Source: Hymenobacter cheonanensis (lineage in GTDB: Bacteria; Bacteroidota; Bacteroidia; Cytophagales; Hymenobacteraceae). Taken from it: a DNA stretch of 64,000 bases. The notes beneath the pieces are model-generated. The model made no database searches, had not been told where the DNA came from, and worked only from the letters and a program-made list of their open reading frames with translations. The DNA is taken from positions 186,001-250,000 of the forward strand of contig NZ_JAUQSW010000008.1 in NCBI RefSeq assembly GCF_030581075.1, given 5' to 3'. Position 1 is the first letter of the stretch; every line of letters starts with the position of its first letter. The position numbers were made by a program, and so were the translations under genes. Positions 1 through 64,000 of this stretch are shown here, in pieces.

Positions 1-1638
1 GCGGCTCAAGCCCAAACTGCCCCCGCGCCCACGGTCATCACCGTAGACGTGGCAAAGCCGCTCGGCCCCATGCCGCCGGTGTGGGCCTACTTTGGCTACG
101 ACGAGCCCAACTATACCTATATGCCCGATGGCCAGAAGCTCCTCACCGAGCTGGCCGCCCTGAGCCCGGTGCCCGTGTACGTGCGCGCCCACAACCTGCT
201 GACCACCGGCGACGGCACGGCCGCCCTGAAATGGGGCTCCACCAACGTCTACACCGAGGATAAGAACGGCCGCGCGGTGTACGATTGGAAAATCGTGGAC
301 CAGATTTTCGACGCGTATATCAAGCGGGGCATGAAGCCCATTGCCCAGATTGGCTTCATGCCCGAGGCGATGTCCACGCACCCCGTGCCGTATCGCCACT
401 ACTGGAAGCCTGGCGATAATTACAACGACATCTACACCGGCTGGGCCTATCCGCCTAAGGATTATAAAAAGTGGGGCGAGCTGGTGTACCAGTGGGTGAA
501 GCACAACGTGGCCCGCTACGGCGCAGCCGAGGTTAAAACCTGGCGCTGGGAACTCTGGAACGAGCCTAACATCGGCTACTGGAAGGGCACGCCCGAGGAG
601 TACAACCAGCTCTACGACTACACCGAGGCGGCCGTGCACCGCGCCCTGCCCGCCGCTATTCTGGGTGGCCCCGAAACCACCGGCCCCGGCTGGGACAAGG
701 CCGCCGCCTACCTGCGCGGCTTTTTGCAGCACTGCGTAAGCGGTAAAAACTACGTGACGGGCCGCACCGGCACCCGCCTCGACTACATATCCTTCCACGC
801 CAAGGGCGCGCCCAAGCTCGTGGATGGCCACGTGCGCATGAACATGGGCACGCAGTTTGGCGACATCGAGGAGGGTTTTAAAATCGTGGCCTCATTTCCC
901 ACGCTGCGCCAGCTGCCTATTATTCTGGGTGAAAACGACCCCGAGGGCTGCGCGGCCTGCGGCGTGCAAACCAACCCCGAAAACGCCTACCGCAACGGCA
1001 CTATGTATTCGAGCTACACGGCCGCCGCCTACGCCCGCCTCTACGAGCTGGCTAGCCAGTATCAGGTGAACCTGGAAGGCGCCGTGAGCTGGTCGTTCGA
1101 GTTTGAGAACCAGCCGTGGTTTGCCGGCTTCCGCGACCTGGCCACCAACGGCGTCGATAAGCCGGTGCTCAACGTGTTTCGGATGCTAGGCATGATGCGC
1201 GGCCCGCGCGTGGCCGTGACTAGCCCCGGCGCGCTCACGGTAGCCGACATCCGGGCCCAGGCCCAAAGCCAGCGCGCCGACATTAGCGCCCTGGCCACGG
1301 CCGATGCCCACTCCGCCACCGTGCTGGTCTGGAATTATCACAACGACGCCTTGCCCGCCCCGCCTGCCGAGGTAGAGCTAACCCTGCAAGGGCTAGCCAC
1401 CGAGAAAGCCCAGCTGCAGCACTATCGCATTGACAATGAGCACAGCAACGCCTACACCGCCTGGCAGGCCCTGGGCTCGCCGCAGCAAGTAAGCGCCACC
1501 CAGCGCGCCAGCCTGGAGCAAGCCGGGCAGCTAGCCCAGCTAACGGCACCTGCCTCGGTCAGCCTGCAAAATGGCCGCACGGTACTGCATTTCACGCTGC
1601 CGCGCCACGGGGTTTCGCTGCTGCGCCTGGCGTGGTAG
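1..1638 (+). CDS. GH39-like glycoside hydrolase (5' partial)
   Basis: The reading frame is open from the first base, so the true start lies upstream; the first residues (AAQAQTA) look like the end of a signal peptide, so this is probably an exported enzyme. About 545 residues are visible. The segment WELWNEPNIGYW near residue 185 carries the Asn-Glu pair typical of the acid/base glutamate in clan GH-A enzymes, and IILGENDPEG near residue 308 is the likely nucleophile strand. The family, xylan/xyloside-cleaving GH39, is inferred from these motifs and from the TIM-barrel-then-beta-sandwich length. The C-terminal 150 residues look like an accessory beta domain. Neighbouring pentose-polymer hydrolases fit a role in hemicellulose breakdown. 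The family could also be a related GH-A member. Confidence 0.75.
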   Translation, partial: AAQAQTAPAPTVITVDVAKPLGPMPPVWAYFGYDEPNYTYMPDGQKLLTELAALSPVPVYVRAHNLLTTGDGTAALKWGSTNVYTEDKNGRAVYDWKIVDQIFDAYIKRGMKPIAQIGFMPEAMSTHPVPYRHYWKPGDNYNDIYTGWAYPPKDYKKWGELVYQWVKHNVARYGAAEVKTWRWELWNEPNIGYWKGTPEEYNQLYDYTEAAVHRALPAAILGGPETTGPGWDKAAAYLRGFLQHCVSGKNYVTGRTGTRLDYISFHAKGAPKLVDGHVRMNMGTQFGDIEEGFKIVASFPTLRQLPIILGENDPEGCAACGVQTNPENAYRNGTMYSSYTAAAYARLYELASQYQVNLEGAVSWSFEFENQPWFAGFRDLATNGVDKPVLNVFRMLGMMRGPRVAVTSPGALTVADIRAQAQSQRADISALATADAHSATVLVWNYHNDALPAPPAEVELTLQGLATEKAQLQHYRIDNEHSNAYTAWQALGSPQQVSATQRASLEQAGQLAQLTAPASVSLQNGRTVLHFTLPRHGVSLLRLAW

Positions 1639-1680
1639 AAAAGCAGTGGCGCGAGCTTTGTAGTTCGCAGCCCGGAATCG

Positions 1681-1808
1681 ATGGCGCGGGGCTCTGCCCC
1701 GTGTCGGCTGCTTCGCCGGCCTCCGGCCGGCACCCGTTGCACGGCCTGCCCTTCGGCCGCAGGCCAGAGGCCTGCCAATAGTCGGCACGGGGCAGAGCCC
1801 CGCGCCAT
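1681..1808. repeat. Long inverted repeat (23-bp perfect arms)
   Basis: Arms 1681-1703 and 1786-1808 are perfect reverse complements over 23 bases, starting ATGGCGCGGGGC on the left. They enclose about 80 bases that contain further GGCC-rich small palindromes. It lies between convergent genes, so it may end transcription from both sides, but the arm length and complexity suggest a REP-like mobile repeat. Confidence 0.8.
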
Positions 1809-1839
1809 CGGGGAGCATCTGGACTAGCTCAAACGGCTT

Positions 1840-3015
1840 CTAGGCTACCGGCTCGGCCTGCGGAGCGGTCACCGGCACCGGGTTGGGCAGCGAGGCTAGC
1901 ACGCCGATGCCAGTTGCCACAATGGCCACCAGGCCAAAAGCCGTGCGTAGGGAGAAAATCTGGGCCAGAAAGCCAATTAGCGGCGGCCCCAGCAGGAAGC
2001 CCAGAAAGCCGATGGTCGAAACCAGGGCCAGTGCCACGCCCGGCGACACCGACGTAGCCCGCCCCGCCGCGCTATAAGAAAGTGGCACCACCGAAGCAAT
2101 GCCGAAGCCAATCAGCAGAAAGCCCGCTACGGCCGGGATGAGATACGGGAAGCCCACGGCTAGCAGCAAGCCGCTCACAATGAGCCCGCTGCTGAGCTGT
2201 AGCATGCGGATGGTGCCGAAGCGGTGGGTAAAGTAGTCACTCAAAAACCGGCCGAGCGCCATGGTGCTCATGCAGGCCACGTAGCCGGCCGTGACCAGCG
2301 CCGCATCGGGCCGCACCACCTTCTGGAAGTACACCCCGGCCCAGTCGAACATAGCGCCCTCGCTCATCATGCCGCAGAAGGCGATGAACCCGATGCGCAG
2401 CAAGTACGGGTCGGGGTGGCGCAGGCTGAAGCCCGGGCCGCCCTCGTCGGCTTTGCTTACATCACGGCGCAGCGTGTAGCTGTGCGCCAGGGCCGCAATA
2501 CCCAGGCACACCACCAGCACCAGCAAAAAATGGTGCAGCGGCGGTTGGTGCCAGCCAATGAGCGCCGTGCCCAGCGCCCCGCCCAGAAACCCCGCCAGGC
2601 TCCAGAGCCCGTGAAAGGAACCCATGATGGGCTTGCCGTAAAACTCTTGTACGCCAATGGCTTGCGTGTTTACGGCAATGTTCAGCATGTTGCCTGCGAA
2701 GCCAAACAGCGCCAGCGCCGGGGCTAGGGTCCAGAAGCTGCCGGCCCAGCCCAGCAGCGGTAAAAAGCAGGCGTAGAGCACCGAGGCCAGCAGTACCGTG
2801 CGCCGGCTGCCCCAGGTCGAAACCAGCCAGCCGGCTAGCGGCAGCGAGGCCAGCGAGCCCACCGGAATAGCCAGCAGCAATTGCCCAAGCTGCCCCGCGT
2901 TCATGCCCAGCTTGGCGCTGATGTCCGGAATCCGCGAAGCCCAGCTCGCAAAGCACAAGCCGGGTAAGAAAAAGAAGGCGCTCACCGCCACCCGGCTCTT
3001 CGTAGTTGCATTCAT
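1840..3015 (-). CDS. MFS transporter
   Basis: 391 residues with about twelve hydrophobic segments spread over the whole length, the usual size for a major facilitator protein of the inner membrane. The loop GWLVSTWGSRRTV after the second helix matches the MFS loop 2-3 signature (GxxxDRxGRR-like). The general pattern resembles YbjJ/sugar-type MFS proteins. Placed between the GH39-like gene and a GH43 gene, it may import released sugars, but the substrate cannot be read from the sequence. The ATG at 3013-3015 starts a natural N-terminus (MNATTKSRVAVSAF). Confidence 0.8.
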   Translation of the reverse strand: MNATTKSRVAVSAFFFLPGLCFASWASRIPDISAKLGMNAGQLGQLLLAIPVGSLASLPLAGWLVSTWGSRRTVLLASVLYACFLPLLGWAGSFWTLAPALALFGFAGNMLNIAVNTQAIGVQEFYGKPIMGSFHGLWSLAGFLGGALGTALIGWHQPPLHHFLLVLVVCLGIAALAHSYTLRRDVSKADEGGPGFSLRHPDPYLLRIGFIAFCGMMSEGAMFDWAGVYFQKVVRPDAALVTAGYVACMSTMALGRFLSDYFTHRFGTIRMLQLSSGLIVSGLLLAVGFPYLIPAVAGFLLIGFGIASVVPLSYSAAGRATSVSPGVALALVSTIGFLGFLLGPPLIGFLAQIFSLRTAFGLVAIVATGIGVLASLPNPVPVTAPQAEPVA

Positions 3016-3161
3016 AAGCTATGTGCGTGTGGGCGTTTGCCCTTACAAAATTACCGTTTCCAGCCCCGCCGCGCACCAAAACGCCCACCCATTAGCCCCC
3101 GGCCAGGCGGCCAATGGCAGTACGGGTGGGCGAAAAGCAGCGCGAAAAAGCAGTGTACGGA

Positions 3162-4130
3162 TTACTTGGCCGGCTGTATGCCTTCCGTCGTCATTTGCAC
3201 GCGCTTGAGGGTGCCGTCCGGGTTATAATACAGGTAGTCAATGCATACCGAGCGGCGGAAGCTGCCGCCCGCCGTGTTGATGCCCCCGTTGTGGTAGATG
3301 AAGTACGACTTACCCTTGAAGTCGATGATAGCCTGATGGTTGGTATTTGAGTTGCCGGCTATTTCGTTTAGAATGCCCTTGTACTGCCACGGCCCCTCCA
3401 GGCTGCGGCTCATGGCGTAGGCAATTTTTTCCGGAAACTCGGTGGCGAAGCTCAGGTAGTACCAGCCGTTGTGCTCGTGCACCCAGGGCGCCTCCGTGAA
3501 GCGCGGCAGCCCGGTCACAGTCTGGATGGGGCCATCCAGCTCCGTCATGTTTGCCTTCAGCTTGGCGTAGTGGCAGTTCGTGTTGCCCCAGAACAGATAG
3601 GCCTGGCCTTTCTTGTCGATGATAACGGTCGGGTCAATGTCATCCCACGAGATTTTACTTTCCGTCATGTCATTGGTAATCAGAGCTGAACCCCGCGCAT
3701 CCTTAAAAGGGCCGGTCGGGTTATCGGCCACCGCCACCCCAATGGCTTTGCCTGGCACGGAGCCGTGCTCCACGGCCGCGTACCAGTAAAACTTGCCGTT
3801 GCGCGCAATTACCTGCGAGGCCCAGGCATCGTCCTTGGCCCAGGTGAAGTCACTGACTTTCAGCGGCGACGGGTGCTCGGTCCAGTTCACCAGGTCGGTC
3901 GAGGAAAAGCAGAGCCAGTCGTGCATCACGTAGCGCTCCTGCGGGGCGGGCGCCTCGTCGTGGCCGGTGTAGAGGTACACGGTATTGCCCTGCACCATCG
4001 CGGCCGGGTCGGCGGTGAACTTGTTCTTGATAATGGGGTTGCCGCCGGGCGCGGGGCTAGCGGTTTGGGCCAGTGCCGGGCCAGCGGCCAGCAGCAGGGC
4101 ACTGGCCAGGCAGGTAAAGAAAATTCTCAT
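3162..4130 (-). CDS. GH43 family glycoside hydrolase (arabinofuranosidase/xylosidase type)
   Basis: 322 residues beginning with a signal peptide (MRIFFTCLASALLLAAG...ALAQ), so exported. The five-bladed propeller motifs of GH43 are present: the base aspartate in KFTADPAAMV near residue 40, the pKa-modulating aspartate in DDIDPTVIID, and the acid glutamate in FTEAPWVHEHNGWYYLSF. The N-terminal NPIIKNKFTADP resembles GH43 enzymes acting on arabinoxylan or xylan side chains. It is one of two GH43 genes flanking a transaldolase gene on the same strand. Exact substrate is not decidable here. Confidence 0.88.
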   Translation of the reverse strand: MRIFFTCLASALLLAAGPALAQTASPAPGGNPIIKNKFTADPAAMVQGNTVYLYTGHDEAPAPQERYVMHDWLCFSSTDLVNWTEHPSPLKVSDFTWAKDDAWASQVIARNGKFYWYAAVEHGSVPGKAIGVAVADNPTGPFKDARGSALITNDMTESKISWDDIDPTVIIDKKGQAYLFWGNTNCHYAKLKANMTELDGPIQTVTGLPRFTEAPWVHEHNGWYYLSFATEFPEKIAYAMSRSLEGPWQYKGILNEIAGNSNTNHQAIIDFKGKSYFIYHNGGINTAGGSFRRSVCIDYLYYNPDGTLKRVQMTTEGIQPAK

Positions 4131-4183
4131 GTGGCTAGGGCAACTAGTTGCAGATTAGGTCACTATAGATTAAAAAAGAAAAT

Positions 4184-4283
4184 GACCGTCCTGCTGAGCC
4201 TGTCGAAGCATCTTGCTCGTACCGCTGGGGTTACTAATCCAACGTTGCGGTAGAGATGCTTCGGCAAGCGCAGCATGACGGTC
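4184..4283. repeat. Intergenic imperfect palindrome, GCTGAG/GTCGAAGCATC family
   Basis: An imperfect inverted repeat of about 40-base arms (GACCGTC...GACGGTC at the ends) with the core TGTCGAAGCATCTTG. A better conserved member of the same family lies at 28111-28189. It sits between the GH43 and transaldolase genes. The right end runs into a T6 tract, so it may double as a terminator. Confidence 0.75.
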
Positions 4284-4315
4284 GTTTTTTAGGCATTACG
4301 TCACGTTCGCTAGCC

Positions 4316-5458
4316 CTACGCCGGCTGCTTGGCGCCGCCTACAGCAGCGGCCCGCTTCTTCTCTACCGAGTCAATCAGCTTGCCGAAGGGCTCGATAAAT
4401 TTCTGCACGCCTTCTTTTTCGAGCTGCTCGGTTTGCGCATTCAGGTCGATGCCGACCTTGGGCAGGTCGCGCAGCACGGCCTGGGCCAGCTCTACGCCTT
4501 GTTCGAGGCGGTCGGCGGGCTTGCCGCGCTCCTTGAAAATATCCATCGTTTCGACCGGCACCGTGTCCACCGTTTTCGGGCCGATGAGGCCTTCCACGTA
4601 TTTCAGGTCGTCGTACTTCGGGTTTTTATTGCCGGTGCTGGCCCACAGCAGGCGCTGCGTGTTCGCGCCTTTGTCGGCCAGGGCCTGCCAGCGCGGGCCG
4701 GCGAAGATTTCTTTGTACATCTGATACGCCTGCTTGGCGCTGGCAATGGCTACTTCGCCCACCAGCGACTGGGCTAGCTGGCCTTTCTCGCCGCCCTCGG
4801 CCGCGATTTTTTCCAGCTGCGGGTCAATCAGCACGTCGATGCGGCTCAGGAAGAAGCTAGCCACCGAGTCGATGCCTTCCAGCGACTGGCCGGCTTTCAC
4901 TCGGTCTTCGAGGCCCGAAATAAAGGCTTCGGTCACGGCCTTATAGCGGTCCAGTCCGAAAATCAGGGTCACGTTCACGTTGATGCCTTCCGAGATGAGC
5001 GTGCGGATGGCGGGCAGGCATTCAAGCGTGGCCGGCACTTTTATCATCACGTTGGGGCGGTTCACGTCCTTCCACAGCTGGCGGCCTTCGGTAATGGTGC
5101 CGTCGGTATCGTGGGCCAGCTTGGGCGATACTTCGAGGCTCACGTAGCCATCGCTGGAGTTATCGTGGCTGTCGTACAGCCCTTTGAATAAGTCGCAGGC
5201 GGCCTGCACATCGGCCACGGCCAGGCCCACGTAGATTTCTTCGGCCGACTTGCCCTGCTGGGCCTGGGCCTTAATGGTATCGTCGTAGTCGGCCGAGCCG
5301 CCGATGGCTTTCTCAAAAATGGCGGGGTTCGAGGTCACGCCGCGCAGGGCGTCGTTGTCGATGCGGGCCTTCAACTCGCCGTTTTGCAGCACTTTGCGGC
5401 TGATAAAGTCAAGCCACAGGCTCTGGTCGAAGCGGCGAATGTCAACTAACGGATTCAT
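4316..5458 (-). CDS. tal: Transaldolase
   Basis: 380 residues from the ATG at 5456-5458 (MNPLVDIRRFDQSLW); the frame stays open upstream but that stretch is low-complexity and not transaldolase-like. Transaldolase moves a dihydroxyacetone unit between sugar phosphates in the non-oxidative pentose phosphate pathway. GVTSNPAIFEKAI near residue 38 is the family signature, and NVMIKVPAT holds the Schiff-base lysine. The length and the C-terminal extension match the longer type seen in actinobacteria and cyanobacteria. Its position between two arabinan/xylan hydrolase genes suggests that pentoses are fed into central metabolism. Confidence 0.93.
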   Translation of the reverse strand: MNPLVDIRRFDQSLWLDFISRKVLQNGELKARIDNDALRGVTSNPAIFEKAIGGSADYDDTIKAQAQQGKSAEEIYVGLAVADVQAACDLFKGLYDSHDNSSDGYVSLEVSPKLAHDTDGTITEGRQLWKDVNRPNVMIKVPATLECLPAIRTLISEGINVNVTLIFGLDRYKAVTEAFISGLEDRVKAGQSLEGIDSVASFFLSRIDVLIDPQLEKIAAEGGEKGQLAQSLVGEVAIASAKQAYQMYKEIFAGPRWQALADKGANTQRLLWASTGNKNPKYDDLKYVEGLIGPKTVDTVPVETMDIFKERGKPADRLEQGVELAQAVLRDLPKVGIDLNAQTEQLEKEGVQKFIEPFGKLIDSVEKKRAAAVGGAKQPA

Positions 5459-5580
5459 GGTAAAGAAACTAGGGTGAAAAGTAGGAGGGAGGCCTAGCCG
5501 GCAACGGCGCCGGCCGGGCCCCGGGTAGTACGTATAAACCAACCGCTTAGGCCGGGCTAGGGTTGCGGGGCCGGGCGCGG

Positions 5581-6567
5581 CTAGGGCTTGGCGGCCACGG
5601 TGGGCCAGCCGTCGGGGCTCCAGGCCAGCGGCTCAATGCGCAGCTTGGGGCGGCCCTTGTCGTGGGCGTCGTAGCCGTGAAATATCAGGTAATCAACCTT
5701 ATCGAAAGTGGCTACGGCGTTGTGGCCCACGCCGTACCAATTGGCATCGCCTTGCAGCACGAGCGTGCCGCCGCCCTGCTCCAGCGGGGTGCCGGCCTGG
5801 TCGAGATACGGCCCGGTAATGGCGCGCGAGCGGCCCACCATCATCTTATAGGTGCTCTGCGGCCCCCGGCAGCAGTAGTCAAACGAGGTAAACAAATAGT
5901 AATACTCGCCGTGCCGAAAAATAAACGGTCCCTCAATGGCGCCGTCGCCGGGCAGCGAGTCGGTGAGGGCGGCCGTGCGCGGGCGGCGGGCCAGCGTGCG
6001 CCACTGCGCAGGCTCGGCCGGGCCAGTGAGGTCGGGCCGCAGCTGCACCAGCTTAATACCGTTCCAGAACGAGCCGAAAGTGAGCCAGGGCGTGCCCTTT
6101 TCGTCGCGGATGAGGTTGGGGTCAATGGCGTTCCACATATCGCGCCCCGGCACCGACTCAATCACTGCGCCGTGGTCCACCCATTTAAAGTCTTTTGCCT
6201 TTGGGTCGAGCGTTTTGTTAGTAGCTAGCCCGATGGCCGAGCGGTTTTTGCCAAACGTTGAAATCGAGTAAAACAGGCTGTACTGCCCGTTGAAGTACGA
6301 GATATCCGGCGCCCAAATGTGCTCCTTAAACCCCGGCACGTCGTGCTGCGCCCAGGCCGGGGGGCTGGCAAACACCGGTTTCTCAGGCGTCCAGTTCTGC
6401 CGGTCTTGCGACGACCACACCGTGATGCCATTGCCCGTGCCAAAGAGGTAGTACGTCCCGTTCTGGCGCGTCAGCACCGGGTCGTGGATGGGAATGGGGG
6501 GGGAGAGCGTTTGGGCCGCGAGCTGCGAACTAGTAGCCAGCAGCGCCGCGAGCAGCAGGTTTTTCAT
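5581..6567 (-). CDS. GH43 arabinan endo-1,5-alpha-L-arabinosidase
   Basis: 328 residues with a clear signal peptide (MKNLLLAALLATSSQLAAQ). GH43 catalytic positions are visible: IPIHDPVLTRQNGTYYLF (base Asp), DMWNAIDPNLIRDE (Asp that tunes pKa) and GDGAIEGPFIFRHGEYYYLF (acid Glu). HIWAPDISYFNGQYSLFYS and FGSFWNGIKLVQL are typical of the endo-arabinanase branch, which cuts alpha-1,5-linked arabinan outside the cytoplasm. A palindromic operator-like site lies about 140 bases upstream (6707-6722). Confidence 0.9.
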   Translation of the reverse strand: MKNLLLAALLATSSQLAAQTLSPPIPIHDPVLTRQNGTYYLFGTGNGITVWSSQDRQNWTPEKPVFASPPAWAQHDVPGFKEHIWAPDISYFNGQYSLFYSISTFGKNRSAIGLATNKTLDPKAKDFKWVDHGAVIESVPGRDMWNAIDPNLIRDEKGTPWLTFGSFWNGIKLVQLRPDLTGPAEPAQWRTLARRPRTAALTDSLPGDGAIEGPFIFRHGEYYYLFTSFDYCCRGPQSTYKMMVGRSRAITGPYLDQAGTPLEQGGGTLVLQGDANWYGVGHNAVATFDKVDYLIFHGYDAHDKGRPKLRIEPLAWSPDGWPTVAAKP

Positions 6568-6706
6568 GCCAGTGGGCAGTTCACATTATCGATTGTGTAA
6601 ACCGGTGGCAAGTACGGAAACTTTTAGTAGACTTTCGCCAATCGATGGGAAGGATAATTTCAAATCGTTAGCCTTTTTTACCCTGGTAGGTTAGCGGCGC
6701 TGCTAC

Positions 6707-6722
6707 ACACAAACGTTTGTGT
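6707..6722. promoter_or_regulatory. 16-bp perfect palindrome, LacI-type operator candidate
   Basis: ACACAAACGTTTGTGT is a perfect palindrome with an AACGTT core, the usual form of LacI/GalR-family operators. It lies in the 417-base gap upstream of the arabinanase gene (minus strand, start 6567). Apart from this site and the terminator at 6927-6959, I see nothing gene-like in that gap. Confidence 0.5.
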
Positions 6723-6926
6723 ATAATGCTAGCTGAACGCATAGTGCGTGGTAGCCAGCCAGGGGTTTTTGCAGTGAATTAGCATTAGTGTAATAAGATG
6801 GCAAATAGTCTAACCCCTCCTGGCGCGAGCCAGAATGACGGCACGCTGGCTTAACGCCCCATAAAATGGGATGAGCAAACTCGCATTCGCGAAATAAAAG
6901 GCAAAGTCAAAAACCTTGAGCGCAAT

Positions 6927-6959
6927 AAAAGAGCCTCGGCAACCCGCCGAGGCTCTTTT
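6927..6959 (-). terminator. Terminator after GH2 gene
   Basis: A 14-bp perfect stem (AAAAGAGCCTCGGC / GCCGAGGCTCTTTT) with a 5-base loop and a T-rich flank on either side, 26 bases beyond the GH2 stop codon. Confidence 0.85.
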
Positions 6960-6984
6960 GCTTGAATGCTAGGCTTTCGGATGG

Positions 6985-8832
6985 CTAACCCAGCTGCCCC
7001 GGTTCCGAGTGCAGCAACCCGGCTGGCACCTCCAGCTCGCCCGAGTGGAAGCCGATGAGGCCGTTGCGCTCGTCCTCGATGTTGGTGGCCTGGGTGTACA
7101 CGTCGCCCGCAATGGGCCTGGCGCGCAGCTCGCGCTTGAAATCGCGGATGCTGTTGGTGCGGGCCTCGGCATCGGCGGGGCCGCCGTAGTCGGAGAAGCC
7201 GAAGCCGCCCCACTCGCTCACCAGCAGCGGGCGCTGGCCGCGGTAGAAGTACGGGTCGCCTACCACGAGCGGGAAGGCAGCCGTACCCTCCAGCTCGCCG
7301 TGGATGAGGCGGTCGAGCAGCTCGCGCCAGCGGCCCAGGTCGGGGGTATAGAGGTGGGCCGTGAGCAGGTCGCTCTTCAATTGGCCCTGGTAGCTGATGT
7401 GGTGCCAGCCATCGTTATCAATCACCAGAAACTGCGGGTGCGCCAGCTGCATGAAGTTGTACATCTGCACGATGTAGCGCTGGGTGGCTGGGTTGGTGGC
7501 AATGTCTTGGGCGCCCCAGTCCTCGTTGTAGAGGCTCCAGATGACAATGCTCGGGTGCGTTTCCATGAGGCTGAGCATGCGCAGCAGCTCGGCGCGGTGG
7601 TTTTCGCGGCTGCGGGGCGTGCTGCTGTGGGGGCTAGGCACCTCTACCCATAAAAGCAGCCCTAGCTCATCAGCCAGGTTGTAGATGCGGGGGTCGATGC
7701 CGGCGATGTGCACCCGCACGAGGTTGCAGCCCAGCGCCTTCATGGCGTGCATGTGGCGCTGCATCTCGGCGTAGGTGGCGGTGCCGGGCTGGTAAAGAAT
7801 CCCGTCGAGGTAAATGGGCTCGTTGTTGAGGTACACCTTGCGGCCGCGGGCCTCAATCTTGCGCAGGCCAAAGCGCGCCTCAATCTGGGCCGAGTAGCCG
7901 GTATTGTCGATGAGCTGGGCCACGAGACGGTAGCGGTGCGGGTTTTCGGGGCACCAGACTTCGGCGCCGGGTACTTCCAGCGAAAAGCGCTGCTCGTGCT
8001 GGCCGGCGGCCAGGCGCATCCCAAAATCGGAGGTGGCCAGGGGCGCGGCGCCCGGCGCGGCGTCGGGCTCAAACACTTGCAGGCGCACGGTGTAGTCGCC
8101 CGCGTCGTGAATGCGCAGCGTGAGGTTGAAGCGCACCAACTGGTCCTCAATGGTACTTACTACACCCACCCGCGAGCGCAGGCGGTTGCGCTCCACGGCC
8201 TCCAGCCACACCGAGCGCACGGCGCCCGAGTGGGTTTGGTACCAGATGCCGCCGCGCTTGTACACGTGCGATTCCTGCTTGCCGCGGGTGGTTTCGGCAT
8301 CCATCGTGTCGGCAATGCGCACGGTGAGGCGGTTCATGAGGTGCAGGTCGGCCTCGGGCAGCTCGTAGGTGAAGGAGGTGTACTCGCCGTAGTGCACGTC
8401 TTCGCCCTCAATGGTGCGCAGCAGCTTGCCGTTGAGCCACACCCGGGTTTCGTAGCCGCAGGCCCCGAAGGTGAGCTGAATAAGCGAGCGGCCATTGCCG
8501 CTGCCCGCCACCTCGGGCAAGGGAAACTCGCGCTCGTACCAGGCCACTACCTTATCCTGCCAGCCGGCCGAGGCCTCGGTGGCGTGGGCCTGCACAATGT
8601 GCTCTTCGATAGAGCCTGGCCACTGGGCCGTGAAGCGGTAGTCGTGGCCCTCAAACCACTCCTCGATGAGGCCCGCATCGTCGGGGTCGATGGCGAAGCG
8701 CCAGGTGCCATCGAGCAAAAAGTGCGTGCCCGAGCGTAGCACCGCGCGCGGCAGGGAGTTGTCGGCTTCTTCGGTAGCGTGCGTTTCGGGCGTAGCCGAA
8801 AGGCCATAATTGGCATGCGTGAGGTCGTCCAT
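6985..8832 (-). CDS. GH2 family beta-galactosidase/beta-glucuronidase-like enzyme
   Basis: 615 residues from the ATG at 8830-8832 (MDDLTHANYGL); an in-frame ATG 27 bases upstream is an alternative. Domain order is GH2 sugar-binding sandwich (about 40-200), immunoglobulin-like domain (about 215-320) and TIM barrel (about 325-600). The acid/base glutamate is in VIWSLYNEDWG and the nucleophile in LLVSEWGGFGFSDYGG. There is no signal peptide, so a cytoplasmic role on imported oligosaccharides is likely. It ends rather early after the barrel, at GLLHSEPGQLG. Specificity is not clear from the sequence. Confidence 0.87.
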   Translation of the reverse strand: MDDLTHANYGLSATPETHATEEADNSLPRAVLRSGTHFLLDGTWRFAIDPDDAGLIEEWFEGHDYRFTAQWPGSIEEHIVQAHATEASAGWQDKVVAWYEREFPLPEVAGSGNGRSLIQLTFGACGYETRVWLNGKLLRTIEGEDVHYGEYTSFTYELPEADLHLMNRLTVRIADTMDAETTRGKQESHVYKRGGIWYQTHSGAVRSVWLEAVERNRLRSRVGVVSTIEDQLVRFNLTLRIHDAGDYTVRLQVFEPDAAPGAAPLATSDFGMRLAAGQHEQRFSLEVPGAEVWCPENPHRYRLVAQLIDNTGYSAQIEARFGLRKIEARGRKVYLNNEPIYLDGILYQPGTATYAEMQRHMHAMKALGCNLVRVHIAGIDPRIYNLADELGLLLWVEVPSPHSSTPRSRENHRAELLRMLSLMETHPSIVIWSLYNEDWGAQDIATNPATQRYIVQMYNFMQLAHPQFLVIDNDGWHHISYQGQLKSDLLTAHLYTPDLGRWRELLDRLIHGELEGTAAFPLVVGDPYFYRGQRPLLVSEWGGFGFSDYGGPADAEARTNSIRDFKRELRARPIAGDVYTQATNIEDERNGLIGFHSGELEVPAGLLHSEPGQLG

Positions 8833-9015
8833 AGGAATTAAGCTAACGGCAGAATACAAGAAACAGATACGAGCCTAGGCAAGGTACTTGCCAAAAATTG
8901 GCGCTGGCTCCGGTGCCTATCAGCATCTGGCCTAGCCCGGCTGATTGGGGTAATCCTATTGGGGCCAGAAATGTGCCGGGCGGGCCAAAAGCCGACGGCC
9001 TTTTACCTTTACCAC

Positions 9016-10185
9016 GTGTCTGATTCTGCCGCTGTTTTACCTGCCTACGACGTGGCCATCGTGGGCGCCGGCCCCGCGGGCACGGCCTGCGCGCTGGCCC
9101 TGCGCGGCAGCGGCCTGCGGGTAGCGCTGCTCGACAAGGCCACTTTTCCGCGCGATAAGGTGTGCGGCGATGCCGTGCCGGGCCACGCCCTTAAAGCGTT
9201 GCGCCAACTCGACCCCGCCTACACCGATGCCCTCTGGCAGCTGCAGCCGCGCGACGATGTGCGCCGCAGCCGGCTGGTAGCCCCCAGCGGCGGCAGCTTT
9301 TATATGCACTGGAAGCTGCCTACCTTCAACAGCCCGCGCCTCAGTTTCGACGCCGCCCTGCTAGCCCTCGTGCGCCAGCACACGGCCACCGAAGTGCTCG
9401 AAAGCGCGGCACTGAAAACGATAGCCATAACTGCCGACTGCGCCCACCTGCACTTGGCCGATGGCCGGGAAATCAGGGCTGGCCTCGTCGTTGGCTGCGA
9501 CGGGGCCAACTCGGTGGTGGGCCGCCGGCTGCTGCCCGAGGCCCGCCTGGCCCGCGCCCACCACAGCGCCGGCGTGCGCGCCTACTTCGAAAACGTGGCC
9601 GGTGCGGAGAGCGGCACCACCGAGTTTTTCTTCAGCCGCAACCACCTGGCGGGCTACCTGTGGCTGTTTCCGGTGGGAGCGGGGCGCTACAACGTTGGCC
9701 TGGGTATGCTCTCCGAATTGGTAGCCAAGCATAAAATCGACCTCAAAAAGCTGCTGCTCGAACAGCTGGCCACGCACCCCGGGCTAGCCAGCCGCTTCCG
9801 CGAGGCGCAGCAGATAGGGCCCATCCGGGGCTTTGGGCTGCCCATGGGCGGCGGGCGGCAGCGCCCGGCCAGCGGCGCCCGCTTTTTGCTGTGCGGCGAC
9901 GCGGCCTCGCTCATCGACCCTTTGCAGGGCCACGGCATCGACCTGGCCATTCGCAGCGGCATCATGGCCGCCGCGCAGGTGCGCGAATGCGTTGCAAAGC
10001 AGGATTTCAGCGCCGCGTTTATGGCGAAGTACGATGCCGAGCTGCAGCGCCGGCTAGGGCCGCAGCTGGCGCACAGCTACCGCTTGCAGCGCCTGCTCGG
10101 CACCCGGCCCTGGCTCATGAACCTGGGTACGCGGCTGGCGCAGTTGCCCGGCCTGGGCCGCTGGGCGCAGCGGCTGGTGGGGTAA
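9016..10185 (+). CDS. Geranylgeranyl reductase-family FAD-dependent oxidoreductase
   Basis: 389 residues if GTG at 9016 is used; upstream in-frame starts reach 8959 but add non-conserved residues. The N-terminus has a Rossmann FAD site, DVAIVGAGPAGTACALAL, followed by DKATFPRDKVCGDAVPG, the signature of the geranylgeranyl reductase/digeranylgeranylglycerophospholipid reductase-like family. The second FAD motif is FLLCGDAASLIDPLQGHGID near residue 290. Such enzymes reduce isoprenoid double bonds or modify lipids and quinones, though the substrate here is unknown. A TACCTTTA element at 9004-9011 sits just before the GTG. Confidence 0.8.
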   Translation: MSDSAAVLPAYDVAIVGAGPAGTACALALRGSGLRVALLDKATFPRDKVCGDAVPGHALKALRQLDPAYTDALWQLQPRDDVRRSRLVAPSGGSFYMHWKLPTFNSPRLSFDAALLALVRQHTATEVLESAALKTIAITADCAHLHLADGREIRAGLVVGCDGANSVVGRRLLPEARLARAHHSAGVRAYFENVAGAESGTTEFFFSRNHLAGYLWLFPVGAGRYNVGLGMLSELVAKHKIDLKKLLLEQLATHPGLASRFREAQQIGPIRGFGLPMGGGRQRPASGARFLLCGDAASLIDPLQGHGIDLAIRSGIMAAAQVRECVAKQDFSAAFMAKYDAELQRRLGPQLAHSYRLQRLLGTRPWLMNLGTRLAQLPGLGRWAQRLVG

Positions 10186-10235
10186 AGGTGACTATATGGA
10201 GCGCAGTATCTCGCTGGATAACGCCCAACGCGTGG

Positions 10236-10357
10236 ACCTCACCCCCTAGCCCCCTCTCCCTAAGGAGAGGGGGAACTAGCTCTAGTTTAGTGTCTAGAAC
10301 CTAAGACTAAAAGCTAGCTTCCCCTCTCTCCAAGGGGCGGGGGCTAGGGGGTGAGGT
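10236..10357. repeat. Large compound palindrome (18-bp outer arms)
   Basis: Outer arms 10236-10253 and 10340-10357 (ACCTCACCCCCTAGCCCC and its complement) are perfect. Inside are two GC-rich hairpins, CCCCCTCTCC/GGAGAGGGGG and CCCCTCTCTCC/GGGGCGGGG. It fills the space between two codirectional genes. The layout is that of a dispersed palindromic repeat rather than a simple terminator. Confidence 0.75.
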
Positions 10358-10407
10358 TAGCGTCAAAAGGGCAAACTTGCTTAAATTTTATAATTAAAAA
10401 CAAGCCT

Positions 10408-11868
10408 ATGCGTCGCTTTCTACTCGGCCTGCTTTTGATACTTATCGGCTTGGCTGCCGTGCTGCTCGCCAATACCCTGCGCCTGCCCAACCACCAGCTC
10501 GGGGCGGTGCCTGCCGCCCCGGCCGTGGCTGTGGTGCCCGATTCGGCGCTGGCCCACCTGGCCGGGGCGCTGCGCATTCCTACCGTGTCGCGCACCCGGT
10601 ATGCCGAAACCGACACGCTGCCCTTCGACCAGTTTCAGGCCTACTTGCAACGCACGTTTCCGCTCGTGCACCAACGTCTCAGGCTGCAGAAAGTCAACCG
10701 CTACGGCCTGCTCTACGAGTGGCCTGGCACCAACGCGGCCCTGAAGCCACTGCTGCTGCTGGCCCACCAGGATGTAGTGCCCGTGCTGCCCGGTACCGAT
10801 AGCCAGTGGGTGCGCCCGCCCTTTGCCGGGCAGCAGGCCGGCGGCTACCTCTACGGCCGCGGTGCCCTCGATGACAAGCTCAACGTGCTGGGCCAGCTCG
10901 AAGCCGTGGAGGCGTTGCTGCGCGCCGGTTTCCGGCCCCGGCGCACGGTGCTGCTCGCCTTCGGCCACGACGAAGAAACCCAGGGCCGGCGCGGCGCGGC
11001 GGCCCTGGCGGCCTTGCTGCAAACCCAGCACCCGCAGCTGGAAATGGTGCTCGATGAGGGGGGCCTCGTGAAGGCCGATGGCGTGGCGGGCCTAACCCAG
11101 CCCGTGGCCCTGGTGGGCGTGAGCGAGAAGGGCTACCTCACCCTGGAGCTGTCGGCCACCGGGCCGGGCGGGCACTCCTCCATGCCGCCGGCCCTCACGA
11201 GCGTGGGCCGGGTGGCCGCCGCCGTGGCTAAGCTCGAAGCCCAGCCGTTTCCGGCGCGGCTCGATGGGGGCGTGAGCGGCCTGCTAGCCTACCTGGCGCC
11301 GGCCGTGCCCTTCGGCAAGCGGCTGGTGTTTGCCAATCAGTGGGTGTTTGGGCCGTTGATTAAGAAAACGCTGGCCGCCACACCCTCCGGCAACGCGGCG
11401 CTGCGCACCACCACGGCGCCTACCATTATGCGGGGTGGCGATAAGGATAATGTGCTGCCCGACCGAGCCACGGCCACCGTCAATTTCCGGCTGCTGCCCG
11501 GCGACTCGGTGGCGGCCGTGCTGCGCCGGGTGCGGGAAATTATCGACGACCCCCAAATTCAACTACGGACAGTGGGTGAGGGGCGCGATGCCACGCCCGT
11601 GTCGGGCACCGATAATGCGGCCTTTGCCACGCTGCACCGCACCATCCGGAGCGTGTTTCCGCGGGCGCTGGTGGCGCCCTACGTGGTGGTGGGCGCCACC
11701 GATGCCCGCGCCTACGCTAGCCTCTGCCCGCAGGCCACCTACCGCTTCATACCGGTGCTCATGAACCAGGTGGCCATCGAAAGCCTGCACGGCACCAACG
11801 AGCGCCTGCGCGCCGGCGCTTACCCGGATGTTATTCGCTTCTACGCCGCACTCATTAAGAATATGTAG
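10408..11868 (+). CDS. M20 family zinc peptidase
   Basis: 486 residues from ATG 10408 (MRRFLLGLLLILIGLAAVLLA), which gives a single N-terminal membrane anchor; earlier in-frame starts lie in the repeat. Metal-site motifs of M20 carboxypeptidases are present: LLLAHQDVVPV, YGRGALDDKLNVLG, AFGHDEETQGRRGA and the C-terminal IESLHGTNER histidine. Length and layout are nearest to carboxypeptidase S / Gly-X carboxypeptidase types, with a dimerisation domain in the middle. It probably hydrolyses peptides or N-acyl amino acids on the periplasmic side. Its stop codon overlaps the left arm of a hairpin. Confidence 0.88.
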   Translation: MRRFLLGLLLILIGLAAVLLANTLRLPNHQLGAVPAAPAVAVVPDSALAHLAGALRIPTVSRTRYAETDTLPFDQFQAYLQRTFPLVHQRLRLQKVNRYGLLYEWPGTNAALKPLLLLAHQDVVPVLPGTDSQWVRPPFAGQQAGGYLYGRGALDDKLNVLGQLEAVEALLRAGFRPRRTVLLAFGHDEETQGRRGAAALAALLQTQHPQLEMVLDEGGLVKADGVAGLTQPVALVGVSEKGYLTLELSATGPGGHSSMPPALTSVGRVAAAVAKLEAQPFPARLDGGVSGLLAYLAPAVPFGKRLVFANQWVFGPLIKKTLAATPSGNAALRTTTAPTIMRGGDKDNVLPDRATATVNFRLLPGDSVAAVLRRVREIIDDPQIQLRTVGEGRDATPVSGTDNAAFATLHRTIRSVFPRALVAPYVVVGATDARAYASLCPQATYRFIPVLMNQVAIESLHGTNERLRAGAYPDVIRFYAALIKNM

Positions 11869-11934
11869 GGTAAGCTTTAGCTTGCCGGGCGCCAGGTAGC
11901 CTCATGCGAGCGCCCGGCAACTAAAGCTTACCCT
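11867..11934. terminator. Long hairpin overlapping the M20 peptidase stop codon
   Basis: Outer arms 11867-11880 and 11921-11934 (AGGGTAAGCTTTAG) and inner arms 11882-11892 / 11910-11920 (TTGCCGGGCGC) pair perfectly, giving about 25 paired bases. There is no T tract on the right, so this may be a repeat element that also blocks exonucleases or transcription. Confidence 0.6.
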
Positions 11935-11992
11935 ACACGCAAACATCCCTGGTCCCCGGTTTGTCGTAGCAGTTCCGAAGCCCAACCTACTT

Positions 11993-12496
11993 ATGTCCCC
12001 TTCCTCTGCCCGACTGAACGACCTGCTCTACGACGCCGCCCGACGCGGCGATGTGGCCCAACTAAAAGAGCTGCTTCAAAACCCGCAGGTCTACCTCAAC
12101 GCTCAGAATGGCAAGGGCTACACCGCCCTCATTCTGGCAACCTACGACAACCACCTCGACGCCGCCCGCGTGCTGCTCGACGCCGGCGCCAACCCCAACC
12201 TGCAAGATGCCAGCGGCAACTCGGCCCTGATGGGCGTTAGCTTCAAGGGCTACGCCGACATTGCGCGCCTGCTCATCGAGCGCCACGCCAGCCTCGATTT
12301 GCGCAACGGCAACGGCGGCACGGCCCTCATGTTTGCCACGCTGTTTGGGCGTAATGAAATCGTGAAAATCCTGCTCGACGCCGGCGCCGACGCCTCCATC
12401 CACGACTACCGCGGTATGTCGGCCCTGCACCTGGCCGGCCAGCAGGGCAACGAAGTAGCCTGGAAGCTGCTCGGCGGCCCCGAGCAGGAAGACTAA
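11993..12496 (+). CDS. Ankyrin repeat protein
   Basis: 167 residues made almost entirely of four to five ankyrin repeats, seen as GKGYTALILATYDNHLDAARVLLDAGANPN, then SGNSALMGVSFKGYADIARLL, NGGTALMFATLFGRNEIVKILL and RGMSALHLAGQQGNEVAWKLL spaced 33 residues apart. No signal peptide or second domain. Ankyrin stacks bind other proteins; the partner is unknown. Confidence 0.88.
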   Translation: MSPSSARLNDLLYDAARRGDVAQLKELLQNPQVYLNAQNGKGYTALILATYDNHLDAARVLLDAGANPNLQDASGNSALMGVSFKGYADIARLLIERHASLDLRNGNGGTALMFATLFGRNEIVKILLDAGADASIHDYRGMSALHLAGQQGNEVAWKLLGGPEQED

Positions 12497-12522
12497 CCGA
12501 GCGGCGACCTGCTGCCCGGGTC

Positions 12523-12553
12523 AAAGCCCGCCGGTTTTTGGTCAGCGGGCTTT
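12523..12553. terminator. Terminator between convergent genes
   Basis: AAAGCCCGC / GCGGGCTTT perfect stem (12523-12531 and 12545-12553) with a loop containing TTTTT, between the ankyrin gene and the convergent exported-protein gene. Confidence 0.65.
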
Positions 12554-12576
12554 GGCACCGGCGCGTTTTATGCGCG

Positions 12577-13626
12577 CTACTGGCTGCTGGCGCCGGTTTG
12601 CTTCACTAGCTCCTTCAGCAGCTTGTCTTGCACCGTGCCGGCCAGGGTTTCGTCTTTTTGGCGAAAAGTGGCGTAGCTGACAGCCTGACCATTGGCCACA
12701 TCTACTACCTGATACGCCTGCTTGACCCCCGTAGTGAGGCTGGCGGCGCTGCTCACGGCCACGTAGTGCAGGTAGAGGTAGCGCGGGTCGGCGGCGGCCA
12801 CGGCCGTTTCGATAGCGGCCCGGTCCGTCACGAGTACCGGAAAGGGGTAGGCCGCCGCAATAGCTGCCTCCGTTAGCTTGGGGGCTAGCTGCGCGCGGTC
12901 GAGCAGCAGGGTTTTGCTGCGCAGTACCGCCGCGCCTTGGCTGATGCGCGCCTCGGCAGCGCGCGCAATCTCCTCCTCATCCTTGCCCTCGGCGCATTGC
13001 TGCACGTAGGCTTGCAGCTGCTGCACCGTGGTGATGAGGTCGCTGGGGTGGTAGGTCTGAAACCAGTAGTCGTTGGGGTAGCAATACAGGCTTTGGTGAG
13101 CCGCCTCGCGCATACCCGGCGGGAGGCCCGGGGTGCCGGAAAGCCGGTTCATGCCCATTGGCCCCACCGAGCCGGCCGGCTTAAGGGCATTCCGCAGGCT
13201 GGCGCCTTTGGCTTCCATCGTTTCCCTTTCCAGCTTGCCCATGTGGTAGAGCTTCAGCGACTCGGGGGCGAGGTTGAGCACCACGTGAGCCTGCTGCTTG
13301 TCGGCCACCAGGCCTGCCAGCGCCTCTTCTTTGATAATGGTAATGCTCGGCGACAAGCGCCAGAACGTGGCCGCCGCCGCCCAGGCGGCTTGCGCGGCGG
13401 CCGCGTTTTGGTTGTAGGCCTGCCGCTGGGCCGGCGTGCGCAGGCCTAGCATGGGGGGGGCGTTGGCCGGCAACGCCTCGGGCAGCACCACCAGCAGCGG
13501 CTGATTGAGCAGCAGCTTAAACTCCTTAACGGCCATGTAGGAGCCGACAACGGGTTGGCTAAGCTTCTGGGCCAGCGCCGGCCCGCCTGCCAGCAGCAAG
13601 CCAAGTAAGTAGAGCGTTTTTTTCAT
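12577..13626 (-). CDS. Exported protein of unknown function
   Basis: 349 residues beginning with a good signal peptide (MKKTLYLLGLLLAGGPALAQ). I do not recognise a family. Residues 30-60 form a beta-like hydrophobic segment (LLLNQPLLVVLPEAL). There is an Ala-rich helical part around 70-90 and a YLYLHYVAVSS segment near 295 followed by KQAYQVVDVANGQAVSY. It may be periplasmic or surface-bound. It is alone on its strand, with an SDR gene 90 bases upstream. Confidence 0.75.
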   Translation of the reverse strand: MKKTLYLLGLLLAGGPALAQKLSQPVVGSYMAVKEFKLLLNQPLLVVLPEALPANAPPMLGLRTPAQRQAYNQNAAAAQAAWAAAATFWRLSPSITIIKEEALAGLVADKQQAHVVLNLAPESLKLYHMGKLERETMEAKGASLRNALKPAGSVGPMGMNRLSGTPGLPPGMREAAHQSLYCYPNDYWFQTYHPSDLITTVQQLQAYVQQCAEGKDEEEIARAAEARISQGAAVLRSKTLLLDRAQLAPKLTEAAIAAAYPFPVLVTDRAAIETAVAAADPRYLYLHYVAVSSAASLTTGVKQAYQVVDVANGQAVSYATFRQKDETLAGTVQDKLLKELVKQTGASSQ

Positions 13627-13716
13627 GCAGTAAGAAAGAAATAACTAGGTGCCCGCAAGCTAAAGCACGCTAGTCATTCTTTCCCGGCCGGCCTCTTGGA
13701 GCAAGCTTGGTTTGCC

Positions 13717-14505
13717 CTAAATCTGGCGCAGCAGGCCGCCGTCGGCGCGCACCGAGGCGCCGGTGGTGGCGGCCGCTAGGGGGCTCACCAGGTAGGCAGC
13801 CGTGTTGGCAATCTCCTCCACCGCAATGAAGCGCTGGAGCAGGGACGAGGGCCGCGCATCGCGGAAAAACTCGTGCTCGGCCTCCGCGCGGGTTTTGCCC
13901 TCGCCGGCCAGCTTCTTCAAAAATTCTTCCACGCCCTCCGAGGCCGTGGGGCCGGGCAGCAGCGAATTCACCGTTACCTGGGTGCCTTTGGTGAGTTCGG
14001 CCAGGCCACGCGCCACGGCCAGCTGAGCGGTTTTGGTCATGCCGTAGTGTATCATCTCGCTCGGCGTCTGGATAGCCGACTCGCTCGAAATGAACAGGAT
14101 GCGGCCCCAGCCCTGCTGTAGCAAGAGCGGGAAATACTGCCGCGCCAGCCGCACGCCGCTCAGCACGTTCACCTCAAAAAAGCGCAGCCACTCGGCGTCG
14201 GTAATCTCGACAAACGGCTTGGGCTCGAAAATGCCGATGTTGTTGATGAGAATATCGACCGTGGGCACCTGCTTCAATAAGCTTTCGACCTGGCTAGCCT
14301 GCTCAAAATCGACGGCCACGCCGCTGACCTGCGCGCCCGGCGTGCGGGCCAGAATGGCTTGCCTGGCCTCGGCAAGGCGCGCTTCGGTGCGCCCGGTGAG
14401 GATAACGGCCGCGCCCTCGGCCGCCAGGCGCTGGGCAATGGCTAGCCCGATGCCGCCCGTAGAACCCGTGATGAGCGCCGTTTTATGAGTGAGTTGGAGG
14501 TCCAT
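13717..14505 (-). CDS. SDR family NAD(P)-dependent oxidoreductase
   Basis: 262 residues, the classic short-chain dehydrogenase size. The cofactor motif is ITGSTGGIGLAIAQ (TGxxxGIG) near residue 12, with NNIG near 90, the catalytic serine in LFISSESA and YGMTKTAQ providing the YxxxK pair. An acidic or neutral residue follows beta-2 (LTGRTEARL), which suggests NADP preference. Substrate unknown. The C-terminus (GASVRADGGLLRQI) is the usual SDR end. Confidence 0.9.
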   Translation of the reverse strand: MDLQLTHKTALITGSTGGIGLAIAQRLAAEGAAVILTGRTEARLAEARQAILARTPGAQVSGVAVDFEQASQVESLLKQVPTVDILINNIGIFEPKPFVEITDAEWLRFFEVNVLSGVRLARQYFPLLLQQGWGRILFISSESAIQTPSEMIHYGMTKTAQLAVARGLAELTKGTQVTVNSLLPGPTASEGVEEFLKKLAGEGKTRAEAEHEFFRDARPSSLLQRFIAVEEIANTAAYLVSPLAAATTGASVRADGGLLRQI

Positions 14506-14732
14506 GAGTAGAGAAATTGGAAAAGTACTTCGGCCCTAAACCCACTAGGGGCTGGTTTTGATTGAAATGCGCCTCAGAAGTAGGTTGGGCTGGCGCCGAT
14601 GCGGAGGGCCGCTGGCGCGAGGCGCTGCCCGGCGCCAGCAACCAACAAGCTTCCCCGCTAGCCCGCTACCAACCTTTCGACCGGGCTGCGGGTACACGCC
14701 AGGGCCGGGCCGACTACCCCGGCCGGCTGCTT

Positions 14733-15842
14733 ATGAAAGAATACGTGCTTAGCTTTTTCGACCAGTTGCCTGGTGGCCTTATTGCCCTGCTTGTGATGGG
14801 CGGCAGCCTGGTGGGCGGGTTTCTGCTTAAAGTGGGGCTGTTTTGGGCGTTGCGGGCTTATGAGCGCCGCACCGGCTCGGCGCTGGCGGCCTCCGTGTGC
14901 CGGCACCTGGGGCTGGCCCTGTCGTTCTTCGTGCCGGTGCTGCTGGTGGCGGTGCTGCTGCCGCTGGCCCCGCTAGCCCCCGGCCCGCTCGAAGCAGTGC
15001 GCCGGGTGGTGGGTATTGCCTCCATCATCACCTTCGCCTGGGTGCTGATGCGGGCCATGGAGGTGCTCGAAGACCTGGTGCTGGCGCACTATCGCCTCGA
15101 CCGCGACAACAACCTGGCCGTGCGTAAGCTGCTCACCCAGTTGCAGTTTGTGAAAAAAATCGGCGTCTCGCTCATCTTTTTCGTAGCCCTGGCGCTGGTG
15201 CTAATGAGCTTTGCCACGGTGCGCCGCATCGGGGCGGGCCTGCTTACCTCGGCGGGCATTGCCAGCGTTATCGTCGGCTTTGCGGCGCAGCGCTCGCTCA
15301 GCAACCTGCTGGCCGGCTTCCAGATAGCCTTCACCCAGCCCATCCGCATCGACGACGTGCTGGTGGTGGAAGGGGAGTGGGGCCGGGTCGAAGAAATCAC
15401 CTTCACCAACGTCATTATGAAGCTCTGGGACGAGCGCCGGCTGGTGCTGCCGCTCGATTACTTCATCGAAAAGCCGTTCCAGAACTGGACGCGCACCTCG
15501 TCGCAGCTGCTGGGCACGGTCTTTTTCTACGCCGACTACACCCTGCCCGTCGAGGAAGTGCGCGCCGAGCTGGCCCGCATCGCCGCCGCCAGCCCCCGCT
15601 GGGACGGCCGCGTGGCCCTGCTCCACGTCACCGATGCCCAGGAGCGCACCATCCAGCTGCGCGCCCTGGTCAGCGCCGCCGATGCCTCCATCGCCTTCGA
15701 GCTGCGCTGCGAGGTACGAGAAAAGCTGGTGGCCTTTCTCCAGGCCCGGTACCCCGAGTGCCTACCCAAAACCCGCGCCGTGGTCGATGGCCCCGAGCCG
15801 CTGGTGCCCGCCCCGGCGGCCGGCTCGGGGCTCCTTGGCTAG
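14733..15842 (+). CDS. MscS-type mechanosensitive ion channel
   Basis: 369 residues from ATG 14733 (MKEYVLSFFDQLPGG); the frame is open further upstream, but that stretch is not membrane-like. Four to five transmembrane helices lie in residues 15-185. They are followed by the MscS pore/beta-domain signature: GIASVIVGFAAQRSLSNLLAG, then PIRIDDVLVVEGEWGRVEEI and PLDYFIEKPFQNWTR. The channel releases solutes on sudden osmotic downshift. Its stop codon overlaps the convergent DUF1304 gene by four bases. Confidence 0.9.
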   Translation: MKEYVLSFFDQLPGGLIALLVMGGSLVGGFLLKVGLFWALRAYERRTGSALAASVCRHLGLALSFFVPVLLVAVLLPLAPLAPGPLEAVRRVVGIASIITFAWVLMRAMEVLEDLVLAHYRLDRDNNLAVRKLLTQLQFVKKIGVSLIFFVALALVLMSFATVRRIGAGLLTSAGIASVIVGFAAQRSLSNLLAGFQIAFTQPIRIDDVLVVEGEWGRVEEITFTNVIMKLWDERRLVLPLDYFIEKPFQNWTRTSSQLLGTVFFYADYTLPVEEVRAELARIAAASPRWDGRVALLHVTDAQERTIQLRALVSAADASIAFELRCEVREKLVAFLQARYPECLPKTRAVVDGPEPLVPAPAAGSGLLG

Positions 15843-16201
15843 GCTAGCCACAGCGCCGCCAGGGCCAGCAGCGCCGGCAGCGTTTGCACCAGCAAGATGC
15901 GCCGGCCCGCCGTGGCTGCCCCGTAGAGCCCCGCCACCGCCACGCACCCCAGAAAAAACGTGCCCACGCTGCGGTGCCACGCGGGGGCAGCAATGAGCAG
16001 CGCCCACCCCAGCCCCGCCACCAGAAAGCCGTTGTATAAGCCTTGGTTGCCGGCCAGCGTCTTGGTCGCCGGAAACAGCTCGGCCGGCAGCGACTTGAAC
16101 ACCTTCGGCCCCCGCGTGGTCCAGGCAAACATCTCCAGCCACACGATATAGGCGTGAATAAGGGCCACCAGGCCGATAAGCAGCTGGCTGAATAAGTGCA
16201 T
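15839..16201 (-). CDS. DUF1304 family membrane protein
   Basis: 120 residues with four hydrophobic helices. The N-terminal HAYIVWLEMFAWTTRGPKVF and the following KTLAGNQGLYNGFLVAGL are the family hallmarks. Function unknown; it is an inner membrane protein of the size normal for this family. Confidence 0.85.
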   Translation of the reverse strand: MHLFSQLLIGLVALIHAYIVWLEMFAWTTRGPKVFKSLPAELFPATKTLAGNQGLYNGFLVAGLGWALLIAAPAWHRSVGTFFLGCVAVAGLYGAATAGRRILLVQTLPALLALAALWLA

Positions 16202-16280
16202 GATAAGTAGCGGAAGGGTTAGTTGCTCAAAGGAAAGGTGCAGGCCGCAAAAAGGCCCACCGGATAGGGCGGGCCTGGGG

Positions 16281-17678
16281 TTATGCGGGTGGCGTATCGG
16301 CCTCGGCTAGCTTGGCGGCGATGAAGTCGTAGACTTTATTGGCTAGTTGATAATTGATTTCGTGAATTTGGGCATAATTATAATTGTTTCTATAAGGTAA
16401 CTCAAACAGTTCTAAGGTCTGCTTCCGGTCTTTTTGACTAGGAGTGTATAGGCGGCTTTGGATTTTGAATGATGCTTTGCCGAACGTAAAATCAAAGCTT
16501 AGACTTAAATCAAAATCATTAAATTTTTGCCTGAAAGCTTTCCATTTAATAGTTAATTCAAAATCATTAAAAAAGCTTCTATCATTAATGAAAATGCCAG
16601 CGATGGATTCTGATAAAGACGTTAATTTAAGTAGTTCAATTTCTTCTGGAAATGGTGAGCCTTCATCGAATAAAGAAATAGAAAAAGATTTTTCTAAAAA
16701 AGCAAAATCAAACTTTGATACCTGCTCTAATAAATTGTCAAGCCAAGGTTTGAGAAAGCTATTGTAAAGCTTTATCTTAGTCTGAATATTCCAGCCAAAT
16801 TCTGGACTATCCTCCCGGTCAAGAGTTTTTTTCAACAGTGCCAACTTCTTATCTAAGTCATCTGGCTCGTCAATAGATTCTCCCTTCGCCGCCCGAATCA
16901 TCAGCCGCAGCGAGGCTTCCACGTTTTCGATGATGAAGCGCAGAAACGGTTCCGGCTCGCCCGCATCGGCTTCGGAGAGGGCGGCGAGGTAGCGGTTGCG
17001 GGTGGTTTCGTCGGCTTTGATAACGGTGATGGGGTAGCCGTGCCGCATCAGAATCAGGTTCATCAGCAGGCGCGACATGCGGCCGTTGCCATCATCAAAC
17101 GGATGGATACTGACGAAGCGATGGTGAAACTCCGCCGCTAGGGCTACGGGGTGCAGCGTAGGTGCTTCGACCTCCTCGCGATACCAGATAAGAAGGTCGT
17201 TCATGCGCGCCGGGGTTTCCTCGGGGCTGGCGAAGTAGAAGGTTTCGCCGGTGGCCGTGCGCACGTTGTTGCTGCTCGTTTTGTACTGGCCGGGCACTAT
17301 GCGTTGGCGCGTGGGCTGGCCAGTAGCCGTGTAGGCCGGCTTGTAGTGCTCGTCGCCGAGCAGCACCTGATGCATTTCGCGGATGAACTGCTCGGTGAGG
17401 GGCCGGTCGTCGTGCACAATCTCTTCGAGCCCGCGCACAGCCTCGTCGTGGCCCTTGATGTCGAGGTGGTCGCGCAGCGGCTTACCCTCCGCCGTGAGGC
17501 CGTGCAGCAGCAGCGAGCGCGTTTCGCCCAGCGTCAGCGAGTTGCCCTCAATGGCGTTGGAGTGGTAGTTCCAGTCGAGCCGAAACTTTTGCAGCACCCG
17601 CTGCTCCTGCTCGGGGGCGAGGGGGCGCAGAGCATCCAACTCCGCCTTGAGGCGGTCGAGGTCGGCGAAGAGGGGCAT
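16281..17678 (-). CDS. Fic domain protein (AMP transferase type)
   Basis: 465 residues from ATG 17676-17678 (MPLFADLDRL). That start is chosen because an upstream terminator hairpin (17702-17729) includes the next in-frame ATG. The Fic core motif HPFDDGNGRMSRLL near residue 190 is intact, and SNAIEGNSLTLGETR near residue 40 matches the inhibitory-helix motif ([S/T]xxxEGN) of class II Fic proteins. Fic enzymes usually attach AMP to target proteins. The first two thirds are GC-rich like the neighbours, whereas 16380-16860, coding for the C-terminal third, is clearly AT-rich, with an unrelated unknown domain. That suggests a domain swap or transfer. Confidence 0.87.
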   Translation of the reverse strand: MPLFADLDRLKAELDALRPLAPEQEQRVLQKFRLDWNYHSNAIEGNSLTLGETRSLLLHGLTAEGKPLRDHLDIKGHDEAVRGLEEIVHDDRPLTEQFIREMHQVLLGDEHYKPAYTATGQPTRQRIVPGQYKTSSNNVRTATGETFYFASPEETPARMNDLLIWYREEVEAPTLHPVALAAEFHHRFVSIHPFDDGNGRMSRLLMNLILMRHGYPITVIKADETTRNRYLAALSEADAGEPEPFLRFIIENVEASLRLMIRAAKGESIDEPDDLDKKLALLKKTLDREDSPEFGWNIQTKIKLYNSFLKPWLDNLLEQVSKFDFAFLEKSFSISLFDEGSPFPEEIELLKLTSLSESIAGIFINDRSFFNDFELTIKWKAFRQKFNDFDLSLSFDFTFGKASFKIQSRLYTPSQKDRKQTLELFELPYRNNYNYAQIHEINYQLANKVYDFIAAKLAEADTPPA

Positions 17679-17701
17679 GGGTCTGCGGAATTTTTTAATA
17701 A

Positions 17702-17729
17702 AAAGACTCATTGAAAACAATGAGTCTTT
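17702..17729 (-). terminator. Rho-independent terminator
   Basis: AAAGACTCATTG / CAATGAGTCTTT, a 12-bp perfect stem with a 4-base loop. In the minus direction it is followed by a T-rich run (TTTTATTAAAAAATT). It ends the 201-residue unknown gene before the Fic gene. Confidence 0.85.
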
Positions 17730-17742
17730 CTGCTGTGAGGTA

Positions 17743-18348
17743 TTAAAGGTTAAAAAAGTCATCAAGCCTTTTCTGCTTCTGCTGCGCGTTATACTGTCTC
17801 TGCAATACATTAGTGATAGTCGTAATTGCTTCAGGAAGTAATTGCATTCTAATTGATGCTATTCTATCATTGATAGCGTCAACCTGACGCTGCAAATCCT
17901 GACTTATTAAGTCAAGTTCTTTCTTCTTTTCCTGTCGAACTTCTAAGCTATCTAAGCCGCCATTTTGGAGTAGAATTTCTACCGTAATAGAACTATCCTT
18001 ATAAGAGGTTAAATAGTTGCTATGTTTAATATAAGAAGAAAATGTCGAGGGCCCATTAATCGTCCATGTCTTACGTAGTACGTCACGTAGGTTTAAGCCC
18101 CCAACCGTACCGCTTCCTAGCTTAGAAAGAGGAATATTCTCATGCTGAGAAGGTCTCGTTACTCCCTCCTCTATGCTTAGTTTCGCATGAGGGAACTCAG
18201 AGTCTATTATCTGTTGTGCAATCTTTGGCGCATCATCAACTTGCTGCGAATCACTTAGAATCACTGCCTGAGCTTTTTCCACAGCTCTCTTAATTCGTTC
18301 AGCAATATTATTTTCAAAACTTTGGGGTTTGTTTGAAGAATTATGCAT
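17743..18348 (-). CDS. Hypothetical protein, AT-rich
   Basis: 201 residues with no signal peptide or membrane segment. No family recognised. The C-terminal half (residues 130-190) is rich in charged residues and Gln and is probably a coiled coil (RQEKKKELDLISQDLQRQ). Base composition is much more AT-rich than the window average. Together with the Fic C-terminal third it forms a distinct patch, which points to acquired DNA. The gap upstream to 18526 holds only a tRNA-like relic (see findings). Confidence 0.65.
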   Translation of the reverse strand: MHNSSNKPQSFENNIAERIKRAVEKAQAVILSDSQQVDDAPKIAQQIIDSEFPHAKLSIEEGVTRPSQHENIPLSKLGSGTVGGLNLRDVLRKTWTINGPSTFSSYIKHSNYLTSYKDSSITVEILLQNGGLDSLEVRQEKKKELDLISQDLQRQVDAINDRIASIRMQLLPEAITTITNVLQRQYNAQQKQKRLDDFFNL

Positions 18349-18525
18349 AAAAGTCGTTTTGTTAAAAAATGCTCGATGTGTAAGTCAGAGTTGCGGAATA
18401 TAAGTTGAAAAGCGGTTTTGTTCTTTCAAAGTACCAAGTGTATCTCTAGTTATCGGGGTGCCTATAGCTCAGGCGTAGAGAAAGCGATGGTTCAATCAAA
18501 TAGCCAGAATCAAAAATTAGGTAAA

Positions 18526-18924
18526 CTACTTCCCGCGCCGGTCACCCAGCAACTTGGGTACACTCCTTAATAGCAGCCAGGCAATAGCGCCGCTCACCGC
18601 CACCAGCGGCAGGGCCGAGGGCTGAATGGACCGGAAGCGGCTGCGGCCCTCGCGCAGCTCGATGTAGCCCACGGGCGTGAGCAGCACACCGGCCCCGGCG
18701 CCCAGGCCGCCGCCGGTAGATTTGCCTTCCTTCGTGCCGCTACCCCCGCCACCGCCGAAGCCGTAGCTGGCCTTAGCCACCGGAATGACCGTGATGCCGT
18801 CGCGCTCGACGGGCGTGCCATACACGGCCTGGGCCGTGGCGGAGGTGGTGAGTTGCTGGCTCAGGCGTTCGAGCAGAGCAGCGGCCGGGGGGGCGGGGGC
18901 AGCAGGATTTTCCATGAGGGACAA
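18526..18924 (-). CDS. GerW/YtfJ-like protein
   Basis: 132 residues. VYGTPVERDGITVIPVAKASYGFGGG followed by a Gly-rich loop is the signature of the GerW (YtfJ) family, named from Bacillus spores but common in non-sporulating bacteria. A hydrophobic tail (LVAVSGAIAWLLLRSV) near the C-terminus may anchor it in the membrane. Function outside spores is unknown. It is 17 bases from the end of the methylmalonyl-CoA mutase operon on the same strand. Confidence 0.8.
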   Translation of the reverse strand: MSLMENPAAPAPPAAALLERLSQQLTTSATAQAVYGTPVERDGITVIPVAKASYGFGGGGGSGTKEGKSTGGGLGAGAGVLLTPVGYIELREGRSRFRSIQPSALPLVAVSGAIAWLLLRSVPKLLGDRRGK

Positions 18925-18941
18925 AGAAAAATAGCGGGTGA

Positions 18942-21050
18942 TTAAAGCTTGCCTAGAATTTCCAGCGCGGCCTTGGCTATCACGGTGCCTGGGCCGTAGA
19001 TGCCGGCCACGCCCGCGTCGTAGAGCTGCTGGTAGTCCTGGGGCGGAATGACGCCGCCGGCGATGACGAGAATGTCGGGGCGACCTTCTTGGGCTAGCTC
19101 ATGGATGAGCTGGGGCAGCAGCGTGTTGTGGCCGGCGGCCAGGCTGCTCACGCCCACCACGTGCACGTCGTTATCCACGGCCTGGCGGGCTACCTCGGCG
19201 GGGGTTTGAAAGAGGGGCGCCAAATCCACGTCGAAGCCCACGTCGGCAAAGGAAGTGGCGATGATTTTGGCACCGCGGTCGTGGCCATCTTGGCCCATTT
19301 TGGCCACGAGCATGCGGGGGCGACGGCCCTCGCGGGCGGCGAAATCCTCGGCCGCGCGGCGGGCCTGGGCAAAGTCGGCGTTGTCGCTCATGCCCTGCTG
19401 GTAGATGCCCTGCACGGTACGGCTGGTGGCCTGGTGGCGGCCCCAGGCCGCTTCGAGCGCATCGGAAATTTCGCCAAGGGTAGCGCGGGCGCGGGCGGCG
19501 GTCACGGCTAGGGCCAGCAGGTTTTGGGAAGTGTCGGTAGCGGCGGCGGTGAGGGCGGCCAGGGCCGCCTGCACCGCCTCATTGTCGCGCTCGGCGCGGA
19601 TTTTCTGCAGCCGGGCTACCTGGCTTTCGCGCACCGCGTCGTTGTCGATTTGCAGCACGTCGAGCGGGGCCTCGCCCTCGGGGGCCAGGTATTTATTGAC
19701 GCCCACAATCACCTCCTGGCCGGTGTCGATGCGCGACTGCTTGCGGGCGGCGGCTTCTTCGATGCGCAGCTTGGGCAGGCCGGTTTCGATGGCCGCGGCC
19801 ATGCCGCCGAGGGCCTCCACTTCTTCCATCAGGGCCCAGGCCTGGTTGGCGAGGTCGGCGGTGAGGCTTTCCACGTAGTACGAGCCGCCCCAGGGGTCTA
19901 CTACTTTGGTGATGTCGGTTTCGTACTGCAAATACAACTGGGTGTTGCGGGCAATGCGGGCCGAGAAGTCGGTGGGCAGGGCTAGGGCCTCATCGAGGGC
20001 ATTGGTGTGCAGGCTCTGGGTGCCGCCGAGGGCCGCGGCCAGGGCTTCCACGGTGGTGCGGGCCACGTTGTTGAAGGGGTCCTGGGCGGTGAGCGAGTAG
20101 CCTGAAGTCTGGCAGTGCGTGCGCAGGGCCAGGCTTTTCTCGCTCTTGGGCTCGAATTGCTTGATGAGCTTGGCCCACAGCAGGCGGCCAGCGCGCAGCT
20201 TGGCAATTTCCAGGAAGTGGTTCATGCCGATGCCCCAGAAGAAGGAGAGGCGCGGGGCAAAGTCGTCAATCTTGAGGCCCGCCGCCAGCCCGGCGCGCAC
20301 GTACTGCAAGCCATCGGCCAGGGTGTAGGCCAGCTCCAGCTCGGCAGTGGCGCCGGCCTCGTGCATGTGGTAGCCCGAGATGCTGATGCTGTTGAACTTG
20401 GGCATATGCTCGGCCGTGTAGGCGAAGATGTCGGCGATGAGCCGCATGCTCGGCGCGGGCGGGTAGATGTAGGTGTTGCGCACCATAAACTCCTTCAGAA
20501 TGTCGTTCTGAATCGTGCCCGTCAGCTTCTCGGGTGGCACACCCTGCTCCTCGGCCGCCACGATGAAGAAGGCTAGCACCGGCAGCACGGCCCCGTTCAT
20601 GGTCATGCTAACTGACATTTCGCCCAGCGGAATCTGGTCGAACAGGATTTTCATGTCCTCCACCGAGTCGATGGCCACGCCGGCCTTGCCCACGTCGCCC
20701 ACCACGCGGGGGTGGTCCGAGTCGTAGCCCCGGTGCGTAGCCAGGTCGAAGGCCACGCTCAGGCCCTTCTGCCCGCCGGCCAGGTTGCGCCGGTAAAAGG
20801 CGTTCGACTCCTCGGCCGTGGAAAAGCCCGCGTACTGGCGCACGGTCCAGGGCGAGCGCACGTACATGCTGGCATAAGGGCCTCGTAGATAAGGGGCTAT
20901 GCCCGCACCAAAGCCCAGGTGCGGCAGGTGCGCCACCTCGGCAGCCGTGTACACGGCCGGCCCGGCGCTGGGGTAATCGGTGGGCTTGGGCGCGGGCCGG
21001 AGGCTAGCGGCGTCGTAGGCAATAGTGGAAAAGTCGGGGCGGGAATTCAT
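18942..21050 (-). CDS. Methylmalonyl-CoA mutase, large (B12-binding) subunit
   Basis: 702 residues, the normal length. The enzyme interconverts methylmalonyl-CoA and succinyl-CoA with adenosylcobalamin. The N-terminal TIM barrel contains [22 protein letters not shown], and the C-terminal cobalamin domain has [16 protein letters not shown] (DxHxxG), with the GG-type motifs in [12 protein letters not shown]. It is the second gene after the small subunit on the same strand, so the two form a heterodimer. A 34-bp perfect inverted repeat sits between them. Confidence 0.96.
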
Positions 21051-21072
21051 AGAAATTACTAACGTATCCGGT

Positions 21073-21170
21073 TGTCATTGCGAGGAGGAACGACGAAGCA
21101 ATCGCATCAAAACGAGGATTCAACGAGCCGTTCGGGTGCGATTGCTTCGTCGTTCCTCCTCGCAATGACA
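21073..21170. repeat. 34-bp perfect inverted repeat, TGTCATTGCGAGGAGG family
   Basis: Arms 21073-21106 and 21137-21170 are perfect reverse complements over 34 bases (beginning TGTCATTGCGAGG), with a 30-base loop. It lies inside the mutase operon, between small and large subunit genes, so any hairpin would form in the shared transcript. Confidence 0.9.
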
Positions 21171-21177
21171 GGCGTTT

Positions 21178-22983
21178 TTACCGCCCTTGCAGCCTGGCCA
21201 ATACCTCTTCCGTGCGGTGGCCTTCCACCACAAATTCTTTGAAGCCGAACACCCGCACGGCCTCCAGCAGCGTAGCCAGGTCGGAGGTGATGAGTGCGGG
21301 CACGTCGAAGACGTGGCCGGCGGGCACCTGCTGCACCACCCGCGCCAGGTGGTCGAACTGCTCGGGGCGGGCGTACATGAGGGTGGCTTCCTCGGGCTTG
21401 GAAAACAGTATCGAGTACGACTCGGGGGCAATGTCGGACGCGGGCGGCGCGGCCGCGCGCTCGCTAGGGTGCAGCAGGTGCCAGAAGGCATCGGCGATGT
21501 CCTCGTTTACGCGGGCGCCGCCCAGCAGCACGAGGGTGGCCTGCTTGTCCTGGTTGGCGCGGCGCTCGAAGTGCAGGGCCGTGGCCAAGCGCAGCACCTC
21601 GCTGGGGTAGGTGGCGCGGGTGGTGTCGAAGTCGCGCGAGCGCAGCAGCTGCTTGGGCTGGAAATCGAACTTCTCGTTCGGGTTCTGGAAGCGGTTGGTG
21701 CCCACCACCACATCCTGCCCGGTGGCAATGCGCTTGAATTTTTCGAGGCCGGCCTGGCTCACGGCTTCCAGGGCGCGGGCGCGGGCGTGCAGCATGCCGC
21801 CCTGGGCCTCAAGGGCCTGAAACTCGGTCCAGGCGGCGCGGGCCAGCTCGTCGGTCAGGGTTTCGAGAAAGTAGGAGCCGGCGGCCGGGTCGGCCACCCA
21901 GTCGAGGTGGGCCTCGTCTTTGAGGATAACGGGCAGGTTGCGGGCCAGCCGGGCGCTAAACTCGTTGGGCGCCTGGTAGAGGCAGTCGAAAGCCGCCACC
22001 TGAATGGAGTCGGCCCCGCCGAGCACGGCGCTCATGGCCTCGGTGGTATGGCGCAGCAGGTTGGTGTGCGGGTCGAGGGTGGTCTGCGTCCAGGTCGAAG
22101 TAGTGGCATGAATGGGCAGCGCGGCCGCGCCCGCCGCCGGCAGCCCGTGGGCGTGTAGCAGCGTGGCCCACAGCCGGCGCGCCGCCCGCAGCCGGGCCAT
22201 TTCGGGGAAGTAGCTGGGCCCGATGGCAAAATCGAGGTGGATGGCCCGCGCCACGTCGGCCGGGGTAAGGCCGCTGGCCTCGTCGGGCAGCTCGGCCAGC
22301 ATGGCAGCGGCGGTGCTCAGGCTGAAGGCCAGCTGCTGCGTGAGCGTTGCGCCCCGGTTGCCGAAATACGTCCCGTTCACGGCTAGGGTCGAAAACTCGG
22401 GCCAGTCGCGCGCCAGCGCCAGGCAGCGCCGCAGCATGGTGCGGAAGGGCAGCAGCTCGGCCCCCTCGGGCACAGCCGTGGGCGCAAACCGCAGAAACCC
22501 TTGCAGCGGCTGGCCATTGCCGGCCGTGCGCAGGCGCTCCAGTAGTGCGTCAGGGCTGTGCAGCACGGTGTAGCCCACCCAGGTGGTAGCCAGGGGCAGG
22601 CGCTCGGCCAGCTCGGCCACGGCAAAGGCTACGGGGTCGGTATGAAATAAAAAGTGCAGGCCCTCGGCCCCGCGGGCCAGCGCATCGGCGCCCTGCTCTA
22701 TCTGGAGGCGGCCGTCGGTGCCGGCCGGCACCGTTAGGGCCACTACGTTGCGGCAGGAAGTGGGGCGCGGCGGCAGCGGGGCGGGCGCGCCGCCCAGGGT
22801 GGCCAGGGCCTCGCGGTGGTAAAAAGGCTCGGCCACCAGGCCATCGGGCAGCGTCCAGCGCAGGCTGGCGGGGTCGGCGCCCTTGGCTTCGCGGGCTAGC
22901 TGGGCCTGCCACTGGGCGGTAGTGACGGGCGCAAACTCGGGAAAAGAAACGGGTGGGGTAGGTGGCAGGGAAGAGTCAGTCAT
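21178..22983 (-). CDS. Methylmalonyl-CoA mutase, small subunit
   Basis: 601 residues from ATG 22981-22983 (MTDSSLPPTPPVSF). Open frame extends upstream to 23088, but that stretch overlaps the promoter of the divergent gene and is not conserved-looking. It is homologous to the large subunit barrel (YLETLTDELARAAWTEF) and keeps a cobalamin-like fold at the C-terminus, but has no DxHxxG motif, as expected for the non-B12-binding partner. Confidence 0.93.
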   Translation of the reverse strand: MTDSSLPPTPPVSFPEFAPVTTAQWQAQLAREAKGADPASLRWTLPDGLVAEPFYHREALATLGGAPAPLPPRPTSCRNVVALTVPAGTDGRLQIEQGADALARGAEGLHFLFHTDPVAFAVAELAERLPLATTWVGYTVLHSPDALLERLRTAGNGQPLQGFLRFAPTAVPEGAELLPFRTMLRRCLALARDWPEFSTLAVNGTYFGNRGATLTQQLAFSLSTAAAMLAELPDEASGLTPADVARAIHLDFAIGPSYFPEMARLRAARRLWATLLHAHGLPAAGAAALPIHATTSTWTQTTLDPHTNLLRHTTEAMSAVLGGADSIQVAAFDCLYQAPNEFSARLARNLPVILKDEAHLDWVADPAAGSYFLETLTDELARAAWTEFQALEAQGGMLHARARALEAVSQAGLEKFKRIATGQDVVVGTNRFQNPNEKFDFQPKQLLRSRDFDTTRATYPSEVLRLATALHFERRANQDKQATLVLLGGARVNEDIADAFWHLLHPSERAAAPPASDIAPESYSILFSKPEEATLMYARPEQFDHLARVVQQVPAGHVFDVPALITSDLATLLEAVRVFGFKEFVVEGHRTEEVLARLQGR

Positions 22984-23067
22984 AAGCAAGTGGGCCGCGG
23001 GCAGCGCGGCGGTGGCGCCCGCCCGCAGGCCCCGCAAGATACCATGCACCCTAGCATACGCGGCTGC

Positions 23068-23098
23068 TTGCCGGCGGGCGGAGGGCACGCTATCTTTG
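23068..23098 (+). promoter_or_regulatory. Bacteroidota-type promoter
   Basis: TATCTTTG at 23091-23098 fits the -7 consensus TAnnTTTG, and TTG at 23068-23070 lies 20 bases upstream as the -33 element. The start codon of the beta-barrel gene is 35 bases further on. Confidence 0.7.
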
Positions 23099-23132
23099 TC
23101 GGATTTGCTTTATAGGAGCATTGAATTTTTAT

Positions 23133-24413
23133 ATGAAAAACAACTACTTTATCGGGAGCGCGCTGCTAGCCCTGGCTGCTATTACTACCACTGCCTACGC
23201 GCAAGCCAGCTACCAGCCCGGCTACGTGGTAACGCTGGCCGGCGATACGGTGCGCGGCCAGGTGCAGGAGGTAAGCGCCCGGCGCAACAGCGTGTTGTGC
23301 CGCTTTCGCCCCGCCGCCACCGGCCCCATTACCGATTATGCCCCCGCCAGCCTGCGGGCCTACGGCATCGTGCACGGCGCCACCTACCGGGCGCGGGCCG
23401 TGCCGCCGGCCGACCCGGCTGCGGGGGCCAGCGCCCCGCAGCAGCTGTTTCTGGAAGTGCTGGTGCCCGGCCCGGCGCAGCTCTACAGCAGCCGCGACCA
23501 GCCCGGCCACACGCGCTACTTTGTGGCCGTGGGCGCCCCCGGCGCCCGCCTGCGGGAGCTAGCGGAGCGGCGCGAAAAAACCTTCGGCAACGGGCCGGAT
23601 ACCTACGAAACTCGCTCGCTCTACCGCGATACGCTGGCTGCCGCCCTGCGCGCCTGCCCCGCCGTGCAGGTGCAGCTGCCGCAGCTGTCTTTTCAGCAGG
23701 CGGCCCTGGCGCGGGTCATCACGCAGTACAATGCCTGCGTGGGCGGGCCGGCGGCCGTGGCGGCCCCACCCCCCGCCCGGCGGCCGGGCGCGGTGCTGAG
23801 CGTGCTGGCCGGCTACCAGGCTGGCACTATGAAGCTGAGCGGCGGCGATTCCTTTTTTCAGCTGGCGCCGCCGCTGCACCAGGCCAGCCCCGTGGCCGGG
23901 CTGGGCCTCACCCTGGCGCTGCCCCACACGCGGCGCACCATGAGCGTGCGGCTGGAAGCTACATATGCCCACGAGGTGTACGATGGCGAGTACGCGGGTA
24001 TTCCGAACACGGCGGCCCTGCCCACCCAGCGCGTTAATAACTACCACTTCGACCTGCAGTATATACACGTGCCCATTATGCTGCGCTACACCCTCATGCG
24101 CAGCCCGCGCCTGCGGCCCTTTATAGAGGCCGGCGGGGTATATCACCGGCTCTGGCAGACAAAATCGACCTTTAGCGTGCAAACCGGAACCGGAGCGCTC
24201 GTTAGCCTCCCGTACTTCGCCGAAGGCGATGTGCAGTACAACCAGTTTGGCCTGCAAGCCGGGGCCGGGCTGAGCGTGCCCGTTATCGGCGAGCGGCGCC
24301 TGGCGCTCCTGGCCCGGGTGGCTACCTCCAATGGCCTGAGCAACTACACGGGAGTGGCGTCGCCGATTACCTATTTCTCCGTGCTGCTGGGCCTGGATGT
24401 AAGCAAGCCCTGA
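23133..24413 (+). CDS. Outer membrane beta-barrel protein, PorT-like
   Basis: 426 residues from ATG 23133 (MKNNYFIGSALLALAAITTTAYAQ signal region). The middle part (residues 30-200) is of unknown type, starting YQPGYVVTLAGDTVRGQV, a motif common in Bacteroidota surface proteins. Residues 220-426 alternate as amphipathic strands typical of an outer-membrane beta barrel, ending in YFSVLLGLDVSKP. Role unknown. It has a well-formed promoter of its own. Confidence 0.75.
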   Translation: MKNNYFIGSALLALAAITTTAYAQASYQPGYVVTLAGDTVRGQVQEVSARRNSVLCRFRPAATGPITDYAPASLRAYGIVHGATYRARAVPPADPAAGASAPQQLFLEVLVPGPAQLYSSRDQPGHTRYFVAVGAPGARLRELAERREKTFGNGPDTYETRSLYRDTLAAALRACPAVQVQLPQLSFQQAALARVITQYNACVGGPAAVAAPPPARRPGAVLSVLAGYQAGTMKLSGGDSFFQLAPPLHQASPVAGLGLTLALPHTRRTMSVRLEATYAHEVYDGEYAGIPNTAALPTQRVNNYHFDLQYIHVPIMLRYTLMRSPRLRPFIEAGGVYHRLWQTKSTFSVQTGTGALVSLPYFAEGDVQYNQFGLQAGAGLSVPVIGERRLALLARVATSNGLSNYTGVASPITYFSVLLGLDVSKP

Positions 24414-24535
24414 CCCAGCCTGCGGGCCGGGCCGGGGCTGGGGCTCGCTTCCGGAAAACCAAGCTCCGCTAGCCAACTTTGCGGCAAATTGTCCGTCCTT
24501 TGCGGGCTCTTTCCGTCTTCTACTATCGATTGCCG

Positions 24536-25306
24536 ATGCACTTCGTTGAAACGCGCCGCCGGGCAGTGCTAGTTGCGCTGGCCCTAGGCAGCCTCGCCAC
24601 CGCCTGCCAGCGCGGTCCGCTGCAAGCCACCGCCCACCTGCCGGCCACCACCAGCCAGCCCGTGGGCAGCGCCATTGTGCCCGATGCCGGCGCGGCCGAC
24701 TACATCCGGCCCTTCCACGAGCAGGTCGAGAAGCAGATGCAGCAGGTCATTGGCCAGGCCCCGGTGGCGCTGGGCAAAAATCCCGGCGAGAACCCCATCG
24801 TCAACTTCGTGGCCGACTTGCAGCGCACCGCCGCCAGCCAGTATTTCAAGGGCGAAACCATTGAGCTAGGGGTGATGACCAACGGCGGCATGCGCAACGC
24901 GCTGCCCGCCGGCCCCATCACCATTGGCAATGCCTTCGAGCTTATGCCGTTCGAGAATGAGCTGGTGGTGCTGGAGGCCCCCGGCCCGGTGGTGCAGCAG
25001 CTGTTCGACTACTCGGCGCCCATCGGCATGGCCGTGTCGGGCGCCACCTACGCCGTGGGCCCCGATAAAAAGCCGCAGCAGATTCTCATCGGCGGCCAGC
25101 CTTTCGACCCCGCCAAAACCTACCGCATCGCGCTCTCCGACTACCTGGCCGGCGGCGGCGACCACATGGAGTTTCTCAAGGCCGCCAAGCTGCGCCACAC
25201 CGGGCTGCTGCTGCGCACCGTTATCATCGACCACATCAAGGCGCTCACTGCCGCCGGCCAGCCGGTTACGGCTAGGGTCGAGGGCCGGGTGCGGCCAGGT
25301 AACTGA
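24536..25306 (+). CDS. 5'-nucleotidase C-terminal-domain lipoprotein
   Basis: 256 residues from ATG 24536. LGSLATAC is a lipobox, so it is a lipoprotein. NPIVNFVADLQRTAA, GVMTNGGMRNALPAGPITIGNAFELMPFENELV and YLAGGGDHMEFL are the substrate-binding motifs of the UshA-type 5'-nucleotidase C-terminal domain. The metallophosphatase half is encoded by the next gene, so the enzyme appears split in two chains, in reverse order. Confidence 0.88.
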   Translation: MHFVETRRRAVLVALALGSLATACQRGPLQATAHLPATTSQPVGSAIVPDAGAADYIRPFHEQVEKQMQQVIGQAPVALGKNPGENPIVNFVADLQRTAASQYFKGETIELGVMTNGGMRNALPAGPITIGNAFELMPFENELVVLEAPGPVVQQLFDYSAPIGMAVSGATYAVGPDKKPQQILIGGQPFDPAKTYRIALSDYLAGGGDHMEFLKAAKLRHTGLLLRTVIIDHIKALTAAGQPVTARVEGRVRPGN

Positions 25307-25320
25307 TAGCGCCAATACTC

Positions 25321-25416
25321 GTCATGCAGAGCGTAGCGAAGCATCACGCGTGGTGTAGTAATTTCTAACGTTTGTAGACGTCAGCACGCGAGATGCTTCG
25401 CTACGCTCTGCATGAC
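25321..25416. repeat. 25-bp perfect inverted repeat, GTCATGCAGAGCGTAGC family
   Basis: Arms 25321-25345 and 25392-25416 (GTCATGCAGAGCG...) pair perfectly, with about 46 bases between them. It lies between the two 5'-nucleotidase half genes. The outer GTCATG/CATGAC ends recall the GTCATTGCGAGG repeat at 21073, which suggests related families. Confidence 0.85.
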
Positions 25417-25461
25417 AGCCATTGGTAAGCGTAAATTCAAAGTAAAAAGCTAGTTGAACTC

Positions 25462-26388
25462 ATGCAGCGCCGTTCCTTCCTCCAAAAATCCATCCTCGGT
25501 ACCGCCGGCCTGAGCCTGCTCGGCCCCAGCCTCGTGGCCAACGCCGCCGGCAGCTCGTCGCGGCTGGTTATTCTGCACACCAACGACATGCACTCGCGCA
25601 TCGAGCCCTTTCCCGACAATGCCCCGCAGTGGGCCGGGCTAGGGGGCATGGCCCGGCGCGAGGCCCTCATCGACAGCATCCGCAAGCAGGAGCCCAACGT
25701 GCTGCTGCTCGACTCGGGCGACATCTGGCAGGGCACGCCGTACTTCAACTTCTTCCTGGGCGAAATCGAGTACAAGCTCATGAGCCGCATGAAATACGAC
25801 GCCAGCACCTTCGGCAACCACGATTTCGACAACGGCCTCGAAGGCTTGCAAAAACAATTGCCCAACGCCGGCTTTCCGTTTCTCATCGCCAACTACGACT
25901 TTTCGGGCACGCCAGTGGCCGGTAAATTCGCCCCGTACAAAGTTTTTGAGAAAGGCGGCGCCCGCATCGGCGTTTTTGGCCTCGGCATCGAGTTGAAGGG
26001 CCTAGTGGCCGACAAAAACTTCGGCGCCACCCAGTACCTCGACCCCGTAACGGTGGCCAAGGCCCAGGTGCAGCAGCTGCGCGAGCGCGAGCACTGCGAC
26101 ATGGTTATCTGCCTCTCGCACTTGGGCTACAAGTATGAGAGCGAGAAGCTTGACGACCGCAAGCTGGCCGCTCAGGTGGGCGGCATCGACCTCATTCTGG
26201 GGGGGCATACCCACACCTTTATGCCCGCGCCCGAGCCCATTACGGGGCCGGCCGGCCACGTCACGCTCATCAACCAAGTGGGCTGGTCGGGCATCAACCT
26301 GGGCCGCATCGACTATGATTTGCGACGCGGTGCCCAGCCGGTGCGCGCCACCGGCGCCCTGGTGCTGCCCGTGGGCGCTACCTGCTAG
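25462..26388 (+). CDS. Metallophosphatase, 5'-nucleotidase N-terminal domain, Tat-type signal
   Basis: 308 residues. The N-terminus MQRRSFLQKSILGTAGLSLLG has an RRSFLQK twin-arginine motif, so export in folded form is likely. The dinuclear metal site is visible in ILHTNDMHSRIEPF, LDSGDIWQGTPYF, FGNHDFDNG, and LSHLGYK with LGGHTHTF. With the preceding lipoprotein it makes up the two halves of a UshA-like periplasmic nucleotidase. Confidence 0.9.
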   Translation: MQRRSFLQKSILGTAGLSLLGPSLVANAAGSSSRLVILHTNDMHSRIEPFPDNAPQWAGLGGMARREALIDSIRKQEPNVLLLDSGDIWQGTPYFNFFLGEIEYKLMSRMKYDASTFGNHDFDNGLEGLQKQLPNAGFPFLIANYDFSGTPVAGKFAPYKVFEKGGARIGVFGLGIELKGLVADKNFGATQYLDPVTVAKAQVQQLREREHCDMVICLSHLGYKYESEKLDDRKLAAQVGGIDLILGGHTHTFMPAPEPITGPAGHVTLINQVGWSGINLGRIDYDLRRGAQPVRATGALVLPVGATC

Positions 26389-26392
26389 CCAG

Positions 26393-26488
26393 CCGATAAA
26401 AGCAAGCTTTTGGCGGCTTTTTTGTCTGCTGCTTTATGCGCAAATTTGTCCCCCCCAAGTCGGGCCGGTTACGTTACCGGCCCAACTT
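26393..26488 (+). terminator. Two hairpins between nucleotidase and dnaA
   Basis: GCCGATAAAAGC...GCTTTTGGCGGC followed by T6 (26393-26424) is a terminator for the upstream gene. A second hairpin, GGGCCGGT / ACCGGCCC (26462-26483), followed at 26494 by T7, precedes dnaA by 60 bases. Confidence 0.65.
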
Positions 26489-26543
26489 GGAGGGCTTTTT
26501 TTCGTTGCGGGCCCTTCGCCCAAGCTTGTTTTTTTTCACCTCC

Positions 26544-28073
26544 ATGTCGCAGGATTTCCGCACCGTTTGGGCCAGTTGCCTGCGTGTTATCCGCGCCGAG
26601 GTGGGCGAGCAGAGTTTCCGCACGTGGTTTGAGCCCATTTCGCCGGTCGAGCTACAGGGCAAGGTCCTCACCATCCAGGTGCCCAGCGTGTACTTCTACG
26701 AGTTTCTCGAAGAGCACTACGTGGAGGAACTCAAGCGCGCCATTTACCAGGAGCTAGGCCCCGAAGGCCGCCTCGAATACAGCGTGGTAGTAGACCAGGG
26801 CAACGCCCAGGCCTCGGCCAAAACCATGCACCTGCCGCCCACCCGCAAGGCCGCCCCCAACAACGCCGCCCCGCCCGAGCGGCCCCAGTACGGCACCGCG
26901 CCCGGCGGCGTGCAGCCCCCTAGCCGGCCCACGCCGGCGGCCCGCCACCTGGTGCCCGGCGGCAACACGGCCACGGCCGCCCAGGTAGCCGCCACCACGC
27001 TGCGCAACCCCTTCGACGCGGTGAAAACGATGGACCGCAACATCGTGCCCTCGCAGCTCAATACCACGTATACCTTTGATAACTACGTGGAGGGCGACTG
27101 CAACCGGCTAGCCCGCTCGGCTGGCCTCGCGGTGGCCAACAAGCCCGGCACCACCGCCTTCAACCCGCTGATGGTGTACGGCGGCGTGGGCCTGGGCAAA
27201 ACGCACCTCGTGCAGGCCATCGGCAACCACATCAAGGCCACGAACATGGAGAAGTTCGTGCTCTACGTCTCGGCCGAGAAGTTCACCAACCAGTTTATCG
27301 AAAGCCTGCAGCGCAACGCCGTGCAGGACTTCGCCAACTTCTACCTGCTCGTCGACGTGCTTATCCTCGACGACGTGCAGTTTCTGGCCAATAAGGGCAA
27401 GACCCAGGAGATGTTCTTCCACATCTTCAACCACTTGCACCAGGGCGGGCGCCAGATTGTGATGACCAGCGACCGCCCCCCGCGCGAGCTGCAAGGGCTG
27501 GAAGACCGCCTGCTCTCGCGCTTCAAATGGGGCCTCACCGCCGACGTGCAAAGCCCCGATTTCGAGACGCGCATCGCCATTATCCAGAACAAGGCGCAGC
27601 AGGACGGCATGGAAATCGCCCCGCAGGTAGTGGAGTACCTGGCCCACTCGGTGCCCACCAACGTGCGCGAGCTTGAAGGCGTGCTCACTACGCTGCTGGC
27701 CCAGAGCGTGCTCACGCGCCGCGATATCGACCTCGAAATGGCCAAAGGCGCCCTGCGCCACATTATTGAGGAGGTAGAAGCCGAGGTGAACGTGGACTTC
27801 ATCCAGAAAACGGTGGCCGACTACTTCAGCGTGCCCGTGGCGCTACTGAAGGAGAAAACCCGTAAGAAAGAAATAGTTACGGCCCGGCAGGTGGCCATGT
27901 ACTTCACCAAGGAGCACACCAACCATTCGCTCAAAACCATTGGCTACCACTTCGGCGGCCGCGACCACGCCACGGTTATCCACTCGGTGCAAACGGTGTC
28001 GGATTTGATAGACTCCGATAAGAAATTCAAGGAGCAAATCGCCGAGCTGCGCAAGAAATTTGTGCAGAAGTAG
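26544..28073 (+). CDS. dnaA: Chromosomal replication initiator DnaA
   Basis: 509 residues from ATG 26544 (MSQDFRTVWASC). Domain I (1-85), then a Pro/Ala/Thr-rich linker (about 90-160), then the AAA+ domain with Walker A GGVGLGKTHL and Walker B DVLILDDVQFLANKGKTQ. The C-terminal helix-turn-helix ends in FGGRDHATVIHS, the DnaA-box binding signature. It opens the origin DNA. No dnaN or other origin-linked gene is beside it, and I see no cluster of DnaA boxes in the 155 bases upstream. Confidence 0.97.
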   Translation: MSQDFRTVWASCLRVIRAEVGEQSFRTWFEPISPVELQGKVLTIQVPSVYFYEFLEEHYVEELKRAIYQELGPEGRLEYSVVVDQGNAQASAKTMHLPPTRKAAPNNAAPPERPQYGTAPGGVQPPSRPTPAARHLVPGGNTATAAQVAATTLRNPFDAVKTMDRNIVPSQLNTTYTFDNYVEGDCNRLARSAGLAVANKPGTTAFNPLMVYGGVGLGKTHLVQAIGNHIKATNMEKFVLYVSAEKFTNQFIESLQRNAVQDFANFYLLVDVLILDDVQFLANKGKTQEMFFHIFNHLHQGGRQIVMTSDRPPRELQGLEDRLLSRFKWGLTADVQSPDFETRIAIIQNKAQQDGMEIAPQVVEYLAHSVPTNVRELEGVLTTLLAQSVLTRRDIDLEMAKGALRHIIEEVEAEVNVDFIQKTVADYFSVPVALLKEKTRKKEIVTARQVAMYFTKEHTNHSLKTIGYHFGGRDHATVIHSVQTVSDLIDSDKKFKEQIAELRKKFVQK

Positions 28074-28110
28074 CACGCAGCTGTACCCGAATTTTACACA
28101 GAAACGTTAT

Positions 28111-28189
28111 GCTGAGCTTGTCGAAGCATCTTGGTCGTACCGCTAGGGTTATTCTGACGGTGCGACCAAGATGCTTCGACAAGCTCAGC
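28111..28189. repeat. 27-bp perfect inverted repeat, GCTGAGCTTGTCGAAGC family
   Basis: Arms 28111-28137 and 28163-28189 pair perfectly over 27 bases. This is a well-conserved member of the same family as the degenerate copy at 4184-4283. It lies between the convergent dnaA and HD-phosphohydrolase genes. Confidence 0.88.
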
Positions 28190-28231
28190 CTGACAGGTGT
28201 CTTAGCACGTTGTGTTAGTGGCAGGTAGCAC

Positions 28232-29461
28232 TTACAAAATCTCCTTCGGGTAGCAGATGTAATACTTCTGCACTCTCTGGCTAAGGGCCCGAATATTGGG
28301 TAGGTCCGACGCCTCCACCACGTTCACGACCTTGCCGAGCTTGGTGAGGATATTGATGGTTTCGTTGCTAGCCGGGTCGTAGGCCGTGTTGCTAAGGCGG
28401 CCGGTTATCATGAGCTGGCGGGCATCGTCGGCGGGCAGGCCAAACTGCTCGGCAATCAGCTCCACGATGCCGAGCTGAAACTCCTCGTCGTAGGGCTCGG
28501 GGCTGATGACGATTTTGAAGAGCTGCCGATTGAGCAGGCTCTTAGCCAGAAAGCTCAGTACCTTGTCTTCGTGGCTGGTCCACTGCTTGATGGCGGCCCA
28601 GATGTCGATGTCGTCGAGCTGCGTGAAGTGATTGAGAATGTGCGCGTCCTGCTCAAACTCGGCTAGGGTTACGGCGCGGCCCAGGAAGTAAGTAAGGCAG
28701 CTGCTGCCCGGCACGTGCACGCCCGAGCGCGCCAGGTCGCGGGCGCGCTGCATGGTGCGAATAACCATCTGCTCGGCGCTCGTAACGGTCTTGTGCAGAT
28801 ACACTTGCCAGTACATGAGCCGCCGGCTCACCAGGAAGTTTTCGACCGAATACACGGCTTTTTCTTCCAGCACCAGGCGCTCATCCACCACTTGCAGCAT
28901 CTTGATGAGACGGTCGGCGCCCGGCCGGCCCTCCTGCACGCCGGTATAGAACGAGTCGCGGTTGAGGTAGTCGAGCCGGTCCATATCCAATTGGGAGCTA
29001 ACCAGTTGGTGGAAAAATTCGCGTCCGTAGCTGCCCTTGAACATCTCGATGGCCAGGGTCAGCTTGCCGGGAAACTGCTCGTTGAGCCGCTCCATGAGAA
29101 AGAGCGAGAGCTGCTCGTGCGGCACGTCTTGGAAAATGCTGGTTTCCAGGGCGTGCGAGAGCGGGCCGTGGCCAATGTCGTGCAGCAGAATGGCAATCTG
29201 GGCAGCCTCACCCTCAGCGGCCGATATTTTCACGCCCTTGTCCTTGAGCGTGCGCAGGGCCAGCTGCATGAGGTGCATGGCCCCTAGCGCGTGGTGAAAG
29301 CGCGTGTGCAACGCCCCGGGATACACGAAGTTAGTGAGCCCTAGCTGCTGAATGCGGCGCAGCCGCTGAAAGTAGGGGTGCTCGATGAGGTCGAACAGCA
29401 GCTCGGTGGGCACCGTGACGAACCCGTACACGGGGTCGTTGAAAATCTTCTTTTTATTCAT
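28232..29461 (-). CDS. HD-domain phosphohydrolase (dNTPase/SAMHD1-like)
   Basis: 409 residues from ATG 29459-29461 (MNKKKIFNDPVYGF); the frame stays open to 29743 but the extension is low-complexity. The HD metal-site residues appear in HTRFHHALGAMHLM, ILLHDIGHGPLSHALE and LDMDRLDYLNRD. Proteins of this class hydrolyse deoxynucleotide triphosphates or related nucleotides; the exact substrate here is not clear. It runs divergently from porX with a 225-base gap. Confidence 0.88.
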   Translation of the reverse strand: MNKKKIFNDPVYGFVTVPTELLFDLIEHPYFQRLRRIQQLGLTNFVYPGALHTRFHHALGAMHLMQLALRTLKDKGVKISAAEGEAAQIAILLHDIGHGPLSHALETSIFQDVPHEQLSLFLMERLNEQFPGKLTLAIEMFKGSYGREFFHQLVSSQLDMDRLDYLNRDSFYTGVQEGRPGADRLIKMLQVVDERLVLEEKAVYSVENFLVSRRLMYWQVYLHKTVTSAEQMVIRTMQRARDLARSGVHVPGSSCLTYFLGRAVTLAEFEQDAHILNHFTQLDDIDIWAAIKQWTSHEDKVLSFLAKSLLNRQLFKIVISPEPYDEEFQLGIVELIAEQFGLPADDARQLMITGRLSNTAYDPASNETINILTKLGKVVNVVEASDLPNIRALSQRVQKYYICYPKEIL

Positions 29462-29686
29462 CGCAAGCAAGGCGCGGCCCGGGGGTAGGCTAGGGGGCGT
29501 TGGCCGGGGTTTGGGGCAGGTTGGCCGACTAAGCGGCGCTTTGAAGAACCCAAACCCCGGTTTTGCGGTAAAGCTACGGACGGCCCGCCTACGCCCCGGC
29601 ATACTAGGGGCGGGCCAGCCGCCGTTAAGAACGCTACCGCTTACCCATTTTCCCACCGCGCGAAGCCTGCCTTGGCGCCCCTGCTT

Positions 29687-31255
29687 ATGCAACGATACTC
29701 CATTCTTTGGGCCGACGACGAAATTGACCTCCTCAAGCCGCATATCCTGTTTCTCAAGGAGAAAGGTTACGATGTGACGCCCGTAAACTCGGGCGCCGAT
29801 GCGCTGGAAGAAGTGCAGGAAAACTCGTACGACCTAGTTTTTCTGGATGAGAATATGCCTGGCCTCACCGGCCTCGAAACGCTCACCGAAATCAAGGTGG
29901 TGCGCCCCACGGTGCCCGTGGTGATGATTACCAAGAGCGAGGAGGAGCACATTATGGAGGGCGCCATCGGCGCTAAAATTGCCGATTACCTCATCAAGCC
30001 CGTCAACCCGAACCAGATTCTGCTGTCGGTGAAAAAAGTGCTGGATAACAAGCGCTTGGTGACCGAAGCTACCAACTCGGGCTACCAGCGCGACTTCCGC
30101 CAGTTGGGTATGCAGCTCTCCGACCGCCTCTCGCCCTCGGAGTGGGTAGATGTGTACAAGAAGCTGACCTACTGGGAGTTGGAAATCAATGAAACCGAAG
30201 GCAAGAGCATGGCCGAGGTGTTCAACATGCAGAAGGACGAGGCCAACACCTACTTCGGCCGCTTCATCATTGAGAACTACGAGGATTGGGTGAACGGCCG
30301 CGATAAGGACGCGCCCATGATGTCGCACCAGTTGTTCAAGGAAAAAGTGTTTCCGCTGATGAAGCAGACCGGCGATACGCCGGTGTACTTCGTGCTCATC
30401 GACAACCTGCGCTACGACCAGTGGAAAGTGCTCGAACCTATTATTGCCGAGCTGTTTACGGTGGATAGCGAGGAGCTGTACTACAGCATTCTGCCCACCA
30501 CCACGGCCTACGCCCGCAATGCCATCTTCGCGGGTATGATGCCCGGTGATATTCAAAAAAAATACCCCAACCTGTGGGTGTGGGACGAGGATGAGGAAGG
30601 CAAGAACCTGCACGAGGCCGAGTTCCTGGAAATCAACTTCCAGCGCAACAACCAAAAGGCCAAGCACAGCTACCACAAGATAACCAACTTGCAGGCCGGC
30701 AAGGACTTGCTGGGCAAGATGAGCAACCTGCACAACAACTATAAGCTCAACGTTATCGTCTATAACTTTGTGGATATGCTTTCGCACGCCCGCACCGATA
30801 TGGCGATGATACGCGAGCTGGCCGCCGACGAAAGCGCCTACCGCAGCCTCACCCGCTCGTGGTTTCTGCACTCGCCGCTCTACGAGATGCTGCAAACTAT
30901 TTCGGAGAAAAAGGGTAAGCTCATCATCACCACCGACCACGGCACCATCCGCGTAAAGCGCCCGTATAAGATTGTGGGCGACCGCAATACGAATACCAAC
31001 CTGCGCTACAAGCACGGCCGCAACCTGGGCTTCGACGAGAGCCGCGACATTTACGTGGTGCGCAAGCCGGAGAGCATTTTTCTGCCCCGCGAAAACGTGA
31101 GTACGGCCTACGTCTTCACGCTAGGCGACTATTTCTTCGCCTACCCCAACAACTACAATTACTACGTGAACTACTACAAGGACACCTTCCAGCACGGCGG
31201 CGTGTCGTTGGAGGAGTGCATCATTCCGTACATCACGCTCACGGCGAAGGGCTAG
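29687..31255 (+). CDS. porX: PorX: response regulator with PglZ domain (type IX secretion)
   Basis: 522 residues from ATG 29687 (MQRYSILWADDE). Receiver domain residues: DDE near 9-11, phospho-acceptor Asp in LVFLDENMPG near 54 and Lys in DYLIKPVNP near 104. The rest is a PglZ/alkaline phosphatase-like domain with VYFVLIDNLRYDQWK, STILPTTT-like YSILPTTTAYARN and TTDHGTIRVK, metal-binding motifs seen in PorX. In Bacteroidota, PorX works with the kinase PorY and a sigma factor to control type IX secretion genes. The porY partner is not in this window. Confidence 0.93.
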   Translation: MQRYSILWADDEIDLLKPHILFLKEKGYDVTPVNSGADALEEVQENSYDLVFLDENMPGLTGLETLTEIKVVRPTVPVVMITKSEEEHIMEGAIGAKIADYLIKPVNPNQILLSVKKVLDNKRLVTEATNSGYQRDFRQLGMQLSDRLSPSEWVDVYKKLTYWELEINETEGKSMAEVFNMQKDEANTYFGRFIIENYEDWVNGRDKDAPMMSHQLFKEKVFPLMKQTGDTPVYFVLIDNLRYDQWKVLEPIIAELFTVDSEELYYSILPTTTAYARNAIFAGMMPGDIQKKYPNLWVWDEDEEGKNLHEAEFLEINFQRNNQKAKHSYHKITNLQAGKDLLGKMSNLHNNYKLNVIVYNFVDMLSHARTDMAMIRELAADESAYRSLTRSWFLHSPLYEMLQTISEKKGKLIITTDHGTIRVKRPYKIVGDRNTNTNLRYKHGRNLGFDESRDIYVVRKPESIFLPRENVSTAYVFTLGDYFFAYPNNYNYYVNYYKDTFQHGGVSLEECIIPYITLTAKG

Positions 31256-31280
31256 CGCCGAAAGGCTAGTCAACAGCCAG

Positions 31281-31323
31281 GCGGCGGCGTGGAGCGAGTT
31301 ATTCGCTTTGCGCCGCCGCTTTT
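31281..31323 (+). terminator. Terminator after porX
   Basis: GCGGCGGCG (31281-31289) pairs with CGCCGCCGC (31311-31319), followed by TTTT. Confidence 0.75.
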
Positions 31324-31426
31324 GTGTATGCTGGTAGGGCACTAGCCAGGGCTGGCTAGGGTGGTCGGCCTACATTTGGTAGCAGCAAGCTACTGGCGAG
31401 CGTTACAGCGGCTAGCCCGACTTTTT

Positions 31427-32662
31427 ATGACCGCGCATTACTATCCGCAAGACCTGGCCGAGGCCCTGCAAGCGTGCTGGCCTGCCGCCGCCGCGCCGCT
31501 GCCCGCGCCCGCCGTGCTCACCGATTTTATTTCGGTGCTCTACCAGGCCAGCCTGCTGTTTGAGGAAGGCCGGGCGGTAGAGGCCAACGTGGCCCTGGCC
31601 ACCGCCGCGCAGCTCGAAGCCCGGCCGGTAGCGCTTACCGACTTCCACTTTGTGCGCTTCGGCACGCCCCGGGCCTACAACGAGCAGGAATTACGCCGCC
31701 TGAGCCCGGCCGTGCAGCCGCCCGGCAGCCTGCTGGCCGTAGAGGCTAGCGGCCAGGAGCTGCGTATTTGGGGCATGCTATTTAGTGAGCACGTGTGGGA
31801 CCGGGGCGGCGATGGGCCGCGCCTGGTGCCATCGGCCGCGCCCCCGGCGCTGCTGGTGCAGGTGAGCGGGCCGGGCAGCCTGGTATTTTACTACGGCGCG
31901 CAGCGGCTGCTGACGTTGCAGCGCGGGCGCATCGAGGGGCACGGCTTTTTGCAGTTTCCGCGGGCCTGGGGCAACAACCGCTTTCTGGAAAACCACCTGC
32001 TGGCCGGCGGGCTGCTGGGCCCGGCCCCGCTGTCGCTACTGCACGAGGAATTGATGGTGCAATTCACGCTCTATATGCAGCGGCGGGCCCTGGCCGGCAC
32101 CCGCGATGGCGGCCACGGCGGGCTGGTGGTGCTGGTGCCCACGGCACGGGTGCCCGAGTTGCTGGGCACTGATAAGCTGCTGCGGCCCAAGTACCCGCTG
32201 CAAGCCGCCGGCGCCGGCCCCCGCTTCCCCCTGCTGGTGCAGGCCATTGTGCGCCGGCTGCTGGCCAGGGGCGAAGCCACCTGGGAAGCCCTACAGCAGG
32301 CGCAGGATACCGAGGTGCTGGCCCTCACCGCGCGCATCGAGCGCTTTGCTGCCTACCTCGCCGGCATGACCGCCGTAGACGGGGCGCTGGTGCTGACGCA
32401 ACAGGTTGAAATAGTAGGCTTTGGGGTGGAAATTCAAGCTAGCCAGCTACCCCTCGACCAGGTATACCGCGCCCTCAACGTGGAGGGCACCGAGCTACAG
32501 CCCGTGGCCGTGGACCACGGCGGCACTCGCCACCGCGCCGCCTACCGCGTGTGCCTGGCCGCCCCCGATTGCCTGGCTATCGTGGTGTCGCAGGATGGTG
32601 GCGTGCAGTTCGTGCACAACCAAGAGGGCCGGGTGGTTTTCTGGGACCAACTGTCTTTCTAA
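31427..32662 (+). CDS. DAC-domain protein, putative diadenylate cyclase
   Basis: 411 residues from ATG 31427 (MTAHYYPQDLAEAL). The N-terminal 270 residues look like the DACNV-type sensor domain found ahead of diadenylate cyclase domains. The C-terminal part carries the two hallmarks of that cyclase: DGALVL near residue 324 (DGA) and GTRHRAAYRV near 370 (RHRAA), followed by CLAIVVSQDGG. Active enzymes make c-di-AMP from ATP. The catalytic domain is short, so activity is likely but unproven. Confidence 0.7.
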   Translation: MTAHYYPQDLAEALQACWPAAAAPLPAPAVLTDFISVLYQASLLFEEGRAVEANVALATAAQLEARPVALTDFHFVRFGTPRAYNEQELRRLSPAVQPPGSLLAVEASGQELRIWGMLFSEHVWDRGGDGPRLVPSAAPPALLVQVSGPGSLVFYYGAQRLLTLQRGRIEGHGFLQFPRAWGNNRFLENHLLAGGLLGPAPLSLLHEELMVQFTLYMQRRALAGTRDGGHGGLVVLVPTARVPELLGTDKLLRPKYPLQAAGAGPRFPLLVQAIVRRLLARGEATWEALQQAQDTEVLALTARIERFAAYLAGMTAVDGALVLTQQVEIVGFGVEIQASQLPLDQVYRALNVEGTELQPVAVDHGGTRHRAAYRVCLAAPDCLAIVVSQDGGVQFVHNQEGRVVFWDQLSF

Positions 32663-32688
32663 ACCTAAACGCGAAGTTTTGCAAAATA

Positions 32689-32735
32689 ACAAGCGGCTAC
32701 GCCAGGGCTTTTCTACCCCTGGCGTAGCCGCTTGT
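32689..32735. terminator. Bidirectional terminator
   Basis: A 19-bp perfect stem, ACAAGCGGCTACGCCAGGG at 32689-32707 and its complement at 32717-32735, in the 98-base gap between two convergent genes. Confidence 0.85.
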
Positions 32736-32760
32736 TGGCGGGCTAGTGCAGCCTGTTGGC

Positions 32761-34026
32761 CTAGGTCTTCTGCTTCTTCTTCTTGGCCGCCGGAAACAGC
32801 ACGTTGTTCAGAATCAGGCGGTAGCCGGGCGAGTTGGGGTGCAGCGAGAGGTCGGTGGGCTCTTCGCCCACGAGGTGCTGGTAGTCTTCCGGGTCGTGGC
32901 CGCCGTAGAACGTCCAGGTGCCTTTGCCGAGGGTGCCGTGCATGTAGCGCACCTCGCCGTCCTGTTTGGTTTCGCCCATCACGATAACGTCGGGCTTGAT
33001 GAGGCTTTTGCGGAAGGCCGTGGTTTGGCCCATGAAGCCATGGATGGTTTTCTCGTGGTTCTGGGTCAGCATGGTCGGCACCGGGTCGTACTTGGCCGAG
33101 AAGGTAAAGAGCTGGAAATAATCGTTTTGCTCGTAGAGGCCGCGCTCCTGGGGCTGCATGTCGATGTTGGAGTACTCGTACTGCAACGGGTTCATATAGA
33201 GCTGGAAGTTCTGGAAGGCCAGCGTGCGGTTGAAGTTGAGCTTGCTCTGGGCGTTGGGGTCGGCGGGGTCGCCGTCGTACATGCTCTCGACCATATCGAC
33301 CCCTAGCCCGGCCAGGGCGATGTCGTAGCTATCGGTGGCCGAGCACATGGCAAACATGAAGCCGCCACCCGCGATAAACTCCTGCATTTTCACGGCTTCG
33401 GCCGCCTTCATCTCGCTCACCTTCTTGAAGTTGTTGCGCTTGGCGGCGGCCTCGGCCTCGCGCTGCTGCTGCTGGTACCAGGGCGCGTAGCGGTAGGTAG
33501 CGTAAAACTTGCCGTACTCGCCGGTGAAGTCTTCGTGGTGCAGGTGCAGCCAGTCGTACTTAGGCAGCACGCCCGAGAGCACCTCGTCGTCGTAAATCTT
33601 GTCGTAAGGAATCTCGGCGTAGGTGAGCACCATCGTCACGGCGTCATCCCAGGGCTGCTTGCCCTTGGGCGTATACACCGCTATTTTGGGCACCTTCTCC
33701 AGCTTCATCACGTCCATGTTGGCGTCGGGGTCGGCTATCTGCTGCAAAATGCCGGTGTACTGCGCCTCCGAGATAGTCTGGAAGGTGATGCCGCGCACGT
33801 TCAGCTCATTTTCTACGGCCGGCTGGGCCTCGCAGGCAAAGGAACCGCCCTTATAATTGAGCAGCCAGTCGATTTCTATCTGCTTGCTCAACGCCCAGTA
33901 GCACAGGCCATAAGCCTTCAGGCATTCCTTCTGGGTATTGTCCATTGGGATAAAAATGTGGTTGGCGCGGGCCCCGAGGGCCGGGGCCAGCAACACCAAC
34001 AGCAGGGCAAGACGCTTCAGCAACAT
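32761..34026 (-). CDS. Exported 'asparagine synthetase B'-named family protein, function unknown
   Basis: 421 residues from ATG 34024-34026 (MLLKRLALLLVLLAPALGARA, a signal peptide). The sequence IFIPMDNTQKECLKAYGLCYW and the EFIAGGGFMFAMCSATDSYDIALAG block match a Bacteroidota family commonly labelled asparagine synthetase B. There are no glutamine amidotransferase or synthetase motifs, so that name is not supported. YGGHDPEDYQH near the C-terminus may bind metal or carbohydrate. Function is unknown and the location is probably periplasmic. Confidence 0.7.
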   Translation of the reverse strand: MLLKRLALLLVLLAPALGARANHIFIPMDNTQKECLKAYGLCYWALSKQIEIDWLLNYKGGSFACEAQPAVENELNVRGITFQTISEAQYTGILQQIADPDANMDVMKLEKVPKIAVYTPKGKQPWDDAVTMVLTYAEIPYDKIYDDEVLSGVLPKYDWLHLHHEDFTGEYGKFYATYRYAPWYQQQQREAEAAAKRNNFKKVSEMKAAEAVKMQEFIAGGGFMFAMCSATDSYDIALAGLGVDMVESMYDGDPADPNAQSKLNFNRTLAFQNFQLYMNPLQYEYSNIDMQPQERGLYEQNDYFQLFTFSAKYDPVPTMLTQNHEKTIHGFMGQTTAFRKSLIKPDVIVMGETKQDGEVRYMHGTLGKGTWTFYGGHDPEDYQHLVGEEPTDLSLHPNSPGYRLILNNVLFPAAKKKKQKT

Positions 34027-34184
34027 ACTTTTGAGGGCTAAGGGGCTAGCCGGGCAAACGAGCCCGCTGCTACCGTAGTTCAAGGTACGGGCCGCTTGGC
34101 AAATTTTGCGGCCTGGGCTAGCCCGGGCTGCTGTTCTGATGCCCGCCGCGGCGTTTACCCCATCTGCAAAAGAGTTATCAACCC

Positions 34185-35435
34185 ATGAGTTTTCTGGAAA
34201 ACATCCGCGAGGCGCTGCGCTCCATCTCCGGCAATTTGCTGCGCACCATTCTCACGGCGCTCATTGTGAGCATCGGGCTCATGGCCCTGGTGGGCATCCT
34301 CACCGCCATTGATGCCATGCGCCACTCGCTGGGCGAAACCTTCGCCAGCCTCGGGGCCAATGCCTTCGAAATCAAGGCGAAGGGCTACAATAACCGCTTC
34401 CGGCGCGGCGGCGTGCAGGGCAAGCAGTACCCGCCCCTGAGCTATTTGCAAGCCACGCTCTACAAAAAGGAGTTGACCCGCCGCGAGCCGGGCACGGTGG
34501 TGGGCGTGTCGGCCTTCATCAGCGGGGCCACCGAAATAAAGGCGGGGGGCCAGAAAACTAATCCCAACATGCAGGTAGTGGCCGGCGACGAAAACTACCT
34601 GCGCATCCAGAGCTACGCCCTCACCCAGGGCCGCACCTTCTCGCCGGCCGAGCTGAACACCGGGGCCAACGTGGCCATCATCGGCCAGGAAATGAAGGAT
34701 AAGCTTTTTCCGCAGGCTAGCCCCGTGGGCCGCTACATCTACGCCCTGGGCAAGCGCTTTCAGGTGGTGGGCCTGCTCGAAAAAAGCGGCAGCACCATGG
34801 GCGGTGGGGGCGGGGCCGACCGCCTGCTGCTGGTGCCCCTCGAAACCGGCAACCAGCTGCCCCGCAACGGCGCCCTGACTTACGATGTAAAAACGGCCAC
34901 GCCCACCGCTGCCTCGCTCGGCTTCCTGCAAAGCCAGGCCACCGGCGTGATGCGCGCCGTGCGCAACGACCGCCTGGGCCAGGAAGACTCGTTCGACATC
35001 GAAAGCCCCGAGTCGCTGGCCGGCACCCTCGATTCGCTCACCGGCAAGATGCAGGTGGCGGGCGGGATTATCGCCTTTCTGGCGCTGCTGGGGGCTAGCA
35101 TCGCGCTCATGAACATCATGCTGGTATCGGTGACGGAGCGCACCCGCGAAATCGGCATCCGCAAGGCCTTGGGCGCCACGGCGCGGCAGGTGCGGCTCCA
35201 GTTTCTGCTGGAGGCCATTGTGATTTGTGTGCTGGGGGGCACGTTCGGCATCCTGCTAGGGGTGGGCGCCGGCAATGCCGTGGCCGTGCTGGCGGGCAGC
35301 AAATCCTTTCTGGTGCCCTGGGGCTGGGTAGGGGTGGGGCTCACCATCTGCATCTCGGTAGGCTTACTGGCCGGCTCGTACCCTGCCGGCAAGGCCGCTG
35401 CCCTCGACCCCATCGACAGCCTGCGCTATGAGTAA
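34185..35435 (+). CDS. ABC transporter permease, MacB/FtsX family
   Basis: 416 residues. An N-terminal membrane helix (residues 20-45) is followed by a large periplasmic domain (to about 280) and three C-terminal helices, the MacB/LolC layout. The stretch VSVTERTREIGIRKALGATARQV after the second helix is the conserved FtsX-domain signature. These permeases work with an ATPase and often export peptides or lipoproteins. No ATPase gene is adjacent, so the partner must be elsewhere. The end overlaps the following lipoprotein start by 8 bases. Confidence 0.9.
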   Translation: MSFLENIREALRSISGNLLRTILTALIVSIGLMALVGILTAIDAMRHSLGETFASLGANAFEIKAKGYNNRFRRGGVQGKQYPPLSYLQATLYKKELTRREPGTVVGVSAFISGATEIKAGGQKTNPNMQVVAGDENYLRIQSYALTQGRTFSPAELNTGANVAIIGQEMKDKLFPQASPVGRYIYALGKRFQVVGLLEKSGSTMGGGGGADRLLLVPLETGNQLPRNGALTYDVKTATPTAASLGFLQSQATGVMRAVRNDRLGQEDSFDIESPESLAGTLDSLTGKMQVAGGIIAFLALLGASIALMNIMLVSVTERTREIGIRKALGATARQVRLQFLLEAIVICVLGGTFGILLGVGAGNAVAVLAGSKSFLVPWGWVGVGLTICISVGLLAGSYPAGKAAALDPIDSLRYE

Positions 35436-36387
35436 GCCTGGCAGCCGGGCCCTGCTGGCCGCCGCCTGGGCGTTGGAATTGGGGCTAGCCGGGTGTGGCT
35501 CTCCTTCCACGAAGAATGGCGAAAAAGCGCCGGCGCGGTATACCAGCCACGTTGCGGCCGTAGTGACGCGCACGCAGGCCCTGGCGCCCCCGCCGCCCGG
35601 CGCGGCCCCCGCCGCCGGTAGCGCGCAAATCAACACGGTGACGGAACTGCTGCCGGCAGCGCGCTTCGAAGTGCCCTAGGTAACGCTGCCCGATACTGCC
35701 GCCAGCCGCCGCATCAATGCGGTACTGACCCAACTGCTGCTCACCGATTTTTTGGAGGACAGCGCACGTCAGTCCGTGCCCCACACCTCCACGCTGCCTA
35801 GCGATTTGCAGCAGGAGGGCACCCGCGGGCCCACCGCCGTACAAGCCATCAGGCAGGCCGTTGCTGAGTATGAGGCCAACAACCAGGTGGGAGTATTCGG
35901 CACCAGCTTCGAGGTGCTCTACAACCAGAAAAACGTGCTGTCGCTGGCCCTGACCACCGAGTACTCGGGTGCCTATCCGTGGGCGGCTACCCGGCACGCC
36001 ACCTTCGATTTGCGCACCGGGCGCCGGCTAGCCCTGGCCGACCTGCTGGCCGATACGCTAGCCCTGCGCCGCCGCTGGCACGCACGCATCAACAGCCGCC
36101 TGGCCGCCTATCAGAAAGAAGTAGCGCGCGAGTACAAGGACGCCCCCGCTGCCTGGGCCACAGTGCGCGACTACACTGGCTGGAGCGATACCCTGCGGCA
36201 AGTGCGGCCGGCCCGCCGCCCACCGCTCCGCGAGTTCGCCTGCACCGCGCGCGGGCTCGTGCTATACACTAGCTTCGAGTTTCCACACGCCGCAATGGCC
36301 CTGGCGCCGCCAGATGACTACCTGTTTCCCTATGCCAGCCTGCGGCCGGGGCTAGCACCCGGCAATCTGCTGCCAGGCTCGCGCTGA
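35428..36387 (+). pseudogene. Lipoprotein gene broken by an in-frame TAG
   Basis: A continuous frame from ATG 35428 to TGA 36387 except for TAG at 35677-35679, between RFEVP and VTLPDTAAS. The N-terminus has a lipobox (LGLAGC). The part after the stop resembles DUF3298/RsiV-type extracellular proteins: ALTTEYSGAYPWAATRHATFDLRTGRRLALADLL. An alternative is re-start at TTG 35752. A single base change would restore the gene, so recent inactivation or a sequencing error are the two options. It overlaps the upstream permease gene, so it was probably in one operon with it. Confidence 0.7.
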
Positions 36388-36414
36388 ATAGAATTAACTT
36401 AACGCAGGCGTTTA

Positions 36415-36446
36415 TACATTTGCAAAACTTTCCATTTGTGCAAATG
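36415..36446 (+). promoter_or_regulatory. Promoter overlapped by an inverted-repeat operator
   Basis: TACATTTG at 36415-36422 fits the -7 element. CATTTGCA (36417-36424) and TGCAAATG (36439-36446) form a perfect 8-bp inverted repeat with centres 22 bases apart. The right half contains the ATG of the XRE regulator gene, so binding would cover the promoter and start codon: a likely autorepressor site. Confidence 0.55.
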
Positions 36447-37043
36447 CCCACTCCCTCATCCATCGGCCAGCGCTTTACCCAACTTATTCAGCATTTGGGA
36501 TTGAGTAAAAATGCCTTCGCGCAGTCGCTGGATAAGACCGCAACTGTCATTCAACATTTGGTGGATGAGCGTAATAAACCAGGTTACGACCTGTTGTGCA
36601 AGGTTTTTGAGATGTATCCAAATGTATCAAAAGACTGGCTAATGGAAGGCGTGGGCCCTATGTTGAAAACTGATGCTTTTGGTCATCCCGAGACTGCCGG
36701 TTCCCCGGCTCCCTCACCTGCACAGCCAGAAGCTGACTTGTTTGCTGCCCCCACGGCCCCGGTTGAGTTACCTGCTCCGTCCGTAGCGCCGCCGCCTGCT
36801 CCGGTTCCCGTAGAAGCTGCCGCTGCCCCGCTGCCTGCCGTAGTCGCATTGCCGCCCGCCGTAGTTGCCCCAGGCCCCACTGCCCCGCCGCCCGCCGCCG
36901 CGCCCGACCCGGCCTACCTCACTGTAGCCCTGCAAACGCAGTACTTGCAGCACCAGCTAGCCCTGGCCGAGCAGCGCAACCAGCACCTGCTGGAGCAGCA
37001 GGCGCTTATGCAGCAGCTAGTAGCCGTGCTACAAGGCCGATAG
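36444..37043 (+). CDS. XRE-type helix-turn-helix regulator with P/A-rich linker
   Basis: 199 residues from ATG 36444. Residues 5-70 form an XRE/Cro-like HTH (IGQRFTQLIQHLGLSKNAFAQSL, then VIQHLVDERNKPGYDLLCKV). Residues 85-165 are a Pro/Ala/Val-rich disordered linker, and the last 35 residues are a Gln-rich coiled coil, probably for oligomerisation. The HTH type is common in Bacteroidota. The promoter/operator overlap just upstream suggests autoregulation. Confidence 0.82.
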   Translation: MPTPSSIGQRFTQLIQHLGLSKNAFAQSLDKTATVIQHLVDERNKPGYDLLCKVFEMYPNVSKDWLMEGVGPMLKTDAFGHPETAGSPAPSPAQPEADLFAAPTAPVELPAPSVAPPPAPVPVEAAAAPLPAVVALPPAVVAPGPTAPPPAAAPDPAYLTVALQTQYLQHQLALAEQRNQHLLEQQALMQQLVAVLQGR

Positions 37044-37060
37044 AAAAATGTATAAAGCAA

Positions 37061-37098
37061 AAAAGCCCGGTGCTACCATTTGGTAGCACCGGGCTTTT
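37061..37098. terminator. Bidirectional terminator
   Basis: An 18-bp perfect stem, AAAAGCCCGGTGCTACCA at 37061-37078 and its complement 37081-37098, with a T tract on both strands, between convergent genes. Confidence 0.9.
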
Positions 37099-37117
37099 TA
37101 TTTGACTAGCAAGCCGC

Positions 37118-38461
37118 TTATAGAGCTAATATGCCAACTTCCTCGGCCTCCATCAGCCCAAGGGCATTGACCTGCGTGAGGCGCAGCGGCCGAATTTCGC
37201 CCACCAGCAGCGGGTCGTACTTAGCCGCCACCCGGATGTAATTGGGCGTGTAGCCCTCTACCCGGCCATCGGTCACGTCGTCTTCAAACAGCACTTCGGT
37301 TTCGAAGCCTGCATGCTGCTCGTAGAAGGCGCGCTTTTTCTTTTCCGAGAGGCTGCGCAGCTGCGTGGTGCGCTCGGTGCGCACGCGCTCGGGCACGCGG
37401 CCGGCCAGGGTCGGGGCCAGCGTGTTGGCCCGCTCCGAGTACGGAAACACGTGCAGGTAGCTGATGGGTAACTCGTTGAGGAACTGATAGGTTTCCAGAA
37501 AATCGGCCTCTGTTTCGCCCGGAAAGCCCACTATCACGTCAACCCCGATGCCGGCGTGCGGCATCAGCTCCTTGATGCGGGCCACGCGGTCGGCGTACAG
37601 CGCCCGGCGGTAGCGGCGGCGCATGAGGCCCAGAATCTTATCCGACCCGCTTTGCAGCGGCAGGTGGAAATGGGGCATGAAGCGCCGCGAGGCCGCCACG
37701 GTCTGGATAATCTCGTCGGTGAGCAGGTTGGGCTCGCACGAGCTGATGCGGTAGCGGCGCATACCCTCCACCTTATCCAAGGCCTCAACCAATTGGGTAA
37801 AGTTTTCGCGGCGCTCACGCTCGGGGCCCTGAATACCAAAATCGCCCAGGTTCACGCCCGTGAGCACTACTTCCTGCACACCCTGGCTAGCCAGCTCCTC
37901 CACCCGCGCTACCACCGAGGCCACGCTGCCCGAGCGGCTAGCCCCCCGCGCCAGCGGAATGGTGCAGAACGAGCACGAATAATCGCAGCCATCCTGCACC
38001 TTCAAGAAGGTGCGCGTACGCTCGCCCAGCGACTGCGCCGGGTGAAACTCGTGCGCCTCGCTGATGGGCGAGGCAAACACCCGGCCCGGCCCGGCCGCCG
38101 CGCCCGGCTCCGGCAGTTCCAGCTCGCTCAGAATCTCGGCCAGCCGAAACTTTTCGGCCGCGCCCAGCACGGCGCCCACGCCCGGAATATTGGCAATTTC
38201 CTCGGGCTTGAGCTGCGCGTAGCAGCCCACGATGGCCACGAAGGCATTGGGGTTGTGCTTGCGGGCCTGCTGCACCACGCGCCGGCACTTGCGGTCGGCG
38301 TGGTCGGTAACGGAGCAGGTATTCACGACGTACACGTCGGCGCCCTGCTCAAACTCGACGCGGCGCACGCCGCGCTCCTCAAACTGCCGGCCCAGGGCCG
38401 ACGATTCGGAGAAGTTGAGCTTGCAGCCCAGCGTATAAAAGGCAACGGTTTGGGGAGTCAT
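37118..38461 (-). CDS. mtaB: tRNA t6A37 methylthiotransferase MtaB
   Basis: 447 residues. It is a radical SAM enzyme that adds a methylthio group to t6A at tRNA position 37. The N-terminal MTTase domain holds cysteines in YTLGCKLN, VVNTCSVTDHADRKC and IVGCYAQ. The radical SAM cluster motif is DGCDYSCSFCTIP (CxxxCxxC), and GVDVIVGFPGETEADF follows. The C-terminus ends with a TRAM-like segment. The -7 element TATCTTTG lies 7 bases before the start. Confidence 0.94.
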   Translation of the reverse strand: MTPQTVAFYTLGCKLNFSESSALGRQFEERGVRRVEFEQGADVYVVNTCSVTDHADRKCRRVVQQARKHNPNAFVAIVGCYAQLKPEEIANIPGVGAVLGAAEKFRLAEILSELELPEPGAAAGPGRVFASPISEAHEFHPAQSLGERTRTFLKVQDGCDYSCSFCTIPLARGASRSGSVASVVARVEELASQGVQEVVLTGVNLGDFGIQGPERERRENFTQLVEALDKVEGMRRYRISSCEPNLLTDEIIQTVAASRRFMPHFHLPLQSGSDKILGLMRRRYRRALYADRVARIKELMPHAGIGVDVIVGFPGETEADFLETYQFLNELPISYLHVFPYSERANTLAPTLAGRVPERVRTERTTQLRSLSEKKKRAFYEQHAGFETEVLFEDDVTDGRVEGYTPNYIRVAAKYDPLLVGEIRPLRLTQVNALGLMEAEEVGILAL

Positions 38462-38468
38462 AAGCCCA

Positions 38469-38476
38469 CAAAGATA
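38469..38476 (-). promoter_or_regulatory. -7 promoter element, near-leaderless mtaB
   Basis: TATCTTTG on the minus strand, 7 bases upstream of the ATG. A transcript starting at the usual distance would begin at or near the start codon. Confidence 0.55.
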
Positions 38477-38492
38477 CGGCCGCGCCGGCTGC

Positions 38493-39686
38493 CTACCCCA
38501 GGCCTAGTAGCTCGCGGGCCGCCGCCAGCACCCGCGCCGGCGCCAGCTGGCTCAGGTCGGGGTCGTGGGCGGGCGGGCTGAAATCGCCCTGGGCAAACCG
38601 CACTTCCTGGCTGGGCGGAAACAGGCAGCGGCACGGCGCCCGCAGCAAAGCCGGCGGATAAGGGAAAAACTTGCCGTAGTTCTCGCCCATCAGCAGCACC
38701 AGGCCGGGCGTGCCGGCTTGGGCCGCCAGGTGGGCCGCCACCGTGTCATTACTTATAAGCAGGCTAGCCCCCGCTACCAGCGCGGCCAGGCCCGGCAAGT
38801 CGGTTTGCCCGCAGCGGTTGAGGAGCGGCACCGCCGCCCCGGCTGCCTGCTCAATTTGGCGGGCCAAGGTAGCATCGGCCGGGCTGCCGGCCAGCACCAA
38901 CTGGTAGTGCCCACTCACCTCTTTGTGCAGCGCCTGGGCTAGCTGCGCAAAGTGCCCGGTGGGCCAGCGCTTCTGCTTGGCGCTGGCGCCGGGGAAGAGC
39001 ACTATATAAGGAGTAGCAGGCGCGGCGGCAGTCGTTAGGGCCGCTGGCAGGGCTAGCGGGGCAGCCTCCGCAGGCAAAAGCCCAGCCGCCGACCCTAGCC
39101 AGTTTTCAAAAAACTCCCGGTTGCGGTCATATTCAAACAGCACGGCTCGGGTGCTGGGCAGCAGCCGGGTGTAGCCTGCGTCGAGGAGTTCAAACCACGG
39201 CCCGGTGCGGTGCTCGCCCTGGCTGGCCACTCGCACGGGCGCTTTCATAAAGCGGATGAAGTTTTCCACCGCCGCCTCGCGCACGTGTAGGGGATAAATG
39301 ACCTCGCCAAAGCCCCGGCTGCCGACCTGGCGCAGAATATCGGCCCGGTAAGCCAGGTCCATCATAAAGCGGCCGGCCTGAAACGGAATGACTTCTGCGA
39401 ATAAATCGCCGTCCCAAGTGCTGGCTAGGGGAGCCCATAGCTCATTGGCCAGTAAGGTCAGGCGCTGGCCCCGGCGTTGCACCTCGGCGCTCAGGCGGCG
39501 CAGCCAGGGCCGGTACAGCAGGTAGTCGCCGATGGAGTCGTTGCGCACCACCAGCACCCGCCGGGCATCGGGCGCGGCCTGGGTGGCCAGCGCCGCCGCA
39601 TCGGTGCGGCTCAGGGCCAGCACCTGGCGCTGCTGCCGGCGCTGGCGGCGAAACTGGCGAAAGCGGGCAAGCAAGGAGGCTAGCAT
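38493..39686 (-). CDS. Glycosyltransferase family 9 (heptosyltransferase-like)
   Basis: 397 residues. RRVLVVRNDSIGDYLLYRPWL near residue 43 and the GT-B C-terminal half with VLFPGASAKQKRWPTGHFAQL (nucleotide-sugar site), then LISNDTVAAHLAAQAGTPGLVL, are GT9 signatures. GT9 enzymes add heptose or related sugars in LPS core or surface glycans. The Arg/Gln-rich N-terminal helix (residues 8-25) is basic. No glycan cluster surrounds it. Confidence 0.9.
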   Translation of the reverse strand: MLASLLARFRQFRRQRRQQRQVLALSRTDAAALATQAAPDARRVLVVRNDSIGDYLLYRPWLRRLSAEVQRRGQRLTLLANELWAPLASTWDGDLFAEVIPFQAGRFMMDLAYRADILRQVGSRGFGEVIYPLHVREAAVENFIRFMKAPVRVASQGEHRTGPWFELLDAGYTRLLPSTRAVLFEYDRNREFFENWLGSAAGLLPAEAAPLALPAALTTAAAPATPYIVLFPGASAKQKRWPTGHFAQLAQALHKEVSGHYQLVLAGSPADATLARQIEQAAGAAVPLLNRCGQTDLPGLAALVAGASLLISNDTVAAHLAAQAGTPGLVLLMGENYGKFFPYPPALLRAPCRCLFPPSQEVRFAQGDFSPPAHDPDLSQLAPARVLAAARELLGLG

Positions 39687-39690
39687 GCCG

Positions 39691-39698
39691 CAAAGCTA
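39691..39698 (-). promoter_or_regulatory. -7 promoter element, GT9 gene
   Basis: TAGCTTTG on the minus strand, only 4 bases before the ATG at 39684-39686; it fits TAnnTTTG. Confidence 0.5.
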
Positions 39699-39950
39699 CT
39701 GGTCAGGGCCTGCTGGCCCCTGCCAGCCGGGCCGGTGGGATTGGAGCATAGTACTGAGATTGAAAATTTAATCCGGGTGGGTCATTACGTCGCTATCTTG
39801 GGCGGCGGCCGCGCCGGGGTAGGATAGAAGCTACGCGCTGAGTACGTTAGAAACGTTTTTGGTCGGCAAACTAAAAAAGCTTGGTTGGTTGATACAACCC
39901 CTTGACCGACTATTTTAGGCTGTTTGCCTAGGAAATGCGTCAAATAGAGG

Positions 39951-40024
39951 GGGTATCTACGAAAAATTAGCAGCGCTTTCGTATTTTTGCCATGAAATCA
40001 GATACCCACCAATCATTTCATGGC
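39951..40024 (+). promoter_or_regulatory. glnN control region with two nested inverted repeats
   Basis: The -7 element TATTTTTG is at 39982-39989. GGGTATCT (39951-39958) and AGATACCC (40000-40007) form one inverted repeat around it. GCCATGAAAT (39989-39998) and ATTTCATGGC (40015-40024) form a second, whose right arm contains the glnN start codon. The rest of the 333-base gap before glnN shows only a small GGTTG/CAACC palindrome at 39887-39899. Confidence 0.5.
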
Positions 40025-42209
40025 CATTCTCCGCTTTAAAGCTCTTGAACTAGTTGACCAGCGCCAGGCGCTGACGGTAAAGCCAGTGGCCCACCGCCGT
40101 TCCGACTCGTTTGGGCAAAACGTGTTCAACCTGGAAGCAATGCGGGCCAACATGCCCGGCGAATACTTTAAGAAGCTGCAGGGAGCTATCAAGCACAGCA
40201 CGCCGGTCGAGCGTAATGTGGCTGATGCCGTTGCTTCGGCCATGAAAACCTGGGCCATGGCCAAGGGTGCCACGCACTACACGCACTGGTTTCAGCCCCT
40301 CACCGGCGCCACCGCCGAAAAGCACGACTCGTTCTTCGACCTGAACTCGGACGGCCGGCCGATTGAGAATTTTAAAGGCTCGGCGCTGGTGCAGCAGGAG
40401 CCCGATGCCTCGTCGTTCCCCAACGGCGGCATCCGCAACACCTTCGAGGCCCGCGGCTACACCGCCTGGGACCCCACCTCGCCCGCTTTCATCATCGAAA
40501 CGGTAGGCGCCAAAACGCTGTGCATTCCCACCATTTTTGTGGCCTACACCGGCGAAGCGCTCGATTACAAAGCTCCGTTGCTGAAATCGCTGGCCGTGCT
40601 CGAAAAGGCCGCCGTCGATGTGTGCCAGTATTTCGATAAAGACGTGCAGCGCGTGAACACCACGCTGGGCATCGAGCAGGAATATTTTCTGGTTGACAAG
40701 GCGCTTTACGACGCCCGCCCCGACCTCGTGATGACCGGCCGCACGCTCTTCGGCCACGCGCCGGCCAAGGGCCAGCAGCTCGAAGACCACTACTTCGGCT
40801 CGATTCCGCCCCGCGTGCACGCCTTCATGTTTGAGTTTGAGGAGGAAGCCAACGCGCTGGGCATTCCGTTGCGCACCCGTCACAACGAGGTGGCGCCCAA
40901 CCAGTACGAGTGCGCTCCTACTTTTGAGGATGCCAACCTGGCCATCGACCACAACCAGCTGCTGATGGATGTGATGGACCGCGTGGCCCTCAAGCACAAC
41001 TTCAAAGTGCTGCTGCACGAGAAGCCCTACGCCGGCGTCAACGGCTCGGGTAAGCATAATAACTGGGCAATGAGCACCGACACCGGCGTGAACCTGCTAG
41101 CCCCCGGCCGCCGCCCCAAAGAGAACCTGCAATTCCTGGCCTTCTTCATCACCACGGTGAAGGCCGTGCACCGCTACGGCGACCTGCTGCGCGCCAGCAT
41201 CGCCTCGGCTAGCAACGACCACCGCCTGGGTGCCAACGAAGCGCCGCCCGCTATCATGTCGGTGTTCCTGGGCTCGATGCTCGACGGCGTGCTCGACGAG
41301 TTGGAGCGCACCGCCAAGCTGCCGCTCGACAAGGGCGACAACATCTACCTCAAGCTGGGTATCGATAAGATTCCGGCCATCCTGCTCGACAATACCGACC
41401 GCAACCGCACCTCGCCGTTTGCCTTCACCGGCAACAAGTTTGAGCTGCGCGCCGTGGGCTCCAGCGCCAACTGCTCGTCGGCCATGACCACGCTCAACGC
41501 CATCGTGGCCGACCAGCTTATCGACTTCAAAACCGAAGTTGACGAGCTGATTGCCCAGGGCAAGAAGAAGGAAGTGGCCATCGTAGACGTGCTGCGCAGC
41601 TACGTTATCTCGTCGAAAGACATTCGCTTCGAAGGCAACGGCTACTCGGACGAGTGGAAGGAGGAGGCCGCCCGCCGGGGCCTGGCCAACGTGCCCACCA
41701 CCCCGCTAGCCCTCGATGCCATGACCCGCGACGACGCGGCCGAGCTGTTTGCCCGCCACGGCATTTTGTCGCACACCGAGCTGCACGCCCGCCACGAAAT
41801 CCTGCTGGAAGACTACACCAAGAAAATCCAGATTGAGAGCCGCGTGCTCGGCGACCTGGCCGTTAACCACGTGATTCCGACGGCGCTAGCCTACCAAAAC
41901 AAGCTGGTGCAGAACGTGCGCGGCCTGCGCGACCTCGGCCTCGACGATGAGAACAGCCAGGTAACGGTGGAGATGATTAAATCCATCTCGCGCTACGTGT
42001 CGACCATTAAAACAACGGTTGATGCCATGACCGAAGCCCGCAAGGTGGCCAACAAGATTGAAGATGCCCGCGAGCGTGCCATTGCGTACTGCGACACGGT
42101 GAAGGAAAAATTCGCGGCCATTCGCCGCGCGGCCGACAAGCTCGAACTGCTTGTGGCTGATGAGGACTGGCCCCTGGTAAAGTACCGTGAACTTTTGTTC
42201 CGGCACTAG
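40020..42209 (+). CDS. glnN: Glutamine synthetase type III
   Basis: 729 residues, the typical GSIII length. The enzyme makes glutamine from glutamate and ammonia with ATP as a cytoplasmic multimer. GSIII signatures seen include GIEQEYFLVD near residue 220, FEFEEEANALGIPLRTRHNEVAPNQYE, LHEKPYAGVNGSGKHNNW and NRTSPFAFTGNKFE. The start at ATG 40020 lies within the second inverted repeat, so translation or transcription may be controlled there. This is the common glutamine synthetase in Bacteroidota. Confidence 0.97.
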   Translation: MAILRFKALELVDQRQALTVKPVAHRRSDSFGQNVFNLEAMRANMPGEYFKKLQGAIKHSTPVERNVADAVASAMKTWAMAKGATHYTHWFQPLTGATAEKHDSFFDLNSDGRPIENFKGSALVQQEPDASSFPNGGIRNTFEARGYTAWDPTSPAFIIETVGAKTLCIPTIFVAYTGEALDYKAPLLKSLAVLEKAAVDVCQYFDKDVQRVNTTLGIEQEYFLVDKALYDARPDLVMTGRTLFGHAPAKGQQLEDHYFGSIPPRVHAFMFEFEEEANALGIPLRTRHNEVAPNQYECAPTFEDANLAIDHNQLLMDVMDRVALKHNFKVLLHEKPYAGVNGSGKHNNWAMSTDTGVNLLAPGRRPKENLQFLAFFITTVKAVHRYGDLLRASIASASNDHRLGANEAPPAIMSVFLGSMLDGVLDELERTAKLPLDKGDNIYLKLGIDKIPAILLDNTDRNRTSPFAFTGNKFELRAVGSSANCSSAMTTLNAIVADQLIDFKTEVDELIAQGKKKEVAIVDVLRSYVISSKDIRFEGNGYSDEWKEEAARRGLANVPTTPLALDAMTRDDAAELFARHGILSHTELHARHEILLEDYTKKIQIESRVLGDLAVNHVIPTALAYQNKLVQNVRGLRDLGLDDENSQVTVEMIKSISRYVSTIKTTVDAMTEARKVANKIEDARERAIAYCDTVKEKFAAIRRAADKLELLVADEDWPLVKYRELLFRH

Positions 42210-42557
42210 CCCCTGGGTTGGAGCCACGGACCAGCGCTGGGTGGGAATTCTCGCTGCGTCCGGGTTTGGAAAGGGTCGTGCCGGGTGGCGCGGCCTTTTT
42301 TTGTGCCTATACTTTTCTGAATGGGCTTATCGGCCTTCTTAACAGTGCCAGGGCGGTTTTGCTCCGGCCAGCTCCGACTAGCTCAGAAGTCAATCTGCTC
42401 TTAAAATCTGCCACCCTTTTGGAGAGGAAGCGCTGGCCGGGCTGGCGGTGTGCATCGGTTAGCACTGCGGTAGTCACTTGCGTGGCTACCAGGATTAGAT
42501 TGACAGGCGCTACTGGAAAAGTGAAAATAAAAATTCATATCACAACAATTATGCAGC

Positions 42558-42579
42558 TGCCCAAAATTACTTTTGGGCA
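42558..42579. promoter_or_regulatory. Palindrome with -7 element upstream of the broken exported-protein gene
   Basis: TGCCCAAAA (42558-42566) and TTTTGGGCA (42571-42579) pair perfectly, and TACTTTTG at 42568-42575 inside fits the -7 consensus. The remainder of the 400-base gap after glnN (42210-42557) shows a weak GC hairpin followed by T7 near 42295 and nothing else convincing. Confidence 0.4.
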
Positions 42580-42930
42580 CCAGCTAACAGCTGCATCGTT
42601 CTCTTACTCAATGCCTATGAAACAAGTTTTACTTTTTTTGGGCCCACTGATGCTTCTAGGGCGCCCTTGCCGGGCACAGGATTTATGCAATGTCGGCACG
42701 CTCGTTGCCGTGTAGCCTGGCGCCACCCTCTGCGTGGGCACGGGCGGTTTCAGCAACCAGGCGGGCGGCGCCCTCACCAATGCCGGTACCCTCGACCTGA
42801 GCACCGGGGCGCTGGAAGCTAGTGGGGATTTGGCCAACTCGGGCAGCCTGGCGCCCGGCACCAGCCCGGTTACTTTCAGCGGCCTGGCCGACCAAGTACT
42901 AACGCCGGGGGAGCGGCTCTTTACCAGGTA

Positions 42931-43708
42931 CCAGGAAGTGTTAGCAGTCACGCAACCAAAGGACAGTCGCCGCCAAGTGAACCAAGGCCAAAAAATGCGC
43001 GGCGAGTTTGTCATTGCGCGTGACCACGCGCCGAAACTGCTTTAACCGGCTGAAAAGCCGCTCGACGGGGTGGGGCTGTGCGTAGCGGGCCGTATCATAG
43101 GCCCGCGGGAGACGGCGCTTGCGCCGGGGCGGAATCACGGCGCAGCTACCACGGGCGGCCAGCGCGGCCACGAGCGGGTCGGAAGCGTACCCCCGGTCAG
43201 CCACCCCGTAGGCCGGGGCCAGGCCATCGAGCAGGGGCAAGGCCTGCGGCGCATCGTGGCGCGGCCCCGCGCTCAGGCCACAACGCCCCAGCCGTCCGCG
43301 CGCCGCGGCGGCCACGGGCAGCTTGCTGGTCAAGCCGCGGCGGCGGCGCCCCAGGGCTCGCGCCCCGCTCGCGTGCTGGTACGCCCGTACGGTAGGCGAA
43401 TTGACGAGCAGCGTGTGCGCGGCCTGGTCTTGCTGCGCAGCCGCCAGCACCCAGGCCCACACGCCGGACGCGGCCCAGTGCTGGAAGCGGGGGTACGTGG
43501 TGGGCTAGTCGCCCCACTCAGCCGGCAAGGCCCGCCACCGGCAGCCGGTGCGAGCCAGCCCAAGCACGGCCCCTACAAAGCGGCGGTTGTCCTGGCCGCG
43601 GCCCCCGCTCGTGCCCGCCCGACCTGGCCGGCGCGATGCGCGCCCACTGCAAGGCTGTCAGCAGATAAGCCATGCCTCAAGTTAGCAACCACTATGAACA
43701 CCTCCTGG
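42931..43708 (-). mobile_element. Decayed IS5-family element, TA target duplication
   Basis: 778 bases with imperfect terminal inverted repeats (CCAGGAAGTGTTAGCAGT at 42931-42948; the other end 43691-43708), flanked by TA at 42929-42930 and 43709-43710. The ends closely match those of the element at 61201-61977. TA duplication and the two-frame transposase fit the IS427-like part of the IS5 family. Confidence 0.8.
42941..43673 (-). pseudogene. IS5-family transposase, dead
   Basis: From ATG 43671-43673 (MAYLLTALQWARIAP) the frame breaks soon. The conserved parts continue in other frames with an in-frame stop (GD*PTTYPRFQ) before an intact-looking C-terminal half, ending HPVERLFSRLKQFRRVVTR. 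The first catalytic Asp is replaced: LLVNSPTVRAYQ here against LLVDSTTVRAHQ in the other copy. Confidence 0.8.
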
Positions 43709-43815
43709 TATGTTGGGGCAACACTTCCCAAGTATACTGCGGATGCCTAATTGCTGCTGATGGGTAAGGGGGCTGCGGCTAGGTTTAGCGCTGTTGCCGT
43801 TTCTTCGTGCTCACT

Positions 43816-45369
43816 ATGGCACATGTATTAGTTTCGTGGCTGGCTTACGGCCATGACTTTATTCGGGGGGAAAACAACGCCTTTGTGGGCGTGGACGAAA
43901 CTGGTCCCACGGTGCAGTTTCATCGGCATTTCTACGCGGTTGGCGAGTACGATGAACACATTATTCTGTATGCCGAAGCACGCCAGGAGAACCTCGCGGA
44001 GCGGCTGCTGGCTGACTTATTGCGTCGGCATCCTGGCCGGGTAATACAAATAGAACTGCTGCCGGTGCGGGATATCATCAGTCTGCGCGAAGTAAAAGAC
44101 AAGGTCGAAACGTGGCTGCTGCAACGCCCTGGCGACGAGTTGACGCTATACTTTTCGCCCGGTACCAGTGTGATGCAGCTGGCCTGGTACATTGCTCACA
44201 CTACCCTAGGGCTGCACACCCACCTGGTGCAGACGCGGGCCGCCCGCTTTGGCCCCGGCGGCCAGCCCGAGCTGCTACAACTGGAGGTAGCACAGTCGGT
44301 TGCCCCGGTTTCAGCCATCATTCGGGAGCAGCAAGTGGCCACGCGCACGGCCAGCGAAGCACCAGGGGCTACCCTGCGGGCGGCCCGCCGCGTAAAGGGC
44401 CACCCGGCCCTGCTGCCTAGTGCAGAGCCGGTTGCTGTGCCCGCTTTCTTGGCGCTGCCGGTGCTAGCCAGCGTATACCGTCGGGCGGGGCAGGTGGCGC
44501 AGACCGATAAGGTGACGGTGCTGATACGCGGGGAGAGTGGCACTGGTAAAGAGCATCTGGCTCGCACTGTGCACGAGCAGTCAGCACGGGCCGGACAGCT
44601 TTTTTTGGCCCTCAACTGCGCCGCGCTTACCGAGTCGACGCTGGAGAGCCGGTTGTTTGGCCACCAAAAAGGAGCATTCACGGGGGCTACGGAAGATGCC
44701 AAGGGCTTATTCGAACTCGCTGATGGCGGAACCGTGCTGCTCGATGAAATCGGGGATATCAGTCCGGCTACGCAATTGGCGCTGCTACGGGTGTTGCAGG
44801 AAGGCGAGATTCAGCCAGTGGGCGGCCAGCCCCGGCGCGTAGATGTGCGCGTAGTGGCTGCTACGCACACCAATCTGGAGGAGCGCTGCCAGCAAGGCCG
44901 CTTCCGTTGGGATTTGTACTACCGCCTGGCCGTGGCCGAGTTGGAGCTACCTACTTTGCGCGACTACCCCTTGGCCGAACGGGAGCATCTGCTCGGTTTC
45001 TTGGTAGCGGCCAAGCAGCGGAGCCTGCGCCGCCCGGCCCCACTGGTCTTAGCCCCCGAAACCCGGCAGCGACTACTGGCCTATCCTTTTCCGGGCAATG
45101 TGCGCGAGCTGGAAAACCTGGTGGAAACGCTCTACGTGTTTGCCGAGCCGGGCCAGCCAGTACCGCCTACCGAGCTGCCCCGCCGGCTGCTACCTAGTGG
45201 GATAGGGGAGGAGTTTGCCTTGGGTACGCTGGAAGCCGCCACGGCCGCCTATGTGGCACGGGCCGTGGCCCGCTGCGGCGGCGTGAAGCGTCAGGCTGCC
45301 CGGCTGCTCGACGTAGACGAGCGCGTAGTGGCTAAATACCTGCGGCAACATCGGCAGGCGACTGGATAA
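43816..45369 (+). CDS. Sigma-54-dependent activator with CARF/RtcR-like N-terminal domain
   Basis: 517 residues from ATG 43816 ([15 protein letters not shown]). Residues 1-165 look like a CARF-type Rossmann domain: HIILYAEA strand, then [20 protein letters not shown] near 115, the position where CARF domains bind nucleotide ligands. Residues 205-430 are the AAA+ activator: Walker [14 protein letters not shown], the sigma-54-contacting KGAFTGAT, Walker [12 protein letters not shown]. The end has an HTH ([21 protein letters not shown]). RtcR, which controls RNA repair genes, has the same architecture. The ligand here is unknown. It reads toward a -24/-12 promoter-like site and the helicase-nuclease gene. 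Confidence 0.85.
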
Positions 45370-45428
45370 GGCCATTGGTATACAGTCGGGCATACTGCTC
45401 CTAAAACGGCTTACTTAAGTTGCCGGTG

Positions 45429-45460
45429 TTGCATTTTATGCAATGCACGGCATAAAATGC
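45429..45460. promoter_or_regulatory. Putative enhancer (UAS) for the sigma-54 activator
   Basis: GCATTTTATGC (45431-45441) and GCATAAAATGC (45450-45460) form an 11-bp perfect inverted repeat; TTGCATTTTATGCAA (45429-45443) is itself a palindrome. It lies about 85-115 bases before the predicted transcription start, the usual distance for activator binding sites of sigma-54 promoters. Confidence 0.55.
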
Positions 45461-45517
45461 AGAAGGTGAGACTGTGCGTAAGATGCTAAGCTATTGATAG
45501 ACAAGGAGAGGTAATGT

Positions 45518-45532
45518 TGGCAAAGAGTTGGC
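45518..45532 (+). promoter_or_regulatory. Putative sigma-54 promoter (-24/-12)
   Basis: TGGCAAAGAGTTGGC has GG and GC exactly 12 bases apart and differs from the TGGCAC-N5-TTGC consensus at two positions. It lies 74 bases before the ATG of the helicase-nuclease gene and about 150 bases after the activator gene. Confidence 0.55.
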
Positions 45533-45605
45533 CTACAAGTGAGTGCCGTCTGGTTGCTGGAATAGTCTCTGGTAACGGCAGCGCTCACCACCTAGTTAGT
45601 TTTTC

Positions 45606-48600
45606 ATGCTCACCCTTGCCGAGCTAACCTCACTATCTCCTGCCCTGGTGGCCGAACTGACCCGCCTCAATGAGTGCCAGCGCCAGGCTGTGATGCACCC
45701 CGCAGGGCCACTGCTGGTAGTGGCCGGCCCCGGCACCGGCAAAACGCAGTTGCTGGCCACTCGCGTGGCCTGGCTATTGGGGCAATTGGTTGCACCGCCC
45801 GAGGAAATCCTGTGCCTGACTTACACCGACGCGGCTGCCCGCAACTTGCGCCAACGCTTGCTGCGTTGCGTCGGCCCCATCGCACACCGGGTGGCCATCC
45901 ACACCTTTCATAGCCTGGGGCAGCTCATCATCCAGGAAAATGCCGACCAGCTGGGTTATCATGACCTGGAACCGGCCTCTGAGCAGGAAGCCGATGCGGT
46001 GCTGCGCGAGCTGCTCGATGCGCTGCCCGCCGGCCACGCGCTGCGCCGCGACCTGGGCGATGCCTACTACGACCTGCCCCACCTGCGGCAGCTGTTCCAA
46101 GCCATGAAGCGCGAGGGCTGGGCACCTGCCGAACTGCTGACCGCGCTGGCTGCCCACCGCCTGGGCTTATCCCAAAACCCCGCCTACCGTTACAAAAACC
46201 CACCTGCCGCCCTGCGCGCCCAAGGCGTGCAGCCGGGCGACGCCAATCTGCACAAGGTGGCCGAGGAAGCCGCTCGCCTACAGCGCTCGGCGGCGGCCAT
46301 GGGCTTATTTGAGCAGTACCAGGCCGGGCTGGCCGCCCGCCGCCGCTTCGACTACGACGATATGCTGGCCTGGGCTAGCGGCCTGCTCCGCGACCACCCG
46401 CTGCTGCGCCTGGGTTACCAGGAGCGTTTTCAGCACCTGCTGGTAGATGAGTTTCAGGACACCAATGGGGCGCAGAGCCGCCTGCTGTATTTGCTGGCCG
46501 GCGACGGGCCGGTGCCCAACCTGCTGGTAGTGGGCGACGACGACCAGAGTATTTTCCGCTTTCAGGGGGCAAGCGTGACCAACGTGCTCGACTTTGCCAA
46601 ACGCTACCCGCAGGCTGGCGTGGTGGTGCTGGAAGAAAATTATCGTTCGTCGGGCCCGGTATTGGCCGCCGCCCAAGCCCTCATTAGCTGTAACCGGGAG
46701 CGGCTGGTGGGACGACTACCAGGCCTGCCGGCCAAGCAGCTACTGGCGCGGCACCCACACTTTGCCGCGCTCACCCAGCCGCCCCGGCTCCACCGCTACG
46801 CCACCCCGCTGCACGAGGCGGCCGACGTAGCCGCTCAGCTCGCCGCCTTGCACCGCGACGGGCCGTGGCCGGCGGGTGGGGTAGGCGTGCTGGCCCGTAC
46901 CCACAGCCAGCTCGACCAGCTGGCCGGGCTGCTGCAGGCAGCCGGGGTGCCTTTTCGCCGCCGCCGGGCCGTAAACGTGCTGGCCGAGCCGCTGGCCCAG
47001 AGCCTGCACGCTGTACTGCGCTACCTGGCCGCTGCCCTGCACCCCCACGGTCAATTGGACGCTGACGCGGCTTTGTTCGAGCTGCTGCACCTGACCCTTT
47101 TTGCCGTGCCCCCGGCCGACCTGGCCCGCCTGGCCATCGGGCATCAGTACCACCGCCGCCTGGCTGCCGCCGCCGGCCGGCCTGTGCAGAGCTGGCGCTT
47201 ATGGGCCGATACCGCGCTCACCGACCTCGACTTGCTGGCGACCTCACCCGGGCAGCCCCCGCTCTCCGATGCCGGCCGCCCGGCCCTGAGCTACGCCCTG
47301 ACCCTGCTCGATGGCTGGGTGCAGGCCGCCGCCACCCTGCCGCTGCCGGCCCTGCTGGAGCGCGTAGTGCTGAGTACCTTGCTACCAGTTGGGTTAACCC
47401 AGGCTACCCAGCCCGCGCAGCTGCTGGCCGAGGCGCGCACCCTGCTGCGCTGGGGCCGGAGCGAGGCCCGCCGGATGAGGGCAGCTGGCGTAGCCGAGCT
47501 GCTGGCCGCCTGGGAAACGCTGGCGGCCACCCGCGAGGGGCTGCCGCTGGAACCGGGCACCGAAGGCGGCGTGGCCCCGCTGGAGCTGCTCACGGCCCAC
47601 AGCGCCAAGGGCCTGGAGTGGGAGCAGGTGTGGCTGCTGGGCTGCCAGCAAACGGCCTGGCGGCGCAAGCCCGCCGACCGGGGCTTCCGCCTGCCCCCCG
47701 CTCTGGCCGCGCCCCCCGGCGAAGCCGCCGACTGCGAAGAGGCCCGCCGCCTTTTTTTCGTGGCCCTGACCCGCGCCCAGGCAAAGCTCACCGTGTGCTG
47801 GGCTACGTATGACGAGGCCGGCAAGGAGCTGGCCCCCTGCGAGTTCGTGGACGAGCTGCACCAGCAAGGACTAGCCCTGACTGAGGTAACGGTAGCCCCC
47901 ACCGTGCTGGCCGCCGCCCACCAGGCCGAACTGGCCCTGCCACCACCACCCGCCCCCCTGCCCGATGCGGCACTGCTCGACGAGCTGCTGGCCGACTTCA
48001 CGCTGAGCGCTACGGTGCTCAACGCCTACCTGGCCTGCCCTGTGGCCTGCTACTACGAGCAAATCCTGCGCGTGCCCGCCCCCCGCCACGAGAAGCTGCT
48101 GTTTGGTGCAGCCGTGCACCGGGCGCTGGAGCAATTTTTCCAGCAGGCCGGGCAGCGGCCTGGTGCGGGCTTCGGGCCAGCCGACGAGCTAGTCGAGTTG
48201 TTCCGGCAGCAGTTTACGCGGGCCCGCTTTGAAGTGCTGGGGCTGGCGTTTCAGCGGCTGTTCTACGCCGGGCCAGAGCTGCTACGGGCTTGGTGGGCGC
48301 AGGCCCAGCCCCGCGCCCGCCCCACCTCCCTGGTCGAGTACCGCGTGCAAGCCGAGCTGCCCGGCGGGCTGCCCCTGGTGGGCACGCTCGACCGCCTCGA
48401 CCTACACCCCGACGGCCACCACGGCGACGTGCTGGACTACAAAACCGGCAACCCGACTGCCGCCGCCGCGAAGCTGCGCCCCGCGCCGCCCGAAGCCGCT
48501 ACCGCCTCGCTGGCCGAGTGGCTCGCCGACCCCGCCCTGCGCGGCGGCGACTACTGGCGGCAGGGCATCTTTTACCGCTTACTGCTGGCCCATGACCCTG

Positions 48601-48827
48601 AGCAGCCCTACGCGGCGGCCTCCGTTACCTTCGATTTTTTGCGCCCAGTGCAGGCGGCCGGCCAGCCCCCGCAGTTCGTGCGCCGCCAGGTGGCGGCCAC
48701 CCCGGCCGATGAGGCGACGGTGCTGGCCCAAATCCGGGCCGTGGACGCGGCCATCCGCCGCCATGAGTTCAACCCCGGCTGCGGCCAGTGCCGCTGGTGC
48801 CGCCTGCGGGCCAATTCGCCCGCCTAG
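45606..48827 (+). CDS. UvrD-type helicase fused to Fe-S PD-(D/E)XK nuclease
   Basis: 1073 residues. Superfamily 1 helicase motifs run in order: AGPGTGKTQL (I, near 40), LVDEFQDTNGAQ (II, near 280), VVGDDDQSIFRFQGAS (III), AHSAKGLEWEQVW (V) and FFVALTRAQ (VI). The C-terminal 270 residues form a RecB/Cas4-like nuclease: CPVACYYE, GAAVHRALEQFF, GTLDRLDL, LDYKTGNP (catalytic Asp and Lys), then CGQCRWC. The cysteine spacing fits an AddB/Cas4-type 4Fe-4S cluster. It may unwind and cut DNA ends. It lies between the sigma-54 site and cas6, separated from cas6 by 152 bases. Confidence 0.88.
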   Translation: MLTLAELTSLSPALVAELTRLNECQRQAVMHPAGPLLVVAGPGTGKTQLLATRVAWLLGQLVAPPEEILCLTYTDAAARNLRQRLLRCVGPIAHRVAIHTFHSLGQLIIQENADQLGYHDLEPASEQEADAVLRELLDALPAGHALRRDLGDAYYDLPHLRQLFQAMKREGWAPAELLTALAAHRLGLSQNPAYRYKNPPAALRAQGVQPGDANLHKVAEEAARLQRSAAAMGLFEQYQAGLAARRRFDYDDMLAWASGLLRDHPLLRLGYQERFQHLLVDEFQDTNGAQSRLLYLLAGDGPVPNLLVVGDDDQSIFRFQGASVTNVLDFAKRYPQAGVVVLEENYRSSGPVLAAAQALISCNRERLVGRLPGLPAKQLLARHPHFAALTQPPRLHRYATPLHEAADVAAQLAALHRDGPWPAGGVGVLARTHSQLDQLAGLLQAAGVPFRRRRAVNVLAEPLAQSLHAVLRYLAAALHPHGQLDADAALFELLHLTLFAVPPADLARLAIGHQYHRRLAAAAGRPVQSWRLWADTALTDLDLLATSPGQPPLSDAGRPALSYALTLLDGWVQAAATLPLPALLERVVLSTLLPVGLTQATQPAQLLAEARTLLRWGRSEARRMRAAGVAELLAAWETLAATREGLPLEPGTEGGVAPLELLTAHSAKGLEWEQVWLLGCQQTAWRRKPADRGFRLPPALAAPPGEAADCEEARRLFFVALTRAQAKLTVCWATYDEAGKELAPCEFVDELHQQGLALTEVTVAPTVLAAAHQAELALPPPPAPLPDAALLDELLADFTLSATVLNAYLACPVACYYEQILRVPAPRHEKLLFGAAVHRALEQFFQQAGQRPGAGFGPADELVELFRQQFTRARFEVLGLAFQRLFYAGPELLRAWWAQAQPRARPTSLVEYRVQAELPGGLPLVGTLDRLDLHPDGHHGDVLDYKTGNPTAAAAKLRPAPPEAATASLAEWLADPALRGGDYWRQGIFYRLLLAHDPEQPYAAASVTFDFLRPVQAAGQPPQFVRRQVAATPADEATVLAQIRAVDAAIRRHEFNPGCGQCRWCRLRANSPA

Positions 48828-48979
48828 GCCAGTAACTTGCCCGCATTGTGCCCATTACCGAAGGGCTGGATAATTGAAAAATATTTTCTATGGAGAATAA
48901 AAATACTGCGGCCGGCCCACTACCTTGCAGCGCTAATGATAATGGCAAAACCTCTCCTAATAACTTTAGCTAGATTCCC

Positions 48980-49648
48980 TTGCGACTCCACCTCTACCTG
49001 GATGCTCCCTCGGTGGTCACCTTCGACCATCTGCCAGCTTTAAAAGGGGCATTTCACCGTTGGACGGGCCACAACCCCAACCTGCACGATGGCCTGTCCC
49101 TGTACTCATTTTCGTGGCTGCGCGGCGGCCGGGGCACCCGCGGTGGCCTGCGCTTCGAGCAAGGAGCGCATTGGAGCATCGCAGCCCACGACCCGGCCGT
49201 TATCCACGAAATCATTTCCGGCGTCATCAGCAAGCCCGGCCTCGACCACGGCCTGGTCGTGCGCGATGCCCGCATCCAGACCGTGCCCGACTTCGAGGCC
49301 GGCGAGCGGCACTTCCGCGTCCTCAGCCCGGTGTTCATCAAGGACGAGGTAGAAAAGGGCAAGCCCGCCAACCACCTGCTGCCCGGCAACCCTCGTGCCG
49401 ACGAGCTGCTCACCGAAACCCTGCGCCACAAGCTCCGCAAAGCCGGCCTGGACGACGCGGGGGCCACCGTGCGCTTCGACCCGGCCTACATCGCCACGGC
49501 CAAAACCAAGTGGTTCGATTACAAAGCCATCCGCTGCAAAGCCAGCGTGTGCCCGGTGCTGGTATCGGGCACGGCCGAACAGCTGCGCTTCGCCTGGTGT
49601 GTGGGGGTAGGCCACTCCACGGGCATCGGCTGCGGGTGCTTGGAGTAG
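48980..49648 (+). CDS. cas6: CRISPR-associated endoribonuclease Cas6
   Basis: 222 residues, starting at TTG 48980; an in-frame TAG just upstream rules out a longer start. The C-terminal glycine-rich loop GVGHSTGIGCGCLE is the Cas6 hallmark, and the double-ferredoxin layout fits. Cas6 cuts the array transcript inside each repeat, leaving an 8-base 5' handle. The repeat ends (ATTGAAAG or ATTGAAAT) match the usual handle form. It is the first cas gene of the operon. Confidence 0.88.
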   Translation: MRLHLYLDAPSVVTFDHLPALKGAFHRWTGHNPNLHDGLSLYSFSWLRGGRGTRGGLRFEQGAHWSIAAHDPAVIHEIISGVISKPGLDHGLVVRDARIQTVPDFEAGERHFRVLSPVFIKDEVEKGKPANHLLPGNPRADELLTETLRHKLRKAGLDDAGATVRFDPAYIATAKTKWFDYKAIRCKASVCPVLVSGTAEQLRFAWCVGVGHSTGIGCGCLE

Positions 49649-49870
49649 CTACTTCTTCTTGGCGGCGGCTTGCTCCTGCGCCCGGCGTATCATTTCCTCG
49701 CAGCTTACCACGTTGCCCCGCGTGGCCCGTAAGCGCCGCCAGGCATCCTCGGCACCCGGTCCCTGAAAAGAGTTGTGGAGGCTAGGCGCGGCAGAGGTAA
49801 TATCGGAGTTCTCCGAGGTCATCGGCGACTTGGACTCCGAGGGCTGCGAATTTTCCGGTGAGGTCGTCAT
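49649..49870 (-). CDS. Small antisense ORF between cas6 and cas5
   Basis: 73 residues from ATG 49868-49870. Residues 1-35 are Ser/Pro-rich and probably disordered. The C-terminal half (EDAWRRLRATRGNVVSCEEMIRRAQEQ) is a charged helix. It ends one base from the cas6 stop on the other strand, and its start lies 33 bases from the cas5 ATG. A TATTTTTG element (49883-49890, minus) sits 12 bases before the ATG, supporting expression. I do not recognise the family. Confidence 0.55.
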   Translation of the reverse strand: MTTSPENSQPSESKSPMTSENSDITSAAPSLHNSFQGPGAEDAWRRLRATRGNVVSCEEMIRRAQEQAAAKKK

Positions 49871-49882
49871 ACCCTGAATCTA

Positions 49883-49890
49883 CAAAAATA
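49883..49890 (-). promoter_or_regulatory. -7 promoter element of the antisense ORF
   Basis: TATTTTTG on the minus strand, TAnnTTTG type, 12 bases before the ATG of the 73-residue ORF. Confidence 0.5.
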
Positions 49891-49902
49891 AACCGACTGT
49901 TT

Positions 49903-50622
49903 ATGGATAATCTGCCACTTGACCTACTGCTGCCTCCACCTGACTATACAGCTCGTGGTATACTGGAAATAAGCGCTCTGTCACCCTTGTCAATGGTGGC
50001 AAAGATGCCGGGCAAGTACTACGCCAGCCAATCTGAACCAACGCAGGCAATGCTTTTGGGTGCGCTGGAAAATGCGCTGGGCTGGCATCTAGGCGAGGTG
50101 GAGCGCAATCAGCTTATCAAGACCCTAGAGAAAAAGCACAAGCATAAAGCCCAGGCTTCAGGCGTAGGGTTTCGCAGCCTACTGCAATGGCATGTGCGAT
50201 TTGGTGTGTTGGTGGTGCCACCGCTGCTTTACTACGACGACCTATGGACACAGCACCTGAAAGGAAAAACGTTTGTGGATGGCAGCCGCAACTATGATGC
50301 GCAGGCTATTCCCTTCATGAATGCCAAGCGGGGCGGGCTCGTCACTACCTCCGACGCAGCAAAGGCCCGCAAGGGTGCGGAAGTCCTGGCTGACTTTCAG
50401 GAAGGTGACGAAGTAAGCATTACTGTACTGCGGCCCTACTTTCCGCAATACTATTCCAGCCCGACGCTGCGCGGCTATGTGGAGCCGCAAGGGCCTTATC
50501 GGGTGGGCATCGAAACTTCTCCAGCGCTGGCTGAAGTCCTGCGGGCGGCCATTGCTGACCCAGCGGCACCGCTTTATCTAGGCTCCAATGATGGCTGGAT
50601 TGAACTTGATTGGCATGAATAA
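49903..50622 (+). CDS. cas5: Cas5 family protein
   Basis: 239 residues from ATG 49903 (MDNLPLDLLLPPPDY). The core ISALSPLSMVAKMPGKYY and LGALENALGWHL near residue 60, with the end PLYLGSNDGWIELDW, fit Cas5, which caps the 5' handle in type I Cascade. It resembles the Cas5 variant of the PGING-type systems, but the assignment to that subgroup is tentative. It overlaps cas8 by 8 bases, showing translational coupling. Confidence 0.8.
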   Translation: MDNLPLDLLLPPPDYTARGILEISALSPLSMVAKMPGKYYASQSEPTQAMLLGALENALGWHLGEVERNQLIKTLEKKHKHKAQASGVGFRSLLQWHVRFGVLVVPPLLYYDDLWTQHLKGKTFVDGSRNYDAQAIPFMNAKRGGLVTTSDAAKARKGAEVLADFQEGDEVSITVLRPYFPQYYSSPTLRGYVEPQGPYRVGIETSPALAEVLRAAIADPAAPLYLGSNDGWIELDWHE

Positions 50623-52342
50623 GAAACCTACTGTTGCACCGGCGGGCCAAGCGGAACTGTTTGGCAGCCCCAGCCAGACGGCGCTCATCCCGGCGCTATC
50701 TGCCCCTGTTGCGGAAGCGAATGGTTTAGTGTTAGAGGAACTGAGCGCGCAGCTACTACACTCTTATCCTCGCTATGGATTGGCAGTCGCCGCCTACTTA
50801 GCTCAACTGCCCGAAACGGTAACGGAGGCAGCCTTGCGCACCGCTTTGGTGCGGGCTATTGAAGCTGGCTTGGGGAAGTTTAGGATGCGCACTTGGAATA
50901 ACTCGCTGCATGATAAAGTGCTGCGCTTCGAGTCGATTAAGCTAGGTGAACTTGCTGACAAGCCTCAGCTAGTGCAGTCGGCGGGGCTAGCGGCACAAGG
51001 CATCTACTTGTTTCCCACGCTGGTAACAACTGATGGCGGTGCAAAGGATACTTTTCGCAACGCCCAAGAGATTAGCAAGCTACTGCAAGGCAGCACACCC
51101 CTGTCGGCCACGTTCACCCTCAGCCGCTCTTTTGCACCGACTACTGCCAAAATAAACAACGGTACGGCCTCACAGAGTCCACCGCCGGGCACCCTGTTAG
51201 AAGCAGCCTGCGCCGTTATTACTACCGTCACGCACCTAAAACCCGCCGCCTGGCCGGGGGTAAATACGGTTATTATTCCCGATTTGTCCCTGCCACAGCT
51301 GCGAGAGTTTATAGCGGTTTTTGAAGAAATGTTAGGGCAGGAAACCGCCGACTTGATGTGCACCAAGGAGCGGCCGCTTGCCGTGATGGCGGCCCCTAAG
51401 GCAACCGGCAAAGCAGCAAAACCCGCGGCGTCGGAGTTTCGCCGGCCGCGCCTACACTCGGGCAACTATCCTGATGCGCCCCGCGATGCAGGTGCATTTG
51501 GGCCGGTGGGGCTACTTGGGGCTATCGGGCGCTGGGCGCGGCGCACTAAGCAACATGGCTGGGGCCGGGCGGTGCTGGCTACCCTAGCCGGGCAACCGCT
51601 GCACGTTATTTCCTACGAGCAGATAAATCAAGTACGCTTCGACCACCATACTACGCGCCTGGCGTTGGACCACGACCTGACCAGCATCGTGGATTCGCTG
51701 TACCTGGGCACCCAGTTTTATTCCGAAGCCGGTAAGCCCGGAACCCCGTTTGGCAAGCCGGAATTCAAAACCTTCTGCCTGATTGCGGGCCGCTTTCTGC
51801 AAAGCTTTACCACGGCAGCCTTCATTGATTTTATGGCCTTCCGGGCCGAATACGCCGCTGAGATTGAACCACTTTTCACTGAATATTTCCGCACCATGAA
51901 ACCTGAAATTGTAGCGTCGGCCGGCGAGCTTGGGCGCTGGCTGAACCGCACGGCCTATTTTGAGGCCAAGGCCGAGGCCGAAGACTTTCCCTCTAAGAAA
52001 AAAGGCAAGGACCAGCAAATGAAGGAGGGAAAGGCAAAAATCCTGGTCGTGCTGGAAAGCGCCGCCCTGAGCGCCAAGTCGCCCGAAGCCATGATTTCGC
52101 AGGTGCTCACCCAGGCCGGGCGAATGTCGCTGGATGAAGCGCCCGACGAGGCCCGCCGCTTTATCGATGCCGCGAACACCGGGGAGATTACCCATGAGCA
52201 GGCTAAGCACCTGCTGATTTCCTACATGCGGTTGCGTAGCGTGGGCAAAAGCAAAGCTGTTGTGGACGAAGTGAAAGCAGCTGGCAGCACCGACAGTGAA
52301 CCGCAGGCGACCGAAGATTACGACCATTCAATTGATAACTAA
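50615..52342 (+). CDS. Cas8-like large subunit (Csp2-type)
   Basis: 575 residues from ATG 50615, inside the end of cas5; an ATG at 50588 is an alternative. No catalytic motif. The conserved stretches (RPRLHSGNYPDAPRDAG, FKTFCLIAGRFLQSFTTAAF) and the position between cas5 and cas7 indicate the Cascade large subunit that recognises the PAM. The size and gene order are closest to Csp2/Cas8c-type subunits of PGING-like systems. Named by position and length rather than a strong motif. Confidence 0.7.
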   Translation: MNKKPTVAPAGQAELFGSPSQTALIPALSAPVAEANGLVLEELSAQLLHSYPRYGLAVAAYLAQLPETVTEAALRTALVRAIEAGLGKFRMRTWNNSLHDKVLRFESIKLGELADKPQLVQSAGLAAQGIYLFPTLVTTDGGAKDTFRNAQEISKLLQGSTPLSATFTLSRSFAPTTAKINNGTASQSPPPGTLLEAACAVITTVTHLKPAAWPGVNTVIIPDLSLPQLREFIAVFEEMLGQETADLMCTKERPLAVMAAPKATGKAAKPAASEFRRPRLHSGNYPDAPRDAGAFGPVGLLGAIGRWARRTKQHGWGRAVLATLAGQPLHVISYEQINQVRFDHHTTRLALDHDLTSIVDSLYLGTQFYSEAGKPGTPFGKPEFKTFCLIAGRFLQSFTTAAFIDFMAFRAEYAAEIEPLFTEYFRTMKPEIVASAGELGRWLNRTAYFEAKAEAEDFPSKKKGKDQQMKEGKAKILVVLESAALSAKSPEAMISQVLTQAGRMSLDEAPDEARRFIDAANTGEITHEQAKHLLISYMRLRSVGKSKAVVDEVKAAGSTDSEPQATEDYDHSIDN

Positions 52343-52367
52343 TAATTCACCCTCTTCTTTCTTTCCC

Positions 52368-53312
52368 ATGATTATTAAAGGTATTCTCGTTACGATGCTG
52401 GCCCCCATGAGCGACCACATCGCCAATGCGGGCGAAAAGCTGCTGGGTAATGCGTCGTCCATCAAGCGGCGGCCCGATGGGCGCGTGTATATTTCGGGCC
52501 AGATGCAGCGCCACGCGCTGTTTTCGGCCCTCGACCGGCTCAATGCCGACGACGAAGGCCGGGGCCAGACCTACGTTTCGAACGGCGACGGCGTCACCAA
52601 CGTGGTAGAAACCGACCTACGGGCCGACCTTGGAGGGTTCCTGCAAACGTCGAAGGAAACCTATTCGGGGCGGCGCACCGCACCGGTTTCGGCCACGCCA
52701 GCGGTGGCGCTGGAGTCGAGTAGCATTGGCCGCGACCTGCTGATTCGCCTCAAAATGGAAGCAGAGGGCGACTCCCGAGGGCAGGCCGTGGCCACCCGCG
52801 AGTTCTCGCAGGACGACACGATGCTGATGAGCTTCTTTGTGGATGTGAGCGCCGTAGGCATCCGCAAGCGGTTCAGCTACGAAAAGGAATTGCACGTGCG
52901 CACGGAATACGTGCGCCACATCAGCGAAGCCGAGCGCAAGCGCCGCATCCGGCTGGCGCTGGAAGCCACCGCCGCCCTGACCGACTACGCCAACCAAGCC
53001 CGCAATGCTACCAGTGGCGAGCCGCAGCAAGTACTATTGGTGTTCGATACCCGCTTGTCGCGCAAGGCGAGCCGCTACTTTAAAGCGACTGCCGCCGAAC
53101 AGCGCAATATTCTGGCCGAGCTAGCAGCACGGGGAGCCACGTACTTTCTGGGCGACGACACCGCCGAAAGCGGCGACAGCACCGCTACAGCCTACCAGAA
53201 AGCGCAGGAGTTCTTGGCCAGTAATGACCTTTTTGACCCCGCTCCTGGCGCAGCCGTGCAAACTACGGCAGACTTTGAAAAAAGCACGAAGCCCGAAAAA
53301 GCCGCCAAATAG
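52368..53312 (+). CDS. cas7: Cas7 family protein (DevR type)
   Basis: 314 residues from ATG 52368 (MIIKGILVTMLAPMSDHIANAG). GRVYISGQMQRHALFSAL near residue 40 and DLLIRLKMEAEGDSRG followed by a KRFSYEKEL strand fit the DevR/Cas7 family that forms the backbone along the guide RNA. The C-terminal 60 residues are acidic and polar. It follows cas8 and precedes cas3 by 29 bases. Confidence 0.8.
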   Translation: MIIKGILVTMLAPMSDHIANAGEKLLGNASSIKRRPDGRVYISGQMQRHALFSALDRLNADDEGRGQTYVSNGDGVTNVVETDLRADLGGFLQTSKETYSGRRTAPVSATPAVALESSSIGRDLLIRLKMEAEGDSRGQAVATREFSQDDTMLMSFFVDVSAVGIRKRFSYEKELHVRTEYVRHISEAERKRRIRLALEATAALTDYANQARNATSGEPQQVLLVFDTRLSRKASRYFKATAAEQRNILAELAARGATYFLGDDTAESGDSTATAYQKAQEFLASNDLFDPAPGAAVQTTADFEKSTKPEKAAK

Positions 53313-53341
53313 CAAGCAAATCTCTTCTGACCGTTGGCCCT

Positions 53342-55651
53342 ATGGAACTGCTGGCTAAACCCGACGGAACGACCCTAGCTGCCCATACGCAGCACGTGCG
53401 CGACGAAACCGCGCACGTGCTAGCGGCCCGGCCGTTTCTGATTTATAAATACGCCGTTAGGACAGGGCACAATCTACTGGCGCTAGCCGATGCCTGCGCC
53501 CGCTGGCACGACGAAGGAAAAGCACATCCAGCCTGGCAGCAGGCTTGCCGCCAAGATTTCGAGCAGGCGCAGCAAACCGGAAAGGTACAGGGCCTGCACC
53601 TACAAAAAAGTGGGGTGCGCCACGAATTTGCTTCGCTGGTGAAAATGCGCAATGTGCGTAATGAGTGGCCGCCAAAGCTTACGTATGTCGCCGTGGCGGC
53701 GCACCACGGCAAACTCGGCTTTCGCTACCAAAAACGGTGGGCCGACGACCCAGCTTTTAAGCCTTTCTGGTACGAGCAATTTTTACCGCTCAGTGCCGAG
53801 TTACGGCCAGACCGCCCCGCTGATTTTGACCAAGCCATTGCCCGGCGCTACGAATACGGCGGCCTGCGGGCGGTGCTACGGCTGGCCGACCACCGCGCCA
53901 GTGCCCGTGAAGCGCATCGGAGTGCGGCTGCGCCAGCGGTGCCGCAGCTGAGTGCCTTTCGCTATAAATTTCCCTGGGACACCCAAACCGGTGTTCAAAC
54001 CTTGATTCCGCATTTTTGGGACGAGCCGTTTGCGCTGTTGCGGGCTCCTACTGGCGCTGGCAAAACCGACGCGGCCCTCTTGTGGGCACGGCGGCAAATC
54101 ACGACAGGCCGCGCCGACCGGCTGGTGTGGGCTATGCCCACACGCTTCACTGCCAATGCCTTGTACATCAGTACCACCGAAACCCTGAGTAGTACCGGTC
54201 TGTATCACTCCAGTGCCTGGTTTGTGGTTCAGCAACGCGAGCAGGAACAGCGCGGGCAGGGCCAGCCAGCGGCGGCATGGAAGAAGGAACTCGACTACGC
54301 CCGGCTACTTGAAACGCCCACTACCGTCACGACGATTGACCAGCTTTGCCTGGCGCTGACGGCTACCCGCGAAGACCACCACGCAACTTTTTGGAACCTC
54401 GCCCATGCGTGCGTCGTGATTGATGAAGCCGATTTCTACGACGATTTTACGCAGCGCAATATGGTGGTGCTGCTACGGGCGCTGCGGCTATTGGGAGTGC
54501 CGGTGCTGCTAATGAGTGCTACGCTTCCCGCATCGGCCTTAGAACTTTATGCACTCTCGGGCCTGCGGGCCACCAAAATATGGGAAGACCTGACCGACTA
54601 CGAACGCACTCGTTTTCGGCTTCATCGGGCCGGGCCAGCTGAACACCCAACCGACCTTACAACTCTGCTGGAACGGGGGCTGAATGGTGAGCCGCTTATC
54701 ATTTATGCCAATACCGTGGGGCGGGCACAAGCCTACTGGGACTGGTTTCAACGGCCGGATATGAAGTACCCCGTGGTCCTTTACCACTCACGGTTCACCG
54801 AGCCGGATAAAAATGAAGTCGAGGGCCGACTATTAGCCATGCTTGGCCCCAAGGCCTGGAAAAGCAGCAATCCTACTGGCGTAGCCATCCTGACCCAAAT
54901 CGGGGAGTTGAGCGTCAATATAAGTGCCGACCTAATGGTGGCTGACTTATGCCCGACCGACCGATTAGCCCAACGAGCAGGCCGTTTATCACGGTTTCGG
55001 GACCGGTACGACAAAAAACAACAGGTAGTAGGCGAGCTACACTTGGTAACGCCTCAGAAAACCGACAAAAAAGGTACAACAGATTTTTATCCTGCTCCCT
55101 ATGGTCATTATCGGCAAGGTCAGGGCTGGTTAAGCAGCGCAGTGCTCGACCAGGCAGGCGCTCAATTAACAGCGGGTGAGTATTCAGCCCGGCGCTTAGT
55201 GGATTTAGTGAACGAGCTATACCCTAAAGTAGCCGAAGAAACCACCGAAATATGGGCTAATCGTAGGGCGTTGGAAACTGCTGTAGTGGCCAATTGGCTC
55301 CTGCTACCAAAAGCCGAAACTGAGCAGGACGACGAAGAAACGCCCACCTGGAAAAGCCGTGATATTGGTCCTCAGAAAGTAGTATATGCGTCCACTAACT
55401 TCTCCGCGCTTTTGGGGGAGGGCGACCCGGTAGTTTTCGCTAACTCGTTCGCCTTTCGAGAATGGGCACTTCCTCATGCTATCACCATACCGGTTTACGA
55501 TTTTCGACGGGCACAGGAAGCCGGCAAGCTGGTAGAAGTAGGTATTCATATTAGCCAGGAGCGGGAAATAATCTGGACGGTAAAGGCCGATTACTACGAC
55601 TCATTACATGGCTTACGCTTTGATAAAGCGCCGAGCCCAGAAGACGAATAG
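53342..55651 (+). CDS. cas3: Cas3 helicase-nuclease
   Basis: 769 residues. The N-terminal HD nuclease has ARWHDEGKAHPAW and AVAAHHGKLG. The helicase follows with Walker A APTGAGKTDAALL near 237, VVIDEADFYDD (DEAD-like), LLMSATLPA and, near the end, QRAGRLSRF. Cas3 is recruited by Cascade to unwind and degrade target DNA. Normal length and no breaks. Confidence 0.93.
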   Translation: MELLAKPDGTTLAAHTQHVRDETAHVLAARPFLIYKYAVRTGHNLLALADACARWHDEGKAHPAWQQACRQDFEQAQQTGKVQGLHLQKSGVRHEFASLVKMRNVRNEWPPKLTYVAVAAHHGKLGFRYQKRWADDPAFKPFWYEQFLPLSAELRPDRPADFDQAIARRYEYGGLRAVLRLADHRASAREAHRSAAAPAVPQLSAFRYKFPWDTQTGVQTLIPHFWDEPFALLRAPTGAGKTDAALLWARRQITTGRADRLVWAMPTRFTANALYISTTETLSSTGLYHSSAWFVVQQREQEQRGQGQPAAAWKKELDYARLLETPTTVTTIDQLCLALTATREDHHATFWNLAHACVVIDEADFYDDFTQRNMVVLLRALRLLGVPVLLMSATLPASALELYALSGLRATKIWEDLTDYERTRFRLHRAGPAEHPTDLTTLLERGLNGEPLIIYANTVGRAQAYWDWFQRPDMKYPVVLYHSRFTEPDKNEVEGRLLAMLGPKAWKSSNPTGVAILTQIGELSVNISADLMVADLCPTDRLAQRAGRLSRFRDRYDKKQQVVGELHLVTPQKTDKKGTTDFYPAPYGHYRQGQGWLSSAVLDQAGAQLTAGEYSARRLVDLVNELYPKVAEETTEIWANRRALETAVVANWLLLPKAETEQDDEETPTWKSRDIGPQKVVYASTNFSALLGEGDPVVFANSFAFREWALPHAITIPVYDFRRAQEAGKLVEVGIHISQEREIIWTVKADYYDSLHGLRFDKAPSPEDE

Positions 55652-55681
55652 ACTTCTTAAACAGCCGTAATCACCTAACCC

Positions 55682-56185
55682 ATGCACATCACTGGCAAGC
55701 ACATCAACTACTACCACATCTGCCACCGCAAGCTGTGGCTGTTTGCCAGCGGGCTGAGCTTTCAGCAGGACAACGAGCATGTGCAGGACGGCACGCTGCT
55801 TCACCTGTCGGCCTACCCGCAGCGGGCGCGGCGGTTTCGGGAGGTGCAGCTGGGCGGCATCAAGATTGACTTCTACGACCCGGTGGATAAGGTGGTGCAC
55901 GAAATCAAGCGCAGCCAGAAGCTGGAAGAAGCCAGCGTGGCGCAGCTCAAATACTACCTGCGGGTGCTGGAGCAGCACGGCGTAGCTGGCCCCACGGGCG
56001 TGCTGGAGTACCCAAAGCTGCGCCGAACTCAGGAAGTGATATTGACCGAGCAGGACCGGGCCGACATCGAGGCCTGGGAAGCTGGTGTGGCCGAGGTAGT
56101 GGCCCGTGCGCAGTGTCCACCAATTATTGACAAGCCCTTTTGCAAGCAGTGCGCTTACTACGAGTTCTGCTACGTGCACGAATAG
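55682..56185 (+). CDS. cas4: Cas4 exonuclease
   Basis: 167 residues. MHITGKHINYYHICHRKLWLF opens the family with the first Cys, HEIKRSQKLEEASVAQLKYYL holds the catalytic Glu-Ile-Lys triad region, and FCKQCAYYEFC supplies the remaining Fe-S cysteines. Cas4 trims and orients new spacers during adaptation. Its Fe-S nuclease domain is the same class as the C-terminal domain of the helicase-nuclease upstream. Confidence 0.93.
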   Translation: MHITGKHINYYHICHRKLWLFASGLSFQQDNEHVQDGTLLHLSAYPQRARRFREVQLGGIKIDFYDPVDKVVHEIKRSQKLEEASVAQLKYYLRVLEQHGVAGPTGVLEYPKLRRTQEVILTEQDRADIEAWEAGVAEVVARAQCPPIIDKPFCKQCAYYEFCYVHE

Positions 56186-56312
56186 CCTGCTTAAAAGAGT
56201 AGGCAACTGCTTACCTACCTGTATCCGCAGCTGAGTAATCTGCCTAAAAACCTAGTCAGCCTGCTGTAGGCGGGCGTGTCTGTGAAATCAATTAAATCTA
56301 TTTAAATCTGCG

Positions 56313-57323
56313 GTGAAAAAAACGTACTACCTGTTCAATCCGGGCCGGCTGAGTCGGCAGGATAATACACTCAAATACACGGCCTACGATGAAGAAGGCG
56401 GGGAAGGGCAGACACGCTTTCTACCCGTGGCCGATGTAGCTGACCTTTATGTGTTTGGCTCGCTCGATGCCAACTCGGCGCTATACAATTTCCTAGGTAA
56501 AAACGGGGTGTCGGTGCATTTCTTCGACTACTACGAGCACTATACTGGCTCTTTTATGGCCAAGGAGTACCTGCTAGCCGGCAAGGTGCAGGTGGCGCAG
56601 ACTGGCCACTATATGAGCCGCAAGAAGCGCCTAGTGCTAGCGCGCAAGCTGGTGGAGGGCGCGGCTTTTAACCTACTCAAAAACTTGCGCTACTACCAGA
56701 GTCGGGGCCGCGATGTGGCCGCCCAGTTTGCGCAGATGGAACTGTACGTATCGGCGCTGCCGCATGCTACAACGGTGCCCGAAATCATGGGCTACGAAGG
56801 CAATATCCGGCAGACCTACTACACCTGCTACGAAGAGTTGGTAAAGGTGCCGGGTTTCACCTTCGGCACGCGGAGCACGCAACCGCCGCAAAATGAGTTG
56901 AACGCGCTGCTGAGCTTCGGCAATATGCTCTGCTACGCGGCCTGTCTGTCGCAGATTTACCATACGCAGCTCAACCCTACCATTTCTTTCCTGCACGAGC
57001 CGGGCCATCGCCGCTTCTCTTTGGCGCTGGACCTGGCCGAGATTTTCAAGCCCCTGCTCGTGGACCGTACCATCTTCCGGTTGGTCAATAAGAAGGAGAT
57101 TCAGCCCAAGGATTTCGAGGCCGCCGTGGGCGGCTGCCTGCTGAAAGAGTCTGGACGTAAGACGTTTGTGCGCGTATTTGAAGAGCGCATGAAGGAAACA
57201 ATCCTACACCGGGGCTTGGGGCGGCCGGTGAGCTATCAGCATTTAGTAAAGCTGGAATGCTATAAGCTGACCAAGCATCTGTTGAACTTGGAAGAGTACA
57301 AACCATTTAAAGCCTGGTGGTAA
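56313..57323 (+). CDS. cas1: Cas1 integrase
   Basis: 336 residues starting at GTG 56313 (MKKTYYLFNPGRLSR). Metal-binding positions appear as GYEGNIRQTYY (Glu), FLHEPGHRRFSLALDLAE (His and Asp). It inserts new spacers at the leader end. The 127-base gap after cas4 carries small A/T direct repeats (TTTAAATCT type). The sequence fits the Cas1 branch found with type I-B systems. Confidence 0.94.
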   Translation: MKKTYYLFNPGRLSRQDNTLKYTAYDEEGGEGQTRFLPVADVADLYVFGSLDANSALYNFLGKNGVSVHFFDYYEHYTGSFMAKEYLLAGKVQVAQTGHYMSRKKRLVLARKLVEGAAFNLLKNLRYYQSRGRDVAAQFAQMELYVSALPHATTVPEIMGYEGNIRQTYYTCYEELVKVPGFTFGTRSTQPPQNELNALLSFGNMLCYAACLSQIYHTQLNPTISFLHEPGHRRFSLALDLAEIFKPLLVDRTIFRLVNKKEIQPKDFEAAVGGCLLKESGRKTFVRVFEERMKETILHRGLGRPVSYQHLVKLECYKLTKHLLNLEEYKPFKAWW

Positions 57324-57324
57324 G

Positions 57325-57588
57325 ATGTACGTAATTTTGGTATACGACGTGAAGCAACAACGCGTAGGCAAGCTGCTTAAACTTTGCCGTCGCTACCTAC
57401 ATTGGATACAGAATTCTGTATTTGAGGGCGAAATCAGCGAAGCAAAGCTGCAGGAGTTACTGCTAAAGGCTGCTTCTTTTTTGGACCAGAAGGAGGATAG
57501 CATTCTCATCTTTAGAAGTCGCACGGAGCAGTGGCTGGAAAAGCAGGTCTGGGGCCATGAGCGAAGCCCATTGGGGTCGTTTTTGTAG
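57325..57588 (+). CDS. cas2: Cas2
   Basis: 87 residues beginning MYVILVYDVKQQRVGKLLKL, with the conserved Asp (YDV) and the C-terminal SPLGSFL tail. It begins one base after the cas1 stop, so the two are co-translated. It forms the Cas1-Cas2 integrase complex. Confidence 0.94.
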   Translation: MYVILVYDVKQQRVGKLLKLCRRYLHWIQNSVFEGEISEAKLQELLLKAASFLDQKEDSILIFRSRTEQWLEKQVWGHERSPLGSFL

Positions 57589-57781
57589 GGTTAGCCAGTT
57601 GTCGATACAAAATTAAGTAGCCAAGTTTCGGCTCTCTTATCTGTGCTCAGAGTATAAATACTTGATTTATAGAGTCGTCGCACGCCCAGGATTTTCCTCT
57701 TATTGCTGACCGACGACTTGAGGTATTTTTTAATGTGCGTTTCTGCTGCGCTAAGACGTATTTTTGAGTATAAATTGGCGG
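57589..57781 (+). promoter_or_regulatory. CRISPR leader with array promoter
   Basis: AT-rich 193 bases between cas2 and the first repeat. TATTTTTG at 57759-57766 fits the -7 element and lies 15 bases before the first repeat. AGTCGTCG (57673-57680) and CGACGACT (57711-57718) form an inverted repeat, and AGTATAAATACT (57651-57662) is a palindrome; either may be integration or protein sites. Confidence 0.75.
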
Positions 57782-60700
57782 GCTTCAATTGGACTAGGAG
57801 GAATTGAAAGGCAAAAATTTCTCAGTAAACGGCGATGGGAACCTTTGCTTCAATTGGACTAGGAGGAATTGAAAGAAAGGATAACTACTCGGGTATCCAG
57901 GTAGCGCCTACGCTTCAATTGGACTAGGAGGAATTGAAAGGGCTGGCAGGGCCAGCGGGCTTTCCGGATTTATCTCGCTTCAATTGGACTAGGAGGAATT
58001 GAAAGAGAAGGGTAAGCTCTACTATGCCGCCACTATCGCACCGCTTCAATTGGACTAGGAGGAATTGAAAGGATGCTGCGGATTACGCCCTGCCCTGCCT
58101 GCGCAACGCTTCAATTGGACTAGGAGGAATTGAAAGACGCCAAGCACGCTACCCGCAAGCTAGCCCCGTGGGTGCTTCAATTGGACTAGGAGGAATTGAA
58201 AGGCGAACACGGTCATCACCAGCCGGCCGGCCGGCGTGGCTTCAATTGGACTAGGAGGAATTGAAAGACTGCCGGCGCCGCCGGCGCCACGCAGTTGGCC
58301 ATCGCTTCAATTGGACTAGGAGGAATTGAAAGGCATCTGGTTGAAGGTGGCGTTGACCTGCTGGCCATGCTTCAATTGGACTAGGAGGAATTGAAAGCTT
58401 ACCGTGTTCGGGATGCCGGTCTTTGCCGCGCTGCTTCAATTGGACTAGGAGGAATTGAAAGATCAGGACCCGCATAGCTTCACCGACGCCCAAATGTCGC
58501 TTCAATTGGACTAGGAGGAATTGAAAGGAGCTAAACGACGCCCACCTGTTCAAGGCCGCCTGCGCTTCAATTGGACTAGGAGGAATTGAAAGTTGCCCTT
58601 CTTGCCTTTGGCCGAGAAGAGAAAGAGGGCTTCAATTGGACTAGGAGGAATTGAAAGGTCAGAGTCACCAGTGATAGCTTTCCACTCCTTGCGGCTTCAA
58701 TTGGACTAGGAGGAATTGAAAGTCTGATTTTGCCGCCAAGTGGATTCCGCTGCTGGCCGGCTTCAATTGGACTAGGAGGAATTGAAAGTGGTACTCTACT
58801 GCAACCAGGCGGTGGACGTGGCCGCTTCAATTGGACTAGGAGGAATTGAAAGGAGTTGGAAAGGGGCTTGGCTAAGCTAGGCATTGAGGCTTCAATTGGA
58901 CTAGGAGGAATTGAAAGCCGGGTACTACGTCCTGCGCCTCGCTCAAGAACAGCGCTTCAATTGGACTAGGAGGAATTGAAAGGAGGGCTCGGTGGCCGTG
59001 CACACCCTAAAAGGCGTCGCTTCAATTGGACTAGGAGGAATTGAAAGCCGGTAGTTGAGAGCCTGATTAAGCGAATTGGTGCGGCTTCAATTGGACTAGG
59101 AGGAATTGAAAGGGTATGTTGCTAGTGGGTGAACGGCTGTATCGGGGCAGCTTCAATTGGACTAGGAGGAATTGAAAGCAGGCTGTTGCTAGTAGGCCGA
59201 TATAGGCCCCGCGCGCTTCAATTGGACTAGGAGGAATTGAAAGTGGTGTGGGCCTCGTACCTGGTCAGGTTGGTTTCGTGCTTCAATTGGACTAGGAGGA
59301 ATTGAAAGGGAAACCGGCCATACTTCGATGTAGGCATCAGGAAGCTTCAATTGGACTAGGAGGAATTGAAAGACTACCTACTTCGATGGCAAAGACCACC
59401 GCAACCAAGCTTCAATTGGACTAGGAGGAATTGAAAGTGTTCAGCAAAACGCAACCGATGTCGGGAAGGTCGTGCTTCAATTGGACTAGGAGGAATTGAA
59501 AGTGAAAGAACAGGATTCGGTCGGCAATCTGTTTGATTGCTTCAATTGGACTAGGAGGAATTGAAAGATCTTTGATAGGCGTTAAATCTGTCGATTGAAA
59601 GGGCTTCAATTGGACTAGGAGGAATTGAAAGAGGCTGGCCTGGTACAAGCCGGCAGCGATGCCAACGCTTCAATTGGACTAGGAGGAATTGAAAGTCGCT
59701 CTTGCTGATGAGGCCAGCCTTTAGCAGTTGGGCTTCAATTGGACTAGGAGGAATTGAAAGTTTTTCGCTATAGCAGAAGCGGCCATTCAATTCGGCGCTT
59801 CAATTGGACTAGGAGGAATTGAAAGAGCCTTGGTGGGTGATGGTGGTTGCGGCGGCTTCGGGCTTCAATTGGACTAGGAGGAATTGAAAGGATGAATTGG
59901 CCGGGCTATCTGCTGAAGAAGCAACGGCTTCAATTGGACTAGGAGGAATTGAAAGGAGAAAGGGCCGCTGCTCACTTTCTACATCGACAAAGCTTCAATT
60001 GGACTAGGAGGAATTGAAAGAAAAAATCAAGGAAGAAGACGCGAAGACGCGCCGCCGCGCTTCAATTGGACTAGGAGGAATTGAAAGCGCCAGTGCATGA
60101 ATAGCATGACAGGATTTTTCAAGAGCTTCAATTGGACTAGGAGGAATTGAAAGTTACCCTTTTTAAGTATGAACCCCGAAACCACCACCGCTTCAATTGG
60201 ACTAGGAGGAATTGAAAGCCGTATTCCAGTTTTATACTTAATGGGCTGCGAATAGCTTCAATTGGACTAGGAGGAATTGAAAGAGCTGCTCTAGTATCCA
60301 GGTGGGTTTGTATCGGCTGGCTTCAATTGGACTAGGAGGAATTGAAAGAACTGTTCTCACGCGCTACGCTGCACCGCCACAAAAGCTTCAATTGGACTAG
60401 GAGGAATTGAAAGTTGCTAGACCAGGCACTAGCAGCGGTTTCGGAGTAGCTTCAATTGGACTAGGAGGAATTGAAATCCGCGCCCGAGCTGGCCGCCGTC
60501 GAGGCCGCCGCGCCGCTTCAATTGGACTAGGAGGAATTGAAATAGCGCGTGCTGCTCGCGGCGCATCTACTTGCTGTACGCTTCAATTGGACTAGGAGGA
60601 ATTGAAATAGCCCGAACAGGCCCTGCACCCCGAGCAGCAAATCGGCTTCAATTGGACTAGGAGGAATTGAAATAAATTTTGACGGTGAGCCCGCGCCCGG

Positions 60701-61192
60701 CCGGCATTGGCTTCAATTGGACTAGGAGGAATTGAAATTCGGCACCGACCACGACAGCATGAAAAAGCTCGTGAGCTTCAATTGGACTAGGAGGAATTGA
60801 AATGACACCCGCCCCGCCGGCCGGCTTCATGGGGCACTCGCTTCAATTGTACTAGGAGGAATTGAAATAGCGTCGCCGTAAAGGCTGTACACCAACGGGT
60901 CGGCGATTCAATTGGACTAGGAGGAATTGAAATGCCCGGCTGGGTTTGTTGACTTAGGCCGTCGGCCGGCTTCAATTGGACTAGGAGGAATTGAAATCGA
61001 GCAGCCAGATAGCCACGTCTAGCAGGCTTTGGCGCTTCAATTGGACTAGGAGGAATTGAAATATCTACAACCATCGCTTGGGCTCCATTTCTAGAGAGGC
61101 TTCAATTGAGCTAGAAGAAATTAAAATATTATTATCATATTATGTAATCCGGGTAACATAACAGCTTCAATTGGACCAGGAGGAATTGAAAT
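57782..61192 (+). CRISPR. CRISPR array, 53 repeats, 52 spacers
   Basis: A 29-base repeat, beginning GCTTCAATTGG and ending GAATTGAAAG, with spacers of 35-38 bases (mostly 36). TTCAATT and AATTGAA pair as a 7-bp stem around GGACTAGGAGG. Repeats 1-41 end in G, and repeats 42-53 (from 60449) end in T. Repeats 48, 49, 52 and 53 carry point changes, with 52 (61099-61127) the most degenerate. The leader is at the left and the oldest repeats at the right, where the array breaks after 8 bases of the 53rd spacer against an IS. Count done by hand. Confidence 0.97.
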
Positions 61193-61200
61193 ATCGAGCT

Positions 61201-61977
61201 AGGAAGTGTTAACAGTAGGTGGTATGTCTGGGCATGGAGTATTTGCTAACCGCCGAGCAGTGGGCGCGTATTGAGCCGCTGCTGCCAGGGCGCGAAGGGA
61301 CGAAAGGTGGCCGGGGCCAGGACAACCAGCGCTTCGTGGAGGCGGTTCTCTGGCTGACGCGCAACGGCTGCCGCTGGCGGGCCCTGCCAGCCGAGTGGGG
61401 CAACTGGCACACCACGTACACGCGCTTCCAGCGCTGGACGGCCTCGGGCGTGTGGGCCCGGGTGCTGGCGGCTGTACAACAAGACGATGCGCTGCACACG
61501 CTGCTGGTGGACTCGACGACCGTGCGGGCCCACCAGCACGCCAGCGGAGCGCGCAAAAAAACGGGCCACAAGCCCTCGGGCGCAGCTGCGGCGGCTTGAC
61601 CAGCAAGCTGCATGTGGTGGCCGATGCCCGAGGCCGATTCCTGCGCGGCGGCCTGCCGGCGGGGCAGCGCCACGACGCGCCGCAGGCCTTGCCGTTGCTC
61701 GACGGCCTGGCCCCGGACTACCTCATTGCCGACCGGGGCTACGATTCCAACCCGCTTGTGGTCGCCTTGGCTGTGCGCGGCACACAAGCCGTGATTCCAC
61801 CCCGGAGCAGACGCCGCACCCTACGAGCCTACGACGCGTTTCGCTACGCCCAGCGCCACCCCGTTGAACGGCTATTTAGCCGTCTCAAGCATTTTCGCCG
61901 CGTGGCCACGCGCTACGACAAGTTGGATGCGCATTTTCTGGCTTTTATTCAGTTGGCAGCAACTGTTAACACTTCCT
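61201..61977 (+). mobile_element. IS5-family element at the array end
   Basis: 777 bases with 16-bp perfect terminal inverted repeats (AGGAAGTGTTAACAGT at 61201-61216 and its complement at 61962-61977). No flanking target duplication is visible, which suggests a deletion or recombination next to the element. Its ends match those of the decayed element at 42931-43708. Confidence 0.9.
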
Positions 61978-62009
61978 GGCCGCCCGCCAGGAGCAGTACT
62001 GCCTGGTAG
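61234..62009 (+). CDS. IS5-family transposase, two frames joined by -1 frameshift
   Basis: OrfA starts at ATG 61234 (MEYLLTAEQWARIEP) and ends at 61599. OrfB lies in the -1 frame and carries on from GGLTSKLHVV. An A7 run at 61555-61561, just where the frames switch, fits programmed frameshifting or slippage. The DDE residues are intact: LLVDSTTVRAHQ, IADRGYDSN and HPVERLFSRLKHF. OrfB reads past the right inverted repeat to TAG at 62009, since the stop seen in the other copy has been lost in a small deletion. Confidence 0.8.
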
Positions 62010-64000
62010 ATTCGACAAATACCGGATGAGCCAGGTAATGGTGCATGTTCTGGCAAAGCGTAAGCGCATCTTTGTAGTACCTGACCAGCTTACTTTTTGA
62101 GTAGTCACGGTTGCCTTGAGCATCAATCGACGTAAGGCCCTGCCGCGAGTTGCCGTCTGCAATGTAATGGGGCAAAAAGGGGGCGTCGGCTACGGGCGCC
62201 CCGGCCACTACCAGGCCGGAAAGCAGGGGATAGTTCGTGAGCACGACCTTGACCACCGGCTTGCTGGCCAGGCCGGCCGCTAGGGTTGGTTGATTGGCGC
62301 TGATAAAATTGGCTTTCCGGTTTACTTAATTGGCGGCCTGTTCCACCCGCTTGTGCGCATTATACTTATCGCGAGCTTCCAAGGGGAGCCGATGCACTTT
62401 ACCTCGGCAAGTAGCAGGCAATGCTCAAGCTCTAGTAATAAGTCGATTTGCTCAAACTTACCTGCTGCTGGGTGCCCCCCCCACAATTCGGATGTGGCGC
62501 AGCCGGGCCAGCAGGTCGGACAGTGGGTAACAGCGCCACGCGGCCGCCACCCAGGCGCGCAGGGTGCCCTGCACCTGGGCGTAAAATTCGGTGCCGTCAA
62601 TCACCAGCCCGTCGGGGCGCACGGCTAGGGGCTCCGCCAGGCGAAAAAGCAGGGCCGCTTCGGCCAAATCCTGGTAGGGGGCAAGCTGAACCAGGCCGGC
62701 GGCGCGCAGGTGTCGCGGCGGTCGGGCGTGAGCTTTTGCCAGAGGGCAAGCTGAAACAGGCCGGCGGCGCGCAAGGCCACCGCTTCCGGCACCCGCAGCG
62801 TGCTGCCGCTGCGCAGCAGCTGCCGGGCCAGGTCCGGGCGGCCTAGCTGTACTAATTCGTCCACCAGGCCGGCCGGGTTGCAGCGGTCGAGGTGCTGGGT
62901 AAATTCGGCTAGCGCAAACAGAAACCGGGCCAGCAGCCCCCACGTCGCTGGTTTCGCGCGCCAGGTGCAGGCCCAGCTCGATGTCGCGCCGGATTTCGGC
63001 GGCGGGCTGAAAATCAAGGAGCTGCTGCCCCAGGCAGTCCGGGGTAATAAGCCGCAGAAACTTTTTGACCTTGCCGGCCCGGTAAAAATGGTAGCTGGCA
63101 TTGCAGGCTTGCTTGGCTCCCGGCCCTTCGGCCCGCCGCGGTTTTTGCTTGCTGGCCCTCCCCACTTTTTGGTAGTAGATGGCCAGCCGCTTGTAGTAGT
63201 GGGCATCGGCCTGGCTGTCCGATTGCCTGGTCAGGGGGTTGCGCGCGGTGTGCAGCAGCACAAACTGGCGGCAGGAGTTGTGAAAAAACGACCAGCCCTC
63301 GGCAGTCAGCTGAAACAGGGGGCCGGCTTGCCGCACTAGGTCGTCCTGCACGGCCTGCGGATACCCCCGGGCGCTGATAAATTCCGGTTGGGCCGGTCCG
63401 GCCACCCGCGCCAGCAAGCCCAGTAGGTCCGTGAGCGCGGGCTACGCCGCCAGCGGCTGCCAGATGCGCACGTAGTAAGCCGTCAGGTGGTGGGCCGCAC
63501 TGTGAACTACCAAAATGCCGAGCCAGATGCGCACGTAGTAAGCCGTCAGGTCGCCGTCAAACGCATCGGCCCCGGTCAGCACCTGGTCGGGGTCGTGTGC
63601 TTGCAGCAGCTGCCAGCACACGCAGGCCAGGTATCGCGGGTGACCCTGCGTCTTGTTATAGAGGGCTTTCTGCTGCGCTAGCGTTAGGCGCTGCGGAAGC
63701 CAGCAGGCCGCCGCATAGCCCGTCACTTCTTCCCGGCTCAGCGGCTCCATCGGCACGCGGCGGTCACTCTGGGCCCAGGCGGCCCGCAGCTCGGGGCGTA
63801 AGTCGGGCAGCTCAAACGACTGGCTGCCCAGCACGACCGACGTACACCCCCGCCGGTAGCCCGTCGGGCGGGGGCAGGTAGCCAGATAGGCTCGCGGTCA
63901 CCTGATACTCGTGCGGCACGTGGTCCAGGCCGTTTATCAGGAGCAGGATTTTGCGGCCCGTGCTGGCAAAGTCCTCGGCCAGGGCCTCGAACTGCCGGCG
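61978..64000 (-). pseudogene. Decayed STAND-NTPase/nuclease gene (partial)
   Basis: Minus-strand coding remains run off the window at 64000 and stop at the IS. From 64000 downward: Walker-B-like KILLLINGLDHVPHE, VVLGSQSFELPDL and a winged-helix-like FFHNSCRQFVLLHTARN (near 63280), then helical repeats. A nuclease-like KFEQIDLLLELE...LLLAEVKC follows near 62400, and CQNMHHYLAHPVFVESTRQY near 62040. Frames change at about 63840, at a C5 run at 62937, near 62700 and at a C8 run at 62475-62482, and TAA replaces CAA at 62326. Too many breaks to be active. Confidence 0.65.

What the first reader, a model, noticed from the sequence alone, without database searches (positions are those of the whole stretch)
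45429..45532. Enhancer-like palindromes and a -24/-12 promoter in the gap after the activator
GCATTTTATGC/GCATAAAATGC pair perfectly, and about 60 bases downstream is TGGCAAAGAGTTGGC with GG and GC exactly 12 apart. Both are placed as a sigma-54 activator's target would be, directly before the helicase-nuclease gene. This gives a concrete, testable regulatory link.
Basis: seen in the sequence. Interest (0 to 1): 0.7.

Follow-up and report, generated by a model that had tools for sequence, protein, structure and literature searches.

The report
Enhancer-driven promoter of an anti-phage-type gene
A short stretch of DNA looks like an on-switch: two copies of a docking site for a sensor protein sit a fixed distance before a special promoter that would turn on a helicase-nuclease gene, and the same switch recurs in front of several different defence systems in related bacteria.

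Summary
The gap after the activator holds two inverted copies of GCA-W5-TGC (45431-45441, 45450-45460; 12-bp perfect arms, 0 of 3000 gap shuffles) and TGGCAAAGAGTTGGC (45518-45532). The -24/-12 match alone is weak (7.2% of shuffles score as high); comparison makes the case. GCA-N5-TGC is the top of 1024 dyads tested and lies in 8 of 9 activator-to-next-gene gaps in the genus (Hymenobacter), mostly 54-57 or 74-77 bases before TGG-N10-G[C/A]. In a held-out plasmid the helicase gene is divergent from the activator and the site faces the helicase, which excludes an activator terminator there. The genome has an intact rpoN. The activator is an RtcR-like CARF/sigma-54 enhancer-binding protein that in relatives sits beside type I R-M, type III CBASS, BREX or other genes. 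The likely target is the UvrD/PD-(D/E)XK helicase-nuclease. The CRISPR-cas operon after it is separable (88% identical in a genome without activator or helicase hit), so CRISPR control is unproven. RtcR-like control of defence operons is predicted in print; the site-and-spacing rule is what is added. Nothing here is experimental.

The parts
43816..45369 (+). Activator gene (517 aa): N-terminal CARF-like domain (about residues 1-160), sigma-54 AAA+ domain (residues 217-376) with GAFTGA, C-terminal Fis-type HTH (by eye)
   Evidence: Pfam Sigma54_activat 1.4e-61, RtcR 1.1e-3 below cut-off; Foldseek hits at E <= 0.001 all CARF proteins; GAFTGA and HTH read from translation
45431..45441 (.). Distal activator site GCATTTTATGC (centre about -108 from predicted start)
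   Evidence: identical 11-mer in held-out locus L220
45450..45460 (.). Proximal activator site GCATAAAATGC (centre about -89)
45430..45461 (.). Whole inverted repeat made of the two sites
45518..45532 (+). -24/-12 promoter TGGCAAAGAGTTGGC
45544..45544 (+). Predicted transcription start (12 bases after the C of GC)
   Evidence: inference from sigma-54 geometry; not measured
45606..48827 (+). Likely target gene: UvrD-type helicase fused to PD-(D/E)XK nuclease (1073 aa)
   Evidence: Pfam UvrD-helicase 1.1e-59, PDDEXK_1 2.5e-22; best PADLOC models GajB and RTasHel
48980..57588 (+). Type I CRISPR-cas operon (cas6, cas5p, csp2/cas8, csp1/cas7, cas3, cas4, cas1, cas2); NOT shown to be a target
   Evidence: I-PGING names, Csp1 over its cut-off, Csp2 and Cas5p significant but below theirs; cas2 by position and reading of ORF 57325-57588; homology to a genome without activator or helicase hit starts at 48878

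Best explanation
45431-45532 is a sigma-54 (RpoN) promoter with two upstream activator sites for the adjacent RtcR-like CARF/AAA+/HTH protein. Shown here by sequence: paired GCA-W5-TGC sites, a -24/-12 element 57 bases on, an activator of the right architecture next door, rpoN in the genome, and the same arrangement in relatives. Inferred: HTH dimers bind the two dyads; sigma-54 polymerase waits closed at 45518-45532; when the CARF domain binds its ligand, its block on the AAA+ ring is lifted, the ring contacts sigma-54 through GAFTGA, and transcription of the helicase-nuclease starts near 45544. By analogy with RtcR the ligand may be an RNA fragment with a 2',3'-cyclic phosphate end (for example tRNA cut during infection or DNA damage); that step is the least certain. 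The gene would thus be silent until damage or infection is sensed.
For: GCA-N5-TGC is first of 1024 three-base-arm dyads in 9 same-genus activator-to-next-gene gaps: 8 of 9 gaps, 11 sites in 1827 bases; 5000 shuffles mean 1.2 gaps, max 6; best of all 1024 dyads in 200 shuffle sets max 6 (in 7); 64 other intergenic gaps of the same loci (18,081 bases) hold 8. Spacing to TGG-N10-G[CA]: 13 of 52 pairs fall in the eight spacings 54-57/74-77, against 0 or 1 (of totals 0-45) for each of 17 control dyads. Summed best -24/-12 score over 12 gaps is above all 1000 shuffle sets; TGG-N10-GC in 7 of 12 gaps, shuffles mean 2.7, 9 of 1000 reach it. Held-out plasmid NZ_CP095057.1: activator (53% identical) divergent from a helicase-nuclease homolog (50%), with GCATTTTATGC facing the helicase and CGG-N10-GA 75 bases on. 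Seven helicase genes not next to an activator lack the arrangement in the 450 bases before their approximate starts, 7 of 7. In the 9 same-genus activator genomes, 10 matches to site-spacing-promoter have an all-A/T centre; 4 of the 10 lie in activator islands (my count on the listings). Paired all-A/T sites: 8 places in 204 genomes, 3 of them in activator islands. rpoN. CARF fold: the 19 Foldseek hits with E <= 0.001 are CARF proteins; a profile finds Csm6' and Csm6 (4.8e-4, 2.2e-3). The sister genus with a different HTH lacks this dyad and shows another (TCAG-N3-CTGA in 2 of 3) before a conserved TTGG-type element.
Against: The -24/-12 match of the window alone is reached by 7.2% of shuffles. 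L100 lacks the dyad in its activator-to-next-gene gap, although three promoter-like sites with it lie elsewhere in that island; two of those dyads fall inside mechanically called ORFs. In L098, L101, one L100 site and L220 the -12 element reads GA, and in L105 GT, not GC; L220 has CGG, not TGG; sigma-54 promoters rarely have these (recalled). L102 spacing is off (66) and its dyads lie in a longer, terminator-like hairpin. The spacing classes were noticed before they were counted, and the nine loci are related. Single GCA-N5-TGC dyads without the spacing occur before 2 of 7 unlinked helicase genes (L174, L176). Paired sites also occur in 3 genomes with no activator hit (3 copies in one, single in two). 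0 of 17 order-level orthologs have the dyad after the activator. The loose genome-wide pattern exceeds its reversed control only modestly. CARF model is only moderate (pLDDT 63). For the ligand: PMC9650030 reports that E. coli RtcR needs RtcA and RtcB and was not activated in vitro by the ligands tried; no rtcBA is seen near here. No transcript, binding or ligand data.
Confidence: 0.85

Rival explanations
1. The inverted repeat is a transcription terminator or RNA hairpin at the end of the activator gene, and the -24/-12 match is chance.
For: A structure can form (-20 kcal/mol, z -2.3, 2 of 200 shuffles as stable); L102 has a long terminator-like hairpin with the same dyads (by eye).
Against: No terminator-like site (stem plus T run) is found in the gap; the lowest-energy fold does not pair the two arms with each other. 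In L220, L100 and L105 sites stand before the helicase or other operons and not behind the activator. Spacing to the promoter recurs.
Confidence: 0.04
2. The dyads are real sites of the activator, but the working promoter is another one nearby (displaced, or read by another sigma factor), so the element at 45518-45532 is not used.
For: Promoter score alone not significant; a second TGG-N10-GC lies at 45570-45584; -12 deviates in several relatives.
Against: Distance dyad to TGG is 56-57 in WIN, L098, L103, L104 and 77 in L099 and L105; no sigma-70-type promoter found by the scan, which does not cover Bacteroidota promoters.
Confidence: 0.08
3. The promoter serves helicase + type I CRISPR-cas (about 12 kb) as one inducible defence operon (an extension of the best explanation, not exclusive of it).
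For: All genes co-directional; no terminator-like site on the + strand between helicase and cas6; 152-base gap only.
Against: A genome of the same genus (G038) carries the cas module, 88% identical over 8960 bases, starting 51 bases after the helicase stop, with no hit for activator or helicase; 102 bases before cas6 are kept there, as for an own promoter. In the stretches read, L098 and L220 have activator and helicase without this cas operon.
Confidence: 0.2
4. The dyads are the operator of a repressor, or the activator represses in the absence of ligand.
For: Sequence cannot tell activation from repression; CARF of RtcR is inhibitory on its own AAA+ domain (PMC9650030, passages).
Against: Sites lie upstream of, not over, the promoter (64 and 83 bases from centre to the GG), somewhat nearer than the 100-150 bases given for enhancer sites in PMC7057263 (passages); AAA+ domain and GAFTGA present.
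Confidence: 0.05

Closest known systems
RtcR / rtcBA RNA-repair operon (E. coli, Salmonella)
   Same: CARF + sigma-54 AAA+ + HTH activator of a sigma-54 promoter with an upstream site (PMC9650030, PMC7790460, passages seen)
   Different: Below the RtcR equivalog cut-off (247.8 of 650 bits) and the Pfam RtcR cut-off (18.9 of 23.1); neighbours are a helicase-nuclease and cas genes, not rtcBA
RtcR-like regulators of defence operons (R-M systems in Makarova 2014, PMC4012209; type II CoCoNuTs, type I R-M, Shield in PMC11090510)
   Same: Same architecture, similar neighbours; both papers predict sigma-54 activation of downstream defence genes (passages seen)
   Different: Here the sites and promoter spacing are spelled out, in Bacteroidota, with contexts not named in the passages I saw: helicase-nuclease, type III CBASS, BREX; PMC4012209 lists the RtcR-like family as an exception among CARF families typically found near cas genes
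PspF / phage-shock and other NtrC-type enhancer-binding proteins
   Same: AAA+ ring with GAFTGA acting on sigma-54 from upstream sites (PMC7057263, passages)
   Different: Different sensor domain and targets
Csa3 (CARF-wHTH family with affinity to type I-A CRISPR)
   Same: CARF-linked transcription factor next to a type I CRISPR-cas operon (PMC4012209 passage)
   Different: No sigma-54 AAA+ domain (recalled); and control of cas genes is not shown here

Membership tests
Bacterial enhancer-binding proteins (sigma-54 activators) | Sigma-54 interaction AAA+ domain with GAFTGA and Walker A | tested here: met
   PF00158 207.5 bits, cut-off 20.2; GESGTGKE and GAFTGA read in the translation
Bacterial enhancer-binding proteins (sigma-54 activators) | C-terminal HTH binding an upstream site | tested here: inconclusive
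   Fis-like HTH seen by eye, site conserved; binding not testable here
CARF superfamily | CARF Rossmann-like fold | tested here: met
   Foldseek: 19 of 19 hits at E <= 0.001 are CARF proteins (model pLDDT 63); HMM hits Csm6' 4.8e-4
RtcR proper | NCBIfam RtcR equivalog cut-off (650 bits) | tested here: not met
   247.8 bits; best stretch residues 219-446, the AAA+ part
RtcR proper | Linked rtcBA | tested here: not met
   Genes next to it: transposase-like ORF (by eye), helicase-nuclease, cas genes; the rest of the genome was not searched for rtcBA
Sigma-54 promoter | GG-N10-GC (-24/-12) | tested here: met
   45518-45532; 7.2% of shuffles score as well
Sigma-54 promoter | RpoN in the genome | tested here: met
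   PF04552 8.9e-56; 539 aa, no stops
Sigma-54 promoter | RpoN- and activator-dependent transcription from the site | not testable with these tools
   needs RNA work
CARF-controlled CRISPR-Cas system | cas operon is transcribed from this promoter | tested here: inconclusive
   cas module is separable and present without activator hit; no terminator-like site found between

The most novel reading that the evidence does not exclude
Hymenobacter carries a transferable 'alarm promoter' cassette: one CARF/sigma-54 regulator plus its paired GCA-W5-TGC sites, plugged in front of whatever defence system is at hand (helicase-nuclease, type I R-M, type III CBASS, unknown von Willebrand-like operons; once with several promoters in one island), so that many otherwise unrelated defences are switched on by one RNA-damage signal; in the window it may also raise the type I CRISPR-cas operon by read-through.
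Probability: 0.45. Interest if true: 0.75.

Novelty: new variant of a known kind. Interest (0 to 1): 0.58.

Why it matters
RtcR-like CARF regulators have been predicted to induce defence operons, but in the listings and passages I saw (searches; an open-access library only) none names their DNA sites outside rtc. A concrete site, spacing and start point make the prediction testable in an environmental bacterium, give a way to find further targets by motif, and bring CBASS and a helicase-nuclease under the same predicted signal. If the ligand is cleaved tRNA, it would link RNA damage to DNA-targeting defence.

Tried and rejected
Genome-wide search for more targets with the loose pattern GCA[T/A]N4TGC-N54-58-TGG-N10-GC: too unspecific (2-13 matches per genome and strand, mostly GC-rich and coding-like by eye; reversed-pattern control 1-7), useful only after asking for an A/T-only centre. 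Terminator reading: rejected (and sites before other operons). CRISPR-cas as the primary target: set aside. Order-level orthologs outside the family (17 stretches; all 17 with an activator) show no GCA-N5-TGC in the gap after the activator, 0 of 17, nor does Lacinutrix L003; several have -24/-12-like sites on the divergent side, which I did not pursue. In the family, L109 (truncated), L110 and L106-L108 also lack the dyad. The two transposase-like regions around the island share 75% DNA identity, so not a composite transposon of equal ends. Helicase-activator co-occurrence (6 of 9 helicase genomes are among the 14 of 204 activator genomes, P 2.4e-6) ignores phylogeny and shared islands and is only supporting. 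The cas7 DNA search in plasmids found nothing.

Rows dropped before counts: one search uses the 9 same-genus loci (window, L098-L105) and not the sister genera; one search uses 12 gaps with some gap ends set by hand and score weights recalled from the sigma-54 literature; one search asks at least 4 A/T in the centre, which drops L103 (dyads GCAAGCTTTGC and GCAGGTATTGC, 77 and 56 bases from TGG). Of its 13 counted pairs three (two in L100, one on the minus strand of L105) have the dyad inside a mechanically called ORF.

Full report
What was claimed and what is there. The gap between the activator (stop at 45369) and the helicase-nuclease (ATG 45606) is 236 bases. It holds TGCATTTTATGC-8 nt-GCATAAAATGCA at 45430-45461, perfectly complementary, and TGGCAAAGAGTTGGC at 45518-45532. 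Perfect 12-bp arms are not expected by chance (mean 0.15 rows per shuffled 64 kb; 0 of 3000 gap shuffles), though seven such places exist in the window. The -24/-12 element alone would not convince: 7.2% of shuffled gaps score as high with a simple weight table (recalled weights), and TGG-N10-GC occurs 381 times in the window.

The activator. Residues 217-376 match Sigma54_activat (207.5 bits for the protein) and the N-terminus matches RtcR weakly (18.9 bits, cut-off 23.1). It is not RtcR: the equivalog model gives 247.8 bits against a cut-off of 650. A model of the first 200 residues built on five sequences has pLDDT 63, and all 19 Foldseek hits with E up to 0.001 in the PDB are CARF proteins (Can2, Csm6, Cad1, Cam1; that these carry CARF is partly recalled); a profile finds Csm6' and Csm6. 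The genome has one strong RpoN match (a second, weak one lies below the cut-off), an uninterrupted 539-aa protein. So the parts a sigma-54 circuit needs are present.

Comparison within the genus. The CARF part was found in 14 of 204 genomes of the family, 9 of them, the window's included, in the window's genus. That genus is Hymenobacter, because G086, classed as same genus, has a contig of the same length with the same match position as plasmid NZ_CP010055.1 of Hymenobacter sp. DG25B. The genes after the activator differ: helicase-nuclease (window, L098); an AAA ATPase (L099, L100, L103, L105, and L104 after two other genes), followed by type I R-M genes in L099 (HsdM model 1.8e-225), L104 (annotation) and, by eye, L103; cyclase + HORMA + TRIP13 + 2TM/NUDIX effector, i.e. 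type III CBASS, tested in L101, with similar genes seen by eye in L102. If the palindrome were incidental it should not be shared. Yet GCA-N5-TGC ranks first of 1024 dyads in these nine gaps, in 8 of 9 gaps with 11 sites, where shuffles give 1.2 gaps on average and never more than 6 in 5000 sets; the best of all 1024 dyads in 200 shuffle sets also never exceeded 6; 64 other intergenic stretches of the same loci, ten times as long in all, hold 8. The loci are related, so the nine are not fully independent.

The spacing rule. From the end of the dyad to TGG is 57 (and 76) in the window, 56 in L098 and L104, 56 and 77 in L103, 77 in L099 and in L105 (whose -12 reads GT), 54 in L101, 66 in L102. 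The longer class differs by one inter-site step of about 20. With at least four A/T in the centre, 13 of 52 dyad/promoter pairs within -120 to 160 bases fall in the eight spacings 54-57 and 74-77; 17 control dyads have 0 or 1 there. These classes were seen before they were counted, and three of the 13 dyads lie in called ORFs. L100, whose activator-to-next-gene gap lacks the dyad, has the arrangement three times elsewhere in its island: before the operon upstream of the activator (paired dyads, then TGGCCTCATTATAGC), before a gene that reads like a von Willebrand type A protein (my reading; no Pfam hit) and before a third gene; the last two dyads fall in called ORFs. L105 has it again before the operon upstream of its activator, in intergenic DNA. 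These are further promoters in the same islands and suggest that one activator may serve several.

Held-out locus. Plasmid NZ_CP095057.1 of Hymenobacter sp. 5414T-23 was found later. There the activator (53% identical) is divergent from a helicase-nuclease homolog (50% identical), with BREX genes pglZ and brxL beside. The intergenic region has GCATTTTATGC, the same 11-mer as the window, facing the helicase gene, with CGG-N10-GA 75 bases on. The site stands on the helicase promoter side, not at the end of the activator gene; this argues strongly against a terminator. Conversely, seven helicase genes not adjacent to an activator lack the arrangement in the 450 bases before their approximate starts (7 of 7), though two of them have a lone GCA-N5-TGC without the spacing (L174, L176). 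A weak point is that the -12 element is GA, not GC, in L098, L101, one L100 site and L220, GT in L105, and the -24 element of L220 is CGG.

Genome-wide specificity. In the nine same-genus activator genomes the full pattern with an all-A/T centre occurs ten times, four of them in activator islands (my count on the listings). Paired all-A/T sites occur at eight places in 204 genomes; three are the islands of the window, L102 and L105, three are copies of one repeat in G010, two are single repeats in G058 and G111, genomes without an activator hit. The sister genus (L106-L108), whose HTH differs (for example NLTHTTQALGIAKNTLK against VKRQAALTLGIDERTLA), lacks GCA-N5-TGC in its gaps and instead has TCAG-N3-CTGA in two of three, about 70 bases (by eye) before a conserved TTGG[C/T]AGCAGGTTTG[C/T] element. 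A change of site with the HTH is what a protein-DNA pair would show; the sequences are few and other dyads score as high there.

What it controls. The helicase-nuclease is the direct target on this evidence. The CRISPR-cas operon (I-PGING-type names in NCBIfam, Csp1 over its cut-off, Csp2 and Cas5p below theirs) begins 152 bases after the helicase. In G038, which has no activator or helicase hit, the same module is 88% identical over 8960 bases, and homology begins at window position 48878, 51 bases after the helicase stop; G093 has a broken copy, also without activator or helicase hit. So the cas module moves as a unit with about 100 bases of leader, and probably has its own promoter; read-through is not excluded since no terminator-like site was found between them.

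How it would work. RtcR keeps its AAA+ domain shut through CARF (PMC9650030, passages); [quoted passage not shown] Enhancer-binding proteins bind about 100-150 bases upstream of the promoter and contact sigma-54 through GAFTGA (PMC7057263, passages). The sites here are centred at about -89 and -108 from the predicted start, somewhat nearer. I commit to: ligand (most likely damaged RNA) releases CARF inhibition, the activator bound at the two dyads opens the promoter, helicase-nuclease is made. The binding, the start site and the ligand are inference.

Novelty. Makarova et al. 2014 (PMC4012209, passages) and the CoCoNuT paper (PMC11090510, passages) already predict that RtcR-like proteins activate R-M and other defence operons through sigma-54. 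What is added is the explicit site and spacing, several promoters in one island, and the CBASS, BREX-side and helicase-nuclease contexts. Searches: RtcR with CBASS gave only the CoCoNuT paper and its preprint, where CBASS occurs once (not read); CBASS with RpoN gave one phage-therapy review (listing only); Hymenobacter with sigma54 and CRISPR gave none. The library holds 5.39 million open papers and most subscription journals are missing. I rate it a new variant of a known kind.

Noticed in passing
L222 (Aureispira sp. CCB-E plasmid NZ_CP133672.1), 4833-7449: An activator homolog (40% identical) stands divergent from a type III-B CRISPR operon (cmr1, cas10, cmr3, cmr4); a TGG-N10-GA lies about 150 bases before cmr1 by eye. 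A CARF regulator beside a cyclic-oligoadenylate-making system would be a feedback candidate.
   Followed up: partly
L101 and L102: In L101 the same activator family with its dyad directly precedes a type III CBASS operon (cyclase, HORMA, TRIP13, 2TM/NUDIX effector); L102 looks alike by eye. An RtcR-like regulator of CBASS did not turn up in the searches made.
   Followed up: partly
L100, oriented positions 1132-1170, 8283, 11438; L105, 1804-1845: Further promoter-like sites with the same dyad and spacing stand before uncharacterised operons (coiled-coil plus lipoprotein-like; von Willebrand-like by eye) in the same islands.
   Followed up: partly
window 48878-57812 against L172 (G038): The cas module with its leader is a sharply bounded block, 88% identical in a genome without activator and helicase hits.
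   Followed up: yes
G000, G044, G065, G086, G090, G191: Six of nine family genomes with the helicase-nuclease also have the activator (14 of 204; P 2.4e-6, no phylogenetic correction): adjacent in two, on the same contig about 6-31 kb apart in three, on another contig in one.
   Followed up: partly
L141-L144 and L147-L148, upstream of the activator: Other families of the order have -24/-12-like sites (e.g. TTGGCACGAAACTGGC) on the divergent side of the activator, with a recurrent TCAA-N3-TTGA dyad: another possible site type.
   Followed up: no
G010 C2:56586, C11:420610, C17:611829: Three dispersed copies of a paired GCAAAATTTGC-type repeat in a genome without an activator hit.
   Followed up: no
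window 42941-43700 (minus) and 61219-61900 (plus): Transposase-like ORFs (IS5-type by eye) flank the activator-to-CRISPR island in inverted orientation, 75% identical in DNA.
   Followed up: partly
window about 57800-61100: CRISPR array with repeat GCTTCAATTGGACTAGGAGGAATTGAAAG after cas2; spacers were not examined.
   Followed up: no
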